This document shows, piece after piece, positions 1 to 50,430 of a stretch of DNA of 50,430 nucleotides. Positions within the stretch are counted from its first letter, which is position 1. Every line of letters starts with the position of its first letter. The DNA comes from Bacteroidales bacterium (GTDB lineage: Bacteria; Bacteroidota; Bacteroidia; Bacteroidales; WCHB1-69), in NCBI GenBank assembly GCA_017961265.1, contig JAGCXN010000009.1, forward strand, positions 1 through 50,430, in the 5' to 3' direction. A program made the position numbers and the translations under genes. The notes under the pieces were generated by a model that saw only the letters and a program-made list of their open reading frames with translations, was not told the DNA's origin and did no database searches.

Positions 1-776
1 ACAGTGGGAGAAACACCGTCGGCACCATCCTGACCATCTGCTCCATCGTGCCCGTCAGCTCCGTCCGCACCAGGTGCGCCGTCTTGGCCATCCTGCCCGT
101 CGGCACCGTCTTGGCCGTCAACTCCATTCAGTATGGTGAAGGTATGCGGTCCGTTGGCATCGGTGATGGTGACCTGTGTGCCGCCAGTTACGGCGGTAGT
201 GGTCACGGTGGGGGAAACACCGTCGGCCCCGTCCTGTCCATCCGCACCATCGTGTCCGTCGGCTCCGTCGGCACCCGGTGCGCCGTCTTGTCCATCCTGA
301 CCGTTCTGACCGTCCACTCCGTTCAGTACAGTGAAGGTATGCGGTCCGTTGGCATCGGTGATGGTGACCTGCGTGCCGCCCGTCACGGCGGTGGTGGTCA
401 CGGTGGGAGAAACACCGTCGGCACCCGGTGCGCCAGTTGCCCCGGTGTCGCCCTTATCTCCCTTATCTCCTTTGTCACCTTTATCACCCTTTTCGCCTTG
501 CGGACCCTGTGCCCCAGTTGCCCCGGTGTCGCCCTTATCTCCTTTGTCACCTTTATCCCCCTTTTCGCCTTGTGGACCTTGTGGACCCTGTGCCCCGGTA
601 TCACCTTTATCACCCTTATCGCCCTTGTCTCCCTTGTCACCTTTGTCGCCTTTAGGACCACGGATGCCCTCCACGCCGACAGCGAGCGGTGCGGGTGAGG
701 GGACAGTAGCCGTACCTTCCAGTTCGGGGGCTGGCGGTATGCCTTCAATCGTGCCGGTAAGTTCAATATCTGCCAT
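1..776 (-). CDS. Collagen-like phage structural protein, probably tail fibre or capsid appendage (C-terminus beyond window edge)
   Basis: Reading leftward from the ATG at 776-774, the frame is open to the window edge (258 codons seen). A start region of about 40 residues (MADIELTGTIEGIPP...) leads into collagen-type Gly-X-Y triplets, mostly GDK with GAQ, GPQ and GEK, over about 60 residues. After that, a DGVSPTVTTTAV module and a GVDGQ/GADG collagen stretch alternate. Such proteins are common in phage tail fibres and capsid fibres, where the triplets form trimeric rods; the exact role is inferred. It lies 5 bases downstream of the preceding late gene. The plus-strand frames over the same bases, rich in PLSPLSP, are antisense shadows of the Gly-rich codons. 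Confidence 0.85.
   Translation of the reverse strand, partial: MADIELTGTIEGIPPAPELEGTATVPSPAPLAVGVEGIRGPKGDKGDKGDKGDKGDKGDTGAQGPQGPQGEKGDKGDKGDKGDTGATGAQGPQGEKGDKGDKGDKGDKGDTGATGAPGADGVSPTVTTTAVTGGTQVTITDANGPHTFTVLNGVDGQNGQDGQDGAPGADGADGHDGADGQDGADGVSPTVTTTAVTGGTQVTITDANGPHTFTILNGVDGQDGADGQDGQDGAPGADGADGHDGADGQDGADGVSPT
11..419 (-). repeat. Direct repeats encoding the DGVSPTV / GVDGQ module
   Basis: The motif aaacaccgtcggc recurs at 11, 215 and 410, giving units of 204 and 195 bases (65 codons for the second). The non-collagen core (spanning the shared ggtatgcggtccgttggc) is nearly identical between copies, while the collagen tract between differs in length by three codons. This is the signature of recombination or slippage within a fibre gene. 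Further copies may follow beyond the window. Confidence 0.85.
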
Positions 777-781
777 GGCCG

Positions 782-1120
782 TTATTTTACAAAGTGAATG
801 TTGGTCGGGGTCTCTTTGACGTAGATGTCGGCGGTGCCGTCGCTGAAGTCGGCATCGGCTTTGCGGAAGTGGGCACGGTACGACAGCCGTCCGCTGATGA
901 ACGGGTAGTGCTCGAAGATCACCACGAGATCTCCGTTATCGATCTTGCAGTGGGTGTGGGTTTCGTTGGTCGGATCATTCACAACCTCATACTCGGCATC
1001 ACCGACTGAGAACCGCAGTTCGAGGAAGTCGGTGGTGGGGTCAAACGAGTCGCCATCGCAGTGCAGGCGCAGTTTGAAGTCGGTAGGGGCTACTATGTAA
1101 GTTTCGGGGGTGGTAATCAT
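782..1120 (-). CDS. Phage late-region protein of unknown function, 112 residues
   Basis: No family recognised. The product is a small acidic protein predicted to be rich in beta strands (alternating hydrophobic residues, FKLRLHCDGD, LSYRAHFRKAD), with no signal peptide or membrane segment. Its ATG overlaps the stop of the upstream gene by 4 bases (ATGA at 1117-1120) and it ends 5 bases before the collagen-like gene, so it is translationally coupled within the late operon. A minor head, connector or fibre-attachment role is only inference from position. Confidence 0.75.
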   Translation of the reverse strand: MITTPETYIVAPTDFKLRLHCDGDSFDPTTDFLELRFSVGDAEYEVVNDPTNETHTHCKIDNGDLVVIFEHYPFISGRLSYRAHFRKADADFSDGTADIYVKETPTNIHFVK

Positions 1121-1539
1121 GATTCTTGGGGTTTATAGCTGATTCGTTTGGCGCAATCGTGTACCATACAAGCATCGCGCCGGTATTCTTCTTCCTTGAC
1201 GGCCAGCTGGTTCTGTAGCCTCATCGCCTGCATCTCCAGATCATACTTGCACCGTTTCATCTTCACCATCTCCTCCCGCATCTCATCATCAAGTTTGTCG
1301 CGCTCCTTCATCTTCTTTTCGTAACTGTTGAGCCGTTCATCCTGATAGTCGAGCTGCTTTTTCAGAGTCTCGAACTCTTTGTCATCCACTTCGGCCTGCG
1401 AGGCGGCATTGCCGATGGCCACTGAGTCGGTTTCGAGTTTTCGTTTCCGGCGTTCCGAAAACCACTGTATGAGACCGAAGAGCGTGGTTCCGCCCAGTAC
1501 GAAATTGAGGATGATTGAAATGACTGATACGGTTTCCAT
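1117..1539 (-). CDS. Small membrane-anchored coiled-coil phage protein, 140 residues
   Basis: Residues about 4-27 (VSVISIILNFVLGGTTLFGLIQWF) form a single hydrophobic segment followed by an Arg/Lys cluster. Residues about 45-120 are a long charged coiled coil (LKKQLDYQDERLNSYEKKM..., MQAMRLQNQLAVKEEEY). Two cysteines near the C-terminus (ACMVHDCAKR) could bind metal or form a disulphide. The ATG at 1539 overlaps the preceding stop by one base, and its own stop overlaps the next start by four. Topology resembles spanin-like or membrane-tethered phage accessory proteins, but the function is unknown. Confidence 0.75.
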   Translation of the reverse strand: METVSVISIILNFVLGGTTLFGLIQWFSERRKRKLETDSVAIGNAASQAEVDDKEFETLKKQLDYQDERLNSYEKKMKERDKLDDEMREEMVKMKRCKYDLEMQAMRLQNQLAVKEEEYRRDACMVHDCAKRISYKPQES

Positions 1540-2531
1540 TATGCCAGAAAGATTTTACGGTTGGTATTGTCGCGGTGGATGATGCCGTCTTCGGGACTGT
1601 CGCCCGCGAAGGCGGTGTAATTGGGGTAGTTGTCGCTGTTTGCCTTGATATGGGCGATGGCGGCAGCCAGGTACTGTTCGGCACGCTGGGCGAAACGGGT
1701 GCGGGTCTCTGCCATCTGGGCGCGGGTGATGGGCGAATCGGTCAAGCCTTCCATGCTGGAAGTCTCGAACAACAACCCCTTTTCGGTGGGCAGCTTGTGC
1801 AGCTCGCCGATGCCTTCTGCCACAGAGCGATAGACCACATACATACGCAAGTAGGGAAGGATAGAAGAATACTTTTGTTCGCTTTCATCGGCAGCAAGCA
1901 GTTCCTTGTAGAACTCTGTGCCAAGGCGGTGCTGTAACTCAATGAGCTCCACATCACGCATATAGTGCCGCATCTTCAGAAAAACGAGACGGCTGTTTTC
2001 AATGTTATAATATCGGTCGAACATCTGTGTGTTGCGGATGAGCGACTTTTGGCTGTTGAGCACGTGTCCGGATTGTGAAAATTCGGTGAAAGTGGTGGCA
2101 TTCGCCTCCAGAAATTCAAGGATGCTGTCCAAATAGTTGAAGCCTTCCTCTTTGAGGGTGCGCTTGATGTTCTCTTCCTGATAGCGGTAGAGGCGGTTTT
2201 CCTTGTCCACTTCGGCAGATACGCCCGTGTCGCTGATATTGGCGGCGAGGATGTCGTAACCCTTCCAGATGGCCAACCGTATGAGGGCGAACCTCGCCAT
2301 ATTGATGAGTTTGCTGTCGGCGGTTTCGGCCATAAGGGCGGGGTTGGCCCCCACGTATGCGGCAAGTCGGTCGAAAAGTGCGGCACCCAGCAGCGGACGC
2401 AGGTACGTCTCTTCGCACAATGCAAGGTGCGAGGCCACGGTCTCAAACCGCAGGTTGATGTTCACGGGCAGGTATTTCTTGAAAGCCTCCGCGTTTTCGC
2501 TGAATTGGGGGGTGAAGAGCTTTGGTTCCAT
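1539..2531 (-). CDS. Phage head-completion/connector-like protein, 330 residues
   Basis: A mostly helical soluble protein with no membrane segment, encoded directly downstream of the portal gene with a 3-base gap. It resembles proteins annotated DUF6712 in Bacteroides phages; that name is from memory and not checked. The position right after the portal, where head-tail connector or adaptor genes usually lie, supports a role in head completion (inference). Distinct features are an aromatic helix (PYLRMYVVYRSVAEGIGEL) and a C-terminal TAFAGDSPEDGIIHRD stretch. Confidence 0.65.
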   Translation of the reverse strand: MEPKLFTPQFSENAEAFKKYLPVNINLRFETVASHLALCEETYLRPLLGAALFDRLAAYVGANPALMAETADSKLINMARFALIRLAIWKGYDILAANISDTGVSAEVDKENRLYRYQEENIKRTLKEEGFNYLDSILEFLEANATTFTEFSQSGHVLNSQKSLIRNTQMFDRYYNIENSRLVFLKMRHYMRDVELIELQHRLGTEFYKELLAADESEQKYSSILPYLRMYVVYRSVAEGIGELHKLPTEKGLLFETSSMEGLTDSPITRAQMAETRTRFAQRAEQYLAAAIAHIKANSDNYPNYTAFAGDSPEDGIIHRDNTNRKIFLA

Positions 2532-2534
2532 AGT

Positions 2535-3857
2535 TTATGTCAATGATTCCTGTGTGTTCCTGCCGCTGTCGAGGGTGGTCAGGGTGATATTGCGGTATTT
2601 GAGGTCGATGTCGTGGATTCCGTTGTACTCGAACATCAGTTCCACTGGATCCAACACCGCCTGTTTTTCAATGTGGCTCAAAATCAGGGAAACCAGCAGA
2701 CCTTCACGGATGTCGGAACCGCTGCCGGCGTTCCCGGAGTACGGACCGCCCGGCATTCCGGCACCCAGCACGCTGGGATTCACCATCAGCGAGAACAGAA
2801 TCTCACTGTTGGCCGCCGCCGACATGCTCAGACGGTCATCGGCTTTGATCTCCCCATCGAGGCGCGTCACCTTCCAGTCGCCGTTGGTGCGACCGCTTTC
2901 GTCGATGTAGTACTGGGTGAAAAGCGACTTGTTGGCATTCTTGGTGTCGGTCAGCTCTTCCTCGAACTTGTCCATAAATTTCTGAATGAGCTGCTTGCGT
3001 TCATCCACATTCTTGTATTCGGTTTTGGGGAACTGTTTCTCCCAGTAGGTGGCGGGGATCTGCACGTGCCACATTAGGTGCATAGCGTTCTGGTAGGCAC
3101 GGTTCAGGAACTCCGGAATCTTGTGGGCAATGTCAATCCAGCCGCTTTCCTGTGCCGACTGCCAGTCGGGTGCGGCATAGTAGTCGTTGTTGCTGAAATA
3201 GTTGCGGATGCGCGGGAAGGCGATGGCTTTCACGCCTTTGAGTTGTCCCGTATCGCGCCGCCATTGGAGATCGTAGAACGGATCATCCTCGTTGAGCATA
3301 TCATAAACCACGGTTTCATCCTTGGCAGGATAGGTGTTTTTGAAGTCGCCATACACCAGCAGCTTGGTCTTGTCAACACTGATGCGGCAGTGACGTGCGT
3401 TGAGGATCTGCACACGCACGATCTTATCGCCCGCGTTGTTGAACACCAACAGCGGGAAGGCGTTGCCGAACTTGATCAGGTCACGGAAAGCGGCGGTGTG
3501 GTAGTTGCGGAAGGCAAGTCCGCGCAGGTAGCTGAGGATGTCGCGGTCGCGCACCGGCGCAAAGATCTCGTTGTTGTTGTCATCAAAGCCGCTCACCTTC
3601 ACCGGCACCACTCCCTGTCCATAACAGCAGCGTGCCTTGTAGTTCAAACCCGTCTGCAACACGCTGGTGGCTCGGATGGTGCGTTCCGCATCGTCGGGGA
3701 AACAGTTGGTGTCGCCCCACGTGGCATAGTCGCGTTTGTCGAACGAGAAGTATTCGTCAAGCCGCTCCTTCACGGGTTTTACCGTCGTGGTGCTGCCGAA
3801 GACGGTTTTGCCCCGGAACACTTTTGGCTCGCCTTTTTTGTCGAATAGGATCTCCAT
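2535..3857 (-). CDS. Phage portal protein
   Basis: The product (440 residues) should form the dodecameric ring at the capsid vertex through which DNA is packaged. Seen: the order small gene-portal-connector downstream of the terminase, and portal-like features: an early GLNYKARCCYGQGVVPV stretch, a central KFGNAFPLLVFNNAGDKI strand pair (portals commonly have a GNAYL-like element), and a late NPSVLGAGMPGGPYSGNAGS glycine-rich segment followed by a helix. I chose the ATG at 3857 because it starts 2 bases after the preceding gene's stop; a longer frame extends to 4001 but would read through the neighbour's coding sequence with Arg/His-rich shadow residues. Confidence 0.8.
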   Translation of the reverse strand: MEILFDKKGEPKVFRGKTVFGSTTTVKPVKERLDEYFSFDKRDYATWGDTNCFPDDAERTIRATSVLQTGLNYKARCCYGQGVVPVKVSGFDDNNNEIFAPVRDRDILSYLRGLAFRNYHTAAFRDLIKFGNAFPLLVFNNAGDKIVRVQILNARHCRISVDKTKLLVYGDFKNTYPAKDETVVYDMLNEDDPFYDLQWRRDTGQLKGVKAIAFPRIRNYFSNNDYYAAPDWQSAQESGWIDIAHKIPEFLNRAYQNAMHLMWHVQIPATYWEKQFPKTEYKNVDERKQLIQKFMDKFEEELTDTKNANKSLFTQYYIDESGRTNGDWKVTRLDGEIKADDRLSMSAAANSEILFSLMVNPSVLGAGMPGGPYSGNAGSGSDIREGLLVSLILSHIEKQAVLDPVELMFEYNGIHDIDLKYRNITLTTLDSGRNTQESLT

Positions 3858-3859
3858 GT

Positions 3860-4138
3860 CTATATCTTTACTCGTACATTGTTGAAACTGCGTATGTTGT
3901 CGATAGATACGGGGTAAATGTGGCCTATGGCGTTGCCGTGGTCGTCCACCTGCTGCACGCCACGTGTGCGGTTGTCGGTCATGTTCATCCGAAGACCACA
4001 ACAGCGGGCGCGGTTGAGCGTCACCAGTTCGCCGTCCTTTTTGTAGAACTGAATGGCGAAGTAGCGGCGGCGACCATCGGCGGTTTCACGGGTCTCCATC
4101 TCTGCCAGCACATCGGCACGGGTGATTGTCTGCTCCAT
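3860..4138 (-). CDS. Small phage protein upstream of portal, 92 residues
   Basis: Unknown function. The sequence contains a RRRYFAIQFYKKDGEL beta hairpin and a CCGLRMNMTDNRTRGVQQVDD stretch. This looks like a small beta-rich domain that may bind nucleic acid or the portal, but no family was recognised. The ATG at 4138 is preferred over an in-frame one at 4192 because the late promoter's -7 box lies at 4156-4163, which puts the transcript start near 4150 and makes the upstream ATG untranscribed from this promoter. It is the first gene of the portal operon. Confidence 0.7.
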   Translation of the reverse strand: MEQTITRADVLAEMETRETADGRRRYFAIQFYKKDGELVTLNRARCCGLRMNMTDNRTRGVQQVDDHGNAIGHIYPVSIDNIRSFNNVRVKI

Positions 4139-4155
4139 ATCCCTTCGATTTTTCG

Positions 4156-4197
4156 CAAAGATAAAGCAGCCATTTGAAATGCGCTGGGACAAAAAAA
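4156..4197 (-). promoter_or_regulatory. Late promoter A (TGTCC box + TATCTTTG)
   Basis: On the minus strand a run of T followed by TGTCCCAG (TGTCC at 4191-4187) lies exactly 23 bases before TATCTTTG (4163-4156), a perfect Bacteroidota -7 box. The predicted start is near 4150, giving a leader of about 11 bases before the ATG at 4138. The same arrangement occurs at 9306-9341 and 13,074-13,109. The TGTCC box sits further upstream than the usual -33 element, which suggests an activator site. Confidence 0.7.
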
Positions 4198-4356
4198 TTA
4201 CGAAATGAAAATTGGGGCAAATTCTTAATTTTTAGCATTTTAGCCATCTCTAAAAATATTTCGCACATTGTCAAGCGTTTCGAGAGTCGCCGCTCGCCCT
4301 ACTCTGCGTGGAAATTTCCAACGCCGTCGGCAAGGAAATATGACAAGGTGGTATGG

Positions 4357-6075
4357 CTACAGCGACCGCCCGCCCATCCGCACCGGAACGAAATCGCCGC
4401 CGTCGCGCTTGACGATGGTGCCGTACTTGGTCCACAGAATCTTATCGACGGCATCGGAGAAGTGGGTGGCCTCCTCCGGAAGCACACCGCTGCCGCGCCG
4501 CTCGCTGCTCTTGTCTTTTCCCAGCTTGCCGTCGTACTCCTTCACCATCGCATTGTTCATCGAGATGAGTGTGTAACGGCAGCGGGTGCCGTTGATGCGG
4601 AAGAGCGGCAGTTCCGGATTGTCTTCCTTCAGGATGCTGTTAATGAGCAAGTACTTGTCAGATTGTGGCGGCTCCATTCCCGGATGCTCGTGCTCAATCA
4701 CCGTCCACCCCGCAGCGGTCAGGTACTCCACAGCCAACTGGTTGTAGGTCTTGGATTTCACAATGTTGGGATTGCGGCTGTCACCGTACTTGTCCTTATA
4801 GAAGTGCAGATCTCGGTTAGCGTGCTGGCGGTAGTGGTCGCTGAACTTGGCGCACAGCTCCTTGATGAGCACGTTGCTGTTGCCGTCGGGTTTCACAAAG
4901 AACTCGTTGATGATGTTGTGGACTTCCTGCTGGGTGGTGGTGCCGCTCACAAAGTCGTAGTTCCTGGTTTGGCTCACACTGAAGAGGCAGATGGCAGACC
5001 CCCAGTCGGGTACAATCTCCAATGGTACGGACGGGTTGCAGTCGCGTTCATATAAGGTTGATGCGTATATTTCTTCCGGCTTGTAATCGAAATTAGTGTC
5101 TCTGGCCATCTGCATAAGATTCTCATGATAATCGCCAGCATAGTAAACCTGTTTCTCCTCGTTGATGCTGTAGAAACAATCCTCCACTTTATCGAAGAGG
5201 TAGTTCATCACCTCGATGAGGAAAGTGAGATACGGTTGCTTTTGGTACTCCCGCCGGATGTAGGAGAGGCCGAGGTTCTCCAGATTGTCGAAAGCGTTGC
5301 TACAGGTAAACAACAAACCTTCTTTGCTCAGGAATGGTTCTATCTTGTGCTTGAGGCGGACAATCTCATTCCACGCATCGGCGAACTGGCGCGGATCCGT
5401 CAGCTTCAGCAGCTCGATCTGCATCTTCACGATGCGGTTCCACACGCTGAACAGGTTCACACCTTTCTCCTCCTCGTAGTATTTGGCATATTCCAGAATC
5501 CACCTGCCCGCCTTGGTGGGCGGCATAGAGGTGGAGTACTTGAAGCCGTGATGGAAACTCACCGGGTTCTCGCTGCGTGGACCGAAATACTCGTTGTTGC
5601 CACGGTTGGCGGGCGACACCTCGTAGTCGTACTGCTCCTTGTTGATGGTAAGGGCTTCGTCCATGATCTCGAAGTCGATGTTCTTACCGCGCCCGCTGCC
5701 TTTCTCGCTCTGGCTGATGAGGGCGAAGCACGCCCCGTTGCTGAAGCTGATGATGTTGTCGTAGCGGTTGATCTGCTCGTATGGAGTCTTGAACCAGGAG
5801 GGCGGACGTTTGCACACCACGAAATTGCCGTCCTTCACGTAGCCCATCTTGCCGAGCAGCTTGAGCGACGACGGCAGCGTGTTGGTGAGCAGCTGGCCGT
5901 AGGTCTTCCCGGTGATGGCGGTGATGGAGCGCGGCATCGCCCGCACGATCTTATCCATGGTGAAGCCGATGTCGAAGCTCTTGCCGGTGCCGCGCCCCTC
6001 GACGGAGACGTGGTACTTGGGGCAGAGCATCAGCCCGAGAATTTGGGATTTGGTGGCGGAAACGGAGAGGTTCAT
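4357..6075 (-). CDS. Terminase large subunit (DNA-packaging ATPase/nuclease)
   Basis: The 572-residue product packages phage DNA through the portal. The N-terminal ATPase has a Walker A variant VEGRGTGKSFDIG near residues 25-37 and a Walker B FEIMDEAL near residues 135-142. A C-terminal nuclease domain probably begins at VPDWGSAICLFSV (an Asp at the expected first acidic position) near residue 350. The length is normal for the family. The gene starts 4 bases after the terminase small subunit stop. The 160 bases between its stop and promoter A hold no gene that I can support. Confidence 0.88.
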   Translation of the reverse strand: MNLSVSATKSQILGLMLCPKYHVSVEGRGTGKSFDIGFTMDKIVRAMPRSITAITGKTYGQLLTNTLPSSLKLLGKMGYVKDGNFVVCKRPPSWFKTPYEQINRYDNIISFSNGACFALISQSEKGSGRGKNIDFEIMDEALTINKEQYDYEVSPANRGNNEYFGPRSENPVSFHHGFKYSTSMPPTKAGRWILEYAKYYEEEKGVNLFSVWNRIVKMQIELLKLTDPRQFADAWNEIVRLKHKIEPFLSKEGLLFTCSNAFDNLENLGLSYIRREYQKQPYLTFLIEVMNYLFDKVEDCFYSINEEKQVYYAGDYHENLMQMARDTNFDYKPEEIYASTLYERDCNPSVPLEIVPDWGSAICLFSVSQTRNYDFVSGTTTQQEVHNIINEFFVKPDGNSNVLIKELCAKFSDHYRQHANRDLHFYKDKYGDSRNPNIVKSKTYNQLAVEYLTAAGWTVIEHEHPGMEPPQSDKYLLINSILKEDNPELPLFRINGTRCRYTLISMNNAMVKEYDGKLGKDKSSERRGSGVLPEEATHFSDAVDKILWTKYGTIVKRDGGDFVPVRMGGRSL

Positions 6076-6079
6076 TCTT

Positions 6080-6679
6080 TTACCCCTCCATAATCTCCTT
6101 GGCCTGCGCTTCGGTGATTTCCTGATCCAAGGCTGCGGCGATGAGTTTGTTCTCCTTGATCTTTGCCCACTGGTCGGCGGGTACGGTGATGGTGTTGCCG
6201 TTGATGTTGAGCTGGATGTTGATGGTGTGCTTCTCCATAATGGTGGGATCCATAGGATCCTGAGGCATCTCGGAGAGGTAGCGTTGCAGGGTGGCCAGGT
6301 TCTTGGCGCGGGTGGCTGCGTCGCTGTCTTCGCTGTAGATCTCCTTGATGAGGGCTTGGAGGAACACGGTGTTGAGGAAGTCGCGTTCGAGACGGTCGCC
6401 GGGGTTCCAGATGCGGATGCCTTGGTTGACGTATGTGAGGGCGGTGCGTTCGCTCAGCTCCGGGTGCAGGGCGCACATCTCCTTCACGGCCACGCTCTTG
6501 TTGGGGTAGCCGCACACAATGCGGTAGGCATCGCGGGTAAGGTCGAGTTTGTGCCGCTGGTCGTCATTCAGGTCGCCGCTGCGCCCTTGCATCACGGCAA
6601 GGGCAATGGTCTCGAAGTCGCTTTCACCGGAGCTGCCGTACTCTTTGCGCACGGCGGGAAGTGGTTTGGTATCGCTCAT
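6080..6679 (-). CDS. Terminase small subunit-like protein
   Basis: A soluble helical protein of 199 residues immediately upstream of the large terminase with a 4-base gap. Residues about 40-95 (DQRHKLDLTRDAYRIVCGYPNKSVAVKEM...) have the helical DNA-binding appearance of small terminases, and the C-terminal part is charged. The assignment is mainly positional: small subunits recognise the packaging site and load the large subunit. No strong promoter box was found in the 83 bases between it and the upstream gene. Confidence 0.65.
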   Translation of the reverse strand: MSDTKPLPAVRKEYGSSGESDFETIALAVMQGRSGDLNDDQRHKLDLTRDAYRIVCGYPNKSVAVKEMCALHPELSERTALTYVNQGIRIWNPGDRLERDFLNTVFLQALIKEIYSEDSDAATRAKNLATLQRYLSEMPQDPMDPTIMEKHTINIQLNINGNTITVPADQWAKIKENKLIAAALDQEITEAQAKEIMEG

Positions 6680-6762
6680 TTGACTGTAATTTGCTTTTGT
6701 TTGCTTGAATCAATGTTAAAGTACAGATAACCAATAGGTTCTTTATTTGACTGATATGTGAC

Positions 6763-7602
6763 TTAATTTGCCGATCTCCGCGCCAGCTCTTCCGTCACTG
6801 CCTTGAACTCCGCTTTCAGGGCCTTCAGTTTTTGTTCGTATTCGTCGCGTTTGGGGCCTTTAGGCATTGGGGTAGGGGAGGCGGCTTTGCGGATGCTCTG
6901 GTATTGCAGCATGTTCTGTGTCTTGGTGATGGAGGAACGCAGCTGGGTGCGGCGTTTGGATAATTGCAGATCTGTCAATCCGGATACGTTTGTTTGTAGA
7001 GACGTGGCGTGCCGCGTCTCTACAGGTGCGCATATCGTCGGCTGTTCCTCCAACGGGGCGGCCAGCATCTCCCGGATGTCGTTGGACACCTGTTCACGGG
7101 CGGTGCCGTCATCGAGGGCAAACCATTCCTCCTTCAGCCGGTAGAGACGGTCGGCACGCTGGATGGCGGGCTTGCGTTCATCGAGGATGCGTTTCCGATG
7201 GCGCACCACATCATCGGCATTGGAGGTACCCAGGTCATACAGTTCCCGGTGCCGTTTGTCGATGAGGGCGTACAGGGCGGCCACCTCCTTCTTGGCGGCA
7301 AGGATGAAATCGGGGATAACCATGTTCTTTGTTTGCCCTTTGAAATGCGTTGGCGCATTGGGCGTTGATGGTGCCTGATATGGTGCAGATGGCTGGCTGT
7401 TCGCCCATTTATTCGCCCTTTCATCTGACACCGTTTTCGCCACTTTCCCTATCTCATACACAAGTTTGCCCATACGGAAGCGTGCCGTGCCGGTCTGGAA
7501 ATAGCGTACCAGTGCCTTGTTTTTGCTGTACTGGGCAAATAGTGCCACACCTTCAGCATAGTCGCGGTCGGGATTGTCAAGCCAGGATTGTAATTCGTTC
7601 AT
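6763..7602 (-). CDS. Phage protein of unknown function with coiled coils, 279 residues
   Basis: No family recognised. The N-terminal third (MNELQSWLDNPDRDYAEGV...LVRYFQTGTARFRMGKL) is compact and helical, the middle has a Pro/Ser/Gln-rich linker (ANSQPSAPYQAPSTPN), and the rest is charged coiled coil. A palindromic genomic repeat (6995-7024) is read in frame inside the gene as ETRHATSLQ, so part of the linker near residues 192-202 probably comes from a repeat insertion. The gene lies 12 bases downstream of another coiled-coil gene, between the DUF4417 pair and the terminase genes. Confidence 0.7.
   Translation of the reverse strand: MNELQSWLDNPDRDYAEGVALFAQYSKNKALVRYFQTGTARFRMGKLVYEIGKVAKTVSDERANKWANSQPSAPYQAPSTPNAPTHFKGQTKNMVIPDFILAAKKEVAALYALIDKRHRELYDLGTSNADDVVRHRKRILDERKPAIQRADRLYRLKEEWFALDDGTAREQVSNDIREMLAAPLEEQPTICAPVETRHATSLQTNVSGLTDLQLSKRRTQLRSSITKTQNMLQYQSIRKAASPTPMPKGPKRDEYEQKLKALKAEFKAVTEELARRSAN
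6995..7024. repeat. Palindromic TGTAGAGACG repeat inside a phage gene
   Basis: TGTAGAGACG and its exact complement CGTCTCTACA flank TGGCGTGCCG, whose core GGC-GT-GCC also pairs, so nearly the whole 30 bases can fold as one hairpin. A diverged copy with the same arms lies at 47,277-47,307 in the host chromosome. Palindromes with TAGAGACG arms are known dispersed repeats in several bacterial phyla. This one keeps the reading frame of the gene it sits in. Confidence 0.85.
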
Positions 7603-7614
7603 TTTAATTGAATG

Positions 7615-8004
7615 TTAGAGGGCTGACTTAATCGTTTCCTTTTCGGTTTCGTACCAGTCGGTAAGACGGCGTGCTTCGTCATCGAGGGCAAGCCGTTTCT
7701 GTAGGATTCCATCGTTCAGTTTTGCCCGTCGCAATTCTTTCTCCTGTTTCAGATTGGCGATGGCGTGTTCTACATCACGGATGTAGGCAATGTCGGCACC
7801 TTGGATCCGAAGTTCCGTCACTTGCTGAAGGAGACGTTCCCGTTTTGCAGAGAACTCTTCCAAACCGTGGAGGATGTAGGCCGATTTTTCAGCAATCAGT
7901 TCATCTTTCCGGCGGTTGATTTCGTTGCTTTTCTTCCTGTACTCGCGGTTCAGGGCGGCCATCTGCATATCGCGCTGGGCCTGTGTCATTGGTTGATTTT
8001 CCAT
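7615..8004 (-). CDS. Small all-helical coiled-coil phage protein, 129 residues
   Basis: The product is almost entirely a charged helix with heptad-like spacing (REYRKKSNEINRRKDELIAEK, FSAKRERLLQQVTELRIQG, EARRLTDWYETEKETIK), with no cysteine, signal or membrane segment. It could be a second scaffold-like or structural accessory protein, but there is no specific evidence. It is the first gene after a 179-base gap that carries a plus-strand promoter. Confidence 0.7.
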   Translation of the reverse strand: MENQPMTQAQRDMQMAALNREYRKKSNEINRRKDELIAEKSAYILHGLEEFSAKRERLLQQVTELRIQGADIAYIRDVEHAIANLKQEKELRRAKLNDGILQKRLALDDEARRLTDWYETEKETIKSAL

Positions 8005-8019
8005 AATTTGATTGTTTTA

Positions 8020-8049
8020 TTGTTGGTTTTCAGAAATTTTGTATTTTTG
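8020..8049 (+). promoter_or_regulatory. Plus-strand Bacteroidota-type promoter in the late region
   Basis: TTG at 8020-8022, a 19-base spacer and TATTTTTG at 8042-8049 match the general Bacteroidota promoter (TTTG-N19-TAnnTTTG). It faces opposite to every neighbouring late gene, with the transcript start expected near 8056. It lacks the TGTCC box of the late promoters, so it would use the host sigma factor and could be active in the lysogen. Confidence 0.65.
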
Positions 8050-8056
8050 CAGTGTC

Positions 8057-8200
8057 GTTTTCGGACGAGGAGAGATCCGGGCTTAAGGTCGCCAAGTTGT
8101 AATGACTTACAGACTGTCCGGACTTTTCAGGAGGATTCGCAGAAAATGGGTTTTAGATCCCGGGGTTTCGGTTTCCTCCTTTTTTATTTGCAGTTTTTAG
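8057..8200 (+). ncRNA. Candidate small structured RNA or 32-codon mRNA, opposite to the late genes
   Basis: Downstream of the promoter at 8020-8049 the RNA can close on itself: GAGGA and CCGGG near 8067-8080 pair with CCCGG near 8160 and TCCTC near 8174. A later AGGAGGA (about 8130) competes for the same TCCTCCT, which is followed by TTTTTT at about 8180, as in an intrinsic terminator. An ATG at 8102 opens a 32-codon frame to TAG at 8200 (start MTYRLSGLFRRIRRKW, very basic). The T-run falls inside that frame, so terminator and peptide readings conflict. There is no gene on the other strand between 8005 and 8183. Function unknown. Confidence 0.5.
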
Positions 8201-8654
8201 TAATCGCATGGAGTCTATATTTATAATAAAATGTCCCTTTTCGCTTCCCTTTTCTTTCATATTTGTATCTTGCTATGTTAAAGTAGATGCGGCGACCTCG
8301 TACTTTCAGATAATGGAATTTGTCAATGTTGTCATCGGGACGGTCTTTGTATAATTCGGATGTTTTTTTGAAATATGAATTATTTAATTGTTTGTTTAAT
8401 TTCTTTACTTTTGTACTGGCAATGACCTTTTTGTCAACTATGTTGTAAGCAAGGTGTTTATAGTCTTCATTTTCTATGTGAATGGTTATTGTCTTTGGTT
8501 TGCCGTTTTCATCGCGAATGATTGCTTTGAATTTGTGTGGCAATGTCTGCTTTAGCTCGGCTTTGACTTGCAATCTTCTTTTTGCGATTGCCGACTTGGT
8601 TTTATCTGTAGTTCCTTTACCGGCCCCTGTGGAACCTGCTCCTCCTCCGTTCAT
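8184..8654 (-). CDS. Small basic protein paired with the DUF4417 gene, possible nuclease-like domain
   Basis: The start at 8654 is fixed by the ATGA overlap with the upstream stop (8651-8654); a longer frame to 8792 reads a shadow of the neighbour. The product has 156 residues: a Gly/Ser/Lys-rich start (MNGGGAGSTGAGKGTTDK) and a strongly basic alpha-beta region ending in HYLKVRGRRIYFNIARYKYE...YYKYRLHAITKN. The Lys/Arg/Tyr/His-rich beta strands recall RelE-like or phage-encoded small RNase domains that accompany head proteins, but no catalytic signature is certain. It could equally be a nucleic-acid-binding structural protein. Confidence 0.65.
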   Translation of the reverse strand: MNGGGAGSTGAGKGTTDKTKSAIAKRRLQVKAELKQTLPHKFKAIIRDENGKPKTITIHIENEDYKHLAYNIVDKKVIASTKVKKLNKQLNNSYFKKTSELYKDRPDDNIDKFHYLKVRGRRIYFNIARYKYERKGKRKGTFYYKYRLHAITKNCK

Positions 8655-9274
8655 GGTCTTATCTGTTTTAGTATGATGTTGTCGAAATACACAACATTGG
8701 TGTCCCCAAAGTCGAAATCCAGCGGTTTGCCGTAGTGCAGTATGGTTGTGGGGTTCAGGCGGCGCATAGCTTCTCTCATCCCTTTTTTCCAAAACTCTCG
8801 CCCCCGTTTGCTCATAGCCGGTCCCTGCGTGCTCACGGCAATGGTTCCGCCTGGTTCAATGCCATCGAAACAGAACTGGAAGGTCCTTTCTTCCGCCCAC
8901 ATCACCGTTGGCACCACTGTGAGCCCATTGCGTTGCCAGTACTCTGCCACGAACTGCCGCCTCCAGTTGTTCCACATCTTCATTGCCAAAGGCATATCGG
9001 TGTACAGACTAAAACCAGGCGAAAGCACAAAAGGAAACTGCGCCAGCATTTCGATGTATTTTCCTGGTCTGCGCCATACCCGCTCAAACTGGTAGTCATC
9101 CAGAAAGAAGTGAACCCCAACATCTTTCCGCTTGCAAGTGCGTGCCAGATTGAAAGGCAGCAAAATTTCAGTTGGTCTCACATCCTGTCGGCGGATGACG
9201 GGCATGTCGTATTTTCCGTCACAATGGTCATTGATTAAATCCAAGTGGTAGTATCGGTTGGTGCGTTCCGCCAT
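8651..9274 (-). CDS. DUF4417 family phage protein
   Basis: Recognised by its characteristic blocks: LPFNLARTCKRKDVGVHFFL, DDYQFERVWRRP, LSPGFSLYTDMPLAMKMWN, NWRRQFVAEYWQ, GLTVVPTVMW, FCFDGIEPGGTIAVSTQG. The family is found in phages and mobile elements, and its biochemical role is not established. The ATG at 9274 gives 207 residues and lies 25 bases downstream of the predicted start of promoter B; a longer frame to 9370 would cross that promoter. It is coupled to the downstream basic protein by a 4-base overlap. Confidence 0.8.
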   Translation of the reverse strand: MAERTNRYYHLDLINDHCDGKYDMPVIRRQDVRPTEILLPFNLARTCKRKDVGVHFFLDDYQFERVWRRPGKYIEMLAQFPFVLSPGFSLYTDMPLAMKMWNNWRRQFVAEYWQRNGLTVVPTVMWAEERTFQFCFDGIEPGGTIAVSTQGPAMSKRGREFWKKGMREAMRRLNPTTILHYGKPLDFDFGDTNVVYFDNIILKQIRP

Positions 9275-9305
9275 TTTCGCTTTTGTTTTGTGTAGGTTTT
9301 CGCCA

Positions 9306-9341
9306 CAAACATACACCAAGCCGAAAAATAAAGTGTGGACA
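9306..9341 (-). promoter_or_regulatory. Late promoter B (TGTCC box + TATGTTTG)
   Basis: Minus strand: a run of A then TGTCC (9341-9337), 23 bases, then TATGTTTG (9313-9306), with the ATG of the DUF4417 gene 32 bases further on. Spacing is identical to late promoters A and C. A second, orphan TGTCCCAG box lies 28 bases upstream at 9358-9376, just after a terminator. Confidence 0.7.
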
Positions 9342-9370
9342 TTTTTTTTCCACCCCGTGCGCTGGGACAA

Positions 9371-9400
9371 AAAAAAGAGCCGCCGTCGCCGGCAGCTCTT
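9371..9400 (-). terminator. Rho-independent terminator of the capsid-region transcript
   Basis: Minus strand: AAGAGC, GCCG stem, GCGA tetraloop (GNRA type), CGGC, GCTCTT, then eight Ts. The stems are at 9400-9395/9380-9375 with an inner GCCG/CGGC. It follows the stop of the structural gene at 9439 and precedes promoter B. Confidence 0.88.
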
Positions 9401-9438
9401 CGGAAATGAAACAACGTGAACAACAAGGCACTGCGGAC

Positions 9439-10299
9439 CTAAGATTCGGTGGTGAAGGAGTACTCGGCTGTGCGCACCTCACGTCCACCCAACACCATGT
9501 AGGCGTAGTAGATGTAGTCGGTGCTGTCATCGAGGTCGGTAATAGCCTTCGTGAAGGGAACTTCAGGAGTGAAGTCATCGACAGGGGCGTTCGTCCAAAC
9601 ACTGGCACCTTCCTTTTTATAGCGGAAACCGACGCTGTCAACTGGAGTGTCGTTCTCGGTGACAGTGGCTGAGAGGGTCGCACCGGAGCTGGTAACACTG
9701 CTTTCACTGCCCATCGCGATGGTAGCCATAGTGCCGACAGAAAGGAGGTTCTTTGTGGTTCCCTTGTAGATGGTGGGTGCAGCGGTGTCGGTGTAGAAGG
9801 TGAGATCTGCGCCGTGAGCGTCGGTGCCTGCCTTGCCGGAGGTGGCTTCGCCGCTTTCGTACTCACAGCCTTCATCGGCATCGCCCAGCATGTGCCAATC
9901 CTTGTTGGCGGTCTGGCACAGGATCACCATCTCCTGGTTGGCGGTGGCTGCCATAAAGCCAAGCAGTTTGGCGCGAAGCGCGGGTGAGTAGATCTGGAGC
10001 GACGACTTGAAGCTGCGGCTTCCGCTTTCACCCTGAAGGGTGTACTTCAGCTCTGCGGAGTTCTTCTTAATCTCAATCTTGAAGAACCGCTTGCCACTTT
10101 TCATCGTCATATTGTCGCCATCTTCGGTCTCAATATGGTCGGCCAGTCCATTACGGAGGATGGGTGCCTTTTTCGACGGCCAGTGATCCACATCGTCCTT
10201 CAGGGCGACGAGGATGGTGCTGACGACACCGCCTTTGGTGTTCTCGCACACGGTCGGGCGGTTAAGGTCTTCTAAACAAACGGGACATTGTTCTGACAT
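9439..10299 (-). CDS. Phage structural protein with C-terminal Ig/FN3-like domain (tail-tube or decoration candidate)
   Basis: The 286-residue product lies right after the capsid gene. The N-terminal region starts with a CPVCLEDLNRPTVCENT stretch (four cysteines). The middle (KRFFKIEIKKNSAELKYTLQG...LRAKLLGFMAATANQEMVIL...DWHMLGDADEGCEY) looks like Bacteroides-phage tail-tube or capsid-associated proteins. The last 90 residues (GATLSATVTENDTPVDSVGF...STDYIYYAYMVLGGREVRT) form an FN3/Ig-like domain related in style to those at the end of the capsid protein. A strong terminator between the capsid gene and this one should lower its expression relative to capsid. The exact role is unresolved. Confidence 0.7.
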   Translation of the reverse strand: MSEQCPVCLEDLNRPTVCENTKGGVVSTILVALKDDVDHWPSKKAPILRNGLADHIETEDGDNMTMKSGKRFFKIEIKKNSAELKYTLQGESGSRSFKSSLQIYSPALRAKLLGFMAATANQEMVILCQTANKDWHMLGDADEGCEYESGEATSGKAGTDAHGADLTFYTDTAAPTIYKGTTKNLLSVGTMATIAMGSESSVTSSGATLSATVTENDTPVDSVGFRYKKEGASVWTNAPVDDFTPEVPFTKAITDLDDSTDYIYYAYMVLGGREVRTAEYSFTTES

Positions 10300-10330
10300 A
10301 GTTATTTGATTTTAAAGGTTTTGGTAATGT

Positions 10331-10363
10331 GAAAAAGTGTTGGCGTGCCAGGCACGCCAACAC
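10331..10363 (-). terminator. Strong terminator hairpin between capsid and downstream structural gene
   Basis: A perfect 13-base inverted repeat, GTGTTGGCGTGCC (10337-10349) and GGCACGCCAACAC (10351-10363), with a single central base; on the minus strand it is followed by TTTTT (10336-10332). It lies in the 80-base gap between the capsid stop and the next ATG. Partial termination here would set the ratio of capsid to downstream protein. Confidence 0.9.
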
Positions 10364-10379
10364 GGGATTGGGGATTCCG

Positions 10380-11945
10380 CTATGCGGTGGTGAAGGTCTG
10401 CCACGAGGTGTAGATCTTCTCCGTGCCGACCTTGACGTAGGCGCGCACGTAGTAGGCGGTGGCGGTGGTGAGACCGGTGAGGTTCACGGCCATCGTTCCT
10501 GCAGACGGCGTTCCGTCGGTGTTGGTCGGATCGCTGGAGAGGCTGGTGGTGACTTCCACACCGCCGCCGGTAACAAGGCTGCTCGGATCGCTGTAGGTCA
10601 GCGTTGCCGTAGCACCGGTTGCAGCGATGCTGCTCATGGCCAGTGCGGTCACGGTCGGGGCGGTGGTCAGGGTCTTCACATTGAGCTTGGCACTCTTGTA
10701 GGTGTCGGTACCGGCCACTACCTGCAACTGCACGTGGTAGTTGGTGTTGCGGCTCAAACCTGTGAGCTGTGCCGTGTAGTTGTTGCCAACCTTGGTGACA
10801 CTTGCGGTGCTGCCGAGGGACGTGGTAGTTCCGTAGGCGAACTGGATGGTTGCGCCTTCGGGAAGTTCACCGTTGATCACACCGGTAAGGTCGATGGTGG
10901 TGTCACCGGGAACGGCACCGGTAATAATCGGATTGGTGGTTCTCACCACGATACCGTCTTCGGGGCTGGCGGTGTCGGCGGCGGAGTCGTTGCCGACAGT
11001 TTCGGCGGTGGCCCACACCATCTTATTAACTCCAAAGCCGATGCCCTCACGCCAGTCGCCGAGAATCTTCACGTAGCGATCTTCTTTCTGTACATCGAAG
11101 GCAAATTTGTCCTTGCGGGTGATCCACAGGAGATTGCCCTGTACGTAGGCGAACATGTCCTTGCTGCCGGCCATGCTCGGAAGACCCATTACCACATGCT
11201 TGGTGAAATCGACGTTGCTGTTGATGTCCTGCGGACCGTTCAGCCAGTAGAAACCTGCGGAACGCTTGTTCTCCAAAAACGCACGCTTGAACTCCTGCGA
11301 TACGCAGATGATGATGGGCGCGTTCTGGTAGATGGGTTTGAAGGACTTGGAGAAGGCCTCCACCTGGTCAAGCACAGAGCTCTCTTCCAGAGCACCAATG
11401 CCCGAAATGACATTGATTGGGTAGGAGGAAGCAGCACCGTCGATGAGCTTCTTGCGGATGCCATCCATGCAGGAGGAAGGAGACGTGCCGGCATCGTCAC
11501 GCACACCGTAATAGACGGCGTTGATCTCACGATCGTAGTCAATCTGCTGTTTCAGATAAACCTCAATCATGTATCTCGTGATGGGCCATTGTTCACGCTT
11601 CACACCTTCGCCTTCGAGAAAACCGAGCCAAGAGTCGATGATCTGGTCAGGTGAGAAATGCAGGTCCACCTTGATGTGCTGCAACTCAATCTTGTTAGGA
11701 TGGAACTTCACGCCGCCTTTCGGCTCGAACGGCACGCGGAAGGGTTGGAGAACCGGTTGGAACTCGTCGTTGGCCATCTCATAGATGTCATCGGTGATTC
11801 TCTTGTGGGTGGCGAAACGCTCCAGGGTCTCGGCTTTCTGGATCAGGGCACGCTTGATGCGGTCGAGGCCTTGTCCTCTTTGTTGGTAGATTCTACCGTA
11901 TTCCTCTACGATAAAATCGGTGTTGATGGTTGTATTAACAGGCAT
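10380..11945 (-). CDS. Major capsid protein, HK97-like, with two C-terminal Ig/FN3-like domains
   Basis: A 521-residue protein directly downstream of the prohead protease/scaffold gene, the usual place of the major capsid gene. Residues 1 to about 330 carry the capsid fold (LQPFRVPFEPKGGVKFHP, VYLKQQIDYDREINAVYYG, WLNGPQDINSNVDFTKHVV, AYVQGNLLWITRKDKFAFDV). Residues about 340-430 and 430-521 are two beta-sandwich domains with the FN3-like pattern LTGLSRNTNYHVQLQV and LTGLTTATAYYVRAYV. Such domains on phage capsids are known to be displayed on the surface and can bind carbohydrates or mucus (family knowledge; binding here is inference). It is followed by a strong terminator. Confidence 0.83.
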   Translation of the reverse strand: MPVNTTINTDFIVEEYGRIYQQRGQGLDRIKRALIQKAETLERFATHKRITDDIYEMANDEFQPVLQPFRVPFEPKGGVKFHPNKIELQHIKVDLHFSPDQIIDSWLGFLEGEGVKREQWPITRYMIEVYLKQQIDYDREINAVYYGVRDDAGTSPSSCMDGIRKKLIDGAASSYPINVISGIGALEESSVLDQVEAFSKSFKPIYQNAPIIICVSQEFKRAFLENKRSAGFYWLNGPQDINSNVDFTKHVVMGLPSMAGSKDMFAYVQGNLLWITRKDKFAFDVQKEDRYVKILGDWREGIGFGVNKMVWATAETVGNDSAADTASPEDGIVVRTTNPIITGAVPGDTTIDLTGVINGELPEGATIQFAYGTTTSLGSTASVTKVGNNYTAQLTGLSRNTNYHVQLQVVAGTDTYKSAKLNVKTLTTAPTVTALAMSSIAATGATATLTYSDPSSLVTGGGVEVTTSLSSDPTNTDGTPSAGTMAVNLTGLTTATAYYVRAYVKVGTEKIYTSWQTFTTA

Positions 11946-11956
11946 AGTGATTGGAT

Positions 11957-13051
11957 TTAGAGGTTTTCTTCAAATGTTTTCTTGTAAACGGGACTGTTTT
12001 TGACATAGTCTTCAACAGACTCTTCGTTCACATTCACATCCTTTCCGTTCACGCCCGGCACGTTGGCGGGGGCGTTCTCGTACTTGGCTTTGTAGTTGTC
12101 GCGCTCGGCGGTGAGGGTGGCAATGAGCGTGTCCTTTTCGGCAATGGAGGTGTTGGCGGCGGCCAGATCCTCGTTCGCCTTCTGAAGGTCGCTCTCTTTC
12201 TGGGAGAATTTGGCTTCAAGGTCGGCAAAGGCCTTCAGCTTATCCTCCATCTTCTGGAGCTGCTCCGGATTGAGCAGCACTCCAGTCTTTTCGTCATACT
12301 CCGTATCGTCCTTTAAGGCAAGGAGCGCACCCAGCATGGCGAAACTGAGCAAGAATTTCTTCATAACTGCGGGATTTTGGTTAATAATTTGATTAGTATT
12401 CATCTCCGGGAACAGGGCGCGGGCGTGGTTGAGGAACCTCGCCATCGCCGTCGCCGGTTTCTTTTCATCGGTGTCGAACTCCTGAATCTCCGTGGCAAAG
12501 CCGAAAGCCAACGCATCCTCGGCAGTGATCCACTTGCCTTTGCCGTTGTTGGCAGCGAAAAGCGCGTTCAGTTCGGCTTCATCTTTCTTCAGCACCTCCT
12601 TGTACACGTTCAGTACCACCTCGTTGACAGTGCGCTGCTGCTCCAAGGTCTCTTCCAGCGCGTTCTCGTTGGCATCGTACACGCTGTTCATGCACTTGTG
12701 GATCAAAAACAGGGCGTTGGGAGAGATGATGCGGCGGTCGCCGGCGCAGGCGATCACGGTGGCCGCACTGGCACAGAACCCCTGCACGATGGTCGTCACC
12801 TTGGCGGGATGCTCCTTCAGCGCGTCGTGGATCTGCAAGGCATCGTCCACGTAGCCGCCAAGGGAGGTGATCAGCACCTCAATTTCGGAAACGGGCAGTT
12901 TCTCCAGCTCCTTCAGCTTGGCGCGGATGTCGGTGCCGGTATTCTTGTACTTCCATTCGTCCCAGTCGAAGCCGCCGATGGTGCCGTCAATCTCAATACG
13001 GGCCTTGTTGGCCGTTACAGGTACAATATTCAGAAATTCGCGGTTGGGCAT
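11957..13051 (-). CDS. ClpP-type prohead protease fused to scaffold
   Basis: Residues 1 to about 205 are an S14/ClpP-like protease: SLGGYVDDALQIHDALKEH, nucleophile Ser95 in GFCASAATV, and His118 in LFLIHKC. After a linker, residues about 220-364 are a scaffold: a short hydrophobic stretch (MKKFLLSFAMLGALLAL) and a coiled coil (LQKMEDKLKAFADLEAKFSQK...). The protease cleaves the scaffold and itself during prohead maturation. An internal in-frame ATG at 12,403 (codon 217), followed by an AT-rich stretch, could give separate scaffold of 148 residues, as in lambda Nu3. The gene has its own late promoter and ends 11 bases before the capsid ATG. Confidence 0.87.
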   Translation of the reverse strand: MPNREFLNIVPVTANKARIEIDGTIGGFDWDEWKYKNTGTDIRAKLKELEKLPVSEIEVLITSLGGYVDDALQIHDALKEHPAKVTTIVQGFCASAATVIACAGDRRIISPNALFLIHKCMNSVYDANENALEETLEQQRTVNEVVLNVYKEVLKKDEAELNALFAANNGKGKWITAEDALAFGFATEIQEFDTDEKKPATAMARFLNHARALFPEMNTNQIINQNPAVMKKFLLSFAMLGALLALKDDTEYDEKTGVLLNPEQLQKMEDKLKAFADLEAKFSQKESDLQKANEDLAAANTSIAEKDTLIATLTAERDNYKAKYENAPANVPGVNGKDVNVNEESVEDYVKNSPVYKKTFEENL

Positions 13052-13073
13052 AACTCTTTGTGGTTGTTTCCGG

Positions 13074-13113
13074 CAAAGGTACAGCCACTTATCCGTTTTC
13101 TCTGGGACAAAAA
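13074..13113 (-). promoter_or_regulatory. Late promoter C (TGTCC box + TACCTTTG)
   Basis: Minus strand: TTTTTGTCCCAG (TGTCC at 13,109-13,105), 23 bases, TACCTTTG (13,081-13,074), with the protease/scaffold ATG at 13,051. Besides the box, its spacer shares GTGGCTG just before the -7 box with promoter A (ATGGCTGCTT). It would drive protease-scaffold-capsid expression. Confidence 0.72.
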
Positions 13114-13138
13114 CCGTGAAAATCGGTGGTTTTCACCG

Positions 13139-13591
13139 CTATTCGAGCGGGAAAACGGGGTAGGTGGTACTCCTGAAGAAACGGAGCCGGTAGCAACGCT
13201 TGCCAGTGGCATCCGCGTCACCGATATGGTCGTAGGCGAAGTTGAGCGGTTCATCGGGCATCCCGGCAAGCCACATCTTCCGGTTGCGATCCGTGAGGCG
13301 CAACACGAATTTGTGTCGGCACCAGTCGCGCAAACTCACTTCAACATCTGCATTAGTAGCGTGCAGCAAACAACTGATTTCCAATTCATACGCACCATCA
13401 TTAAAGGGATTTTGCAGGGCGATGTCGGTGCAGGGTATGTGTCCCCAGGCGCACCCGGTCTTCAGGGTGACGGAGCGGGTTGTGGCACTGGCCATCGGTG
13501 CGGATGCCACCTCATAGTCGTAGGCGGCATTCAGCAGAACGTAACCGGGCAGGTTGGGACAGTTGCGGTCATTTTTCGGTAAATTTTCCAT
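13139..13591 (-). CDS. Phage protein of unknown function, 150 residues
   Basis: No family recognised. A beta-rich soluble protein with several cysteines (KTGCAWGHIPCTDIAL, LEISCLLHATNADVEVSLRDWC) and a C-terminal RCYRLRFFRSTTYPVFPLE. It sits between the 166-residue gene upstream and promoter C, and its stop lies 25 bases upstream of the promoter's TGTCC box. It may be a minor capsid or head-decoration protein, on position only. Confidence 0.7.
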   Translation of the reverse strand: MENLPKNDRNCPNLPGYVLLNAAYDYEVASAPMASATTRSVTLKTGCAWGHIPCTDIALQNPFNDGAYELEISCLLHATNADVEVSLRDWCRHKFVLRLTDRNRKMWLAGMPDEPLNFAYDHIGDADATGKRCYRLRFFRSTTYPVFPLE

Positions 13592-13634
13592 TTTTGAGGG
13601 TGTTTTTTATGCGTTGGACATTTACGACAAAGAT

Positions 13635-14135
13635 TTATGGGTTTTGGAGGTGGCCCACAATTTGGCGCACCCTATCTTCTTCAGGTTTGAATTTGCGCTG
13701 GTAATGCTTCAGCAGACGGCTCTCTTTGATGATGTCGTCGTATTGTTCCGCATCCAACACGGCTTTGATGGCATTGAGGCGGCTTGTTCCGGTGGCGGCG
13801 GTGAGGGTGGCCACCTGGAAACAGAGATAGTTCAGTATCTCCGCTTCGATAATCCGGCTGAAGTTGTACTGTTGGTTGTCGGCTACTATCCAGCCATAGT
13901 GGTAGAAGTCGCGCTGGGTGACACCGATCCACACCGAGACATACATGTCGAACTTTTGCGGCACATCGGTCGGCATCGTCACCTTCTGGCGCGATAGCAT
14001 CTGGCTCACCATCCAGTAGTAGCGGCTGCCGGTAAGGTCGATGGCACCGTCGGTGGTGGGGAAGCGGTTGAGCAGGAACCGGCGCACCGCCGGATCCACC
14101 CGCACCTCAATCCGATACAAAACCCGTTTTCTCAT
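13635..14135 (-). CDS. First gene left of the iteron region, unknown function, 166 residues
   Basis: No family recognised. A soluble alpha-beta protein: an N-terminal KRVLYRIEVRVDPAVRRFLL strand-helix, a TGSRYYWMVSQMLSRQ helix, and a charged C-terminus (DDIIKESRLLKHYQRKFKPEEDRVRQIV). Position at the boundary of early and late regions, with its own host-type promoter and no TGTCC box, makes it a candidate for the regulator that activates the late promoters, but no DNA-binding motif is clear. Confidence 0.65.
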   Translation of the reverse strand: MRKRVLYRIEVRVDPAVRRFLLNRFPTTDGAIDLTGSRYYWMVSQMLSRQKVTMPTDVPQKFDMYVSVWIGVTQRDFYHYGWIVADNQQYNFSRIIEAEILNYLCFQVATLTAATGTSRLNAIKAVLDAEQYDDIIKESRLLKHYQRKFKPEEDRVRQIVGHLQNP

Positions 14136-14149
14136 AGTGAAATTTGCGG

Positions 14150-14157
14150 CAAATATA
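14150..14157 (-). promoter_or_regulatory. Promoter -7 box (TATATTTG) for the 166-residue gene
   Basis: TATATTTG on the minus strand at 14,157-14,150, 15 bases upstream of the ATG at 14,135. No convincing TTTG or TGTCC element lies at the expected distance, so this is a weaker or differently activated promoter. Confidence 0.5.
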
Positions 14158-14181
14158 CTAAAAATAAGTTTATTGTAAATG

Positions 14182-14226
14182 TTTGTTGAAGCGATTGTTT
14201 AAAAATATTTTCGGCTGTTCAACAAA
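14182..14226. repeat. Inverted repeat TTTGTTGAA / TTCAACAAA
   Basis: Nine-base arms at 14,182-14,190 and 14,218-14,226 with a 27-base AT-rich spacer, at the left end of the 570-base noncoding stretch 14,136-14,705. There is no T-run after it, so a protein-binding site is more likely than a terminator. Confidence 0.55.
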
Positions 14227-14298
14227 TGTTAATTTCTTGCGTTTTCCGTCTCCCGTCGGAAAGTCTGTACCTGATTTTTGGGAAAAAATGTGTGTATT

Positions 14299-14582
14299 TG
14301 TAACCGCGCCTTTTTTCAGCGTAATTTGCTGATAATGAAAGGTTACACAAAAGACACACTTTTGTTTCGGAGCGGTTACAGATTTGTAACCGCCCAAAAT
14401 CGCCTCCTTCCGGACACACTTTGCCGTTTTCCCCGAAAATGTGTAACCAATGTGTAACCAATGTGTAACCGCAATGTGTAACCAATCTGTAACCTTGTTT
14501 TCTTCTTTTTATTTTATTGAAAATCAATAAAATAAAGAATATAAGAAAGTGTGTGGATTTGTGACGGTTACAAAGTTACACA
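14299..14582. repeat. TGTAACC iteron array, candidate phage replication origin
   Basis: TGTAACC occurs on the plus strand at 14,299, 14,385, 14,442, 14,453, 14,464, 14,477 and 14,488, and as GGTTACA at 14,341, 14,374 and 14,566, with a near match at 14,575. Sites 14,442/14,453/14,464 are exactly 11 bases apart (unit TGTGTAACCAA), so they face the same side of the helix; 14,374 and 14,385 form a perfect palindrome with arms GCGGTTACA/TGTAACCGC. The array lies in a gap between early and late genes, next to an AT-rich palindrome. Iterons plus an AT-rich element are the usual form of an initiator-bound origin; binding by a phage protein is inference. Confidence 0.75.
14508..14536. repeat. AT-rich perfect palindrome beside the iterons
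   Basis: TTTATTTTATTGA (14,508-14,520) and TCAATAAAATAAA (14,524-14,536) are exact complements around AAA. With only two G/C pairs in 26 it is a plausible DNA-unwinding element or cruciform. It lies between the main cluster of direct iterons and the two inverted ones. Confidence 0.7.
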
Positions 14583-14646
14583 TTTTTTCCCGAAAATCGG
14601 TATCAGAGGGGGAAGGGGTTGGATTTAACAAGTTGTTGCTTAACGA

Positions 14647-14675
14647 AAAAGGCGGCCCGGATGGGACCGCCTTTT
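14647..14675. terminator. Bidirectional terminator at the end of the early operon
   Basis: AAAAGGCGG (14,647-14,655) and CCGCCTTTT (14,667-14,675) form a 9-base stem with a partly paired loop. The T-run faces leftward transcription from the gene ending at 14,706, and the A-run makes it usable from the other side. It isolates the iteron region from early transcription. Confidence 0.85.
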
Positions 14676-14705
14676 CGGTGGAATTGTGATGATCTGCGTG
14701 CCGGA

Positions 14706-14939
14706 TCATTCCTTCTTTACGCCCGGCACATACGGCTGCTGTCCGAGGCGTGAGGCCATACGGTTGAAGGCGTTGCGCATTTCCTTCAGGAAGAAGAAGC
14801 GGTCGCCGGAAATGTCGTCGTTGATGCACATAAGGAGTTCGGCCTGGCGGTCGCACTCACGGGCAATTTCGGAGGGAGAGAAGACAAACAGAAGTTCCTC
14901 CATTTCTTCGCAGATGACGGAGCAGCGGTTTGTTAGCAT
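14706..14939 (-). CDS. Small early phage protein, 77 residues
   Basis: No family recognised. A helical protein with three cysteines (NRCSVICEEMEEL, IARECDRQAEL) and a basic C-terminus (FNRMASRLGQQPYVPGVKKE). It starts inside the last codons of the upstream gene (7-base overlap), so it is translationally coupled. It is the last gene before the terminator. Confidence 0.65.
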   Translation of the reverse strand: MLTNRCSVICEEMEELLFVFSPSEIARECDRQAELLMCINDDISGDRFFFLKEMRNAFNRMASRLGQQPYVPGVKKE

Positions 14940-15280
14940 AGCGCACCTCCTTCCTGGATGAAGTTGATAGCGGTGAGTTCGTCGAAGAAGCGGATGTCAT
15001 CGCGCAGTACGCTGAAATGGGTGGGCTGGCCCAGTACGCCCAGCGTGAGGGCGAAACCGATGGGAAGGAACGCGCCCTGTGTGGTTACGCCGGCCAACAG
15101 GTCGTTGATGTAAAATGTGTAGTGGATGGAGTCCTCGCGCTCGAAGCGGTAGGTGAGGCCGAAGCGGTCGGTGGTGAGCCGGAACCGCTCGCCGCGCATC
15201 ACGCGGTCGATGACGGGGTTGATGTTGGTTCTGCGCTCATTTTTCGTCGGAGCTGGACGGTAATTCTTACTGTAGGACAT
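14933..15280 (-). CDS. Early phage protein of unknown function, 115 residues
   Basis: A basic N-terminus (MSYSKNYRPAPTKNERRTN) is followed by a beta-rich region (RFRLTTDRFGLTYRFERE...HYTFYINDLLAGVTTQGAF), as in small lipocalin- or PH-like folds; no family recognised. Its ATG lies 17 bases after the T-run of the structured leader at 15,298-15,432, so its expression may depend on read-through of that leader. Confidence 0.65.
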   Translation of the reverse strand: MSYSKNYRPAPTKNERRTNINPVIDRVMRGERFRLTTDRFGLTYRFEREDSIHYTFYINDLLAGVTTQGAFLPIGFALTLGVLGQPTHFSVLRDDIRFFDELTAINFIQEGGALC

Positions 15281-15297
15281 AGTATAAGAATTGTGAT

Positions 15298-15432
15298 AAA
15301 AAAGCCCGCCTTAGGTGTGTCCTACAATCACATCGGATGTAATCAGTGGGTAGTTTCCATACCACCACCATAGCGGGTTTCTTGTATCGGTTTCAAAGAA
15401 ATTCATTTGATTCCGATGTTGTTTTGTAGGAC
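15298..15432 (-). ncRNA. Structured leader RNA with terminator, upstream of two early genes
   Basis: Transcript predicted from the promoter at 15,437-15,467. Its 5' end (TCCTACAA...CATCGGA, 15,431-15,412) pairs with TCCGATG...TTGTAGGA at 15,337-15,320, and the stem continues with ATCA/TGAT, closing a domain of about 110 bases. Just after it, GGCGGGCTTTTTT (about 15,310-15,298) can act as an intrinsic terminator with the ACCCGC at about 15,375. The layout promoter-closed domain-terminator-ATG looks like an attenuator or a free-standing small RNA. It contains the 31-codon frame listed separately. Confidence 0.6.
15311..15406 (-). CDS. 31-residue small ORF inside the leader RNA
   Basis: ATG at 15,406, TAA at 15,313-15,311. 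The peptide starts MNFFETDTRNP, has three consecutive tryptophans followed by YGNYPLITSDVIVGHT. The ORF fills the loop closed by the long stem of the leader and ends right before the terminator hairpin. The Trp run could act as a stalling site as in a leader peptide, or the peptide may itself be functional. No similarity recognised. Confidence 0.45.
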   Translation of the reverse strand: MNFFETDTRNPLWWWYGNYPLITSDVIVGHT

Positions 15433-15436
15433 GCGG

Positions 15437-15467
15437 CAAAAGTACAACCTTTTTTGAATGGCGCAAC
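15437..15467 (-). promoter_or_regulatory. Host-type promoter for the leader RNA
   Basis: Minus strand: GTTG (15,467-15,464), 19-base spacer, TACTTTTG (15,444-15,437). The match to TTTG-N19-TAnnTTTG is good and the predicted start is near 15,431, exactly where the long closing stem begins. Confidence 0.7.
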
Positions 15468-15500
15468 AGTTTTTTTCACTTTTTTTGAATAGGGGATTGT

Positions 15501-15692
15501 TTATAAATCATAAACCGAAAGACGGGGATATGGTTGGTAGTCAAATTCGGGTGGCTCGTAATATTCATCTGCCGTTGCATAAAAGCCGCATTGTTCACAA
15601 TCAATGTCACGGTTGCCGTTTTCATCCTCATGCGGACAATGATCATATCCCGCGTCCGGTGCTTCACACCATGTTATTGTTCTCCATGCCAT
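15501..15692 (-). CDS. Small Cys/His-rich protein, possible zinc ribbon, 63 residues
   Basis: Residues WCEAPDAGYDHCPHEDENGN and DIDCEQCGFYATADEYY contain four Cys and several His in a C-x9-C-H ... C-x2-C arrangement that could bind zinc. The gene starts 4 bases after the helicase stop in the same direction. Overlapping frames on both strands lack such a pattern. Role unknown. Confidence 0.65.
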   Translation of the reverse strand: MAWRTITWCEAPDAGYDHCPHEDENGNRDIDCEQCGFYATADEYYEPPEFDYQPYPRLSVYDL

Positions 15693-15696
15693 AATT

Positions 15697-18474
15697 TTAG
15701 TCTATTTCGTTATTAATTTGCGTTCCAAAGGTCTTGATGTAGATAAATTCGGTGGTGATGCCGACATACTTCCGGATGATGCTCTTTCTCGACGGCTCAT
15801 AGCCCTTGCATTCCGGTGGGTTGAACGCCTCGATATAGTCGGCGTGTGTGGCGCAGAACGCCCGCAAACGCTGTGTGAATCCCTTGGTGCTGAACTTGTT
15901 TTTCGGGTCAAACGCCTGTTTCACGGCCAGTTTGTCAAGCGGTCGGTCAAGATTTTCGCTGCCCTTGGAGAAATAGACTTCCGCCCACTCAATGAACTCG
16001 TTGCCCATCAGCTGGAGCCGCATACGTTTATCTACATTCTCCATAGGCGGCATTACCATCGAATTGTGGGGAAGGGTGGAGAGGTAGAACTGGAGGCAGT
16101 CGATACAGAAATTGAAATCCTCGTTCCACCACTCCCATTTGTACGCCTCATTGTGCAGATCGTAGCCGAAATCGTCGGCAATACGGCGGCTTTCCAAATA
16201 GTCGTTGTCATCGGTCTGTTTGTGGTAGTAGTCTGAGAAAACGCAGGTGAGAATACGTCTGGCCGTGCTTCCGTCGTTGGCCGGCGGCGGGAAGTTGGAA
16301 GTGATCACCAGCTTCGGCGAAACGCTGAACGCAATCTCCTTACTCCTGGCGTTCTTATAGTTCACCACCATATTGTCGGTGATCATCGAGTAGAAGTAGT
16401 TGAAGTTGAAGTATTTTACCGCGTCATCAATCAATAGAAGGTCGGTACTTTCGGTCACACGATCCAGGAAGAAGCTGTTTTCGGTGAGTTTCTTGTCACG
16501 TCCGTTGATCATTTCCGTATTCTTGAACTGGTTGAGGAACCGGATCATAAAGGTCTTTCCGGTACCGCCGCTGCTTTCGTCTTCGTCGCTGATGCGGTTT
16601 TCCATCACCCACACGCCCCACGCCTTGGAGAAACTCTTGTACGAGTGCATCATGTAGCCGATACAGAACAGTTTGTTCATCAGGTGGCGCACCTGTTCCA
16701 GCTGCTCCTCCTCGGTGAGTCGAGGCCCGCAGATGTCCCAATGGTGCTCCTCCATATACTTGCGATCCTCTTCCGCGTTGCCGGTAGCGCGCTTCTCGAA
16801 CTCCTCTCGCCAGTAGATGCGGCTGGCGTTGATCAGGAACCGGTAGAAATGGCTCTTTTGGTGCAGACGTGTGATGCTGTACATATCGAACTCCGGAAGA
16901 TATTCTGTGCCGAACGCCGGCTCGATACGTTTGAACTCGTGGTTGCAGATGGCTTTCTCCCAGGCGTACAGGCCGCCGGTGCTGCCCTTGCTCTCTTCTA
17001 TGCCGTCGGCGGTAACGCGCACCAGGCGGTTGTTGAAGAAAAGGGTCTGACTGGTGGCATCGTAGTTCTGGAAGTTTGGCGACACGGAGTCAATCTTCTC
17101 GAACACGCTGCTGTTCATGCGGGTGCTGTTCAGTATGAGGTTCTGGATATCCACGTCAAGGTTCTGTTTGCGGGCCCATTCCAAAACGAAGTCCTGAATA
17201 TTGCGCGGGCTTATCTGTTTTACCTTGAAATCGGTGATTTTCACGTAAGTAACCACATCATTGTCGGGGTCAACAATCTTGCCGAAGCCGTTCACCTTCA
17301 AGAAGTGGAGCAGAAACAGTGTGTTGATCTCGTAGCGGGCCTTGTCCTTTGTGTACGACTTTTCCCAGAACCGGCACGGCTTGGCCACCTTTACCAGCTC
17401 TTTGAAGTCGTAGGCATGCGGGCGCAGATCCACGAAGTCGCGCAGATCCTTGCGCGGTCGGCCACGGTGGTCGCGGTAGGTGGGAAGCCATTCCGGAAGC
17501 TCGATGGTGTAGATGTCGATATACTCCATCGCCAGCTCATAACCTTTGCGGATGCCGGTGTCGTCGATGTCGGGCAGGTTGTAGAGGCGTTCCACCCGCT
17601 TCATAATCTCGCTGTAGGTGCGCGAATCGAGGCGGGCGGTCTCTGAGTTCATCCAAAGGGGATAGTAGCCCATTCCGGCCACGTTCAGCGCGTCGCGCTC
17701 ACCGCTGCAAAGGATGGCTTCCGGCAGCTTGCCGCTGTCCTTCTTGGTCTCACCCTCGCCTTCAGCAAGATCCGCTTCACTCTCCACATTCTTCAGGTGC
17801 TCGGCGTGCGCCTTTTTCAGCTCCGGCAGTCCGTTGATGTAGTCCTTCGGTTTGGTGCCGTCGTAAAAGAACCGGAAAGCCTTGTCCGGGTTCAGCGGTT
17901 GGTAGATCTTCCGGAACTCGCCGCAGTCGTGCATGAAAATCGGGTAGGTTTCGGTGCTGCTGATGGTGGTCACTTTGCGATTTTTCACCTTGCAGTAATA
18001 CTTTACGGAGTAGTAGTTGTAGCGATCGCAGGTCTTCTGTGTCACCATCGGCCCCAGAACGGCCAATTCTTCGTCAGTAAGTTTTTCGTTCAGCTCGTAC
18101 CAGAACTTCCCCTCCGGTTCGTCATCCTTGGCCGGACGCTGCTCGATCTTGGGCTTGTTGACTGCGGCACTCACAGTGGAAGCCACGCCGTAGCGGTCGG
18201 CCAGGCGGAGCAATGCTTCACGGAACTCCAGCTTCTCTTCCCGCATACAGATCTCGATGGGGGTGAGGGCCGTCCCTTCATCGCCAAAATCGGTCACGCG
18301 CCACACGCCTTTTATCTCCTTCATACAGGCGGATGCGGTCTTTTCGTCACCACGTATCTTGAAATACTTGCCTTTGCGGTCGCATCCGTTAGCCTGCGGG
18401 TAGTAGTATAGGATGATGTCAAGCCCTTTTCCGGTGGCATCGTAAATTTTCTGAAGTAGAGAGTCTTGCTGCAT
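15697..18474 (-). CDS. Phage primase-helicase (TOPRIM + superfamily 3 helicase)
   Basis: The 925-residue replication protein. The N-terminal part binds template (QANGCDRKGKYFKIRGDEKTAS resembles a CHC2/DnaG-like zinc-finger replacement). A TOPRIM domain follows near residues 255-330 (EAILCSGERDALNVAGMGY; later IDDTGIRKGYELA). The C-terminal SF3 helicase has Walker A GGTGKTFMIRFL, Walker B TDLLLIDDAVKY and motif C KLVITSNFPP. It is probably the replicative enzyme acting at the iteron region 1.1 kb away. It overlaps no neighbour and lies 4 bases after the membrane-anchored gene at 18,479. Confidence 0.85.
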   Translation of the reverse strand: MQQDSLLQKIYDATGKGLDIILYYYPQANGCDRKGKYFKIRGDEKTASACMKEIKGVWRVTDFGDEGTALTPIEICMREEKLEFREALLRLADRYGVASTVSAAVNKPKIEQRPAKDDEPEGKFWYELNEKLTDEELAVLGPMVTQKTCDRYNYYSVKYYCKVKNRKVTTISSTETYPIFMHDCGEFRKIYQPLNPDKAFRFFYDGTKPKDYINGLPELKKAHAEHLKNVESEADLAEGEGETKKDSGKLPEAILCSGERDALNVAGMGYYPLWMNSETARLDSRTYSEIMKRVERLYNLPDIDDTGIRKGYELAMEYIDIYTIELPEWLPTYRDHRGRPRKDLRDFVDLRPHAYDFKELVKVAKPCRFWEKSYTKDKARYEINTLFLLHFLKVNGFGKIVDPDNDVVTYVKITDFKVKQISPRNIQDFVLEWARKQNLDVDIQNLILNSTRMNSSVFEKIDSVSPNFQNYDATSQTLFFNNRLVRVTADGIEESKGSTGGLYAWEKAICNHEFKRIEPAFGTEYLPEFDMYSITRLHQKSHFYRFLINASRIYWREEFEKRATGNAEEDRKYMEEHHWDICGPRLTEEEQLEQVRHLMNKLFCIGYMMHSYKSFSKAWGVWVMENRISDEDESSGGTGKTFMIRFLNQFKNTEMINGRDKKLTENSFFLDRVTESTDLLLIDDAVKYFNFNYFYSMITDNMVVNYKNARSKEIAFSVSPKLVITSNFPPPANDGSTARRILTCVFSDYYHKQTDDNDYLESRRIADDFGYDLHNEAYKWEWWNEDFNFCIDCLQFYLSTLPHNSMVMPPMENVDKRMRLQLMGNEFIEWAEVYFSKGSENLDRPLDKLAVKQAFDPKNKFSTKGFTQRLRAFCATHADYIEAFNPPECKGYEPSRKSIIRKYVGITTEFIYIKTFGTQINNEID

Positions 18475-18478
18475 AATT

Positions 18479-18787
18479 CTACTTCATTGAAACGTTGGTA
18501 CTGTCAATAGTCAGTTCATATCTACGCTCGTTGGGAACGTTGATAGTTCCCTTGTTGTAGCGGCCATAGATGGCAAAGCGCGATTTGTCGGTAACGTGAA
18601 GTTGCACGTCAAAGACGGTCATCCGGCGGTTAAGAAGAGAGTCGATCACGCGGCTCTGCTCCTTGGTTCGCTGTTTGAGCTCGGCGCACATCTCGGCTTT
18701 GCTTTTCAGTGACACGCTGAGCGTGGCGATGGCGGCGGAGGCGGCCAGTGCACATCCTCCGATGATGATGATAATCCATTTTTTCAT
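18479..18787 (-). CDS. Small membrane-anchored phage protein, 102 residues
   Basis: Residues 2-27 (KKWIIIIIGGCALAASAAIATLSVSL) form a single membrane segment or uncleaved signal anchor. It is followed by a coiled coil (KAEMCAELKQRTKEQSRVIDSLLN) and a beta-strand C-terminus. Similar short proteins are common in Bacteroides phages (DUF6549-like, name not checked). Possibly a superinfection-exclusion or replication-membrane factor (inference). Confidence 0.65.
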   Translation of the reverse strand: MKKWIIIIIGGCALAASAAIATLSVSLKSKAEMCAELKQRTKEQSRVIDSLLNRRMTVFDVQLHVTDKSRFAIYGRYNKGTINVPNERRYELTIDSTNVSMK

Positions 18788-18798
18788 TGTTCAGTGTA

Positions 18799-19002
18799 TT
18801 ATAATGCTTTGATTTTCACGCCCGCTTTATAGAGAAGGTACACGCTGTCGGTGCTGTTCCAGTGCATGACCCAGTGCCGGGCAAGGAACTGTCCGGCGGC
18901 CACCAGCTGGTCGTTCTTCGACGGCAGGTTCTCGGCCTCCGTCCGGAATTCGTGCAGCTCACGCGCCGGCAGCGCATCGATCATCTCTTTGGCGGTTTTC
19001 AT
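18799..19002 (-). CDS. Small early phage protein, 67 residues
   Basis: A soluble helical protein (MKTAKEMIDALPARELHEF...AAGQFLARHWVMHWNSTDSVYLLYKAG) of unknown function. It is in the early operon between a 59-residue gene and the membrane-anchored gene; spacing and codon use are like its neighbours. Confidence 0.6.
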   Translation of the reverse strand: MKTAKEMIDALPARELHEFRTEAENLPSKNDQLVAAGQFLARHWVMHWNSTDSVYLLYKAGVKIKAL

Positions 19003-19048
19003 TTGGTTGCAAAAATGGCAGGTATTATCATAATGTATAAGGGCAGTG

Positions 19049-19228
19049 TTATATCAGCTTGTAGGGCATAAGGGTGTTCCCGCTCGCCATCATGGTGCAG
19101 AATTTTCCGGTGGAGGGGTTGTACTCGGCCAGTTCGCCAAGATCGTCGTACAGGATGGCGCGGCAGCTGACGATGGTGCGGCCCACATACAGTTCCACCC
19201 ACGATTCGCCGTGCGATGGCCTTGCCAT
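19049..19228 (-). CDS. Small early phage protein, 59 residues
   Basis: ATG at 19,228, TAA at 19,051-19,049. The product (starting MARPSHGESWVELYVGRTIV) has alternating hydrophobic residues typical of a small beta-barrel, with a GKFCTMMASGNTLMPYKLI end. Accepted because it fills the gap between two coding frames in the operon and ends 46 bases before the next start; no family recognised. Confidence 0.55.
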   Translation of the reverse strand: MARPSHGESWVELYVGRTIVSCRAILYDDLGELAEYNPSTGKFCTMMASGNTLMPYKLI

Positions 19229-19252
19229 TGTGTGGAAAGCCCGTGTCTTGCC

Positions 19253-19342
19253 TTACACGTCTCTATATACGCCGGTGACAAAATCCTGCACCGCGTGTTC
19301 GGTCATTGCCTCGTCGCAATGCTGTTTCACAATTACTCTCAT
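19253..19342 (-). CDS. Possible 29-residue early phage peptide
   Basis: ATG at 19,342, TAA at 19,255-19,253; peptide MRVIVKQHCDEAMTEHAV followed by QDFVTGVYRDV. It starts 5 bases after the stop of the upstream Cys-rich gene and ends 24 bases before the next start, so the spacing fits an operon gene. Too short to judge further; an upstream in-frame extension to 19,444 would read through the Cys-rich gene. Confidence 0.4.
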   Translation of the reverse strand: MRVIVKQHCDEAMTEHAVQDFVTGVYRDV

Positions 19343-19347
19343 GGTTG

Positions 19348-19578
19348 CTATTGGTTTATCGGTTCGTATCTGATACAAGCGGGGTTGTTGGCACGCACGC
19401 GCAGCATCCCGGAACTGGTTCTGCCGCTCCGGAAGGCGTTGCACATAGATCTGGGCGTTTCGTTATGTGTTTGGTATCGCACGCGGTGGGCGCAGGTTCT
19501 ACAGGTGCGCCCGCCTATGGCCTCCCGTATCGTGGCGGGGATGGTCTCTTCATCGGTAAACATTTTCAGCTGTTCCAT
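19348..19578 (-). CDS. Small Cys-containing phage protein, possible zinc binding, 76 residues
   Basis: GGRTCRTCAHRVRYQ contains CxxC plus His, and MCNAFRSGRTSSGMLRVRANNPACIRYEP adds two further cysteines at a spacing typical of small zinc-binding proteins in Bacteroides phage early operons. It lies 20 bases downstream of the C5 methyltransferase stop. Function unknown. Confidence 0.65.
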   Translation of the reverse strand: MEQLKMFTDEETIPATIREAIGGRTCRTCAHRVRYQTHNETPRSMCNAFRSGRTSSGMLRVRANNPACIRYEPINQ

Positions 19579-19598
19579 TTCCTTTATTGTTTAAGTGT

Positions 19599-21230
19599 TT
19601 AGCAACATTTTCTTGTTTTCGCAATGTCTTTCAGTTCTTTGGCAAGTGCCTCGCAGAGCACCTTGGCCATGTTTACTTCTACGGCATTTCCGATATACTT
19701 CTTTTGCTCCGTCTGCGTGCCGATGAGCACGTAATCGGCTCCGAAGCCCATGATCCGCTTCAGCTCGCTGATGTTGAGCATCCGCATCTTGATGTCAATG
19801 ATGCCGTATATGGCCATAAACTCCTTGGTCTTCCGCATTGCAGGTGTGTCATCGTTGTAGATCACGACAGCCATATCTCCCTTTTGGGTAGTTATAAGAT
19901 AGGGAGGTGTCTTGTCCATCCGCGCAACCAGTGTAAAACTTGGTTTATCTATACTCCCGCCTTTCGATTGATAAGCAGGGTTCATCAGGAACTGTCCGCG
20001 CTTCACTGATACGAGTTTCATCTTGGGGACAGCTGTCACTGTAGGTGAGGGGTCTCCTATGTCTGCTGGCTTTCCATTGCCATACTGCATATCCATAAAG
20101 CAGCTGGTTACAAGTGCAAGATGGCCAACGGTGCGGACAACGGGTGAGGGCGTGTCTATGGAGTGTTCGTGTCCTTTCCCGTAGTATGCGTCAATGAAAG
20201 AGGAACTGACTAATGCGTGGTGGTCTTTGCAGGTGATGGTTCCGCTCGGATTCTCGATGCTTACGTTCTTGCTGTCGGGATCACCGCTGAACTGCTTGGA
20301 GAGGAACTGCACCTTGGCCACTCCCAGACGGTTCTGGGCGGCCACCACCGGACAAGGTTCGTCAATGCCTGGTGCGGAGTAGTGTCCAGCCCTGCTCCAT
20401 GAGTTGTATTTCACGATAAAAGCTTCTTTGCCACCGGCCACAAACTTCACCAGTCCGGAATAGATGCGCTCCAATGTGCGTTCAGTAAGAGGTTTGCGGC
20501 GAGTGAAGATGCTCTGCCCTTCGTTGTCCAGTTCGAGGCAGTCTCGTACTGCGTTCCACGGCTGGAGGGCGGGATGGAACATATCGGCTTTGCGTCCGCC
20601 TTTGCAGTGTGTGGGTTCTGGGAACACGATGGGGAGACCGCTTTTTGCGAAAATCCCAAAGAAGCGTGTGCGCGATGTGCGTGCGCCGTAGTCGGCGGCA
20701 TTCAGCAGACGGTGGGCGAAGCGGTACCCATACGCGCACACGTTATCCACCCAGCGCAGATACAAACGTCCCTCGTAACGGCTTATTGGTTTTCCGTTCT
20801 GGTCGAGATCGCCCCAGCACATAAACTCCTCCACGTTCTCAATATAGATATAGTCGGGCTGTAGTCGCTCGATGTAGCGGAACAGGTGCTCGGCAAGGGT
20901 GCGGCTGTCGGCATCCCTCGGTTGTCCGCCTTTGGCTTTGCTGAAGTTGGTACATTCGAGCGAAGCCCACAGCACAAGTAGCGCCCCCGGATTCTTGGTG
21001 CGTTCCTTTGCCGTATGTGCGGCGAGTCCTGAAAGGTCGAGCGTGCGGATGTCTTCCGTATAGTGCAGCGCGTCCGGATGGTTGGCCGCATGGCTGGCGA
21101 TGGCGTTCTTGTCGTGGTTCACGCAGGCGATCACGCGGGCGCACTTGTCACCATCGAGGCGGGCGCGCTCCACACCGGTTGATGTGCCGCCCGCACCACA
21201 GAACAGATCTATGTACAGCAAGTTTTCCAT
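19599..21230 (-). CDS. DNA (cytosine-5) methyltransferase with atypical Glu-Cys active site
   Basis: Transfers a methyl group from SAM to C5 of cytosine, probably protecting phage DNA from restriction. Motif I YIDLFCGAGGTSTG (residues 6-19), motif IV with catalytic Cys93 in LECTNFS, motif VI IENVEEF (E131), motif VIII YGARTSRTRFFG (R187, R189). The residue before the catalytic Cys is Glu92 instead of the nearly universal Pro. The C-terminal half, where the target-recognition domain lies, contains four degenerate repeats (VSIENPSGTIT, HSIDTPSPVVR, ADIGDPSPTVT, GSIDKPSFTLV). At 543 residues it is somewhat long. No cognate restriction gene is present, so it is an orphan enzyme. Confidence 0.85.
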   Translation of the reverse strand: MENLLYIDLFCGAGGTSTGVERARLDGDKCARVIACVNHDKNAIASHAANHPDALHYTEDIRTLDLSGLAAHTAKERTKNPGALLVLWASLECTNFSKAKGGQPRDADSRTLAEHLFRYIERLQPDYIYIENVEEFMCWGDLDQNGKPISRYEGRLYLRWVDNVCAYGYRFAHRLLNAADYGARTSRTRFFGIFAKSGLPIVFPEPTHCKGGRKADMFHPALQPWNAVRDCLELDNEGQSIFTRRKPLTERTLERIYSGLVKFVAGGKEAFIVKYNSWSRAGHYSAPGIDEPCPVVAAQNRLGVAKVQFLSKQFSGDPDSKNVSIENPSGTITCKDHHALVSSSFIDAYYGKGHEHSIDTPSPVVRTVGHLALVTSCFMDMQYGNGKPADIGDPSPTVTAVPKMKLVSVKRGQFLMNPAYQSKGGSIDKPSFTLVARMDKTPPYLITTQKGDMAVVIYNDDTPAMRKTKEFMAIYGIIDIKMRMLNISELKRIMGFGADYVLIGTQTEQKKYIGNAVEVNMAKVLCEALAKELKDIAKTRKCC

Positions 21231-21232
21231 AC

Positions 21233-21517
21233 TTACTCCCTTTCTTTGCCTATTTCCTCGATATTATCATCCACGTGGCCACGGAACAGGTTCTTGAACC
21301 GTTGCTCCACCGCGCCATATAAACCTTTGTCGTACAAATAGGTTCCGCACAGTTCGTTGTGCGCGTTGATAAGGGCATTGTGGACATCGTATGCCCAAGC
21401 TTTTTCCTCACCGTCTGGCAGATCTTCAATATCCTTATGACATTCCCACAGAAGGTCATCGGCGATGTCGACCAAAACTTTGCCCATCCGCATTTTCGCT
21501 TTCAAATGTAAGTTCAT
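21233..21517 (-). CDS. Early phage protein of unknown function, 94 residues
   Basis: An acidic helical protein (MNLHLKAKMRMGKVLVDIAD...WECHKDIEDLPDGEEKAWAYDV) starting directly upstream of the methyltransferase with a 2-base gap. No family recognised. It could be a partner of the methyltransferase, but only position supports that. Confidence 0.6.
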   Translation of the reverse strand: MNLHLKAKMRMGKVLVDIADDLLWECHKDIEDLPDGEEKAWAYDVHNALINAHNELCGTYLYDKGLYGAVEQRFKNLFRGHVDDNIEEIGKERE

Positions 21518-21544
21518 AGCTGTTGTTTTTATTGTTTCCTTTGT

Positions 21545-21626
21545 TCCCTGTGGAGTAGTCGAACCTCCTAATGGGGGAGACCGACAAGAGGCCTCGTTTC
21601 TATCCGATTAAAACGCTATCCAGGGA
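21545..21626 (-). other. tRNA-like structured element in an early-operon gap
   Basis: In the 151-base gap 21,518-21,668 the minus strand can fold as a cloverleaf: acceptor TCCCTG (21,626-21,621)/CAGGGA (21,550-21,545); D-like arm CGTTT/AAACG with a GG-containing loop; anticodon-like stem AGGCC/GGTCT with a 7-base loop TCTTGTC; T-like arm GGAG/CTCC with TTCGACT. Defects: no T at the position before the anticodon, a G-A mismatch closing the T-arm, no encoded CCA. It is therefore a degenerate tRNA, a tRNA mimic, or a chance fold. A further hairpin GGCCT/AGGCC lies at 21,637-21,659. Confidence 0.3.
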
Positions 21627-21668
21627 GACCAGCGAAGGCCTTGCAAGAGTTGTGAGGCCGTTTTGTGC

Positions 21669-21881
21669 TTATTTATTAGGTTCTTGGCGATGCTCATGTT
21701 GTAATCCAGCGTCGAGCTGCAATCTCATAATGCGAGCCAGCAGGTCGGGGCGGTCCATTCTGTACACCTCCATCTTGGTTGCGTACTTCCGGCTCACCAC
21801 CAGTTCCACCAGTTCGTCTTCAGACATTTGCCGAAGTTCCTTCATCTTAATGAATCTCAGTTTTTTACCTTTTGTTCCCAT
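21669..21881 (-). CDS. Small basic early phage protein, 70 residues
   Basis: ATG at 21,881 (MGTKGKKLRFIKMKELRQM) follows 7 bases after the upstream stop; a longer frame to 21,965 would overlap that gene. The helical SEDELVELVVSRKYATKMEVY stretch resembles small helix-turn-helix or SAP-like folds, but no family is certain. Confidence 0.55.
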   Translation of the reverse strand: MGTKGKKLRFIKMKELRQMSEDELVELVVSRKYATKMEVYRMDRPDLLARIMRLQLDAGLQHEHRQEPNK

Positions 21882-21888
21882 AGTTTTC

Positions 21889-22173
21889 CTATATTTCTGG
21901 TTCCATGGGTCTAAGAAGCCCCTTTCCTTCAAGCTGCTCGTTGAGCCATTCCGGCACTCTTTCATCTATTAATCCTTGAGAATGAAAGACAGTCTTGCCG
22001 GGGTCACTGACACTTAGTTCTTCCCATGTTATGGTCACCCCTCTTTTTTCGGTTCTCAGTTCGTATCCGAGTGCTCGAACGGCCTTGGCTATCTGCGCAA
22101 AGCTGCTCTTATGAGATAGCCGATACTTGAACAAGTAGCGTTTTTCTGTCTTAATACAACTTTTCATGATCAT
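21889..22173 (-). CDS. Early phage protein of unknown function, 94 residues
   Basis: A basic alpha-beta protein (KRYLFKYRLSHKSSFAQIAK, ALGYELRTEKRGVTITWEEL). The ATG overlaps the methyltransferase stop by 4 bases. An internal ATG two codons later is an alternative start. No family recognised. Confidence 0.55.
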   Translation of the reverse strand: MIMKSCIKTEKRYLFKYRLSHKSSFAQIAKAVRALGYELRTEKRGVTITWEELSVSDPGKTVFHSQGLIDERVPEWLNEQLEGKGLLRPMEPEI

Positions 22174-22661
22174 TCAATTGGTAACTTCATAAAAACCATC
22201 CATATACAATGCCTACTCGTCTTATGACCAACAAGTGGTACTTGACCGATTGCCTGTATCACACTTTTTACTTTTGCATCTATATCAGACCATTTGAATA
22301 TTAGTACGCCATAGTCGTCCAATACTCTCATACACTCGTTAAATCCCTTTTTGATATTGTCTTTCCACGAATTTCGCTCTAATCGTCCATATTTCTTAGT
22401 GTATATGGAATTGATACCAGGGTTAATCAAATGTGGGGGATCAAATATTACCAGCTTATATGACTTGTCTGGCATACTCATATTAGTGTAATCACCCAGA
22501 AAGTTTGGATGTACGAGCAGATAACGTCCGTTTTGCAGCACACAATCCTCTTCTCTTATGTCCTGAAAATCTACCAAGGGGTTGTCCTTGTCAAACCAGA
22601 ACATGCGAGATCCGCAGCAAGCGTCCAATATGGGTTTCCCGTCAGAAATCATAGTTTTCAA
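22170..22661 (-). CDS. Class I SAM-dependent methyltransferase, adenine-DNA type
   Basis: A short 163-residue Rossmann methyltransferase. Motif I ILDACCGSRMFWFDK (residues 11-25) binds SAM, and motif IV VIFDPPHL (D-P-P-H) is typical of phage N6-adenine methyltransferases of the DPPH/MT-A70-like type. A late KWSDIDAKVKSVIQAIG helix follows. It probably modifies phage DNA against restriction, alongside the C5 enzyme (inference). Coupled to the next gene by ATGA. Confidence 0.75.
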   Translation of the reverse strand: MKTMISDGKPILDACCGSRMFWFDKDNPLVDFQDIREEDCVLQNGRYLLVHPNFLGDYTNMSMPDKSYKLVIFDPPHLINPGINSIYTKKYGRLERNSWKDNIKKGFNECMRVLDDYGVLIFKWSDIDAKVKSVIQAIGQVPLVGHKTSRHCIWMVFMKLPIE

Positions 22662-22671
22662 TTTTCAGTTT

Positions 22672-22872
22672 TCAATTCTCAATTTCCGCAGTCCTTGTCC
22701 GGGGCAGGGTGATGGCGATGGCGTAGCGGATGCCGCCGACTGACATATTGTATCGTTTGGCAAGGAGCCGGTACGCTTCCATCGTCTTGCTGCCGTCGGC
22801 AAGCAGATCATAATACTTTCTGATGATCCGTTCATTCCTGGACCAACGCCTGCACTTCGGACTCATACTCAC
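22672..22872 (-). CDS. Small helix-turn-helix-like early protein, 66 residues
   Basis: A basic protein (MSPKCRRWSRNERIIRKYYD) with a helix-turn-helix-like AYRLLAKRYNMSVGGIRYAI segment. It starts within the stop of the upstream gene (22,869-22,872). Probably a DNA-binding regulator. Confidence 0.55.
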   Translation of the reverse strand: MSMSPKCRRWSRNERIIRKYYDLLADGSKTMEAYRLLAKRYNMSVGGIRYAIAITLPRTRTAEIEN

Positions 22873-23087
22873 AGGTTTTTAATGTTATTCTCGCACTCAT
22901 CACGCATCGCCTTCATCTTGTTGTACAAGTCGAAGATGGGCTGGTGCCGCTGGAGGCGCGGTATGTAGCCGCGCAGCACGCCTTGCACGGTGGCAGGGGA
23001 GTAGCCGGTCTTGTCGGCTATCAGTTGGATATCATCCTTTGTGAGGCTCATTGTTTCCTCGATTGTTTTCTGTTCGTTGTCCATCAT
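22869..23087 (-). CDS. Small Cro/CII-like DNA-binding protein, 72 residues
   Basis: Residues about 19-40 (IQLIADKTGYSPATVQGVLRG) form a clear LacI/Cro-type helix-turn-helix. It is the second gene of the leftward early operon facing the repressor, the usual place of a Cro or CII protein. Overlaps both neighbours by 4 bases. Confidence 0.65.
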   Translation of the reverse strand: MMDNEQKTIEETMSLTKDDIQLIADKTGYSPATVQGVLRGYIPRLQRHQPIFDLYNKMKAMRDECENNIKNL

Positions 23088-23344
23088 CTATTGGATTTAA
23101 GTTCAAGTTTCGATTGTTTCAGCTCCTCGCTGATTTGCAAAAGTCCGTCTCTAAGCTCTTTCAGTGTGAGCTTGATTCTTGGCGATTCTTGTGTGCCACA
23201 TGGGGCAATCAACCATGACGCTTCATCAAGAGCTTTGGCGAACCTTTCCCACTCGTTATAAGTAGGGCTAATGTCCCTCCATTCATTGAGTTTTCTACTG
23301 GAGGGGAATTGTTTTACTTTCGGTTGGTTGTTCTTGTTGTTCAT
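23084..23344 (-). CDS. First gene of the leftward early operon, 86 residues
   Basis: ATG at 23,344 (MNNKNNQPKVKQFPSSRKLN) is chosen because the promoter's -7 box is at 23,408-23,415; the longer frame to 23,440 would cross it. A charged helical protein, no family recognised (C-terminus KELRDGLLQISEELKQSKLEL). Confidence 0.6.
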   Translation of the reverse strand: MNNKNNQPKVKQFPSSRKLNEWRDISPTYNEWERFAKALDEASWLIAPCGTQESPRIKLTLKELRDGLLQISEELKQSKLELKSNR

Positions 23345-23407
23345 AATCTTTATTGTTTTGAAATTATTTATTGTATTTGCCGTGCCAATTATTGTAGTTT
23401 GGCGTTG

Positions 23408-23449
23408 CAAAAATACAAAATTTTCGTAAAATATCGGCATTAACCGATA
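23408..23449 (-). promoter_or_regulatory. Leftward early promoter with palindromic operator
   Basis: -7 box TATTTTTG on the minus strand at 23,415-23,408. The perfect palindrome TATCGG-CATTAA-CCGATA (23,432-23,449) covers the -33 region, and a further TATCG half-site lies near 23,463 toward the repressor gene. An XRE repressor bound there would block the early operon. Confidence 0.65.
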
Positions 23450-23503
23450 AATTTTTAAAAATTATCGCAAGATATTATCAGTCAGAATATTAATTTTACA
23501 ACT

Positions 23504-23812
23504 ATGAAACAATTAAAGAACAACATCAAGGCACTTATCAAAGAAAAGGGGAAAACTCAAGAAGAAGTGGCCTCAGCACTCGGCATCAAACAGAATACTT
23601 TGAGCGAAAAGATTGGCAAAAACGAGAGAATCAAGTTTCAACTTATATCGGATATTGCCGATATACTTGAAATCCCGATCATTGATATTATCACCTATCC
23701 GGACAAATATGTAAAGGAGGTTAAGAAGTGCGAGAAATGCGAGGAATTAAGTCTGCAAATCAAGCACTTGAATGAATATATAGAGTTACTAAAGAAACAA
23801 ATCAAGGATTAA
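23504..23812 (+). CDS. XRE-family phage repressor
   Basis: A 102-residue protein: residues about 5-55 are an XRE helix-turn-helix (IKEKGKTQEEVASALGIKQNTLSEKIGKN), and the C-terminal half is a leucine-rich coiled coil (CEELSLQIKHLNEYIELLKKQ), probably for dimerisation. It lacks the LexA-type protease domain, so induction should not be by self-cleavage. Divergent from the early operon with the operator between them. A KKCEKCEEL CxxC could bind metal. Confidence 0.82.
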   Translation: MKQLKNNIKALIKEKGKTQEEVASALGIKQNTLSEKIGKNERIKFQLISDIADILEIPIIDIITYPDKYVKEVKKCEKCEELSLQIKHLNEYIELLKKQIKD

Positions 23813-23813
23813 A

Positions 23814-24254
23814 ATGGAAAATTGGCTGTTTCGGGCTGCTATGCCCTATTGTGTTATAATTGAAAATGGCAAGATCATTGTCCAAAACCGAAAATACAGG
23901 AATCTTTTTGAGGGGTATTTTAAGTTGCCATTGTCAACAAAAATATATGAACGTATATTGAATGATATCGCCTATGGCTTTGACGAACAATTCTCCATTG
24001 ACGGAGGTAAATTCTGGCTGTTCGATGACAGTACTATTCCCCTTACGCCAAGAGATATGGACAAAAAATTGTTGGCACAGTACTATATACGTTTGACTGC
24101 TTTACTGGATTTGTGTGACGGTGTTAGTTATACGGACAACAATACATTATTGGGTATGGATCCTGAAAAAGACGAACTAAATGCCCAGATCCGCGAGAAG
24201 GAAGCCCAGATCAAGGACTTGCATGAGATAATCAAACAATTAAGCCAGAAATAA
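23814..24254 (+). CDS. Unknown protein, paralogue of the gene at 25,251 (accessory cassette)
   Basis: 146 residues, one base after the repressor stop. It shares the start pattern MEN-LF-AAMPYCV-IE-GKI-V-N with the gene at 25,251, and both contain a DDxFSIDxGG-like block (EQFSIDGGKFWLFDDS here). The C-terminus adds a coiled coil (DELNAQIREKEAQIKDLHEI) not seen in the paralogue. No known family. Its co-transcription with the repressor suggests expression in the lysogen, as for lysogenic-conversion or defence genes. Confidence 0.7.
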   Translation: MENWLFRAAMPYCVIIENGKIIVQNRKYRNLFEGYFKLPLSTKIYERILNDIAYGFDEQFSIDGGKFWLFDDSTIPLTPRDMDKKLLAQYYIRLTALLDLCDGVSYTDNNTLLGMDPEKDELNAQIREKEAQIKDLHEIIKQLSQK

Positions 24255-24263
24255 TATATCACA

Positions 24264-25193
24264 ATGGACTTCATTACGATTGATTTTGAAACTGCTAATT
24301 CGGAAAGATGTAGCCCTTGTGAAATAGGTCTCACATTCGTTGAAAATAATGAGATAAAGGATTCTGTATCTTGGCTTATTAAGCCGATGGATAATTGTTA
24401 TGATTTTTTCAATACGGAGATTCACGGTCTTAGTGAAAAGGATACAGAAAATGAACCTGAATTTAATGTGATATGGGAAAAGGTGCATCCTCTAATCCAC
24501 AATAAATTCATTATCGCTCATAATGCGGGATTTGATATGAGTGTATTAAGGAAAACATTGGATTTGTATAATATTCCGTATCCATCATTTACGTATGCAT
24601 GTAGCTATAAATTTTCTAAAAAAACATGGCCAGGCTTGCCTTCATACAACCTGTTTTCTCTTTGTTCTTATCTTGGAATTTCTTTTCAGCATCATAGAGC
24701 AAAAAGCGATAGTCTGGCTACTGCAAAGCTATCGCTTCTGTCCTTTAATAAAATGAACGTTCAAACGGAGGATGATTTTATTCCAAAGTTGCAAACAAGA
24801 GTTGGCTGCATTTTTGATGGAGGATACAAACCTTGTCGAACTTATCACCAATCAACAAACCATTCAAAATTCGACTATAGAACGATTGTTCCTGATGTGT
24901 CTAAAATAGATGAGGACAATCTGTTTTATAAAAAAAACGTTGTTTTTACAGGTACATTATCTTCAATGAAAAGATCAGAAGCACAGCAGATTATTGCTGA
25001 TATTGGAGGGGTTAATAGCAACTCAATATCAAAAAAAACAGATTTTTTGGTTGTGGGTCAGCAGGATTATCGGATTGTTGGAGAGGACGGGATGAGTTCC
25101 AAACAAGAGAAGGCAATGGTTCTTATTAATGAGGGTTGTCCGATAGAAATTCTTTCGGAAGAAGATTTTATTAAAAACATTCAAAAAGATTAA
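24264..25193 (+). CDS. DEDDh 3'-5' exonuclease with C-terminal BRCT domain
   Basis: Residues 1 to about 170 are a DnaQ-like exonuclease: ExoI DFITIDFETAN (D6/E8-type), ExoII IIAHNAGFDMSVL, ExoIII HHRAKSDSLATA (His and Asp). Residues about 225-305 are a BRCT domain (KKNVVFTGTLSSMKRSEAQQIIADIGG...SKKTDFLVVG). The pair occurs in bacterial epsilon-like proteins. The gene is clearly more AT-rich than the flanking phage genes, which suggests separate acquisition. Lying between two paralogous unknown genes, it may form a small accessory or defence module. Confidence 0.82.
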   Translation: MDFITIDFETANSERCSPCEIGLTFVENNEIKDSVSWLIKPMDNCYDFFNTEIHGLSEKDTENEPEFNVIWEKVHPLIHNKFIIAHNAGFDMSVLRKTLDLYNIPYPSFTYACSYKFSKKTWPGLPSYNLFSLCSYLGISFQHHRAKSDSLATAKLSLLSFNKMNVQTEDDFIPKLQTRVGCIFDGGYKPCRTYHQSTNHSKFDYRTIVPDVSKIDEDNLFYKKNVVFTGTLSSMKRSEAQQIIADIGGVNSNSISKKTDFLVVGQQDYRIVGEDGMSSKQEKAMVLINEGCPIEILSEEDFIKNIQKD

Positions 25194-25250
25194 AAGATAA
25201 GGACATACAGGTAAACATTCTATTAGAGATATTAAGCAACAAATAGGATT

Positions 25251-25589
25251 ATGGAAAATTATCTTTTCGAGGCCGCAATGCCCTATTGCGTTGATATAGA
25301 AAAAGGGAAGATCAGAGTTCTGAACAAGCATGATGAACCGCTGTTTGTCGGAGCACTTCCCAAAAAATTTTCACTGGACAAGGTGTTTGACTTCGCTGAA
25401 CTCCCTGATGACGATTTCAGTATAGACACCGGCGGACGCATCTATCTGTACAATTATACGCCGGTAGGAGAAAGCGAGAGGATCTTCCAGTACGATGACC
25501 TTGTAGGCTACTATCTGCGGCTGACCCACCTAATGGAATTTTGTGCGGGCCTCCAGCCGGCAGGCGCAAATCCGCTGCTTAAGAGATAG
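25251..25589 (+). CDS. Unknown protein, paralogue of the gene at 23,814
   Basis: 112 residues. MENYLFEAAMPYCVDIEKGK matches the N-terminus of the protein at 23,814, and DDDFSIDTGGRIYLYNYTP matches its central block; both then have a YY-RLT-L--FC helix (YYLRLTHLMEFCAG / YYIRLTALLDLCDG). It lacks the coiled-coil tail. It is the last phage gene before the border. Confidence 0.7.
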   Translation: MENYLFEAAMPYCVDIEKGKIRVLNKHDEPLFVGALPKKFSLDKVFDFAELPDDDFSIDTGGRIYLYNYTPVGESERIFQYDDLVGYYLRLTHLMEFCAGLQPAGANPLLKR

Positions 25590-25669
25590 GGGTGAAAATG
25601 TGGGAAAAATGCGAAAAATGCGGAAAGCGGATGCCCTTAACAACTATCTTAAAATTACGCAAATATCTG

Positions 25670-25694
25670 TGTGGCGGGAATTTAGCCCGCCACA
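25670..25694 (+). terminator. Perfect hairpin after the last phage gene
   Basis: TGTGGCGGG (25,670-25,678), 7-base loop, CCCGCCACA (25,686-25,694). No T-run follows, so termination would be weak, or the palindrome is a border element. CCCGCCACA recurs as a direct repeat at 25,797-25,805. Confidence 0.6.
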
Positions 25695-25784
25695 GTTCCA
25701 CGTCCAAAACGTGCCAAAACGAGCAATTTTAACAAATGTAAATAATTGATAATCAAATTAGTTATGAGAAAAAAACAGCCTTTT

Positions 25785-25805
25785 TCGGGTCTCGATCCCG
25801 CCACA
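25785..25805. other. Candidate attachment-site region, T-arm-like sequence
   Basis: TTCGGGTCTCGATCCCGCCAC resembles a tRNA T-arm and 3' end with one extra base in the T-loop (usual GGTTCGATCC). Phages often integrate into tRNA 3' ends, leaving such a piece at one border. Without the left end the pairing repeat cannot be tested, and the fold could be a plain hairpin (CGGG/CCCG). Confidence 0.2.
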
Positions 25806-25810
25806 AAAAG

Positions 25811-25851
25811 CAGCCGGAACATTCCCAAAACAAGTGTTTCGGCTGTTTTGT
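25811..25851. terminator. Bidirectional terminator at the prophage/host border
   Basis: CAGCCGGAACA (25,811-25,821) pairs with TGTTTCGGCTG (25,835-25,845, one G-T pair); T-rich runs follow on both sides (TTTTGTTTTTT rightward, CTTTTTGT leftward). It shields the host gene from phage transcription. Confidence 0.82.
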
Positions 25852-25877
25852 TTTTTCCCATTTTTAATGTACATTTG
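25847..25877 (+). promoter_or_regulatory. Promoter of the glycogen synthase/phosphorylase gene
   Basis: TTTG at 25,847-25,850, exactly 19 bases, TACATTTG at 25,870-25,877: an ideal Bacteroidota promoter, with the ATG at 25,915. It overlaps the T-run of the border terminator. Confidence 0.85.
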
Positions 25878-25914
25878 CAGTCTGTTTTTGTAAAATGCAA
25901 TAGACTGATATTCA

Positions 25915-28900
25915 ATGAAAAAAGCCGACTACATTTTTGAAACGAGCTGGGAAATCTGCAATAAGGTAGGGGGAATTTATACGGTTCTCTCCACCAAAGC
26001 CCTCACCATCGTCAACGAATATAAAAACAATTACATCTGCATCGGGCCGGACCTGTCGAAGGATGTCGGCACGAACGACGACTTTGAGGAGGACTTGGCC
26101 TTGTACCGCAACTGGCGCGAAACGGCTCTCAGTGAGGGACTTCGTATCCGTATCGGCCATTGGAAGGTGGCAGGCAGCCCCGTCGTCATCTTGGTGGATT
26201 TCACCCCTTATTTCGAGAAGAAGAATGAGATCCTCACCGATCTGTGGCTCCGCTACAAGCTGGATTCCATCAGCGGGCAGTGGGACTATGTGGAACCCCT
26301 GCTGTTCGGCTACGCCGCCGGCAAGGTGATTGAAAGCTTCTACCAGTTCTATTGCAGCGCGATGGACAAGATTGTGGCGCAGTTCCACGAATGGATGACC
26401 GGTGGCGGCATCCTCTACCTTGAGCAGAATGTGCCGCAGATTGCCACCGTCTTCACCACGCACGCCACTGTGCTCGGACGCTGCATCGCCGGCAACGGAC
26501 TCCCGCTGTACGATAAGATTTTCTCGTACCCCGCCTCGGAAACCGCAGCCCGCTTTGGGGTGCAGTCGAAGTTCTCGTTGGAGAACCTCTCCGCACAGGT
26601 CGCCGACGCTTATACCACGGTGAGCCAGATCACAGACCAAGAGTGCGTCGCCTTCTTCGGCAAGCACGCCGACAATATCACCATTAACGGTTTTGAGAAC
26701 GACTTTGTGCCGCAGGGCGCATTGTACGGGCAGAAGCGCCAAGCCGCCCGCCAGCGGCTGCGGGATGTCGCCTCCGCACTCCTCCAGCAGCCCATCGCGG
26801 AAGACGCGCTGCTGGTGCTCAACAGCGGCCGTTACGAGTTCCGCAACAAAGGTATAGACCTGTTCATCCGTTCCCTCGCCGAACTGCAGGACAAGCACCC
26901 GCAGTGCGAGGTCGTGGCTTTCATTATGGTGCCCGCCGGCAACCGGGGCTGCCGTGAGGAACTGGCTCGCAAGCTGGCGGAGAACCGCCGTTTCGATACG
27001 GCCGATAATGCCGTCCTCCGCGACTATGCCACCCATACGCTACATGACCCGTACAATGATCCCATTATCAAGGAATTGAACCGTCTCAATATTGACAACG
27101 CGCCCGAAAATCGCGTCAAAGTGGTCTTCGCGCCGGTCTATCTCAACGGTCACGACGGCATCTTCAACCTCAATTATTACGACACGCTCATCGGTTTCGA
27201 CCTGACGGTCTTCCCGTCCTACTACGAGCCGTGGGGTTATACGCCGTTAGAAAGCATCGCTTTCGGGATCCCCACCGTGACGACCTCGCTCGCCGGCTTC
27301 GGCGCGTGGGTCAGCGAGAACTTTCCGTCACCGCAGGGTGTGACGGTCGTCCACCGCACTGATGACAATGATGATGCCGTCTGCACGCAGATTGTCAGCG
27401 CCATCGAGGCGTACGCAGCCCTCAGCGACAAGGAGATGGCGAAAGCTTCGTCCGACGCCAAGGAGATTGCGGCACACGCCCTTTGGAAAAACCTGTTCGC
27501 CAATTATGCCGAAGCATACAGCAAAGCTCTTGATAAGAGTGAATTGCGTTTTGAATCATTTAAAAATAAAATATCGCACGTGAATTATACCACCGTCCGT
27601 AACGAGGATGTTTCCCAGCCCAATTGGAAACGAATCACCATCAAATCGAACCTTCCTTCTAACTTGGAGAAATTGGAAGAATTAGCCAACAACCTCTGGT
27701 GGAGCTGGAACTACGAAGCCCGCGAGTTGTTTATCGAAATTGGCGGCAAGGAGCGCTGGAGCGAATTCAACGAAAATCCAGTCCATCTTTTGCAGATGCT
27801 TCCTTTGGATGTGCTGGAATCATTCAACAATAACAAGGAGTTCGTCCAGAAATTGGATCGTGTTTATGCAGATTTTAAGCAATATATGAATACGCCTTCT
27901 CCAAGAAAAGAGAAGAAGGTGGCTTATTTTAGTATGGAATTCGGCATCAGCAATGAGCTAAAGATCTATTCTGGCGGCCTTGGCATGCTGGCCGGTGACT
28001 ATTTGAAGGAGGCCAGCGACTGCAATGTCAATATGGTAGCAGTGGGGCTATTGTACCGTTGCGGTTATTTTGTGCAGCAGATTTCGCCTGCCGGTGAGCA
28101 GATCAACCTCTACCCGCAACAGAGTTTCTCGAAACTGCCAATTCATCCTGAACGGGACGAGAACGGCAACTGGCGCACCATCACGATCGCCTTGCCCGGA
28201 CGGCAGCTGTACGCCCGTATCTGGCGGGTGAACGTGGGACGTATTAAACTGTATCTGCTTGATACAGATTTGGATAAAAACTCCCACGATGACCGCGCCA
28301 TCACTGCCAACCTGTATGGTGGCGACTGGGAGAACCGTTTGAAACAGGAGCTTTTGCTCGGTGTCGGTGGCGTGCGTATGCTCAATCTGCTGGGTGAAGA
28401 GGCGGAAATTTACCACCTCAACGAAGGACATGCCTCGTTCCTGTCGCTGGAGCGTACCCATAATATTATGGAAAGTCACCATCTGCCGTTCTATTCGGCG
28501 ATGGAGTTGGTGCGTGCATCGTCGCTGTTTACCACGCACACGCCTGTGCCCGCCGGCCACGACGCCTTCAGCGAGGACATGATGCGTGTCTATTTCTCCC
28601 GCTACCCCGAGCGTGTCGGCATCAGCTGGGAGGACTTTATGGGACTGGGCCGCAAGAATGCCCGCAACGCCGACGAGAAGTTCTCAATGAGCATCCTCGC
28701 CTGCCGGTTCTGTCAGGAAGTCAATGGTGTGAGCCGCATCCACGGTCGCGTCACCCGCGACATGTTCGAGTACCTCTACGACGGACGTTTCGCCGCTGAA
28801 CTCCATATCGGCTACGTCACCAATGGTGTACACTACCCGACGTGGGCGCACAAGAAATGGCAGAAGTTCCACGAACAGATGTTTGGCAACGGCTACAAAA

Positions 28901-30150
28901 ACGATATCTCCAACGCCTCCGTGTGGGAAAAAATCGGGAATGCCAAGGATTCCGATATTTGGAATTTGAAGCAGGAACTTCGTAAAGAATTGATTGACAA
29001 TGTGAAGGAGCTTGTCGAAATCCAGATGCGCCAGCGTAACGACTCGCCGGAGCTGATTATGCAGACGGTGAAGGCCATCCGCAACGATGTGCTTACGGTC
29101 GGCTTTGCCCGCCGTTTCGCCACGTACAAACGGGCGCACCTGCTGTTCACGAACGAGGCGAAGCTCCGTTCCCTCGTCAGCGACCCCGCCCGCCCGATGC
29201 AGTTCATCTTTGCGGGCAAGGCGCATCCGCACGATAGGGCAGGGCAGGACCTCATCCGCCGTATCATCGACTTTTCGCGGAAGCCCGAATTTATCGGAAA
29301 GATCATCTTCGTGGAAAATTATGACATGATTCTGGCCAAGAAGCTGATTTCCGGTTGTGACGTGTGGCTCAATACGCCGACGCGCCCGCTGGAGGCTTCC
29401 GGCACGAGCGGTGAAAAGGCTGTGATGAATGGTGTGCTCAACTTCAGTGTCCTTGACGGCTGGTGGGCTGAAGGGTACGTCCCCAGTGCCGGTTGGGCAG
29501 TGGACGAACAGATCACCTACACCGACAACCGTCGTCAGGACGAGTTGGATGCCGCTAACCTGTTCTATACCTTTGAGGAACAGATCAAGCCTGCCTTCTA
29601 TAACCGTACGGAAGGCATCCCAACGGAATGGGTGACGATGATGAAGAACAATTTCGCCCGTATTTCGCCCCATTTCACGATGAAGCGGCAGCTGGATGAC
29701 TACTATGAGAAATTCTATAGCAAACTTTCAGAGCACACTGATTTGCTGGTGTCCAACAACTTCGAGAACCTGAACCGTCTGGTGCAGTGGAAGGGCAAGA
29801 TGCTGGCGTACTGGGGCAATATCGAAGTGATTGGCAACACGCTGCCGACAGATCCTGACAGCACCTTCTATCTTGGTGCGACGGGTACGGTGGAGATGAA
29901 AGCCAATTTGGGTAACATTTCACCTGACGATGTCAAGGTGGAATTGGTTTTCACCCGCCACGAAGGCGACCGTATGGTGTTCTTCAGCAAACATAAGTTT
30001 AACTTTGTCGGTACGGAGCACGGTATCAGCACGTTTGTCTGCACAATCAATGCGAAGGTGGCGGGCGTCTGGAACTGCGCCATCCGCATGATTCCGCAAC
30101 ATCCGCTGCTTGCCCACGATATGGAGCTGAATTTAGTGAAATGGTGCTGA
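25915..30150 (+). CDS. Glycogen synthase (GT3) - glucan phosphorylase (GT35) fusion
   Basis: A bifunctional 1411-residue enzyme that can both extend and phosphorolyse glycogen. Residues 1 to about 550 are a eukaryote-style GT3 glycogen synthase: ETSWEICNKVGGIYTVLSTK near the N-terminus and SYYEPWGYTPLESIAFGIP near residue 430. From about residue 550 the phosphorylase half follows: a DUF3417-like start (KLEELANNLWWSWNYEARELF), YFSMEFGISNELKIYSGGLG, NEGHASFL, and the PLP site EASGTSGEKAVMNGVLNFS with Lys1168. Each half is full length. The ATG at 25,915 is 31 bases after the predicted start of transcription. Confidence 0.93.
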   Translation: MKKADYIFETSWEICNKVGGIYTVLSTKALTIVNEYKNNYICIGPDLSKDVGTNDDFEEDLALYRNWRETALSEGLRIRIGHWKVAGSPVVILVDFTPYFEKKNEILTDLWLRYKLDSISGQWDYVEPLLFGYAAGKVIESFYQFYCSAMDKIVAQFHEWMTGGGILYLEQNVPQIATVFTTHATVLGRCIAGNGLPLYDKIFSYPASETAARFGVQSKFSLENLSAQVADAYTTVSQITDQECVAFFGKHADNITINGFENDFVPQGALYGQKRQAARQRLRDVASALLQQPIAEDALLVLNSGRYEFRNKGIDLFIRSLAELQDKHPQCEVVAFIMVPAGNRGCREELARKLAENRRFDTADNAVLRDYATHTLHDPYNDPIIKELNRLNIDNAPENRVKVVFAPVYLNGHDGIFNLNYYDTLIGFDLTVFPSYYEPWGYTPLESIAFGIPTVTTSLAGFGAWVSENFPSPQGVTVVHRTDDNDDAVCTQIVSAIEAYAALSDKEMAKASSDAKEIAAHALWKNLFANYAEAYSKALDKSELRFESFKNKISHVNYTTVRNEDVSQPNWKRITIKSNLPSNLEKLEELANNLWWSWNYEARELFIEIGGKERWSEFNENPVHLLQMLPLDVLESFNNNKEFVQKLDRVYADFKQYMNTPSPRKEKKVAYFSMEFGISNELKIYSGGLGMLAGDYLKEASDCNVNMVAVGLLYRCGYFVQQISPAGEQINLYPQQSFSKLPIHPERDENGNWRTITIALPGRQLYARIWRVNVGRIKLYLLDTDLDKNSHDDRAITANLYGGDWENRLKQELLLGVGGVRMLNLLGEEAEIYHLNEGHASFLSLERTHNIMESHHLPFYSAMELVRASSLFTTHTPVPAGHDAFSEDMMRVYFSRYPERVGISWEDFMGLGRKNARNADEKFSMSILACRFCQEVNGVSRIHGRVTRDMFEYLYDGRFAAELHIGYVTNGVHYPTWAHKKWQKFHEQMFGNGYKNDISNASVWEKIGNAKDSDIWNLKQELRKELIDNVKELVEIQMRQRNDSPELIMQTVKAIRNDVLTVGFARRFATYKRAHLLFTNEAKLRSLVSDPARPMQFIFAGKAHPHDRAGQDLIRRIIDFSRKPEFIGKIIFVENYDMILAKKLISGCDVWLNTPTRPLEASGTSGEKAVMNGVLNFSVLDGWWAEGYVPSAGWAVDEQITYTDNRRQDELDAANLFYTFEEQIKPAFYNRTEGIPTEWVTMMKNNFARISPHFTMKRQLDDYYEKFYSKLSEHTDLLVSNNFENLNRLVQWKGKMLAYWGNIEVIGNTLPTDPDSTFYLGATGTVEMKANLGNISPDDVKVELVFTRHEGDRMVFFSKHKFNFVGTEHGISTFVCTINAKVAGVWNCAIRMIPQHPLLAHDMELNLVKWC

Positions 30151-30167
30151 TATTCAGAAATTTTTGA

Positions 30168-30175
30168 TATTTTTG
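30168..30175 (+). promoter_or_regulatory. Promoter -7 box for trigger factor
   Basis: TATTTTTG, 35 bases upstream of the ATG at 30,211; the upstream element is unclear. It separates tig-clpP-clpX from the glycogen gene. Confidence 0.55.
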
Positions 30176-30210
30176 CACCCCTATTTTAAAAAATCATAAA
30201 TATACGATAA

Positions 30211-31674
30211 ATGAACATCTTAAAAGAAAAACAGAACGAACCTGTGCAGGTTTTGAGCATTGAAATTTGCGAAGCAGATTATGCAGAGAAAGTATTAGCA
30301 GCATTGAAGAAGCAGCGCCGTACCGCCAGCGTTCCCGGCTTCCGCGTCGGAAACGCTCCGATGGGCCTCATCAAAAAAATGTACGAGAAGTCCTTCATCG
30401 CCGATGCGGTGAACGATCTGATGTACGAGGCACTGAACAACCATGTGCACGAAAACAAGCTCGACATCCTCGGCGAACCCCTCCCGATTGACGACCGCAC
30501 ACAGGTTGATTTCGAGCACCCTGAAAAGTTCGTCTTTACTTTCGAAATTGCTGTGAAGCCCGAATTTGACATCGACTACTCCAAGATTCCTTCTTTCACC
30601 CGCTACGAAGTGGCTGCCTCCGACGAGGAAGTCGATAACTACATCAATGACCTCCGCAAACGTCATGGTCAGTACAGTGCCCCCGATGTCGTTTCTGATA
30701 ACGACTTTGTCACAGTGGAATACGGCGAAAATCAAAACGGAAACTTCTACGCCAATGACTTGAACGAGGAAGGCAAGAAACTTTTCATCGGCAAGCTCAA
30801 GGGCGAAGTCGTCAACGCCGATGTCAATACCATCTTCCAAAGCGATGTGAAAGAAGCTGAATTCCTGAAGATTGCAGGCGAGCTTCTCAACAAGAAGGAG
30901 CCCAACAACCTGAATATGACCATCAAGTACATCGGTCATCTCGAACCAGCCGAAATCAACGAAGAGTTCTTCAAGAAAATTTCGTCTGAAGACCATCCGA
31001 TTGCCGACATGGCCGCGCTCCGTGCCGACGGTGCCGCCAAGATTGAAGCCGAATATGCCCAGCATGTCGGCCAGAAGTTCATGAACGACGCGATCGAAGC
31101 CCTCATTGAGAACGTGAAGTTCGATCTTCCCACCGAATTTATGAAGAAGTACATCCTCACCGCCCAGAAGGAGATGACGGCTGAAAAACTCGAAGAAGAG
31201 TATCCGAAGTATGAAAAGTCCTTCAAGTGGGAATTGATTGAGAATAAGATTGTTAAGGATAACAATATCAAGATTGACGAAGAAGCTGTCCGTAACTATA
31301 TCCGCGACTTCTACATGCACAACTACTTCTCCCAGTTCAAGGCAGAGGACGTTGCTGAGCGCGTCGATTCCCTCGTCGCAGAAACGATGAAGAACAAGGA
31401 GAGCCTGAAGCAGATTTACGACCAACTGTTCGACCGTGCCATTGGCGAAGTGCTGATGAAGAACATGAACACCACCGTCAAGCGCATCACTTTCAAGGAG
31501 TTCGCCGAAGAACTTTACGGCATCAAGCCGGAAGGGGAGAGCAAGCCGAAGGCTAAGAAAACCACCAAAAAGGCGGTGAAGGAAGAAACTCCGGAGGAAG
31601 CTGAGACGGAAGTCGAGGAAAAGCCGAAAAAGAAAGCCGCCCCTAAGAAAAAAGCAACCCCTAAAGCAGAATAA
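30211..31674 (+). CDS. tig: Trigger factor, ribosome-associated chaperone
   Basis: The product (487 residues) binds nascent chains at the ribosome exit. The N-terminal ribosome-binding domain carries the signature loop as SVPGFRVGNAPMGLIKKMY (family consensus GFRPGKVP). The middle and C-terminal chaperone domains follow (IKYIGHLEPAEINEEFFKKI; helical arms). The last 45 residues are a Lys/Glu-rich low-complexity tail (KPKAKKTTKKAVKEE...KKKAAPKKKAT). It heads the classical tig-clpP-clpX cluster. Confidence 0.92.
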   Translation: MNILKEKQNEPVQVLSIEICEADYAEKVLAALKKQRRTASVPGFRVGNAPMGLIKKMYEKSFIADAVNDLMYEALNNHVHENKLDILGEPLPIDDRTQVDFEHPEKFVFTFEIAVKPEFDIDYSKIPSFTRYEVAASDEEVDNYINDLRKRHGQYSAPDVVSDNDFVTVEYGENQNGNFYANDLNEEGKKLFIGKLKGEVVNADVNTIFQSDVKEAEFLKIAGELLNKKEPNNLNMTIKYIGHLEPAEINEEFFKKISSEDHPIADMAALRADGAAKIEAEYAQHVGQKFMNDAIEALIENVKFDLPTEFMKKYILTAQKEMTAEKLEEEYPKYEKSFKWELIENKIVKDNNIKIDEEAVRNYIRDFYMHNYFSQFKAEDVAERVDSLVAETMKNKESLKQIYDQLFDRAIGEVLMKNMNTTVKRITFKEFAEELYGIKPEGESKPKAKKTTKKAVKEETPEEAETEVEEKPKKKAAPKKKATPKAE

Positions 31675-31684
31675 TTAATTGAAT

Positions 31685-32350
31685 ATGAACGATTTTAGAA
31701 AATATGCCGTCAAGCATCACGGCATTTCCAGCCTTCACGTGGACAAATACACCTCCTTCGTGAATGACTATCTTACACCTTATATTATAGAGGAACGTCC
31801 GATGAACATCACGCAGTTGGACGTTTTCTCCCGTCTGATGAAGGACCGTATCATTTTCCTCGGCGTGCCGATTGACGACGACGTGGCCAACATCATCCAG
31901 GCGCAGCTGTTGTTCCTCGAGTCGCAAGACGCGGAGCGTGACATCCAGATTTATCTGAACTCGCCTGGCGGTTACGTCCACGCGGGTTTGGGCATCTACG
32001 ACACGATGCAGTACATCAATCCTGACGTCTCCACCATCTGTACGGGCATGGCCGCCTCCATGGCTGCTGTCCTGCTTTGCGCCGGTGCAGCCGGAAAGCG
32101 TTTCGCTCTTCCGCACTCCCGCGTCATGATCCACCAGCCCCTCGGCGGTGCACAAGGTCAAGCCTCCGACATCGAAATCGAAGCCAAGGAAATCCAGAAA
32201 CTCAAGAAGGAACTCTACGAAATCATCTCCAAGCACTCAGGCAAGGATTACGACCAAGTGTGGAAGGACTGCGACCGCAACTACTGGATGGTCGCCTCTG
32301 AAGCCAAGGAGTACGGAATGATCGACGAGGTTCTTGGAAGAACGAAGTAA
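31685..32350 (+). CDS. clpP: ATP-dependent Clp protease proteolytic subunit
   Basis: Serine peptidase of the ClpXP complex, 221 residues from the ATG at 31,685 (an upstream TTG two codons earlier is less likely). Catalytic triad Ser125 (GMAASMAAVLL), His150 (VMIHQPLGG) and Asp195 (WKDCDRNYW). The N-terminal extension of about 35 residues is longer than in E. coli, as usual in Bacteroidales. It lies 10 bases after tig and 2 bases before clpX. Confidence 0.95.
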   Translation: MNDFRKYAVKHHGISSLHVDKYTSFVNDYLTPYIIEERPMNITQLDVFSRLMKDRIIFLGVPIDDDVANIIQAQLLFLESQDAERDIQIYLNSPGGYVHAGLGIYDTMQYINPDVSTICTGMAASMAAVLLCAGAAGKRFALPHSRVMIHQPLGGAQGQASDIEIEAKEIQKLKKELYEIISKHSGKDYDQVWKDCDRNYWMVASEAKEYGMIDEVLGRTK

Positions 32351-32352
32351 TT

Positions 32353-33588
32353 ATGGCCAAACACTCTCATTCAGACAACTTCTGTAACTTTTGCGGACGC
32401 CCGGAATCGCCTGAAAATCCTTTGATTTACGGGCTTACGGGCGCTATCTGCGAGAACTGCATCCGTACGGCTGCCGATCTCATCCGTGACGCACAGCAGC
32501 AAAAGCAGATGGAAAGCAAGAAGAACTTTCAGGTCAAGCTTTTAAAACCCAGTGAGATAAAACGCCGCCTTGACCAGTATGTCATCGGTCAGGACGAAGC
32601 CAAGAAGGTGATTTCTGTCGCGGTTTACAACCACTATAAAAGAATCATGTATGCCGGTAGCACCGACGATGTGGAGATTGAAAAGTCCAATATCGTGATG
32701 GTGGGCGACACGGGTACTGGTAAAACGTTGATCGCCAAGACGATTGCAAAGATGCTGGAGGTTCCGTTTTGTATTGCCGATGCCACAGTTTTCACCGAAG
32801 CTGGTTATGTGGGCGAAGATGTGGAGAGCATTCTCACCCGCCTCCTTCAGGCTGCCGACTACGACGTGGCCAAAGCTGAACGCGGTATCGTTTTCATCGA
32901 CGAAATTGACAAGATCGCTCGCAAAGGTGCAGATAATCCATCCATCACCCGCGACGTGTCAGGGGAGGGGGTGCAGCAGTCCCTGCTGAAACTGTTGGAA
33001 GGCTCCAAGGTGAATGTTCCCCCGCAAGGCGGACGTAAACATCCTGAGCAACAGTTTATTGAGGTGGATACGCAGAACATCCTCTTCATCGGCAGCGGCG
33101 CTTTCAACAATCTTGACAAGATTATTGCCGAGAGAATGAATACCAACGTCATCGGCTACAATGCTAAGAACCGCACGGTCGATAAGGACAACATGCTGCA
33201 GTACGTCTCCGCACAGGATTTCAAGACTTTCGGACTGATTCCCGAACTGTGCGGACGTTTTCCTGTCATCACTTACCTCAATGCGCTGGATGCTACGGCC
33301 TTGAAACGGATTCTGACAGAACCGAAAAATGCCCTTATCAAGCAGTATGTCAAGCTGTTCGAATTGGATGGGATTAGATTGGAATTTGCCGATGAAGCCA
33401 TTGACTACATCGTTGAGAAGGCTGTGGAACTGAAACTCGGTGCCCGAGGTCTTCGTTCTATTGTCGAGAAAATCATGACCAATGCCATGTATTGCTTCCC
33501 CGATTCAAAGGACAAGGCCATCACAATAGACAAAAAATACGCTCAGGAACAATTTGAACACTCTATTTTTCGTTTTCTTGAAGATTAA
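32353..33588 (+). CDS. clpX: ATP-dependent Clp protease ATPase subunit
   Basis: AAA+ unfoldase that feeds substrates to ClpP, 411 residues. N-terminal zinc-binding domain [12 protein letters not shown]...CENC, Walker A GDTGTGKT near residue 117, GYVGEDVES pore region, Walker [12 protein letters not shown], and the sensor region [10 protein letters not shown]. All conserved motifs present. Confidence 0.96.
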
Positions 33589-33611
33589 TGTTTGACTTCA
33601 TTTTTTGAAAT

Positions 33612-35294
33612 ATGAAAATAAAAAGTATCCTTGCAATGTTTGTTATCATGCTGATAGCAAACATTTTGTTTTCTCAGAATGTGACGATTCAGGCCACGTT
33701 GCTCCATAACACGGCCTCCAAGGTGGAATTACGGTCTGCTTACGATCAAAAAGCTCCCGTTTACGCCACAACTGACATCAAGGGCGATGTCGTTACCATC
33801 AAGGCTCAGATTCCTCAAACGGATCTTTATTCGGCTGTTTTTGATGGCAAGACTCAATTCCTGATGTGTCTCGCTCCGAATGATAAGTTGGAGGTGACGA
33901 TTGATGTGGCAAATCCGCAGCGTGTTCCTGCTGTCTCCGGTTCAAAATCGGTGCTTTTCTCCAAGCAGCTTACTGATTTGCTCTATTCGCGGCAAGATTA
34001 CCTCGACAGTCTGAACCGGGAGGTGCAGAGCAATCAGACACAACTCTATTTTTCGGACTTCCTTACGAGGTTCCGTCCCTACAGCCAATCGGCGCAGGAG
34101 GCGGATGCGGATGTGATAGCCGCTCTTGAGAAAAATGACACTCTTGTCAAATTGTTGGAACAGTGCGGTAACAATGGCGTGATTTCTAAGAAATCGATGG
34201 ATCTCTTTTTTACTGAGTCTGTCAAGAACATGAAACTTCTGAAAAATTATTATGCCACTTTCAATAACCATCTTGAGACAGTGGCACCGAACTATGATTT
34301 TTCCAATCCTAAGATCATTGCGGGATACGATGGGTTCTATAAGGATTTATCGGTTTACAACTCTTCTGTTTCTGAACACAATGCACTTATTACAAGCTTG
34401 TTGAAAGATTATTGTTTTATGTTGTCGGATTTAATTTCCCAGTACGACAGCCAGTTTTATGATGGTAAGTTGGATGCACCGAAGGCGAAGTTGAATTATT
34501 GCAATGCTGTTGCGAATCTCATTAACAAGTATGGTTTTGCTGCATCACAGAAAAAAAATGACATTGAAGCCAACTCAATGGTATTGAAGACGTTGTCGAA
34601 CAATATAGCAAGGGAGGTGCAAGGTTATATTGAAAATATTGTGGCTTCCTATCAGAAGCAGTTCAACGAAAAAAATGCGGAAATTTCTGCTACTTCCCGG
34701 AATCTGATGTTGGAAAACAAGAGTGACCTTTCCACCCTGATGTTCATTGACAACTTCGCGCAGGATAAGTCGTTACAAACGGAAATTATCACTGCGCTTC
34801 ACGACGCGTATCCGGAACATCCGTTGGTAGCGGAACGTTACAACAAGATCAACAACCCGCAATTCCGCACCTCTGAGGGTAGTATCGCCCCCGAACTGGA
34901 GTTCTCGGACCCGGACGGAAAAGTACGCAAGTTGTCGGATTTGCGCGGCAAAGTGGTGTTGATTGACTTCTGGGCCTCCTGGTGCGGCCCGTGCAGGAAA
35001 GAGAATCCGCATGTGCGTGCCATGTACGAAAAGTACCATGACCGCGGCTTTGAGATTTTCAGTGTTTCCTTGGACAACAACAAGAACCGTTGGAAGGACG
35101 CGATTGCGAAGGACGGGCTGGTGTGGCCCAACCACGTCAGTGACCTGAAAGGGTGGGGCTCCGCCGCAGCCAAGTTGTACGGTGTCAGCTCGATACCCTC
35201 CACGTTCCTCGTGGACAAGGACGGACGTATCATCGCCAAAGGGCTTCGTGGCGAGCAGCTGACCGCTGTCCTCGAACAGATTTTCGGCAAATAG
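33612..35294 (+). CDS. Secreted thioredoxin-like protein of the TlpA family, with large N-terminal domain
   Basis: 560 residues with a signal peptide (MKIKSILAMFVIMLIANILFS). Residues about 25-410 are an uncharacterised domain, beginning with a DUF4369-like beta stretch (NVTIQATLLHNTASKVELRS) and continuing helical. Residues about 425-560 are a TlpA thioredoxin domain: VVLIDFWASWCGPCRKEN with the CGPC redox site, and SIPSTFLVDKDGRI with the cis-Pro. It is probably periplasmic disulphide reduction or heme/cytochrome maturation (family knowledge). Confidence 0.87.
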   Translation: MKIKSILAMFVIMLIANILFSQNVTIQATLLHNTASKVELRSAYDQKAPVYATTDIKGDVVTIKAQIPQTDLYSAVFDGKTQFLMCLAPNDKLEVTIDVANPQRVPAVSGSKSVLFSKQLTDLLYSRQDYLDSLNREVQSNQTQLYFSDFLTRFRPYSQSAQEADADVIAALEKNDTLVKLLEQCGNNGVISKKSMDLFFTESVKNMKLLKNYYATFNNHLETVAPNYDFSNPKIIAGYDGFYKDLSVYNSSVSEHNALITSLLKDYCFMLSDLISQYDSQFYDGKLDAPKAKLNYCNAVANLINKYGFAASQKKNDIEANSMVLKTLSNNIAREVQGYIENIVASYQKQFNEKNAEISATSRNLMLENKSDLSTLMFIDNFAQDKSLQTEIITALHDAYPEHPLVAERYNKINNPQFRTSEGSIAPELEFSDPDGKVRKLSDLRGKVVLIDFWASWCGPCRKENPHVRAMYEKYHDRGFEIFSVSLDNNKNRWKDAIAKDGLVWPNHVSDLKGWGSAAAKLYGVSSIPSTFLVDKDGRIIAKGLRGEQLTAVLEQIFGK

Positions 35295-35302
35295 TCAGGC
35301 CT

Positions 35303-36088
35303 ATGAAGAGGGTTGTGGGATTTCTGGTTTTTCTTTCTCTGTTTCTTGCGCTGTCCGCGCAGGAGAACGTCACCGTTTTGGAAGGGATGACTGGCACCCA
35401 ACTCTATGCCGACCCCAACGGGAACATCTATCTCGTCAATGGCTCCAAACTGAGCAAGTTGGACGCAAATGGCAACTTCCTGCGCTCTTTCGACGATTCC
35501 TTTTCGGGAGACATCGCTTCTGTTGACGTTGACAACCCGCTGAAAATCATGGTTTTTTATCGTGAAAGCGGAAAAATCGTCTTCTTGGACGACCGTCTCT
35601 CTCCAGTGATGGCTCCGCTGGACTTGTTCAGCCATGGCTTCACATCAGTTGGTCTTGCGGCTTATTCCACCGACAATCTGATATGGCTCTATGACGGCAG
35701 TTCCAATGAACTGGTATGCATCGACTTTTATTTTAAGGAAAAGACGCGAAATAGGCTTAACATCAGCGATTTCCATCCATCGGAGCTGCTGGCTTGTCAG
35801 GAACGGGTGCTGCTGCTGAACAACCCCAATGACGGCATATACCTTTTTGATGCTTTCGGTACGCTGATCAAGAGAATCCCTTTACAGGCAGATAGGATTA
35901 CCGGATACTCCAAAGGACGGATTGCCTACAGAGTCGTCAATAGGATAGTAGGGGAGTATGACCACATCTCTTTATCGGATTCCCAGAAAGAGTTTGCAGC
36001 ATGGGATTGTATTGATGCGTTGTGGAATATGGCGATGGCGAAGCTATACTATTTGGACAAGGAGCATCGTTTGACTATCGTTAATTAG
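35303..36088 (+). CDS. Secreted protein, beta-propeller-like, unknown function
   Basis: 261 residues from the ATG at 35,303; a longer frame from 35,153 overlaps the previous gene with shadow residues. Signal peptide MKRVVGFLVFLSLFLALSA. Repeated strand blocks with G-D patterns (ADPNGNIYLVNGSKLSKLDANGN, DGIYLFDAFGTLIKRIPL) look like propeller blades. It lies 8 bases after the thioredoxin gene. Confidence 0.75.
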   Translation: MKRVVGFLVFLSLFLALSAQENVTVLEGMTGTQLYADPNGNIYLVNGSKLSKLDANGNFLRSFDDSFSGDIASVDVDNPLKIMVFYRESGKIVFLDDRLSPVMAPLDLFSHGFTSVGLAAYSTDNLIWLYDGSSNELVCIDFYFKEKTRNRLNISDFHPSELLACQERVLLLNNPNDGIYLFDAFGTLIKRIPLQADRITGYSKGRIAYRVVNRIVGEYDHISLSDSQKEFAAWDCIDALWNMAMAKLYYLDKEHRLTIVN

Positions 36089-36089
36089 G

Positions 36090-37034
36090 ATGAAAAAACT
36101 GACCTTTATCGTGCTCGTCTTTCTCTCTGTTTCAGTGCAGGGACAGAAGAATTACGACTTTCGGTATTGGGAGGATTCATTGGTCCGTCTGCGCGAAAAT
36201 GTGATGTCAGCCCCCCGTGAGGAAGAACGCTATGTCTTAAATGAGGACTTTATGAATCTCTTGGATTTTATTCTGAATCAGAAAAATGCATTTAAGCATC
36301 CGTGGGATTCTGCCAAGAATTTTTCCGTGCTTACCTCACCTGATAAATTGTTCAAAATATTCACTTGGTTTGTGCCGAAAGATGACTATACGGTGGAGAA
36401 TTTCGGTTTTATCCATGTCTATAATGAAGGCCGTAAGAAGTACGTTCTCTATCCGTTGGTGGACAAGCGCAATGTGATTGACTATCCTCGGACCAACATT
36501 GGAAACCACAACAAATGGTACGGTGCTGTCTATTATAAGATGGTGATGCTCAAATCGAAAACGAAGAACTACTACACGCTGCTCGGTTGGAACGGCAATG
36601 ATATGTTCACCAACCAAAAGGTGATTGAGGTGCTTTCGTTCAAGCAGGACGGTTCTCCGGTGTTCGGGGCCAATATTTTCAAAAAATATCCGGAAAAGTC
36701 CAATCGTATCATTTTCGACTATGCCAAAAATTCGGTCTTTTCGCTCAAATATGAGAACCAGTCGTACGATGTGAGCACTGGTCGCCGTGATCCGAAAACC
36801 CACAAGGTGATCTACGAAACCCACACCAGCGATATGATTATTTTCGACCTCTTAGCTCCGTTGGACGACGCAATGGGAAACATTCCCTCCTTTATGGTGC
36901 CAGAGTCGAGCATCAATCAAGGTTTTGTGGAAGATAACGGCAAATGGCTGTTTATTAATAATGTAAAAGGCCGCAATCCCGACAAGGATATGCCCGCCCA
37001 CAAGCCCAAACCACGCGAATATTACAACCCTTGA
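36090..37034 (+). CDS. Secreted protein of unknown function, 314 residues
   Basis: Signal peptide MKKLTFIVLVFLSVSVQG. Aromatic-rich beta protein (KNYDFRYWEDSLVRL, KNYYTLLGWNGNDM, NRIIFDYAKNSVFSLKYENQ). Starts one base after the previous stop, so the three secreted products of 33,612-37,034 probably form one operon. Family common in Bacteroidales; function unknown. Confidence 0.72.
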   Translation: MKKLTFIVLVFLSVSVQGQKNYDFRYWEDSLVRLRENVMSAPREEERYVLNEDFMNLLDFILNQKNAFKHPWDSAKNFSVLTSPDKLFKIFTWFVPKDDYTVENFGFIHVYNEGRKKYVLYPLVDKRNVIDYPRTNIGNHNKWYGAVYYKMVMLKSKTKNYYTLLGWNGNDMFTNQKVIEVLSFKQDGSPVFGANIFKKYPEKSNRIIFDYAKNSVFSLKYENQSYDVSTGRRDPKTHKVIYETHTSDMIIFDLLAPLDDAMGNIPSFMVPESSINQGFVEDNGKWLFINNVKGRNPDKDMPAHKPKPREYYNP

Positions 37035-37042
37035 AACCTGAC

Positions 37043-37100
37043 CAACTTTACAAACTTGATAAACTTGATAAACTTTACAAACTAAAATCGTACCTTTGCA
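37043..37100 (+). promoter_or_regulatory. cysS promoter with AAACTTGATA tandem repeats
   Basis: Short tandem repeats (ACTTTACAAACTTGATAA, ACTTGATAA, ACTTTACAAACT) lead into TACCTTTG at 37,091-37,098. The stretch 37,067-37,100 matches 41,551-41,584 at 32 of 34 bases, including the -7 box. Confidence 0.7.
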
Positions 37101-37118
37101 TCCCAAATTTAAGAGTAT

Positions 37119-38600
37119 ATGAAGGAATTTGACAACCAGTCCAAACTTGAGATTTTCAATACGTTAACGAAGCAGAAGGAGCATTTTGTTCCGCTGAATC
37201 CCGGTCATGTTGGCCTCTATGTCTGCGGACCTACCGTCTATGGCGAGCCGCACCTCGGCCACGCCCGCCCCGCCGTCACCTTCGACCTCGTCTTCCGCTA
37301 CCTCCAGCATATCGGTTACAAAGTGCGCTATGTCCGCAACATCACCGATGTGGGTCATCTGGAGCACGATGCCGACTCCGGTGAGGATAAAATCGCCAAA
37401 AAGGCCCGCCTCGAACAGCTGGAGCCGATGGAAGTGGCGCAGTTTTACATCGACAGCTACCACCGCGCGATGGATGCACTCAACGTGAAACGTCCCTCCA
37501 TCGAACCCCGCGCCTCCGGCCATATTATGGAACAGATTGACATGGTGCAGCGTATCCTTGATGCCGGCTTCGCCTATATTTCGGAAGGCTCCGTCTATTT
37601 TGACGTTGCCAAGTTCGACAAGGAGTTCGGCTACGGGAAGTTGTCGGGCCGCAAACTGGACGAACTGCTGGCCAATACCCGCACCCTCGACGGGCAGGAG
37701 GAGAAGCACAACCCCGCTGACTTCGCCCTTTGGAAGAAGGCCGCTCCCGAACACATCATGCGTTGGAGATCTCCGTGGAGCGACGGCTTCCCGGGCTGGC
37801 ATATCGAATGTACCGCAATGAGCACCAAGTACTTGGGTGAACAGTTCGACATTCACGGCGGCGGAATGGACCTCCTTTTCCCGCACCACGAGTCGGAAGT
37901 GTGCCAAAGCACCGTCGCCAACGGCATGGCTTCCGTCAAGTACTGGATGCACAACAATATGATTACCATCAACGGGCAGAAGATGGGCAAATCGTTGGGT
38001 AACTTCATTACCCTCAATGAGTTCTTTACTGGAAAACACCAGTTGCTGGAGCAAGCCTACTCGCCGATGACCATTCGCTTCTTCGTCCTGCAGGCACATT
38101 ATCGCGGCACCCTCGACTTCTCGAACGAAGCTTTACAGGCTGCCGAAAAGGGTATGGCGAAGCTCTATGCCGCCGCCGCACTCCTGCCGAAACTCAAGGC
38201 TTCCGACCACTCCGACGAGGACATCACCGCATGGGTGGGCCGCTGCTATGACACGATGAACGATGACCTCAATACGCCGCGTCTCATCGCCGAGCTGTTC
38301 GAGGCCGCCCGCATCATCAACTCCGTAAAAGACGGTCGCATCGCCCTCACACAGGAGGATTTGGACGACCTGACGAAGTACTTCGGCATCTTCTTCTATG
38401 ACATTTTGGGAATGAAAGAGGAGGAAGGCCGCGGCAACTCCGAATACACCGACAAGCTGATGGACCTCATCATTGACATCCGCAAGGACGCCAAGGCCAA
38501 CAAGAATTGGACGGTCGCTGACCTCATCCGCGACAAGCTGACGGAGATGGGCATCACCCTGAAAGACACGAAAGAGGGCACGACCTACGAACTCAACTAA
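37119..38600 (+). CDS. cysS: Cysteinyl-tRNA synthetase
   Basis: Charges tRNA-Cys; 493 residues. The class I signature HIGH appears as EPHLGHAR (HLGH), preceded by YVCGPTVYG with zinc ligand Cys36. Other zinc ligands are in [10 protein letters not shown] and [10 protein letters not shown], and KMSKS appears as KMGKSLGNF. The anticodon-binding DALR-type helices follow ([18 protein letters not shown]). Confidence 0.95.
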
Positions 38601-38603
38601 GCC

Positions 38604-39881
38604 ATGCCTGACCGCTCGCAGCAGCCGCCCGTACAGCAACTGGAGGGTTTCACCCCGCAGCCTCCGCGCCGCATCACCCTCACTAACGGTGTGGTTCTCA
38701 GATTCTTTGAGAACCGCTGCCTCGACCTGATACATTTGGTGGTAAGAGTCACTGCGGGAATCCTATACGAACCGCAGAAGCGCGTCGCTGCCTTTACCTA
38801 TGAGCTCCTTAAGGAGAGCCATCCAACGATGACTTCTGCTGAAATTGACGACTTTTTCGACTACTACGGCGCGACCGTCAGCACGGTGTGTCATTTCGAG
38901 TATATGAGCCTCAATGTCCAGGTTCCGAAAAAAAATCTGGACAAGATTCTTCCCGTGCTGGCCGATTTGCTGCGCAGTCCCCGTTTTCAGTCCGACAATC
39001 TGGAACGTTACCGGGGAAAAAGCATTCAGGATTTTGAGTATTACGTCCAAAAGACCGATTACCGGGCTTCACAGCGGATGCTGAATGCCTATTTCGGCAA
39101 GGATTTTCCGTATGGAAAGATTCTGGAACGCTCTGATATTGAGGCGGTCACACTAGAGCAGATGGTGGCGTACCACAAAAGCACCTGTCATGGCGGTAAC
39201 ATCCGTCTGTTTGTGACGGGCAACCTTGCCGACGACGAGCTTTCAATGGTAGCTAAGATTTTTGAGACGCTGCCGATAGGGGAGAAGGCGCCCTCACTTT
39301 CCGACGCGGGCGTACATTTCGAGCCGCGCCGCATTGCCGAAACGTGGGAAAACGCCCTGCAAACATCGATGGTGATGTGCCGCCCGTCGCTGCCGTATCT
39401 TGACGAGAGCACGCACAAATACCGTTTTCTGACCACCCTTTTCTGCAACTACTTCGGTTCCAGACTGATGCAAAACCTCCGTGAAACCAACGGCTGCACC
39501 TACGGGGTGTCAGGTTCCACCCTCTATTATTCTGCCGGCTCACTCTTTTCCATTGAAAGCGAGGTAAACAATGACAAGGTGGGTGTGGCGCTGGACGAGT
39601 GTTTCAGGGAGATGCGGCGCATTTGCGACGAGCCAGTGGGCGACGAAGAGCTGGATCTGGTGCGGAACTATCTGGTGGGCAATTCCTTGCGATCCATCGA
39701 CGGCACCGTGGCCTACATGCAGACCTATATGCCGTGGGACGACTTCGGCTGCGACAGCACCCGTTTTAGCGACTTCCTACAGGAAATCCGGCAGATTACG
39801 GCCGCCGATGTGCAAAACTTGGCGCAACGGCTGTTCAGGCCGGAGGATTTTACGGTGATAACGGTTGGAAATGTGCAATAA
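38604..39881 (+). CDS. M16 peptidase family protein lacking the zinc site
   Basis: 425 residues with two M16 halves. The first half should carry HxxEH but has FTYELLKESH instead, so it has no zinc ligands. The second half keeps the substrate-binding R...G-x-x-Y block (LRETNGCTYGVSGSTLYYSAG) and DELDLVRNYLVGNSLRSI-like helices. Such inactive subunits usually pair with an active M16 partner; none is in the window. Starts 3 bases after cysS. Confidence 0.8.
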   Translation: MPDRSQQPPVQQLEGFTPQPPRRITLTNGVVLRFFENRCLDLIHLVVRVTAGILYEPQKRVAAFTYELLKESHPTMTSAEIDDFFDYYGATVSTVCHFEYMSLNVQVPKKNLDKILPVLADLLRSPRFQSDNLERYRGKSIQDFEYYVQKTDYRASQRMLNAYFGKDFPYGKILERSDIEAVTLEQMVAYHKSTCHGGNIRLFVTGNLADDELSMVAKIFETLPIGEKAPSLSDAGVHFEPRRIAETWENALQTSMVMCRPSLPYLDESTHKYRFLTTLFCNYFGSRLMQNLRETNGCTYGVSGSTLYYSAGSLFSIESEVNNDKVGVALDECFREMRRICDEPVGDEELDLVRNYLVGNSLRSIDGTVAYMQTYMPWDDFGCDSTRFSDFLQEIRQITAADVQNLAQRLFRPEDFTVITVGNVQ

Positions 39882-39889
39882 ATGAATCA

Positions 39890-39914
39890 GGTGCCTGAGC
39901 TTGTCGAAGGCACC
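39890..39914. repeat. REP-like hairpin CCTGAGCTTGTCGAAGG
   Basis: GGTGCCT and AGGCACC arms surround the core GAGCTTGTCGA. The core CCTGAGCTTGTCGAAGG is a short palindromic sequence dispersed in many bacterial genomes. It lies between the converging M16 and flippase genes, where it can also act as terminator. Confidence 0.7.
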
Positions 39915-39961
39915 ACGAATTACGTTTTCTGGGAAAGCCAGAGAAGTGTTAATTCCATCTG

Positions 39962-41410
39962 TTACTCGCTGCGCCAGCCCGCCCAGAATTTCAACGGCAC
40001 CAGCCGCGTGGCGAAGCCAACCAGACAGGCGAATAGTCCGCTGATGACCAGCGCTACGACGACGCTCCCGTGAAAGTAATGGGCGAAAAGACCTACCCCA
40101 GGAACCACAATCGCCAAAAATAACAGGCATTTCAGGAACGGGATCTCCTTGAGCGGGATACTGATGATACGGAAGGCGATGACCGTCTGGATGCCCGCCA
40201 TCACGGTCTGCGTGCTGAGGCTGGCCACCGCCGCGCCACACGCATGGTACCGCGGGATCAGAATGAAATTTACCAGCAGGTTCACCACAATGCCGACCAC
40301 CGCCGACAGGTTCAGCAGCCTCATGCTGCCGTTGGCCGTCAGCAAGGTGCCAAACAGGTAGGTCATGGAGATGGGGATGATGCAGGGGATGAGTATCGAA
40401 AAGACGGCCACACTTTCGGTGATGTGCTCGTCATAAAACAGTTCTATGACAGGAGTGCGGAAAAAGAGCAGTACGGTGACAGCTGTCACGGAGAAGAAAA
40501 ACAGCAAGGAGAAGGCGCTGCGGACAATCTCGCCGATGTATTCCAAGTCTTTCAACATCTTCGAGAAAAGGGGCAGCAGAATGACCGAGAAGAGGTATGC
40601 AATCATCACCAGCGCGTCCAGAAGGCGGAAGGCCGTGGCGTAGATGCCGGCCTCGGTGGCGGCAATGCCATCCGGCAGAAGCCGCTCGATCATGACCGCG
40701 TCAATACGGTTGTAAAAGGCCATCAGCAGATAGAGCAGCGCAAACGGGAAGCTCTTCTTCAGGATCATCAGGAAGAACGGACGGTCCCAGTGCAGCCTCT
40801 GAATGTGCGACTTGCTCAGCACTACCGCCAGTGCCACCGCCGCCGAAAAAGTGTAGGCCGCCGTCTGCGCATATATGAAATGCTCAATGGTGAAGGGTGT
40901 GCCCAGCACGTCCGTCCACAGCATGACCCCGCAAATGACAATCATCATCAGACGGTCCAAAACCGACAAGACACTGTCGGTCTTGAACATGAGCAGCGCT
41001 GAAACATTGGAACGGAGGTACAGGATAAAGGCGTTCAAAAACTGGTTGATGGCCATCCAGAAAAGCAGCTTGAGGTGCAGGCTGTCGTAACCGATCGCAA
41101 GAGCCACCCCGAAAGTGACCAGCAGATAGACAAGCCCCAGCAGTAGTTTCAGCACAATGATGCCCGACAGGTGCTTGGCCAAAAGGTGGGTGTGCTGCGC
41201 AATGTTGCGGTTGTTGAAGTTCGTGACGCCCATGTCAAGAACCACATTAAACAGGTAAGTGAAGTTGAAGATGGCAAAATAGAGCCCGTAAGCCGCTGCA
41301 CCCACCCGGTTTTGCACCGCAACATCCACACCCAAAATCCAGAACGGCTTCACCAGAAGGTTCAGGAAAATGAGGATGGCTATGTTAAAAACGAAATCTT
41401 TCTGCTTCAC
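39962..41410 (-). CDS. Polysaccharide flippase of the MOP (Wzx-like) superfamily
   Basis: 482 residues with about 12-14 hydrophobic segments from the N-terminus (FVFNIAILIFLNLLVKPFWILG) to the C-terminus (FHGSVVVALVISGLFACLVG). A late block NGSMRLLNLSAVVGIVVNLLVN is typical of O-antigen/teichoic flippases. It probably exports lipid-linked oligosaccharides across the inner membrane. Only gene on the minus strand in this part, with no glycan cluster around it. Confidence 0.87.
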   Translation of the reverse strand: MKQKDFVFNIAILIFLNLLVKPFWILGVDVAVQNRVGAAAYGLYFAIFNFTYLFNVVLDMGVTNFNNRNIAQHTHLLAKHLSGIIVLKLLLGLVYLLVTFGVALAIGYDSLHLKLLFWMAINQFLNAFILYLRSNVSALLMFKTDSVLSVLDRLMMIVICGVMLWTDVLGTPFTIEHFIYAQTAAYTFSAAVALAVVLSKSHIQRLHWDRPFFLMILKKSFPFALLYLLMAFYNRIDAVMIERLLPDGIAATEAGIYATAFRLLDALVMIAYLFSVILLPLFSKMLKDLEYIGEIVRSAFSLLFFFSVTAVTVLLFFRTPVIELFYDEHITESVAVFSILIPCIIPISMTYLFGTLLTANGSMRLLNLSAVVGIVVNLLVNFILIPRYHACGAAVASLSTQTVMAGIQTVIAFRIISIPLKEIPFLKCLLFLAIVVPGVGLFAHYFHGSVVVALVISGLFACLVGFATRLVPLKFWAGWRSE

Positions 41411-41474
41411 GAAAGATGTAATAGACTGATAATGATTGTTTTAATTGTAGAACTTTGACAATATCAAATTCGCG

Positions 41475-41482
41475 CAAAATTA
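41475..41482 (-). promoter_or_regulatory. Flippase promoter -7 box
   Basis: TAATTTTG on the minus strand, 65 bases upstream of the ATG at 41,410. No clear upstream element. Confidence 0.4.
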
Positions 41483-41550
41483 CAACAAATCTTTCAAAAC
41501 ATCCACTTGATAAACGCCATCCACGATGAACTTGATAAACTTTAAAATGT

Positions 41551-41584
41551 GATAAACTTTACAAACTAAAATTGTATCTTTGCA
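41551..41584 (+). promoter_or_regulatory. Promoter module duplicated from/with the cysS promoter
   Basis: GATAAACTTTACAAACTAAA-type sequence ending in TATCTTTG (41,575-41,582), identical at 32 of 34 bases to 37,067-37,100. The ATG of the downstream gene is at 41,606. Confidence 0.7.
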
Positions 41585-41605
41585 GACTTCTTTTTGAAAA
41601 TAAAA

Positions 41606-42877
41606 ATGATTGTGAAACAACATATTAGCAAATTCTTATTTTTGCTTCTGTTCCTTATTTCTATTGGAAATGTTTCGGCCACGCAGATACTGATTCCGAT
41701 GGATATGGCGCAGAAAAACCATCTGAAAGCATACGGAATTGCCTATTTCACGGTAGGGAAGGGGATTGACGTGAGCTGGCTGCTGAATTATCGTGGCGGC
41801 AGTTTTATGTGCCCTTACGCTGCGGCGGTGGAGGATGAGTGTCTGATTCGCGGCGTCTCCTACGAAGTGATTTCTGACCTTCAAGGCACACAGATTATCA
41901 ATGAGATCGCTTCGATGGAGAACAATATGGACGAGATCAAGCTGACGAAACTGCCGAAGATCGCCGTCTATTCGCCCAAGAACAAGCTGCCGTGGGACGA
42001 CGCTGTCACCTTGGTGCTCACCTATGCCGAAATTCCGTACGATGTGGTCTATGACGTGGAGGTGCTGAACGGCGAACTGCCGAAGTACGACTGGCTGCAT
42101 CTTCACCATGAGGACTTTACGGGCCAATACGGCAAGTTCTGGGGATCCTACCGCAATGCAGTATGGTACAAGTCCGACGTGGCGGAGCAGGAGGCGACAG
42201 CCGCACAAATGGGGTACACCAAGGTTTCGCAGATGAAGCTCGCTGTGGCTAAGGCTATCCGCGACTTCGTGGCAGGCGGCGGCTATCTGTTTGCCATGTG
42301 TTCCGGCCCCGACAGCTTCGACGTGGCTTTAGCCGCTGAAGGAGTCGATATCTGTGACGTGATGTTCGACGGAGACCCGATGGACCCGCAGGCCCAGCAG
42401 AAGCTCGACTACAGCAAGACGTTCGCTTTCACCGACTTCCATATCGTCACCAACCCGTACCAATACGAAATTGCCGATATTGACGTGAAACCCACGTCTG
42501 GACGCGAGAAGAACGACTATTTCACTTTGTTCGAGTTCTCCGCCAAGTGGGACCCCGTGCCGACGATGCTGTGTCAGAACCACACTAACGTCGTGCCTGG
42601 CTTTATGGGGCAGACGACCGCCTTCGACAAGACCAAAATTAAGCCATATGTGCTGATAATGGGCGAATCCGCAGCATTCAACGAGGCGCGCTACATCCAC
42701 GGCGAGTACGGCAAAGGGACGTGGACTTTCTACTCCGGCCACGACCCCGAAGACTACCGCCACTTCGTCGGGGACCCGCCGACCGACCTCAACCTGTTCC
42801 CGAATTCACCCGGTTACCGCCTGATTCTCAATAATGTGCTGTTCCCCGCTGCCAAGAAGCAGACGCGCAAAACCTAA
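41606..42877 (+). CDS. Secreted asparagine-synthetase-B-like / GATase-like Bacteroidales protein
   Basis: 423 residues from the ATG at 41,606 with a signal peptide (FLFLLLFLISIGNVSA). Recognised as the Bacteroidota family often labelled asparagine synthetase B (blocks ILIPMDMAQKNHLKAYGIAY, SWLLNYRGGSFM, YDWLHLHHEDFTGQYGKFWG). The fold looks like a class I glutamine-amidotransferase type: PKIAVYSPKNKLPWDD start and GGYLFAMCSGPDSFDVALA with a Cys in the nucleophile-like position. The name is probably misleading; the true reaction is unknown. Confidence 0.78.
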   Translation: MIVKQHISKFLFLLLFLISIGNVSATQILIPMDMAQKNHLKAYGIAYFTVGKGIDVSWLLNYRGGSFMCPYAAAVEDECLIRGVSYEVISDLQGTQIINEIASMENNMDEIKLTKLPKIAVYSPKNKLPWDDAVTLVLTYAEIPYDVVYDVEVLNGELPKYDWLHLHHEDFTGQYGKFWGSYRNAVWYKSDVAEQEATAAQMGYTKVSQMKLAVAKAIRDFVAGGGYLFAMCSGPDSFDVALAAEGVDICDVMFDGDPMDPQAQQKLDYSKTFAFTDFHIVTNPYQYEIADIDVKPTSGREKNDYFTLFEFSAKWDPVPTMLCQNHTNVVPGFMGQTTAFDKTKIKPYVLIMGESAAFNEARYIHGEYGKGTWTFYSGHDPEDYRHFVGDPPTDLNLFPNSPGYRLILNNVLFPAAKKQTRKT

Positions 42878-42888
42878 TCTCCCGAACA

Positions 42889-45798
42889 ATGCAGTTTCCT
42901 CCGATTTCCGGCGAGGTCGCCACTGATCTTTCCTCCCGAATCCGTTATGCCACCGACGCTTCCGTCTATCGCGAAATGCCTGTGGGTGTAGCGTTTCCTA
43001 AAAATGAGGACGACATTGCACAGCTATTGCTTTTTGCCAAAAAAGAGCATATTTCTGTCATTCCTCGCGCCGCAGGGACCTCCCTTGCGGGTCAGGTGGT
43101 AGGGAAGGGGCTCGTGATGGATCTCACCCGTCATTTCAACCGGATTCTGGAAATCAACGAAGAGGAACGCTATGCCGTAGTGGAGCCAGGCGTGGTGCGC
43201 GACGAACTGAATATGGCCCTTGCCCCCTACGGTCTGTTCTTCGCCCCCGAAACCGCTACCTCCAATCGATGCTGCGTGGGTGGTATGGCAGGCAACAACT
43301 CCTGTGGCGCTAATTCGCTGGTTTACGGCAGCACCCGCCAACACGTCCTCGCCATTGAAGCCGTTTTGAGCGACGGCAGCCGCTGTACTTTCGGGAGTCT
43401 TACAAAGGAGGAGTTTGACCGGAAATGCGCTCTTCCAACCCTTGAAGGTGAAATCTATCGTTCTGTTTATAGTCTTCTGAATGATAAGGAAGTACAAAAC
43501 GAAATTGTTCGAGAATTTCCAGATCCCTCGTTGCAACGGCGGAGCATGGGCTATGCCATTGACGAGCTGATTGCCCAGCAGCCTTTTTCCGGTGATGCGG
43601 ACACCCCCTTCAATTTCTGTACGCTATTAGTGGGGTCCGAAGGTACGCTGGCCGTCACGACGAAACTGAAGCTGAAATTGTCGCCGCTGCCGCCACCGTG
43701 CAAGGCGCTGCTGAGTGTGGAGACCCATACGATGGACGACGCGCTGAATGCCAACCTTGTGGCGCTGAAGCACCAGCCGTCGGCAGTGGAACTGATTGAC
43801 GATTTGATACTTGAGCTGGCAAAGCAGAATATCACGCAGCAGCGGAATCGCTCGTTCATTCAGGGAGAGCCGAAGGCCATCATCGTGGTGGAGGTTTCGG
43901 AAAATACGGAAGAGGTGGCGGAACGGAAACTATCGGATATCACCAACGATTTGAAAAACAACGGATTGGGATATTCCTACACGGTGATACGGGGCAGTGA
44001 TATGCAGAAGGTTTGGGGACTCCGGAAGGCGGGCCTTGGCATCATGTCGAATGCCAAAGGCGACAGCAAGCCGGTGACGGTGGTGGAGGACATTGCCGTT
44101 TCGCCCGAAAAGTACGTCAGCTATTTCCATGAATTTGAGGCACTTTTGCAAAAATACGGGCTGCGCTGTGCCTATTACGCCCATATTTCGACGGGGGAGT
44201 TGCACAACAAGCCGCTGTTCAATCTGAAACGGGAGGAAGAGGTGGAGAAGTTCCGCGACTTCGCCCGCGAGGCGGCCCTTTTAGTGAAGAAGTACGGGGG
44301 CTCTTTGAGCGGCGAACATGGCGATGGCCGTCTGCGCGGGGAATTTTTGCCGCTGATGGTAGGGGAGAGGAACTATCAGTTATTCAAGGAAATAAAAGCT
44401 ATCTTCGACCCTGACCATATCTTGAATGAGGGCAAAATTGTGGATACGCCTCCGATGAACACCTCCCTCCGCTATTCCGACAATGCGGGGTGTGACGGCA
44501 AGTACGAGCTGGCGACGATGTTCGACTTCTCCGACACCGACGGCATCCTCCGCGCTATCGAAAAGTGCAATGGCTCTGGTGATTGCAAGCGGTCTGCCGC
44601 CTTCAAGGGGGCGATGTGCCCGTCGTACCAGGTGACAAGGGACGAGAAGGAGGCCACCCGCGCCCGTGCCAACCTGCTGCGGGAGTTTTTGACTCATTCT
44701 GAAAAATCTAATCCTTTCGACCACAAGGAGTTATCTGAAGCCTTGGATCTGTGTCTGGCTTGCAAAGCCTGCAAGTCGGAGTGTCCGTCGAACGTCGATA
44801 TGACCAAGATCCGGGCGGAGTTTCTATACCAGTATTACCGGCAACATCCGGTTCCGTTCCGTAGCTGGGTGATTGCCAACTATCCGATTTTCAATAGGAT
44901 GGGAATGCTAGTGCCGCACCTTTTCAACTTCTGCTGCACGAACCGCATTCTTTCCACCTTGTTGAAGAAGTTTCTAGGATTTTCCGTACATCGTTCTTTG
45001 CCCGAAGTCAGCACCTTCAGCTTGCGGAAATGGGCTAAAAAGAATCTGATACGGCCTGAAAATCCAATAAAAACGGTCTGGTTCTTCATTGATGAGTTCA
45101 CGGATACGCAGGATGTGGCTATCGGTGTGAAGGCGTTGGAATTGTTGCAGCGACTGAATTACGAGGTGAAAATTGTGGACAATGCCTTTTCGGGACGTAC
45201 CTTTTTGTCGAAAGGTCGTCTGAAACGGGCAAAGAAAATCGCCGAGAAAAACGTCGCCATGTTTGCCAATCTCATCAGTAACGAAACTCCGTTATTGGGA
45301 TTGGAGCCTTCTGCAATTCTTTCTTTCAAAGATGAATACAAGGAGTTGGTGAAGGATGAGTTAAAGCTAGCGGCGAAAGAATTATCTACACATTGCTTCC
45401 TTATTGATGAGTTCATTGCTGATGAATTTGCCAAGGGGAATATCCGCAAGGAGTTGTTCACGACGGAGCCGAAGCATATTATCTTTCATTCGCATTGTTA
45501 CCAGAAGGCGTTGTCGAACCCGCAGCGTAGCACTGCAATGATGGAGATACCTATGAACTATTCGGTTACGGAGCTGAAGGACGGTTGTTGCGGGATGGCA
45601 GGTGCGTTTGGTTTCGAGAAGGAGCATTACGACTTTTCTGTCAAGGTGGCCAATGTGTCGTTAGTGCCTGCCGTCAATGCCCGCAAGGAGAGCGATGTGA
45701 TTGCCGCCACGGGCACCAGCTGCCGCCACCAGATCAAGGACACGACGGGCGTTATTGCTCTCCATCCGGTGGAAATTTTGCACGGGGCGCTGATTTAA
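42889..45798 (+). CDS. FAD-linked oxidoreductase with Fe-S domain (GlcD/GlpC-type, D-lactate dehydrogenase-like)
   Basis: 969 residues. PCMH FAD-binding domain near residues 30-250 (VIPRAAGTSLAGQVVG; GGMAGNNSCGANSLVYGST), C-terminal FAD-oxidase domain to about 530 (SGEHGDGRLRGEF). Fe-S region near 560-640 with KCNGSGDCKRSAAFKGAMCP and LDLCLACKACKSECP. Two CCG-type half-domains follow, the second with HCYQKAL and GCCGMAGAFG. It oxidises a 2-hydroxy acid, probably D-lactate or glycolate, passing electrons to a quinone (family knowledge). Confidence 0.88.
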   Translation: MQFPPISGEVATDLSSRIRYATDASVYREMPVGVAFPKNEDDIAQLLLFAKKEHISVIPRAAGTSLAGQVVGKGLVMDLTRHFNRILEINEEERYAVVEPGVVRDELNMALAPYGLFFAPETATSNRCCVGGMAGNNSCGANSLVYGSTRQHVLAIEAVLSDGSRCTFGSLTKEEFDRKCALPTLEGEIYRSVYSLLNDKEVQNEIVREFPDPSLQRRSMGYAIDELIAQQPFSGDADTPFNFCTLLVGSEGTLAVTTKLKLKLSPLPPPCKALLSVETHTMDDALNANLVALKHQPSAVELIDDLILELAKQNITQQRNRSFIQGEPKAIIVVEVSENTEEVAERKLSDITNDLKNNGLGYSYTVIRGSDMQKVWGLRKAGLGIMSNAKGDSKPVTVVEDIAVSPEKYVSYFHEFEALLQKYGLRCAYYAHISTGELHNKPLFNLKREEEVEKFRDFAREAALLVKKYGGSLSGEHGDGRLRGEFLPLMVGERNYQLFKEIKAIFDPDHILNEGKIVDTPPMNTSLRYSDNAGCDGKYELATMFDFSDTDGILRAIEKCNGSGDCKRSAAFKGAMCPSYQVTRDEKEATRARANLLREFLTHSEKSNPFDHKELSEALDLCLACKACKSECPSNVDMTKIRAEFLYQYYRQHPVPFRSWVIANYPIFNRMGMLVPHLFNFCCTNRILSTLLKKFLGFSVHRSLPEVSTFSLRKWAKKNLIRPENPIKTVWFFIDEFTDTQDVAIGVKALELLQRLNYEVKIVDNAFSGRTFLSKGRLKRAKKIAEKNVAMFANLISNETPLLGLEPSAILSFKDEYKELVKDELKLAAKELSTHCFLIDEFIADEFAKGNIRKELFTTEPKHIIFHSHCYQKALSNPQRSTAMMEIPMNYSVTELKDGCCGMAGAFGFEKEHYDFSVKVANVSLVPAVNARKESDVIAATGTSCRHQIKDTTGVIALHPVEILHGALI

Positions 45799-45864
45799 TC
45801 CGAAACATTTGAACAATTTGTACGTATGATTGTTATTGTTTGAAATTTTAAACACATAACTATC

Positions 45865-46101
45865 ATGAAAGCATCAAACATTCTTTCTTTGTTAGGCGGC
45901 ATCGCCGTCGGTGTAATCATCGCCATCCTCTTAGCTCCCGATAGTGGGAAAAATACCCGTGAGAAAATTAATAAAAAATTGAAAGAGAAAGGAATAAATC
46001 TTTCCAAAGAGGAACTGGACGAGTTTATCGAAAAGATGAAGAAGCATTTTGGTATCCGCCGCGACGAGGATGTTGTTTTTGAAGAAGCCGACGAAATCTA
46101 A
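45865..46101 (+). CDS. YtxH domain membrane protein, 78 residues
   Basis: N-terminal membrane segment SLLGGIAVGVIIAILLAPDSGKNTREKI is the YtxH hallmark (hydrophobic helix ending LLAP-x-SGKxTR). The rest is a charged helix. First gene of a three-gene envelope-stress-type cluster (YtxH, holin-III-like, unknown) common in Bacteroidota. Confidence 0.85.
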   Translation: MKASNILSLLGGIAVGVIIAILLAPDSGKNTREKINKKLKEKGINLSKEELDEFIEKMKKHFGIRRDEDVVFEEADEI

Positions 46102-46112
46102 TCTGAATTCCG

Positions 46113-46502
46113 ATGGAAAACGACGCCAACCAAGAACGCGACGACGTTTACAAGTCGTTGGTTAACAATGTGAAGGATTATGCCGACCTTCAGCTTCAAC
46201 TATTGAAGCTCAACATTGTGGAGAAGACTTCGCAGATTCTTTCGCTGCTGATTGTCATCATCGCGGGCACCATCCTGCTGATGGCGGCTTTTGTCTATTT
46301 CTCCATGATGTTCGTGCTGTGGATGAAGACGTTGACGGGCAGCCTCACCTACGGTTTCCTGATTATCGCCGCCTTCTTCCTGCTTCTGTTCATCCTTTTT
46401 GTCCTTTTGCGCAAAAAAATGATTATCAACCCGATTATTAAGAAAATGAGTTCCATTTTGTTCAGTGAACCGGGAGAAACGGAGGTGAACGATGAAGAAT
46501 AA
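46113..46502 (+). CDS. Holin superfamily III-like inner-membrane protein, 129 residues
   Basis: An N-terminal amphipathic helix (VYKSLVNNVKDYADLQLQLLKL) and two membrane segments (LSLLIVIIAGTILLMAAFVYFSMMF and YGFLIIAAFFLLLFILFVLL). Typical of the family named phage holin III / DUF1469, but it is a host gene here, not part of the prophage. Role unknown, probably envelope. Confidence 0.83.
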   Translation: MENDANQERDDVYKSLVNNVKDYADLQLQLLKLNIVEKTSQILSLLIVIIAGTILLMAAFVYFSMMFVLWMKTLTGSLTYGFLIIAAFFLLLFILFVLLRKKMIINPIIKKMSSILFSEPGETEVNDEE

Positions 46503-46743
46503 ACGCCAGTCAAAGTATTCGCAACTGTCGAATTTGCAGGATATTGCCTCCGAGAAGGCAAGGTTAAAACGGTTGGTCAAGGCGCAGGGAAGTGCTGTGG
46601 AGGCCGACTGGGACGAAGTGTATAGCTTCTGGAGCTTCGTGCCGAAGGTGGCCCGCACCGTTACGTCGGTGGTCCGTCAGGTTCCCCGTGTGTTCAACGC
46701 CGTCTCTTTCGTGTTTGACTTGATCGGTCGTAAAAGACGGTAG
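46492..46743 (+). CDS. Small basic protein of the YtxH cluster, 83 residues
   Basis: Overlaps the previous gene by 11 bases. Basic protein with a C-terminal hydrophobic VPRVFNAVSFVFDLIGRKRR segment, perhaps membrane-attached. Conserved third member of the cluster; function unknown. Confidence 0.7.
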   Translation: MKNKRQSKYSQLSNLQDIASEKARLKRLVKAQGSAVEADWDEVYSFWSFVPKVARTVTSVVRQVPRVFNAVSFVFDLIGRKRR

Positions 46744-46745
46744 CT

Positions 46746-47240
46746 ATGAACGGAGATCCGCGCCTGTACGAACTGCTGAAGCAGTTGGACATCGATTTTG
46801 AGTACCTTGAGCATCCCGAGGCTCCAACCATCGAGATTGCCAAGCAGTATTGGGCTGGCCACGACGCCCAGCACTGCAAGAATCTCTTTTTCCGCAACCA
46901 CAAAGGCAACCAGCACTATCTGGTGATCTTGAATTGCGACAGCATGATGGATATCCACGATATTGAGAAAAGGCTTCATCAGGGTAAGTTGAGCTTCGCT
47001 TCGGAGCCGCGCCTTGAAAAATATCTGGGGGTGAAGCCTGGCTCAGTCACGCCGTTCGGACTTATCAACGATACGGAACATCACGTTATCGTCTTTCTGG
47101 ACAGTACGTTGCAGAACGCCGAAAGGCTCAGCTTCCACCCGTGTATCAACACCGCCTCGCTGATGGTGAAACGCACCGACCTGCTAAAGTTCCTTAACCA
47201 CTGCGGCAACCGCTACGAGTGGATGGATGTGGTGGTGTAG
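46746..47240 (+). CDS. Prolyl-tRNA deacylase (YbaK/ProX family)
   Basis: 164 residues. FEYLEHPEAPTIEIAKQYW start, CKNLFFRNHKGNQHYLVIL strand with the conserved Lys, LGVKPGSVTPFGLIND loop and VMVKRTDLLKFL end match the family that hydrolyses mischarged Ala-tRNA-Pro. Free-standing editing protein. Starts 2 bases after the preceding stop. Confidence 0.87.
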   Translation: MNGDPRLYELLKQLDIDFEYLEHPEAPTIEIAKQYWAGHDAQHCKNLFFRNHKGNQHYLVILNCDSMMDIHDIEKRLHQGKLSFASEPRLEKYLGVKPGSVTPFGLINDTEHHVIVFLDSTLQNAERLSFHPCINTASLMVKRTDLLKFLNHCGNRYEWMDVVV

Positions 47241-47246
47241 GTTATA

Positions 47247-47267
47247 GGGTACAGGGTACAGGGTACA
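47247..47267. repeat. GGGTACA tandem repeat, 3 copies
   Basis: Three perfect GGGTACA units at 47,247, 47,254 and 47,261, in the gap between converging genes, followed by the palindromic repeat at 47,277. Confidence 0.8.
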
Positions 47268-47276
47268 GATGTTAGA

Positions 47277-47307
47277 TGTAGAGACGTCATAATATGGCGT
47301 CCCTACA
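47277..47307. repeat. Host copy of the TGTAGAGACG palindromic repeat
   Basis: Arms TGTAGAGACG (47,277-47,286) and CGTCCCTACA (47,298-47,307), one mismatch, around an AT-rich centre. The right arm supplies the stop codon (TAG at 47,305-47,303) of the sulfatase gene. Same family as 6995-7024 in the prophage. Confidence 0.78.
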
Positions 47308-49177
47308 GATCCAAATATTTCTGGTACAAAACCTGCAGGAACGCTTTGGCTCTCAAAACGTTCTTTTTGCGTAATGCCTCGTCCGTGAAGGTGTCTTGGT
47401 AGAAACTGTTGGTGTTGGCATCGTAGCCGAAAGCACCATCGGGCGTAATCCAACCAATTCCATAATTCGTTTGATAAACAGCAAACTGCGGCGAATATGG
47501 ATTCAAAATGTCCTTGCTCCATTCAAAGCGGGTGTCGGGAATGTCCAACTGCCGCGCTAACGTGAGCGGCAGGTCGAGGTAGCTGCACAGCTGGTCAACC
47601 GTGGTGCCGCAGAACTCCTCCTTCAGTGCGCCGCCGAGCCACAGCATCGGGATGTGCTGGTATCCAGCATCGTAGTAGTTCCATTGCCGGTAGGTGCGGT
47701 GACTGTGGTCGGCCACGAGGATGAACAGTGTGTTTTCGTACCAGCCCTCCTGTTTTGCCTGTGCAAAGTACTGTCCAAGACAGTAGTCGGTGTATTGCGC
47801 CGAATGGAGGTAGGGGAGCTCTTCCACGTCCCACGCGAGCGGCTCCGTGCGTTGCGGCACGTCGTAGGGCGAGTGCGTGCTGGCGGTGAAGTTGACAGAA
47901 AAGAACGGCTCTTTCTCCTTGTTCAATTCTGTAAGATGATGATTGAAAGTGATTTCATCGTAAATGGAGAGCTTGCCGTGCGGGGTGTTGGCCGGATAGG
48001 CGTCCTCGTCCACGAGGTGGTCGAAGCCCATCGCCATCAGGTAGGCGCGGAGGTTTCCATAGGTGAGGTCGCCGCCGAAATGGAAGGAAGTGCGGTATTG
48101 GCGGGCTTTCAGCGCCTCCGCCAAGCTCGCTAACTTGCCGTATTTCTCGAAGTTGTCGGTGATGGTGACCACCGGCACGGGCGGAAAGCCGCTGATGATG
48201 GAGGAGATGCCCTCCTGCGAGCGGTGGCCCGCCGCATACACCTGCGTGAACAGCAGCCCCTCTTTCTCCAACTCCTTGAAACAGGGTGTGATACCCGCTT
48301 CGCCCCCCAGACTTTCAATGAGGTCCGCCGACCAACTTTCCAACAAAATGATGACGATATTAGGATGTTCGGTGTTCAGAACTTTGAGGCAGGTGTCTTT
48401 TTCACAGAAATAGAGACTGTCGATGATGGCTTCTGCATCTGCCTGTGGCATAAACACGTAGGGATTTCCCTCGCTGGATTTTCCGAACCGCAGCGTGCTT
48501 TTCATCAGGTGCCATTGTGTGTTCACGGCGGCATCGTTCAATACTTGGTTCTTGGAAAAATAGGCGCTGCTCTGCGAAATCGGGATTCCTCCGATATGGC
48601 CGCGCATCCCGACGAAATTGAGCGGTAAAACAATGATTAGCAATACAAACGGAAGCCATCGGTGGCGAGGCAGTGCCAGAATGTCCGGACGGGCGAACCA
48701 GTGGCGGTAGAGCCAGAAATAGAGGATGGTCAGTCCTGCGCCCGCCAGCAGCCCAACGGTGAGCTGGAGCCATGTCGCCGTACGCACCACCTCCATCGGA
48801 TTGCGCAGGTACGCCCAAATCTTGTAGTTCAGCTTTGTGTCCCACTCCTTGTAAAGGAGGATGTTACCTAATGCGGTGAAAACAAGCACGATGACGACCA
48901 GTAGCGTGTAGCCGTCCAAAATCCGTTCGGGCCATTTTTTCTTGAAAAAAAGTTGCAACGAAAGGAATATCAGCGGCAGTGCAAGCATATAGCACGCAGC
49001 GGAAAGGTCCAGATGGAAGGCGTGGAAATAAGTGGCGAAAACCTCCGTGAAGGAACTTTTTGCTGCGGCAGAAAAGTTCGCCAACAGAAAAACTGTCCGT
49101 TCAAGAACGAAGGCGAGGAAAAGAAAAAGCAGGTATCGGCCAATCCGTCGGGCGTAGCTGATGAGGGAGTTTTTCAT
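47303..49177 (-). CDS. LTA-synthase-like membrane sulfatase
   Basis: 624 residues: five hydrophobic segments in the first 190 residues (YLLFLFLAFVLERTVFLLANF...), then an extracytoplasmic alkaline-phosphatase-type domain: NIVIILLESWSADLIESLGG (metal ligand Glu), AGHRSQEGISSIISG (nucleophile position of LTA synthases, Ser/Thr region), ASTHSPYD and LFILVADHSHRTYR metal ligands. In Gram-negative Bacteroidota such enzymes transfer phosphoglycerol or phosphoethanolamine to glycans or lipids (family knowledge). Last gene of the minus-strand operon. Confidence 0.87.
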   Translation of the reverse strand: MKNSLISYARRIGRYLLFLFLAFVLERTVFLLANFSAAAKSSFTEVFATYFHAFHLDLSAACYMLALPLIFLSLQLFFKKKWPERILDGYTLLVVIVLVFTALGNILLYKEWDTKLNYKIWAYLRNPMEVVRTATWLQLTVGLLAGAGLTILYFWLYRHWFARPDILALPRHRWLPFVLLIIVLPLNFVGMRGHIGGIPISQSSAYFSKNQVLNDAAVNTQWHLMKSTLRFGKSSEGNPYVFMPQADAEAIIDSLYFCEKDTCLKVLNTEHPNIVIILLESWSADLIESLGGEAGITPCFKELEKEGLLFTQVYAAGHRSQEGISSIISGFPPVPVVTITDNFEKYGKLASLAEALKARQYRTSFHFGGDLTYGNLRAYLMAMGFDHLVDEDAYPANTPHGKLSIYDEITFNHHLTELNKEKEPFFSVNFTASTHSPYDVPQRTEPLAWDVEELPYLHSAQYTDYCLGQYFAQAKQEGWYENTLFILVADHSHRTYRQWNYYDAGYQHIPMLWLGGALKEEFCGTTVDQLCSYLDLPLTLARQLDIPDTRFEWSKDILNPYSPQFAVYQTNYGIGWITPDGAFGYDANTNSFYQDTFTDEALRKKNVLRAKAFLQVLYQKYLDL

Positions 49178-49189
49178 GGCAGTTTCGGC

Positions 49190-49816
49190 TTATTCGGAAA
49201 GGCGAGTGAATTCCGCATTTTCGGGGATGGGGTAGGCGTGTCCGTTGTAACGGAGGAAGTACTCGTCCTTCCATTCGATTTCTATGGAATTGATACTCAC
49301 GCCTTTGATTTTTAGAATATTCCCTTTCCGCTGGTAGGAATGGCGGTTCTTGACGGGCTCGCTCCACTCTTCCACATCGAAGAAGTCGAAATTGGGTTCG
49401 GTTCCTGTTCCCTCGTTGTTGCTGATGACTCGCACGCGGCGGCTGGCAATGCCTTTGGCTTTGGCCACGGTTTTCACGTTGTCGTCGTCAAGGTCCATCA
49501 TCAGGTCGTCGGTGTCGTACGCCACGAAATCGTCCGTCACCTCGGTGTCGGTGGTGTCAGCGGGCATTTCGGTGACGTTCGGGGCGAGTGTGTCTTTTTT
49601 GACCGCTGCTTTCTTCGTGCGGACGGGCGTCTCCACAATCTGCACGACCGTGTCAGTGGCGGCCGACTCGGTGTTCGCACGCTGGAAACGGAGCATCTCC
49701 AAAGAGGTGTATTTGTCCAGGAAATAGAAGCCGCAGGCAAGCAGGATGCCGATCAGCAGCCCAACGGAGAGCCCCAACCAGAAATGTCCTTTTCGTGCCT
49801 GCGTTTTCTCTTCCAT
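49190..49816 (-). CDS. Single-pass membrane protein of unknown function, 208 residues
   Basis: ATG at 49,816, one base after the upstream stop; a longer frame to 49,921 is a shadow. Cytoplasmic basic start (MEEKTQARKGHFW), membrane segment LGLSVGLLIGILLACGFYFL, then an acidic linker (DTDDLMMDLDDDNVKT) and a C-terminal beta region (KGVSINSIEIEWKDEYFLRY). No family recognised. Confidence 0.68.
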   Translation of the reverse strand: MEEKTQARKGHFWLGLSVGLLIGILLACGFYFLDKYTSLEMLRFQRANTESAATDTVVQIVETPVRTKKAAVKKDTLAPNVTEMPADTTDTEVTDDFVAYDTDDLMMDLDDDNVKTVAKAKGIASRRVRVISNNEGTGTEPNFDFFDVEEWSEPVKNRHSYQRKGNILKIKGVSINSIEIEWKDEYFLRYNGHAYPIPENAEFTRLSE

Positions 49817-49817
49817 G

Positions 49818-50430
49818 TTAATACTCAATTTGATACTCAATTTGGTATTCGAGGGCGGAAACGGTGCGAAGAACCGTCGGATCCACTTCGTCGCGGCTGT
49901 GGTTCTCGATACGGACCACATCGCCGTTGTCGTTGTATTCGTAAACGGAGTAGGAGAGTGCCATTCGGTCTTTGTCGAACTGGGTGATTTTCACGCAGTT
50001 GTCGCCGTCGTAGGTGTATTGGGTCAGACGGAAGATGTCGAGGTTTTCCTCCTCCATCTCCACATTATGCCCCTGTTCGTCGTAGCGGTAGTAGGCCTTG
50101 GCAATCAGCTTCCCGTCGAAGTTGTACATCAGCTCCTTGGTTTTGTTGCCCTGTTCGTCGTAGGCATAAACGAAGGTGCGGCTGTCGTGCTCCTGCGGTT
50201 CTTCGCGGAGACGTTTGGCAAGGCGGCCGTTCTCGTCGTACTCGTCGGTGGTGCGGTAGAGTACATTGCCGTCCTCATCGTACTCGGTCGTTTTGGTGAC
50301 ATGGCCGGCGCCGTCGTATTCATAAGCTTTTTCGGTGCAGACGAACTCCTCTTCGTCGTAGGCGTCCTCGCGGACGAGGCGGCCGTCCTCATAGACATAG
50401 ACGGTGGCGTACTCGGGCGAACCTTCGCCG
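49818..50430 (-). CDS. YD/RHS-like repeat protein (N-terminus beyond window edge)
   Basis: Open to the window edge; about 203 codons seen. Tandem imperfect repeats of about 20-22 residues with the pattern Y-x-YDExGxxxxxxxYDxDG (VYVYEDGRLVREDAYDEEEF, YEYDGAGHVTKTTEYDEDG, DEYDENGRLAKRLREEP), as in RHS/YD surface proteins and in MORN-like secreted Bacteroidales proteins. The C-terminus ends EYQIEYQIEY, produced by a 12-base tandem duplication. First gene of the operon seen. Confidence 0.72.
   Translation of the reverse strand, partial: GEGSPEYATVYVYEDGRLVREDAYDEEEFVCTEKAYEYDGAGHVTKTTEYDEDGNVLYRTTDEYDENGRLAKRLREEPQEHDSRTFVYAYDEQGNKTKELMYNFDGKLIAKAYYRYDEQGHNVEMEEENLDIFRLTQYTYDGDNCVKITQFDKDRMALSYSVYEYNDNGDVVRIENHSRDEVDPTVLRTVSALEYQIEYQIEY

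Follow-up and report, generated by a model that had tools for sequence, protein, structure and literature searches.

The window analysed here is a 50,430 nt stretch of contig JAGCXN010000009.1 (assembly GCA_017961265.1, Bacteroidales bacterium, WCHB1-69). The phage features that concern us are listed below; boxes of promoters 1 to 3 were located by pattern search.

1539..2531, minus: head-tail adaptor (DUF6712)
2535..3857, minus: portal protein, similar to the Leef_1 portal
3860..4138, minus: 92 aa protein, first gene past promoter 1
4156..4163, minus: promoter 1, -7 box TATCTTTG, ahead of 3860-4138 and the portal gene
4187..4191, minus: promoter 1, TGTCC box (in TTTTTTTGTCCCAG)
4357..6075, minus: terminase large subunit, the query for relatives
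8651..9274, minus: DUF4417 protein, first gene past promoter 2
9306..9313, minus: promoter 2, -7 box TATGTTTG, ahead of the DUF4417 gene
9337..9341, minus: promoter 2, TGTCC box
9365..9369, minus: orphan TGTCC box, no -7 box at spacer 23
9369..9398, minus: terminator-like hairpin and T run, running into the orphan box (by eye)
10380..11945, minus: putative capsid gene, judged by its place and its similarity to Leef1_42
11957..13051, minus: head maturation protease (Clp type), first gene past promoter 3
13074..13081, minus: promoter 3, -7 box TACCTTTG, ahead of the protease gene
13105..13109, minus: promoter 3, TGTCC box (in TTTTTGTCCCAG)
13139..13591, minus: 150 aa companion gene, between the candidate activator and promoter 3
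13635..14135, minus: candidate activator, 166 aa
14150..14157, minus: -7 box TATATTTG ahead of the candidate activator, without a TGTCC box
15697..18474, minus: primase (DUF5906), upstream of the candidate activator
23504..23812: Cro/C1-type HTH gene

The ORF caller favoured some plus-strand frames and missed the protease, the 150 aa gene and the activator of contig C20; gene starts there were therefore checked by hand. Leef1_42, which resembles the putative capsid protein, is called a YceI family protein in its own record. The original prediction placed a DUF4417 pair after promoter 2, which is half right, since 8651-9274 matched DUF4417 and its neighbour, 8184-8654, did not.

Promoters of the main Sigma factor of Bacteroidota consist, in one account, of a -33 TTTG and a -7 TAnnTTTG (PMC10620806). 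In the window, TGTCC-N23-TAnnTTTG occurs three times, at exactly the minus-strand sites predicted, each directly ahead of a phage operon, with 18–32 bases between the end of the -7 box and the gene start (4138, 9274 and 13051). Dinucleotide shuffles of the window (n = 100) gave a mean of 0.02 matches, and none reached three. TGTCC by itself is about as common as chance predicts (103 occurrences against 101.6), so the signal lies in its fixed distance from TAnnTTTG: across spacers of 5–99, the pair occurs three times at 23 and once each at 34 and 51. No TTTG is found 18–22 bases ahead of the -7 box in any of the three. As predicted, the TGTCC element is displaced upstream of the usual -33 position. 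The DNA at the orphan box is 98% identical over 101 bases to a related locus, L245; the identity stops just past the box, and L245 has a -7 box where the window has none.

The same distance recurs in relatives. We collected 160 loci by their terminase protein rather than by motif; seed proteins for this set and for that of a second lineage came from motif-bearing phages, which account for 2 of the 160 loci (L241, L243) and 3 of 23 (L324, L333, L342), respectively. On the terminase strand, TGTCC precedes TAnnTTTG 145 times at spacer 23, 14 times at 24, four times at 22, and zero to three times at any of the remaining spacers between 12 and 39; a single spacer-23 pair lies on the opposite strand. 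Spacer-23 sites are present in 80 of the 160 loci. In the second lineage, which comprises large phages, the preferred spacer is 22 (34 sites on the gene strand in 23 loci), and every other spacer from 10 to 44 occurs once or not at all. Almost all distinct sites (134/138) lie at most 80 bases ahead of an open frame of at least 60 aa. One 82.9 kb phage has 11 copies of the box, and record titles indicate that the hosts of box-bearing phages span several families. An initial scan of viral sequences was weak on its own, hence our use of terminase-fetched loci: among the matches listed (at least 120 stretches), spacer 22 was the peak, with 17, followed by 13, 12, 10, 10 and 8 at spacers 16, 26, 24, 28 and 23, respectively. 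Twelve records from that scan gave 33 sites and no reversed controls, but they were hand-picked, all with spacer 22 or 23, and so are not an unbiased sample. The two TGTCC sites of contig C27 are both internal to called frames (in one case the tape measure gene), and neither the candidate activator nor a terminase was matched on this contig.

The consensus of distinct spacer-23 sites has one single, asymmetric box, TGTCC(C/T)(A/T), at about -40 to -34. A -33 signal is absent from this consensus, and the TTTG expected 19–21 bases before the -7 box is missing both there and at the window sites. The -7 box, TAnnTTTG, was demanded by the search pattern; the base after it is C at 74% of distinct spacer-23 sites, and the box is degenerate in some relatives. 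Box-free promoters of the relatives gave no clear signal for a canonical -33 TTTG either, so the two classes cannot be contrasted on that element. Activator-dependent phage late promoters characteristically combine a conserved element, at one set spacing ahead of the -7 box, with a missing -33 element, and the TGTCC promoters show both. We regard TGTCC-N23-TAnnTTTG as almost certainly a real class of promoter.

What acts at these promoters? We put the probability of a phage-encoded activator at roughly 0.75, and we infer its binding, its activating role and its late timing from sequence. Our candidate is the family of 13635-14135, which occurs in 75 of the 160 terminase loci, always on the terminase strand. 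It lies upstream of the terminase in 70 of the 81 loci for which 10 kb of upstream DNA is available; 50 of the 81 have activator and box, 20 the activator without a strict box, four the box without the activator, and seven neither, a co-occurrence that cannot be separated from shared phage ancestry. TGTCC(C/T) is found upstream of 2/64 activator genes and 33/64 protease genes, over a background of 0.027 per gene. When promoters were located from the activator gene, that of the next long gene had nGTCC(C/T) at spacer 23 in 30 of 73 cases; spacer 24 gave seven such sites and no other spacer more than two. The remaining 43 lack nGTCC(C/T) at 23 ahead of a good -7 box, and some of them have TGTCCA, a weaker -7 box, spacer 24 or another box.

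The candidate family has no convincing match in Pfam, PHROGs or PDB, and no recognized DNA-binding domain. Among 61 members, the best shared Pfam match was DUF3793 in two (E 0.002), and one member had a weak match to wHTH_TTC3 (E 0.033); two PHROGs were matched, by one member each, and a PDB sequence search returned nothing up to E 5. By eye, the C-terminus has a conserved helix-like pattern. Searching with the window activator as a lone query turned up no relative, and tblastn against annotated phages gave only chance matches. Profile searches matched the cultured phages Leef_1, laban6-1 and 6H, and, weakly, Ingeline_1. With modest confidence, we take this family to be the likely promoter activator.

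Box and candidate vary together in part. Ingeline_1 and Leef_1 have the TGTCC box, and variant boxes occur alongside divergent family members in laban6-1 (TGTCACAA), 6H (TGTCTTAAA), and genomes G112, G196 and G208 (AGTCCTTT). Box letter and activator do not always match: L239 has AGTCC and L194 CGTCC, both with ordinary family members. Five of ten activator-positive genomes lack the strict motif (G034, G064, G109, G112 and G196). We examined eight stretches from six activator-positive genomes (three from G034, one each from G109, G112, G196, G208 and G146, none from G064). Seven have TGTCC or AGTCC 23 bases from a box matching at least 5/6 letters of TAnnTTTG, L364 having neither at that spacer; on the opposite strands of these stretches, TGTC was matched once. 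These genome stretches are not independent of the terminase loci, since several are the same contigs (e.g. G132 C7 is L244, G160 C188 is L252, and G034 C41 is L273). Genome G119 has four TGTCC boxes and no activator match; since genes of this phage group are present on its four contigs, the activator may sit on an unassembled piece. In the second lineage, the corresponding slot holds a 237 aa protein, whose similarity to the candidate falls short of significance (hhalign P 0.0053, probability 6.8%, one comparison).

Another shared phage protein could be the activator instead, and we consider this unlikely, although it is the best of the alternatives. One option is the 150 aa companion, which shares the slot; another is a LuxR-like protein, given that cultured relatives have a gene annotated as LuxR-like or as a regulator; a third is some small protein that escaped notice. 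Leef1_40 is weakly linked to a companion in genome G003 (E 0.024) and to a second-lineage gene (E 0.024). However, the companion gene of the window has no family match, and, for the four LuxR-like proteins, nothing related at E 0.05 came up in the frames called on 15 sequences, by a caller that misses some genes.

The host genomes bear on whether TGTCC is read by a factor of the host, or by its Sigma factor working in an unusual way, that the phages have borrowed. In 198 host genomes, we found 53 strict motif matches, 20 of them in four genomes carrying these phages; the other 194 had 33 matches, compared with 57 for the reversed control (control totals added by hand). Outside those four genomes, the motif is thus no commoner in hosts than its control. 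Together with the spacer counts, this supports a TGTCC element that is specific to phages and that, in both lineages, keeps a set spacing from the -7 box of operons for virion genes. The host-type -7 box and the occurrence of TGTCC with many hosts are what a borrowed host factor would predict, but the motif being rarer than its control in the 194 other hosts, and the spacer differing between phage lineages, make this a poor explanation.

The TGTCC box could also be an operator at which a prophage repressor silences late promoters in the lysogen. Repressors can act near -35, and the window has a Cro/C1-type HTH gene (23504-23812). Nonetheless, the box is single and asymmetric, is repeated 11 times in one phage, and occurs in phages of hosts from several families; moreover, an operator needs neither an absent -33 element nor one exact distance from the -7 box. 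We judge this explanation to be poorer still.

The original prediction named a phage activator or an alternative Sigma region as the reader of TGTCC. That the promoter is strictly two-part and confined to phage genes would suit a phage Sigma factor or polymerase subunit that reads the entire promoter. However, the TAnnTTTG box of the host Sigma factor is kept, and no Sigma domain scored above the cut-off in the scanned phage proteins (some small genes being left out), the only Sigma-like matches being sub-threshold Sigma70_r4 ones (E ~0.06) in 23504-23812; Pfam found none in the candidate family. For these reasons, the activator half of the prediction fits better, and we rate the Sigma half a little below the repressor.

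A homopolymer run had been described ahead of TGTCC, and there are such runs in the window (T, A and T, respectively); in relatives, it becomes merely a T-rich tendency (43–55% T at seven positions). A terminator ends just ahead of TGTCC at 19/139 sites, compared with 6/3000 random places and 13/687 TAnnTTTG boxes that lack TGTCC, and the T-rich run is in part the tail of this upstream terminator. That the box works in RNA, as part of terminators that often touch it, is very improbable, since, although it sits in the loop of a terminator-like hairpin in several relatives by eye (2/139 by script), 118/139 sites have no such hairpin and what stays constant is how far downstream the -7 box lies.

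We propose that TGTCC(C/T)(A/T) is a putative binding site for a phage-encoded activator. The -7 box would still be read by host polymerase carrying the main Sigma factor, and the activator, 23 bases away (22 in the second lineage, sometimes 24), would replace the missing -33 contact. It would be made mostly from a box-free promoter, ahead of a switch to the boxed operons for virion and other genes. Extended beyond the window, this may describe an unnamed family of small activators that switches on virion genes of temperate and large Bacteroidota phages through a single TGTCC box near -40 in place of the -33 contact, with box letters and spacer (22, 23, 24) having diverged along with the activator. 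We hold this broader reading at even odds, and likewise the part of it that would spread such activators over Duneviridae, Helgolandviridae and many uncultured relatives. In many guts, Bacteroidota are the dominant bacteria, and the timing of virion genes in their tailed phages is little described; our observations point to a common switch for late genes that has yet to be named. From sequence alone, the motif marks operons in prophages and in phages from metagenomes, and it singles out one gene family and two cultured phages, Ingeline_1 and Leef_1, for follow-up. If box letters and spacer did diverge with the activator, a protein-DNA code could be read from natural variation.

Several phage activators of late or middle genes act beside the Sigma factor, including Mor and C of Mu, Ogr of P2, cII of lambda and MotA of T4. 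By analogy, the candidate would likewise be a small protein, made early or midway, that steers host polymerase towards promoters whose -35 region is poor. Sites for Ogr are further upstream and those for MotA closer, and cII and C bind repeats or dyads, in contrast to the single TGTCC box; none of 61 candidate family members matches any of these activators in Pfam. Boxed phage promoters share with main-Sigma promoters of Bacteroidota a -7 TAnnTTTG close to the gene start, but have TGTCC 23 bases upstream of it in place of the -33 TTTG. The crAss-like phages likewise infect Bacteroidota and time their genes as early, middle and late; unlike the phages described here, they carry a virion RNA polymerase, their late genes likely depend on host polymerase, and the account concerned does not, in the portions that bear on this, name a late promoter element (PMC8375218). 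In a mostly open-access literature, we found no description of a TGTCC-N23 promoter; the main text of the flavophage paper notes a LuxR protein in Leef and does not contain “promoter” or “late genes” (PMC8776804). The closest counterparts are the cultured flavophages of Duneviridae and Helgolandviridae, which have the candidate family and the box or its variants; in Leef_1 and Ingeline_1, the terminase, portal and adaptor are also similar to those of the window.

The three minus-strand sites of the original prediction, each with TGTCC 23 bases before a TAnnTTTG -7 box, are present in the window. The left half of the window is a prophage with its genes on the minus strand.

Prophage genes and TGTCC boxes in the window
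15697-18474, minus strand: primase
13635-14135, minus strand: candidate activator, 166 aa
13139-13591, minus strand: companion of the candidate, 150 aa
minus strand, in this order after the companion: head protease, putative capsid, DUF4417, terminase large subunit, portal, adaptor
13105-13109, minus strand: box 3, ahead of the protease
9337-9341, minus strand: box 2, ahead of DUF4417
4187-4191, minus strand: box 1, ahead of a 92 aa gene and the portal

The cultured Polaribacter phage Leef_1 has relatives of the portal, adaptor, terminase and primase, and the six closest terminase relatives (92-96%) are from Bacteroidales genomes whose names mostly point to ruminants. Two DNA methyltransferase-like genes (19599-21230 and 22170-22661) lie upstream of the primase.

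TGTCC alone occurs at chance frequency in the window; the non-random feature is the distance from TGTCC to TAnnTTTG, not the word itself. Among spacers of 5 to 99 bases, none other than 23 was seen more than once in the window. Within bases 1-26000, six minus-strand TAnnTTTG boxes precede an open frame; three have TGTCC, always at spacer 23, and the usual -33 element, TTTG at 18-22 bases upstream, is missing from all six. The genome that includes the window (1.89 Mb, 77% complete; the window is an entire 50,430-base contig) has ten matches: three in the window, four on contig C20, which encodes a terminase of the same phage group, two on C27, which encodes a tail tape measure gene, and one on C11. 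One C20 site and one C27 site, each inside a gene of more than 1300 aa, may be chance matches.

The motif recurs in related phages. We collected loci with a terminase alignment built from six motif-bearing phages, and kept the 80 best loci of each kind, out of 130 viral and 94 genome loci; two of the six phages (L241 and L243) are among these 160. Counted on the terminase strand, TGTCC lies upstream of TAnnTTTG at spacer 23 in 145 cases, at 24 in 14 and at 22 in four, with zero to three cases for each remaining spacer from 12 to 39; the opposite strand has a single site at 23. Half of the loci (80/160) have at least one spacer-23 site. Five control words gave no comparable peak, except TTTTG (31 cases at 26), which overlaps the box. 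With identical sites removed, 140 remain (124 at 23, 12 at 24 and four at 22), and an open frame of at least 60 aa lies within 80 bases downstream of 134 of the 138 distinct sites with enough sequence. The Bacteroidaceae phages L308, L309 and L321 use spacer 24 at all or most sites, with one L309 site at 23. At locus L298, a 4.1 kb contig placed in a Treponema-named genome carries a terminase of this phage group, probably a binning error. In record G001, two divergent promoters, at 3755 (minus) and 3762 (plus), separate a minus-strand gene from a plus-strand gene of 1783 aa, their boxes standing back to back.

The consensus of the relatives is a T-rich stretch, TGTCC, C/T, A/T and T, then little conservation until TA(T)(T/C)TTTG C; letters at pattern positions were set by the search itself, and the flanking letters were free. 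If TA is taken as -12/-11, the box lies at -40 to -36. Upstream of the protease gene in L209, L308, L319 and others, the box appears by eye to lie within the loop of a terminator-like hairpin, such that terminator and promoter have bases in common; a script finds this at 2 of 139 sites.

Host chromosomes are not enriched for the motif. The strict pattern TGTCCYW-N21-TAnnTTTGC has 53 matches in 198 genomes of the order, of which 20 are in four genomes (G000, 7; G132, 8; G119, 4; G160, 1). The other 194 have 33 matches, versus 57 for the reversed pattern in the same genomes (control counts summed by hand). One G132 contig is laid out like the window, with the candidate activator gene followed by five boxes. 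The candidate activator profile matches ten of the 198 genomes, and five of these have the strict motif.

Cultured phages have similar elements. In Ingeline_1, TGTCCTTTT occurs seven times on the late strand and once on the opposite strand; these words include four TGTCC sites at 23 ahead of TAnnTTTG or TAnnnTTG. All six TGTCCTTTT words of Leef_1 are on the late strand: one, at the protease gene, is at 23 before TATACTTG, two precede CATCTTGC (by eye), and three lack a clear -7 box. No TGTCC site of the spaced type was found in laban6-1; its five copies of TGTCACAA are confined to the late strand, and by eye a partial match to the -7 box lies 23 bases from each. In 6H, TGTCTTA occurs four times, again exclusively on the late strand, and by eye three of these copies lie 22 bases from a -7 box that matches in part. 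A second lineage, of large phages, was represented by 23 loci fetched with a 237 aa protein (three being seed phages; source contigs of 6.7-129.5 kb). Here, spacer 22 occurs 34 times on the gene strand, in 18 of the 23 loci, and there is one case each of spacers 20 and 36; on the other strand, spacers 22 and 21 each have two cases, and four further spacers have one. One 82.9 kb phage of this lineage has eleven sites at spacer 22.

What could bind the box? The genes of the candidate family (~165-230 aa) are on the late strand and precede the head-protease gene; in the window, G005 and G008 the primase region comes immediately before them. Among the first 15 sequences it is present in six (the window, C20, G003, G005, G006 and G008) and absent from C27, four large phages and four other records. 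Of the 160 terminase loci, 75 encode a member; among the 81 that include 10 kb upstream of the terminase, the count is 70. These 81 comprise 50 with box and activator, 20 with activator and no strict box, four with box only and seven with neither. In L244, one of the box-only loci, the activator gene is just outside the fetched stretch. The family has no convincing match in Pfam, PHROGs or PDB. Its profile matches Leef1_39 (E = 4.6e-20 for the 15-protein set, as for the following), laban gp42 (1.1e-6), 6H gp40 (9.6e-6) and Ingeline1_41 (5.8e-4, only 0.022 when all frames are searched). The conserved C-terminal pattern AI..F...Y....W..SIRK...R reads, by eye, as helix-turn-helix-like. The family alignment runs on for ~17 codons beyond the stop codon of the window's member (13584-13635).

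At the promoter of the next long gene after the candidate, nGTCC(C/T) is at spacer 23 in 30 of 73 cases; there are seven sites at 24 and at most two at any other spacer. The first base of the 30 is T in 25, A in four and C in one; three of the four A cases accompany divergent candidate members (G112, G196 and G208), and the fourth, L239, is not divergent. TGTCC(C/T) is upstream of the protease gene in 33/64 cases, the candidate gene in 2/64 and the terminase gene in 1/158; L320 adds a TGTCCA site upstream of the candidate gene. A TGTCC site and -7 box at the start of the candidate gene (L190 2086, L280 2089 and L320 3690) could indicate self-activation.

Upstream of box 2 in the window, an orphan TGTCCCAGCGCA immediately follows a terminator-like hairpin (9365-9398 for the two together); 23 bases separate its TGTCC from box 2. 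Locus L245 is 98% identical to the window over 101 bases until just past the orphan box and then diverges; there it has TATCTTTG at 23. On the simplest reading, the promoter was the junction at which the downstream module was swapped, and the DUF4417 module that came in would have carried a box of its own.

The original prediction invoked a phage-encoded activator or an alternative sigma region. The absence of motif enrichment in host chromosomes favors a phage protein at TGTCC. Reading of the whole promoter by a phage sigma factor is argued against because the boxed promoters retain the -7 box. We propose instead that host sigma would read the -7 box, while a protein rigidly placed on TGTCC would supply the missing -33 contact; the 166 aa family is a candidate for this binder, and late timing is likewise a candidate property. 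No description of a TGTCC promoter element was found in the available portions of the literature searched, including PMC10620806, PMC3090145, PMC8776804 and PMC8375218. Both the promoter class and the candidate family look new. Phage activators of late promoters are, as such, a known kind of regulator.
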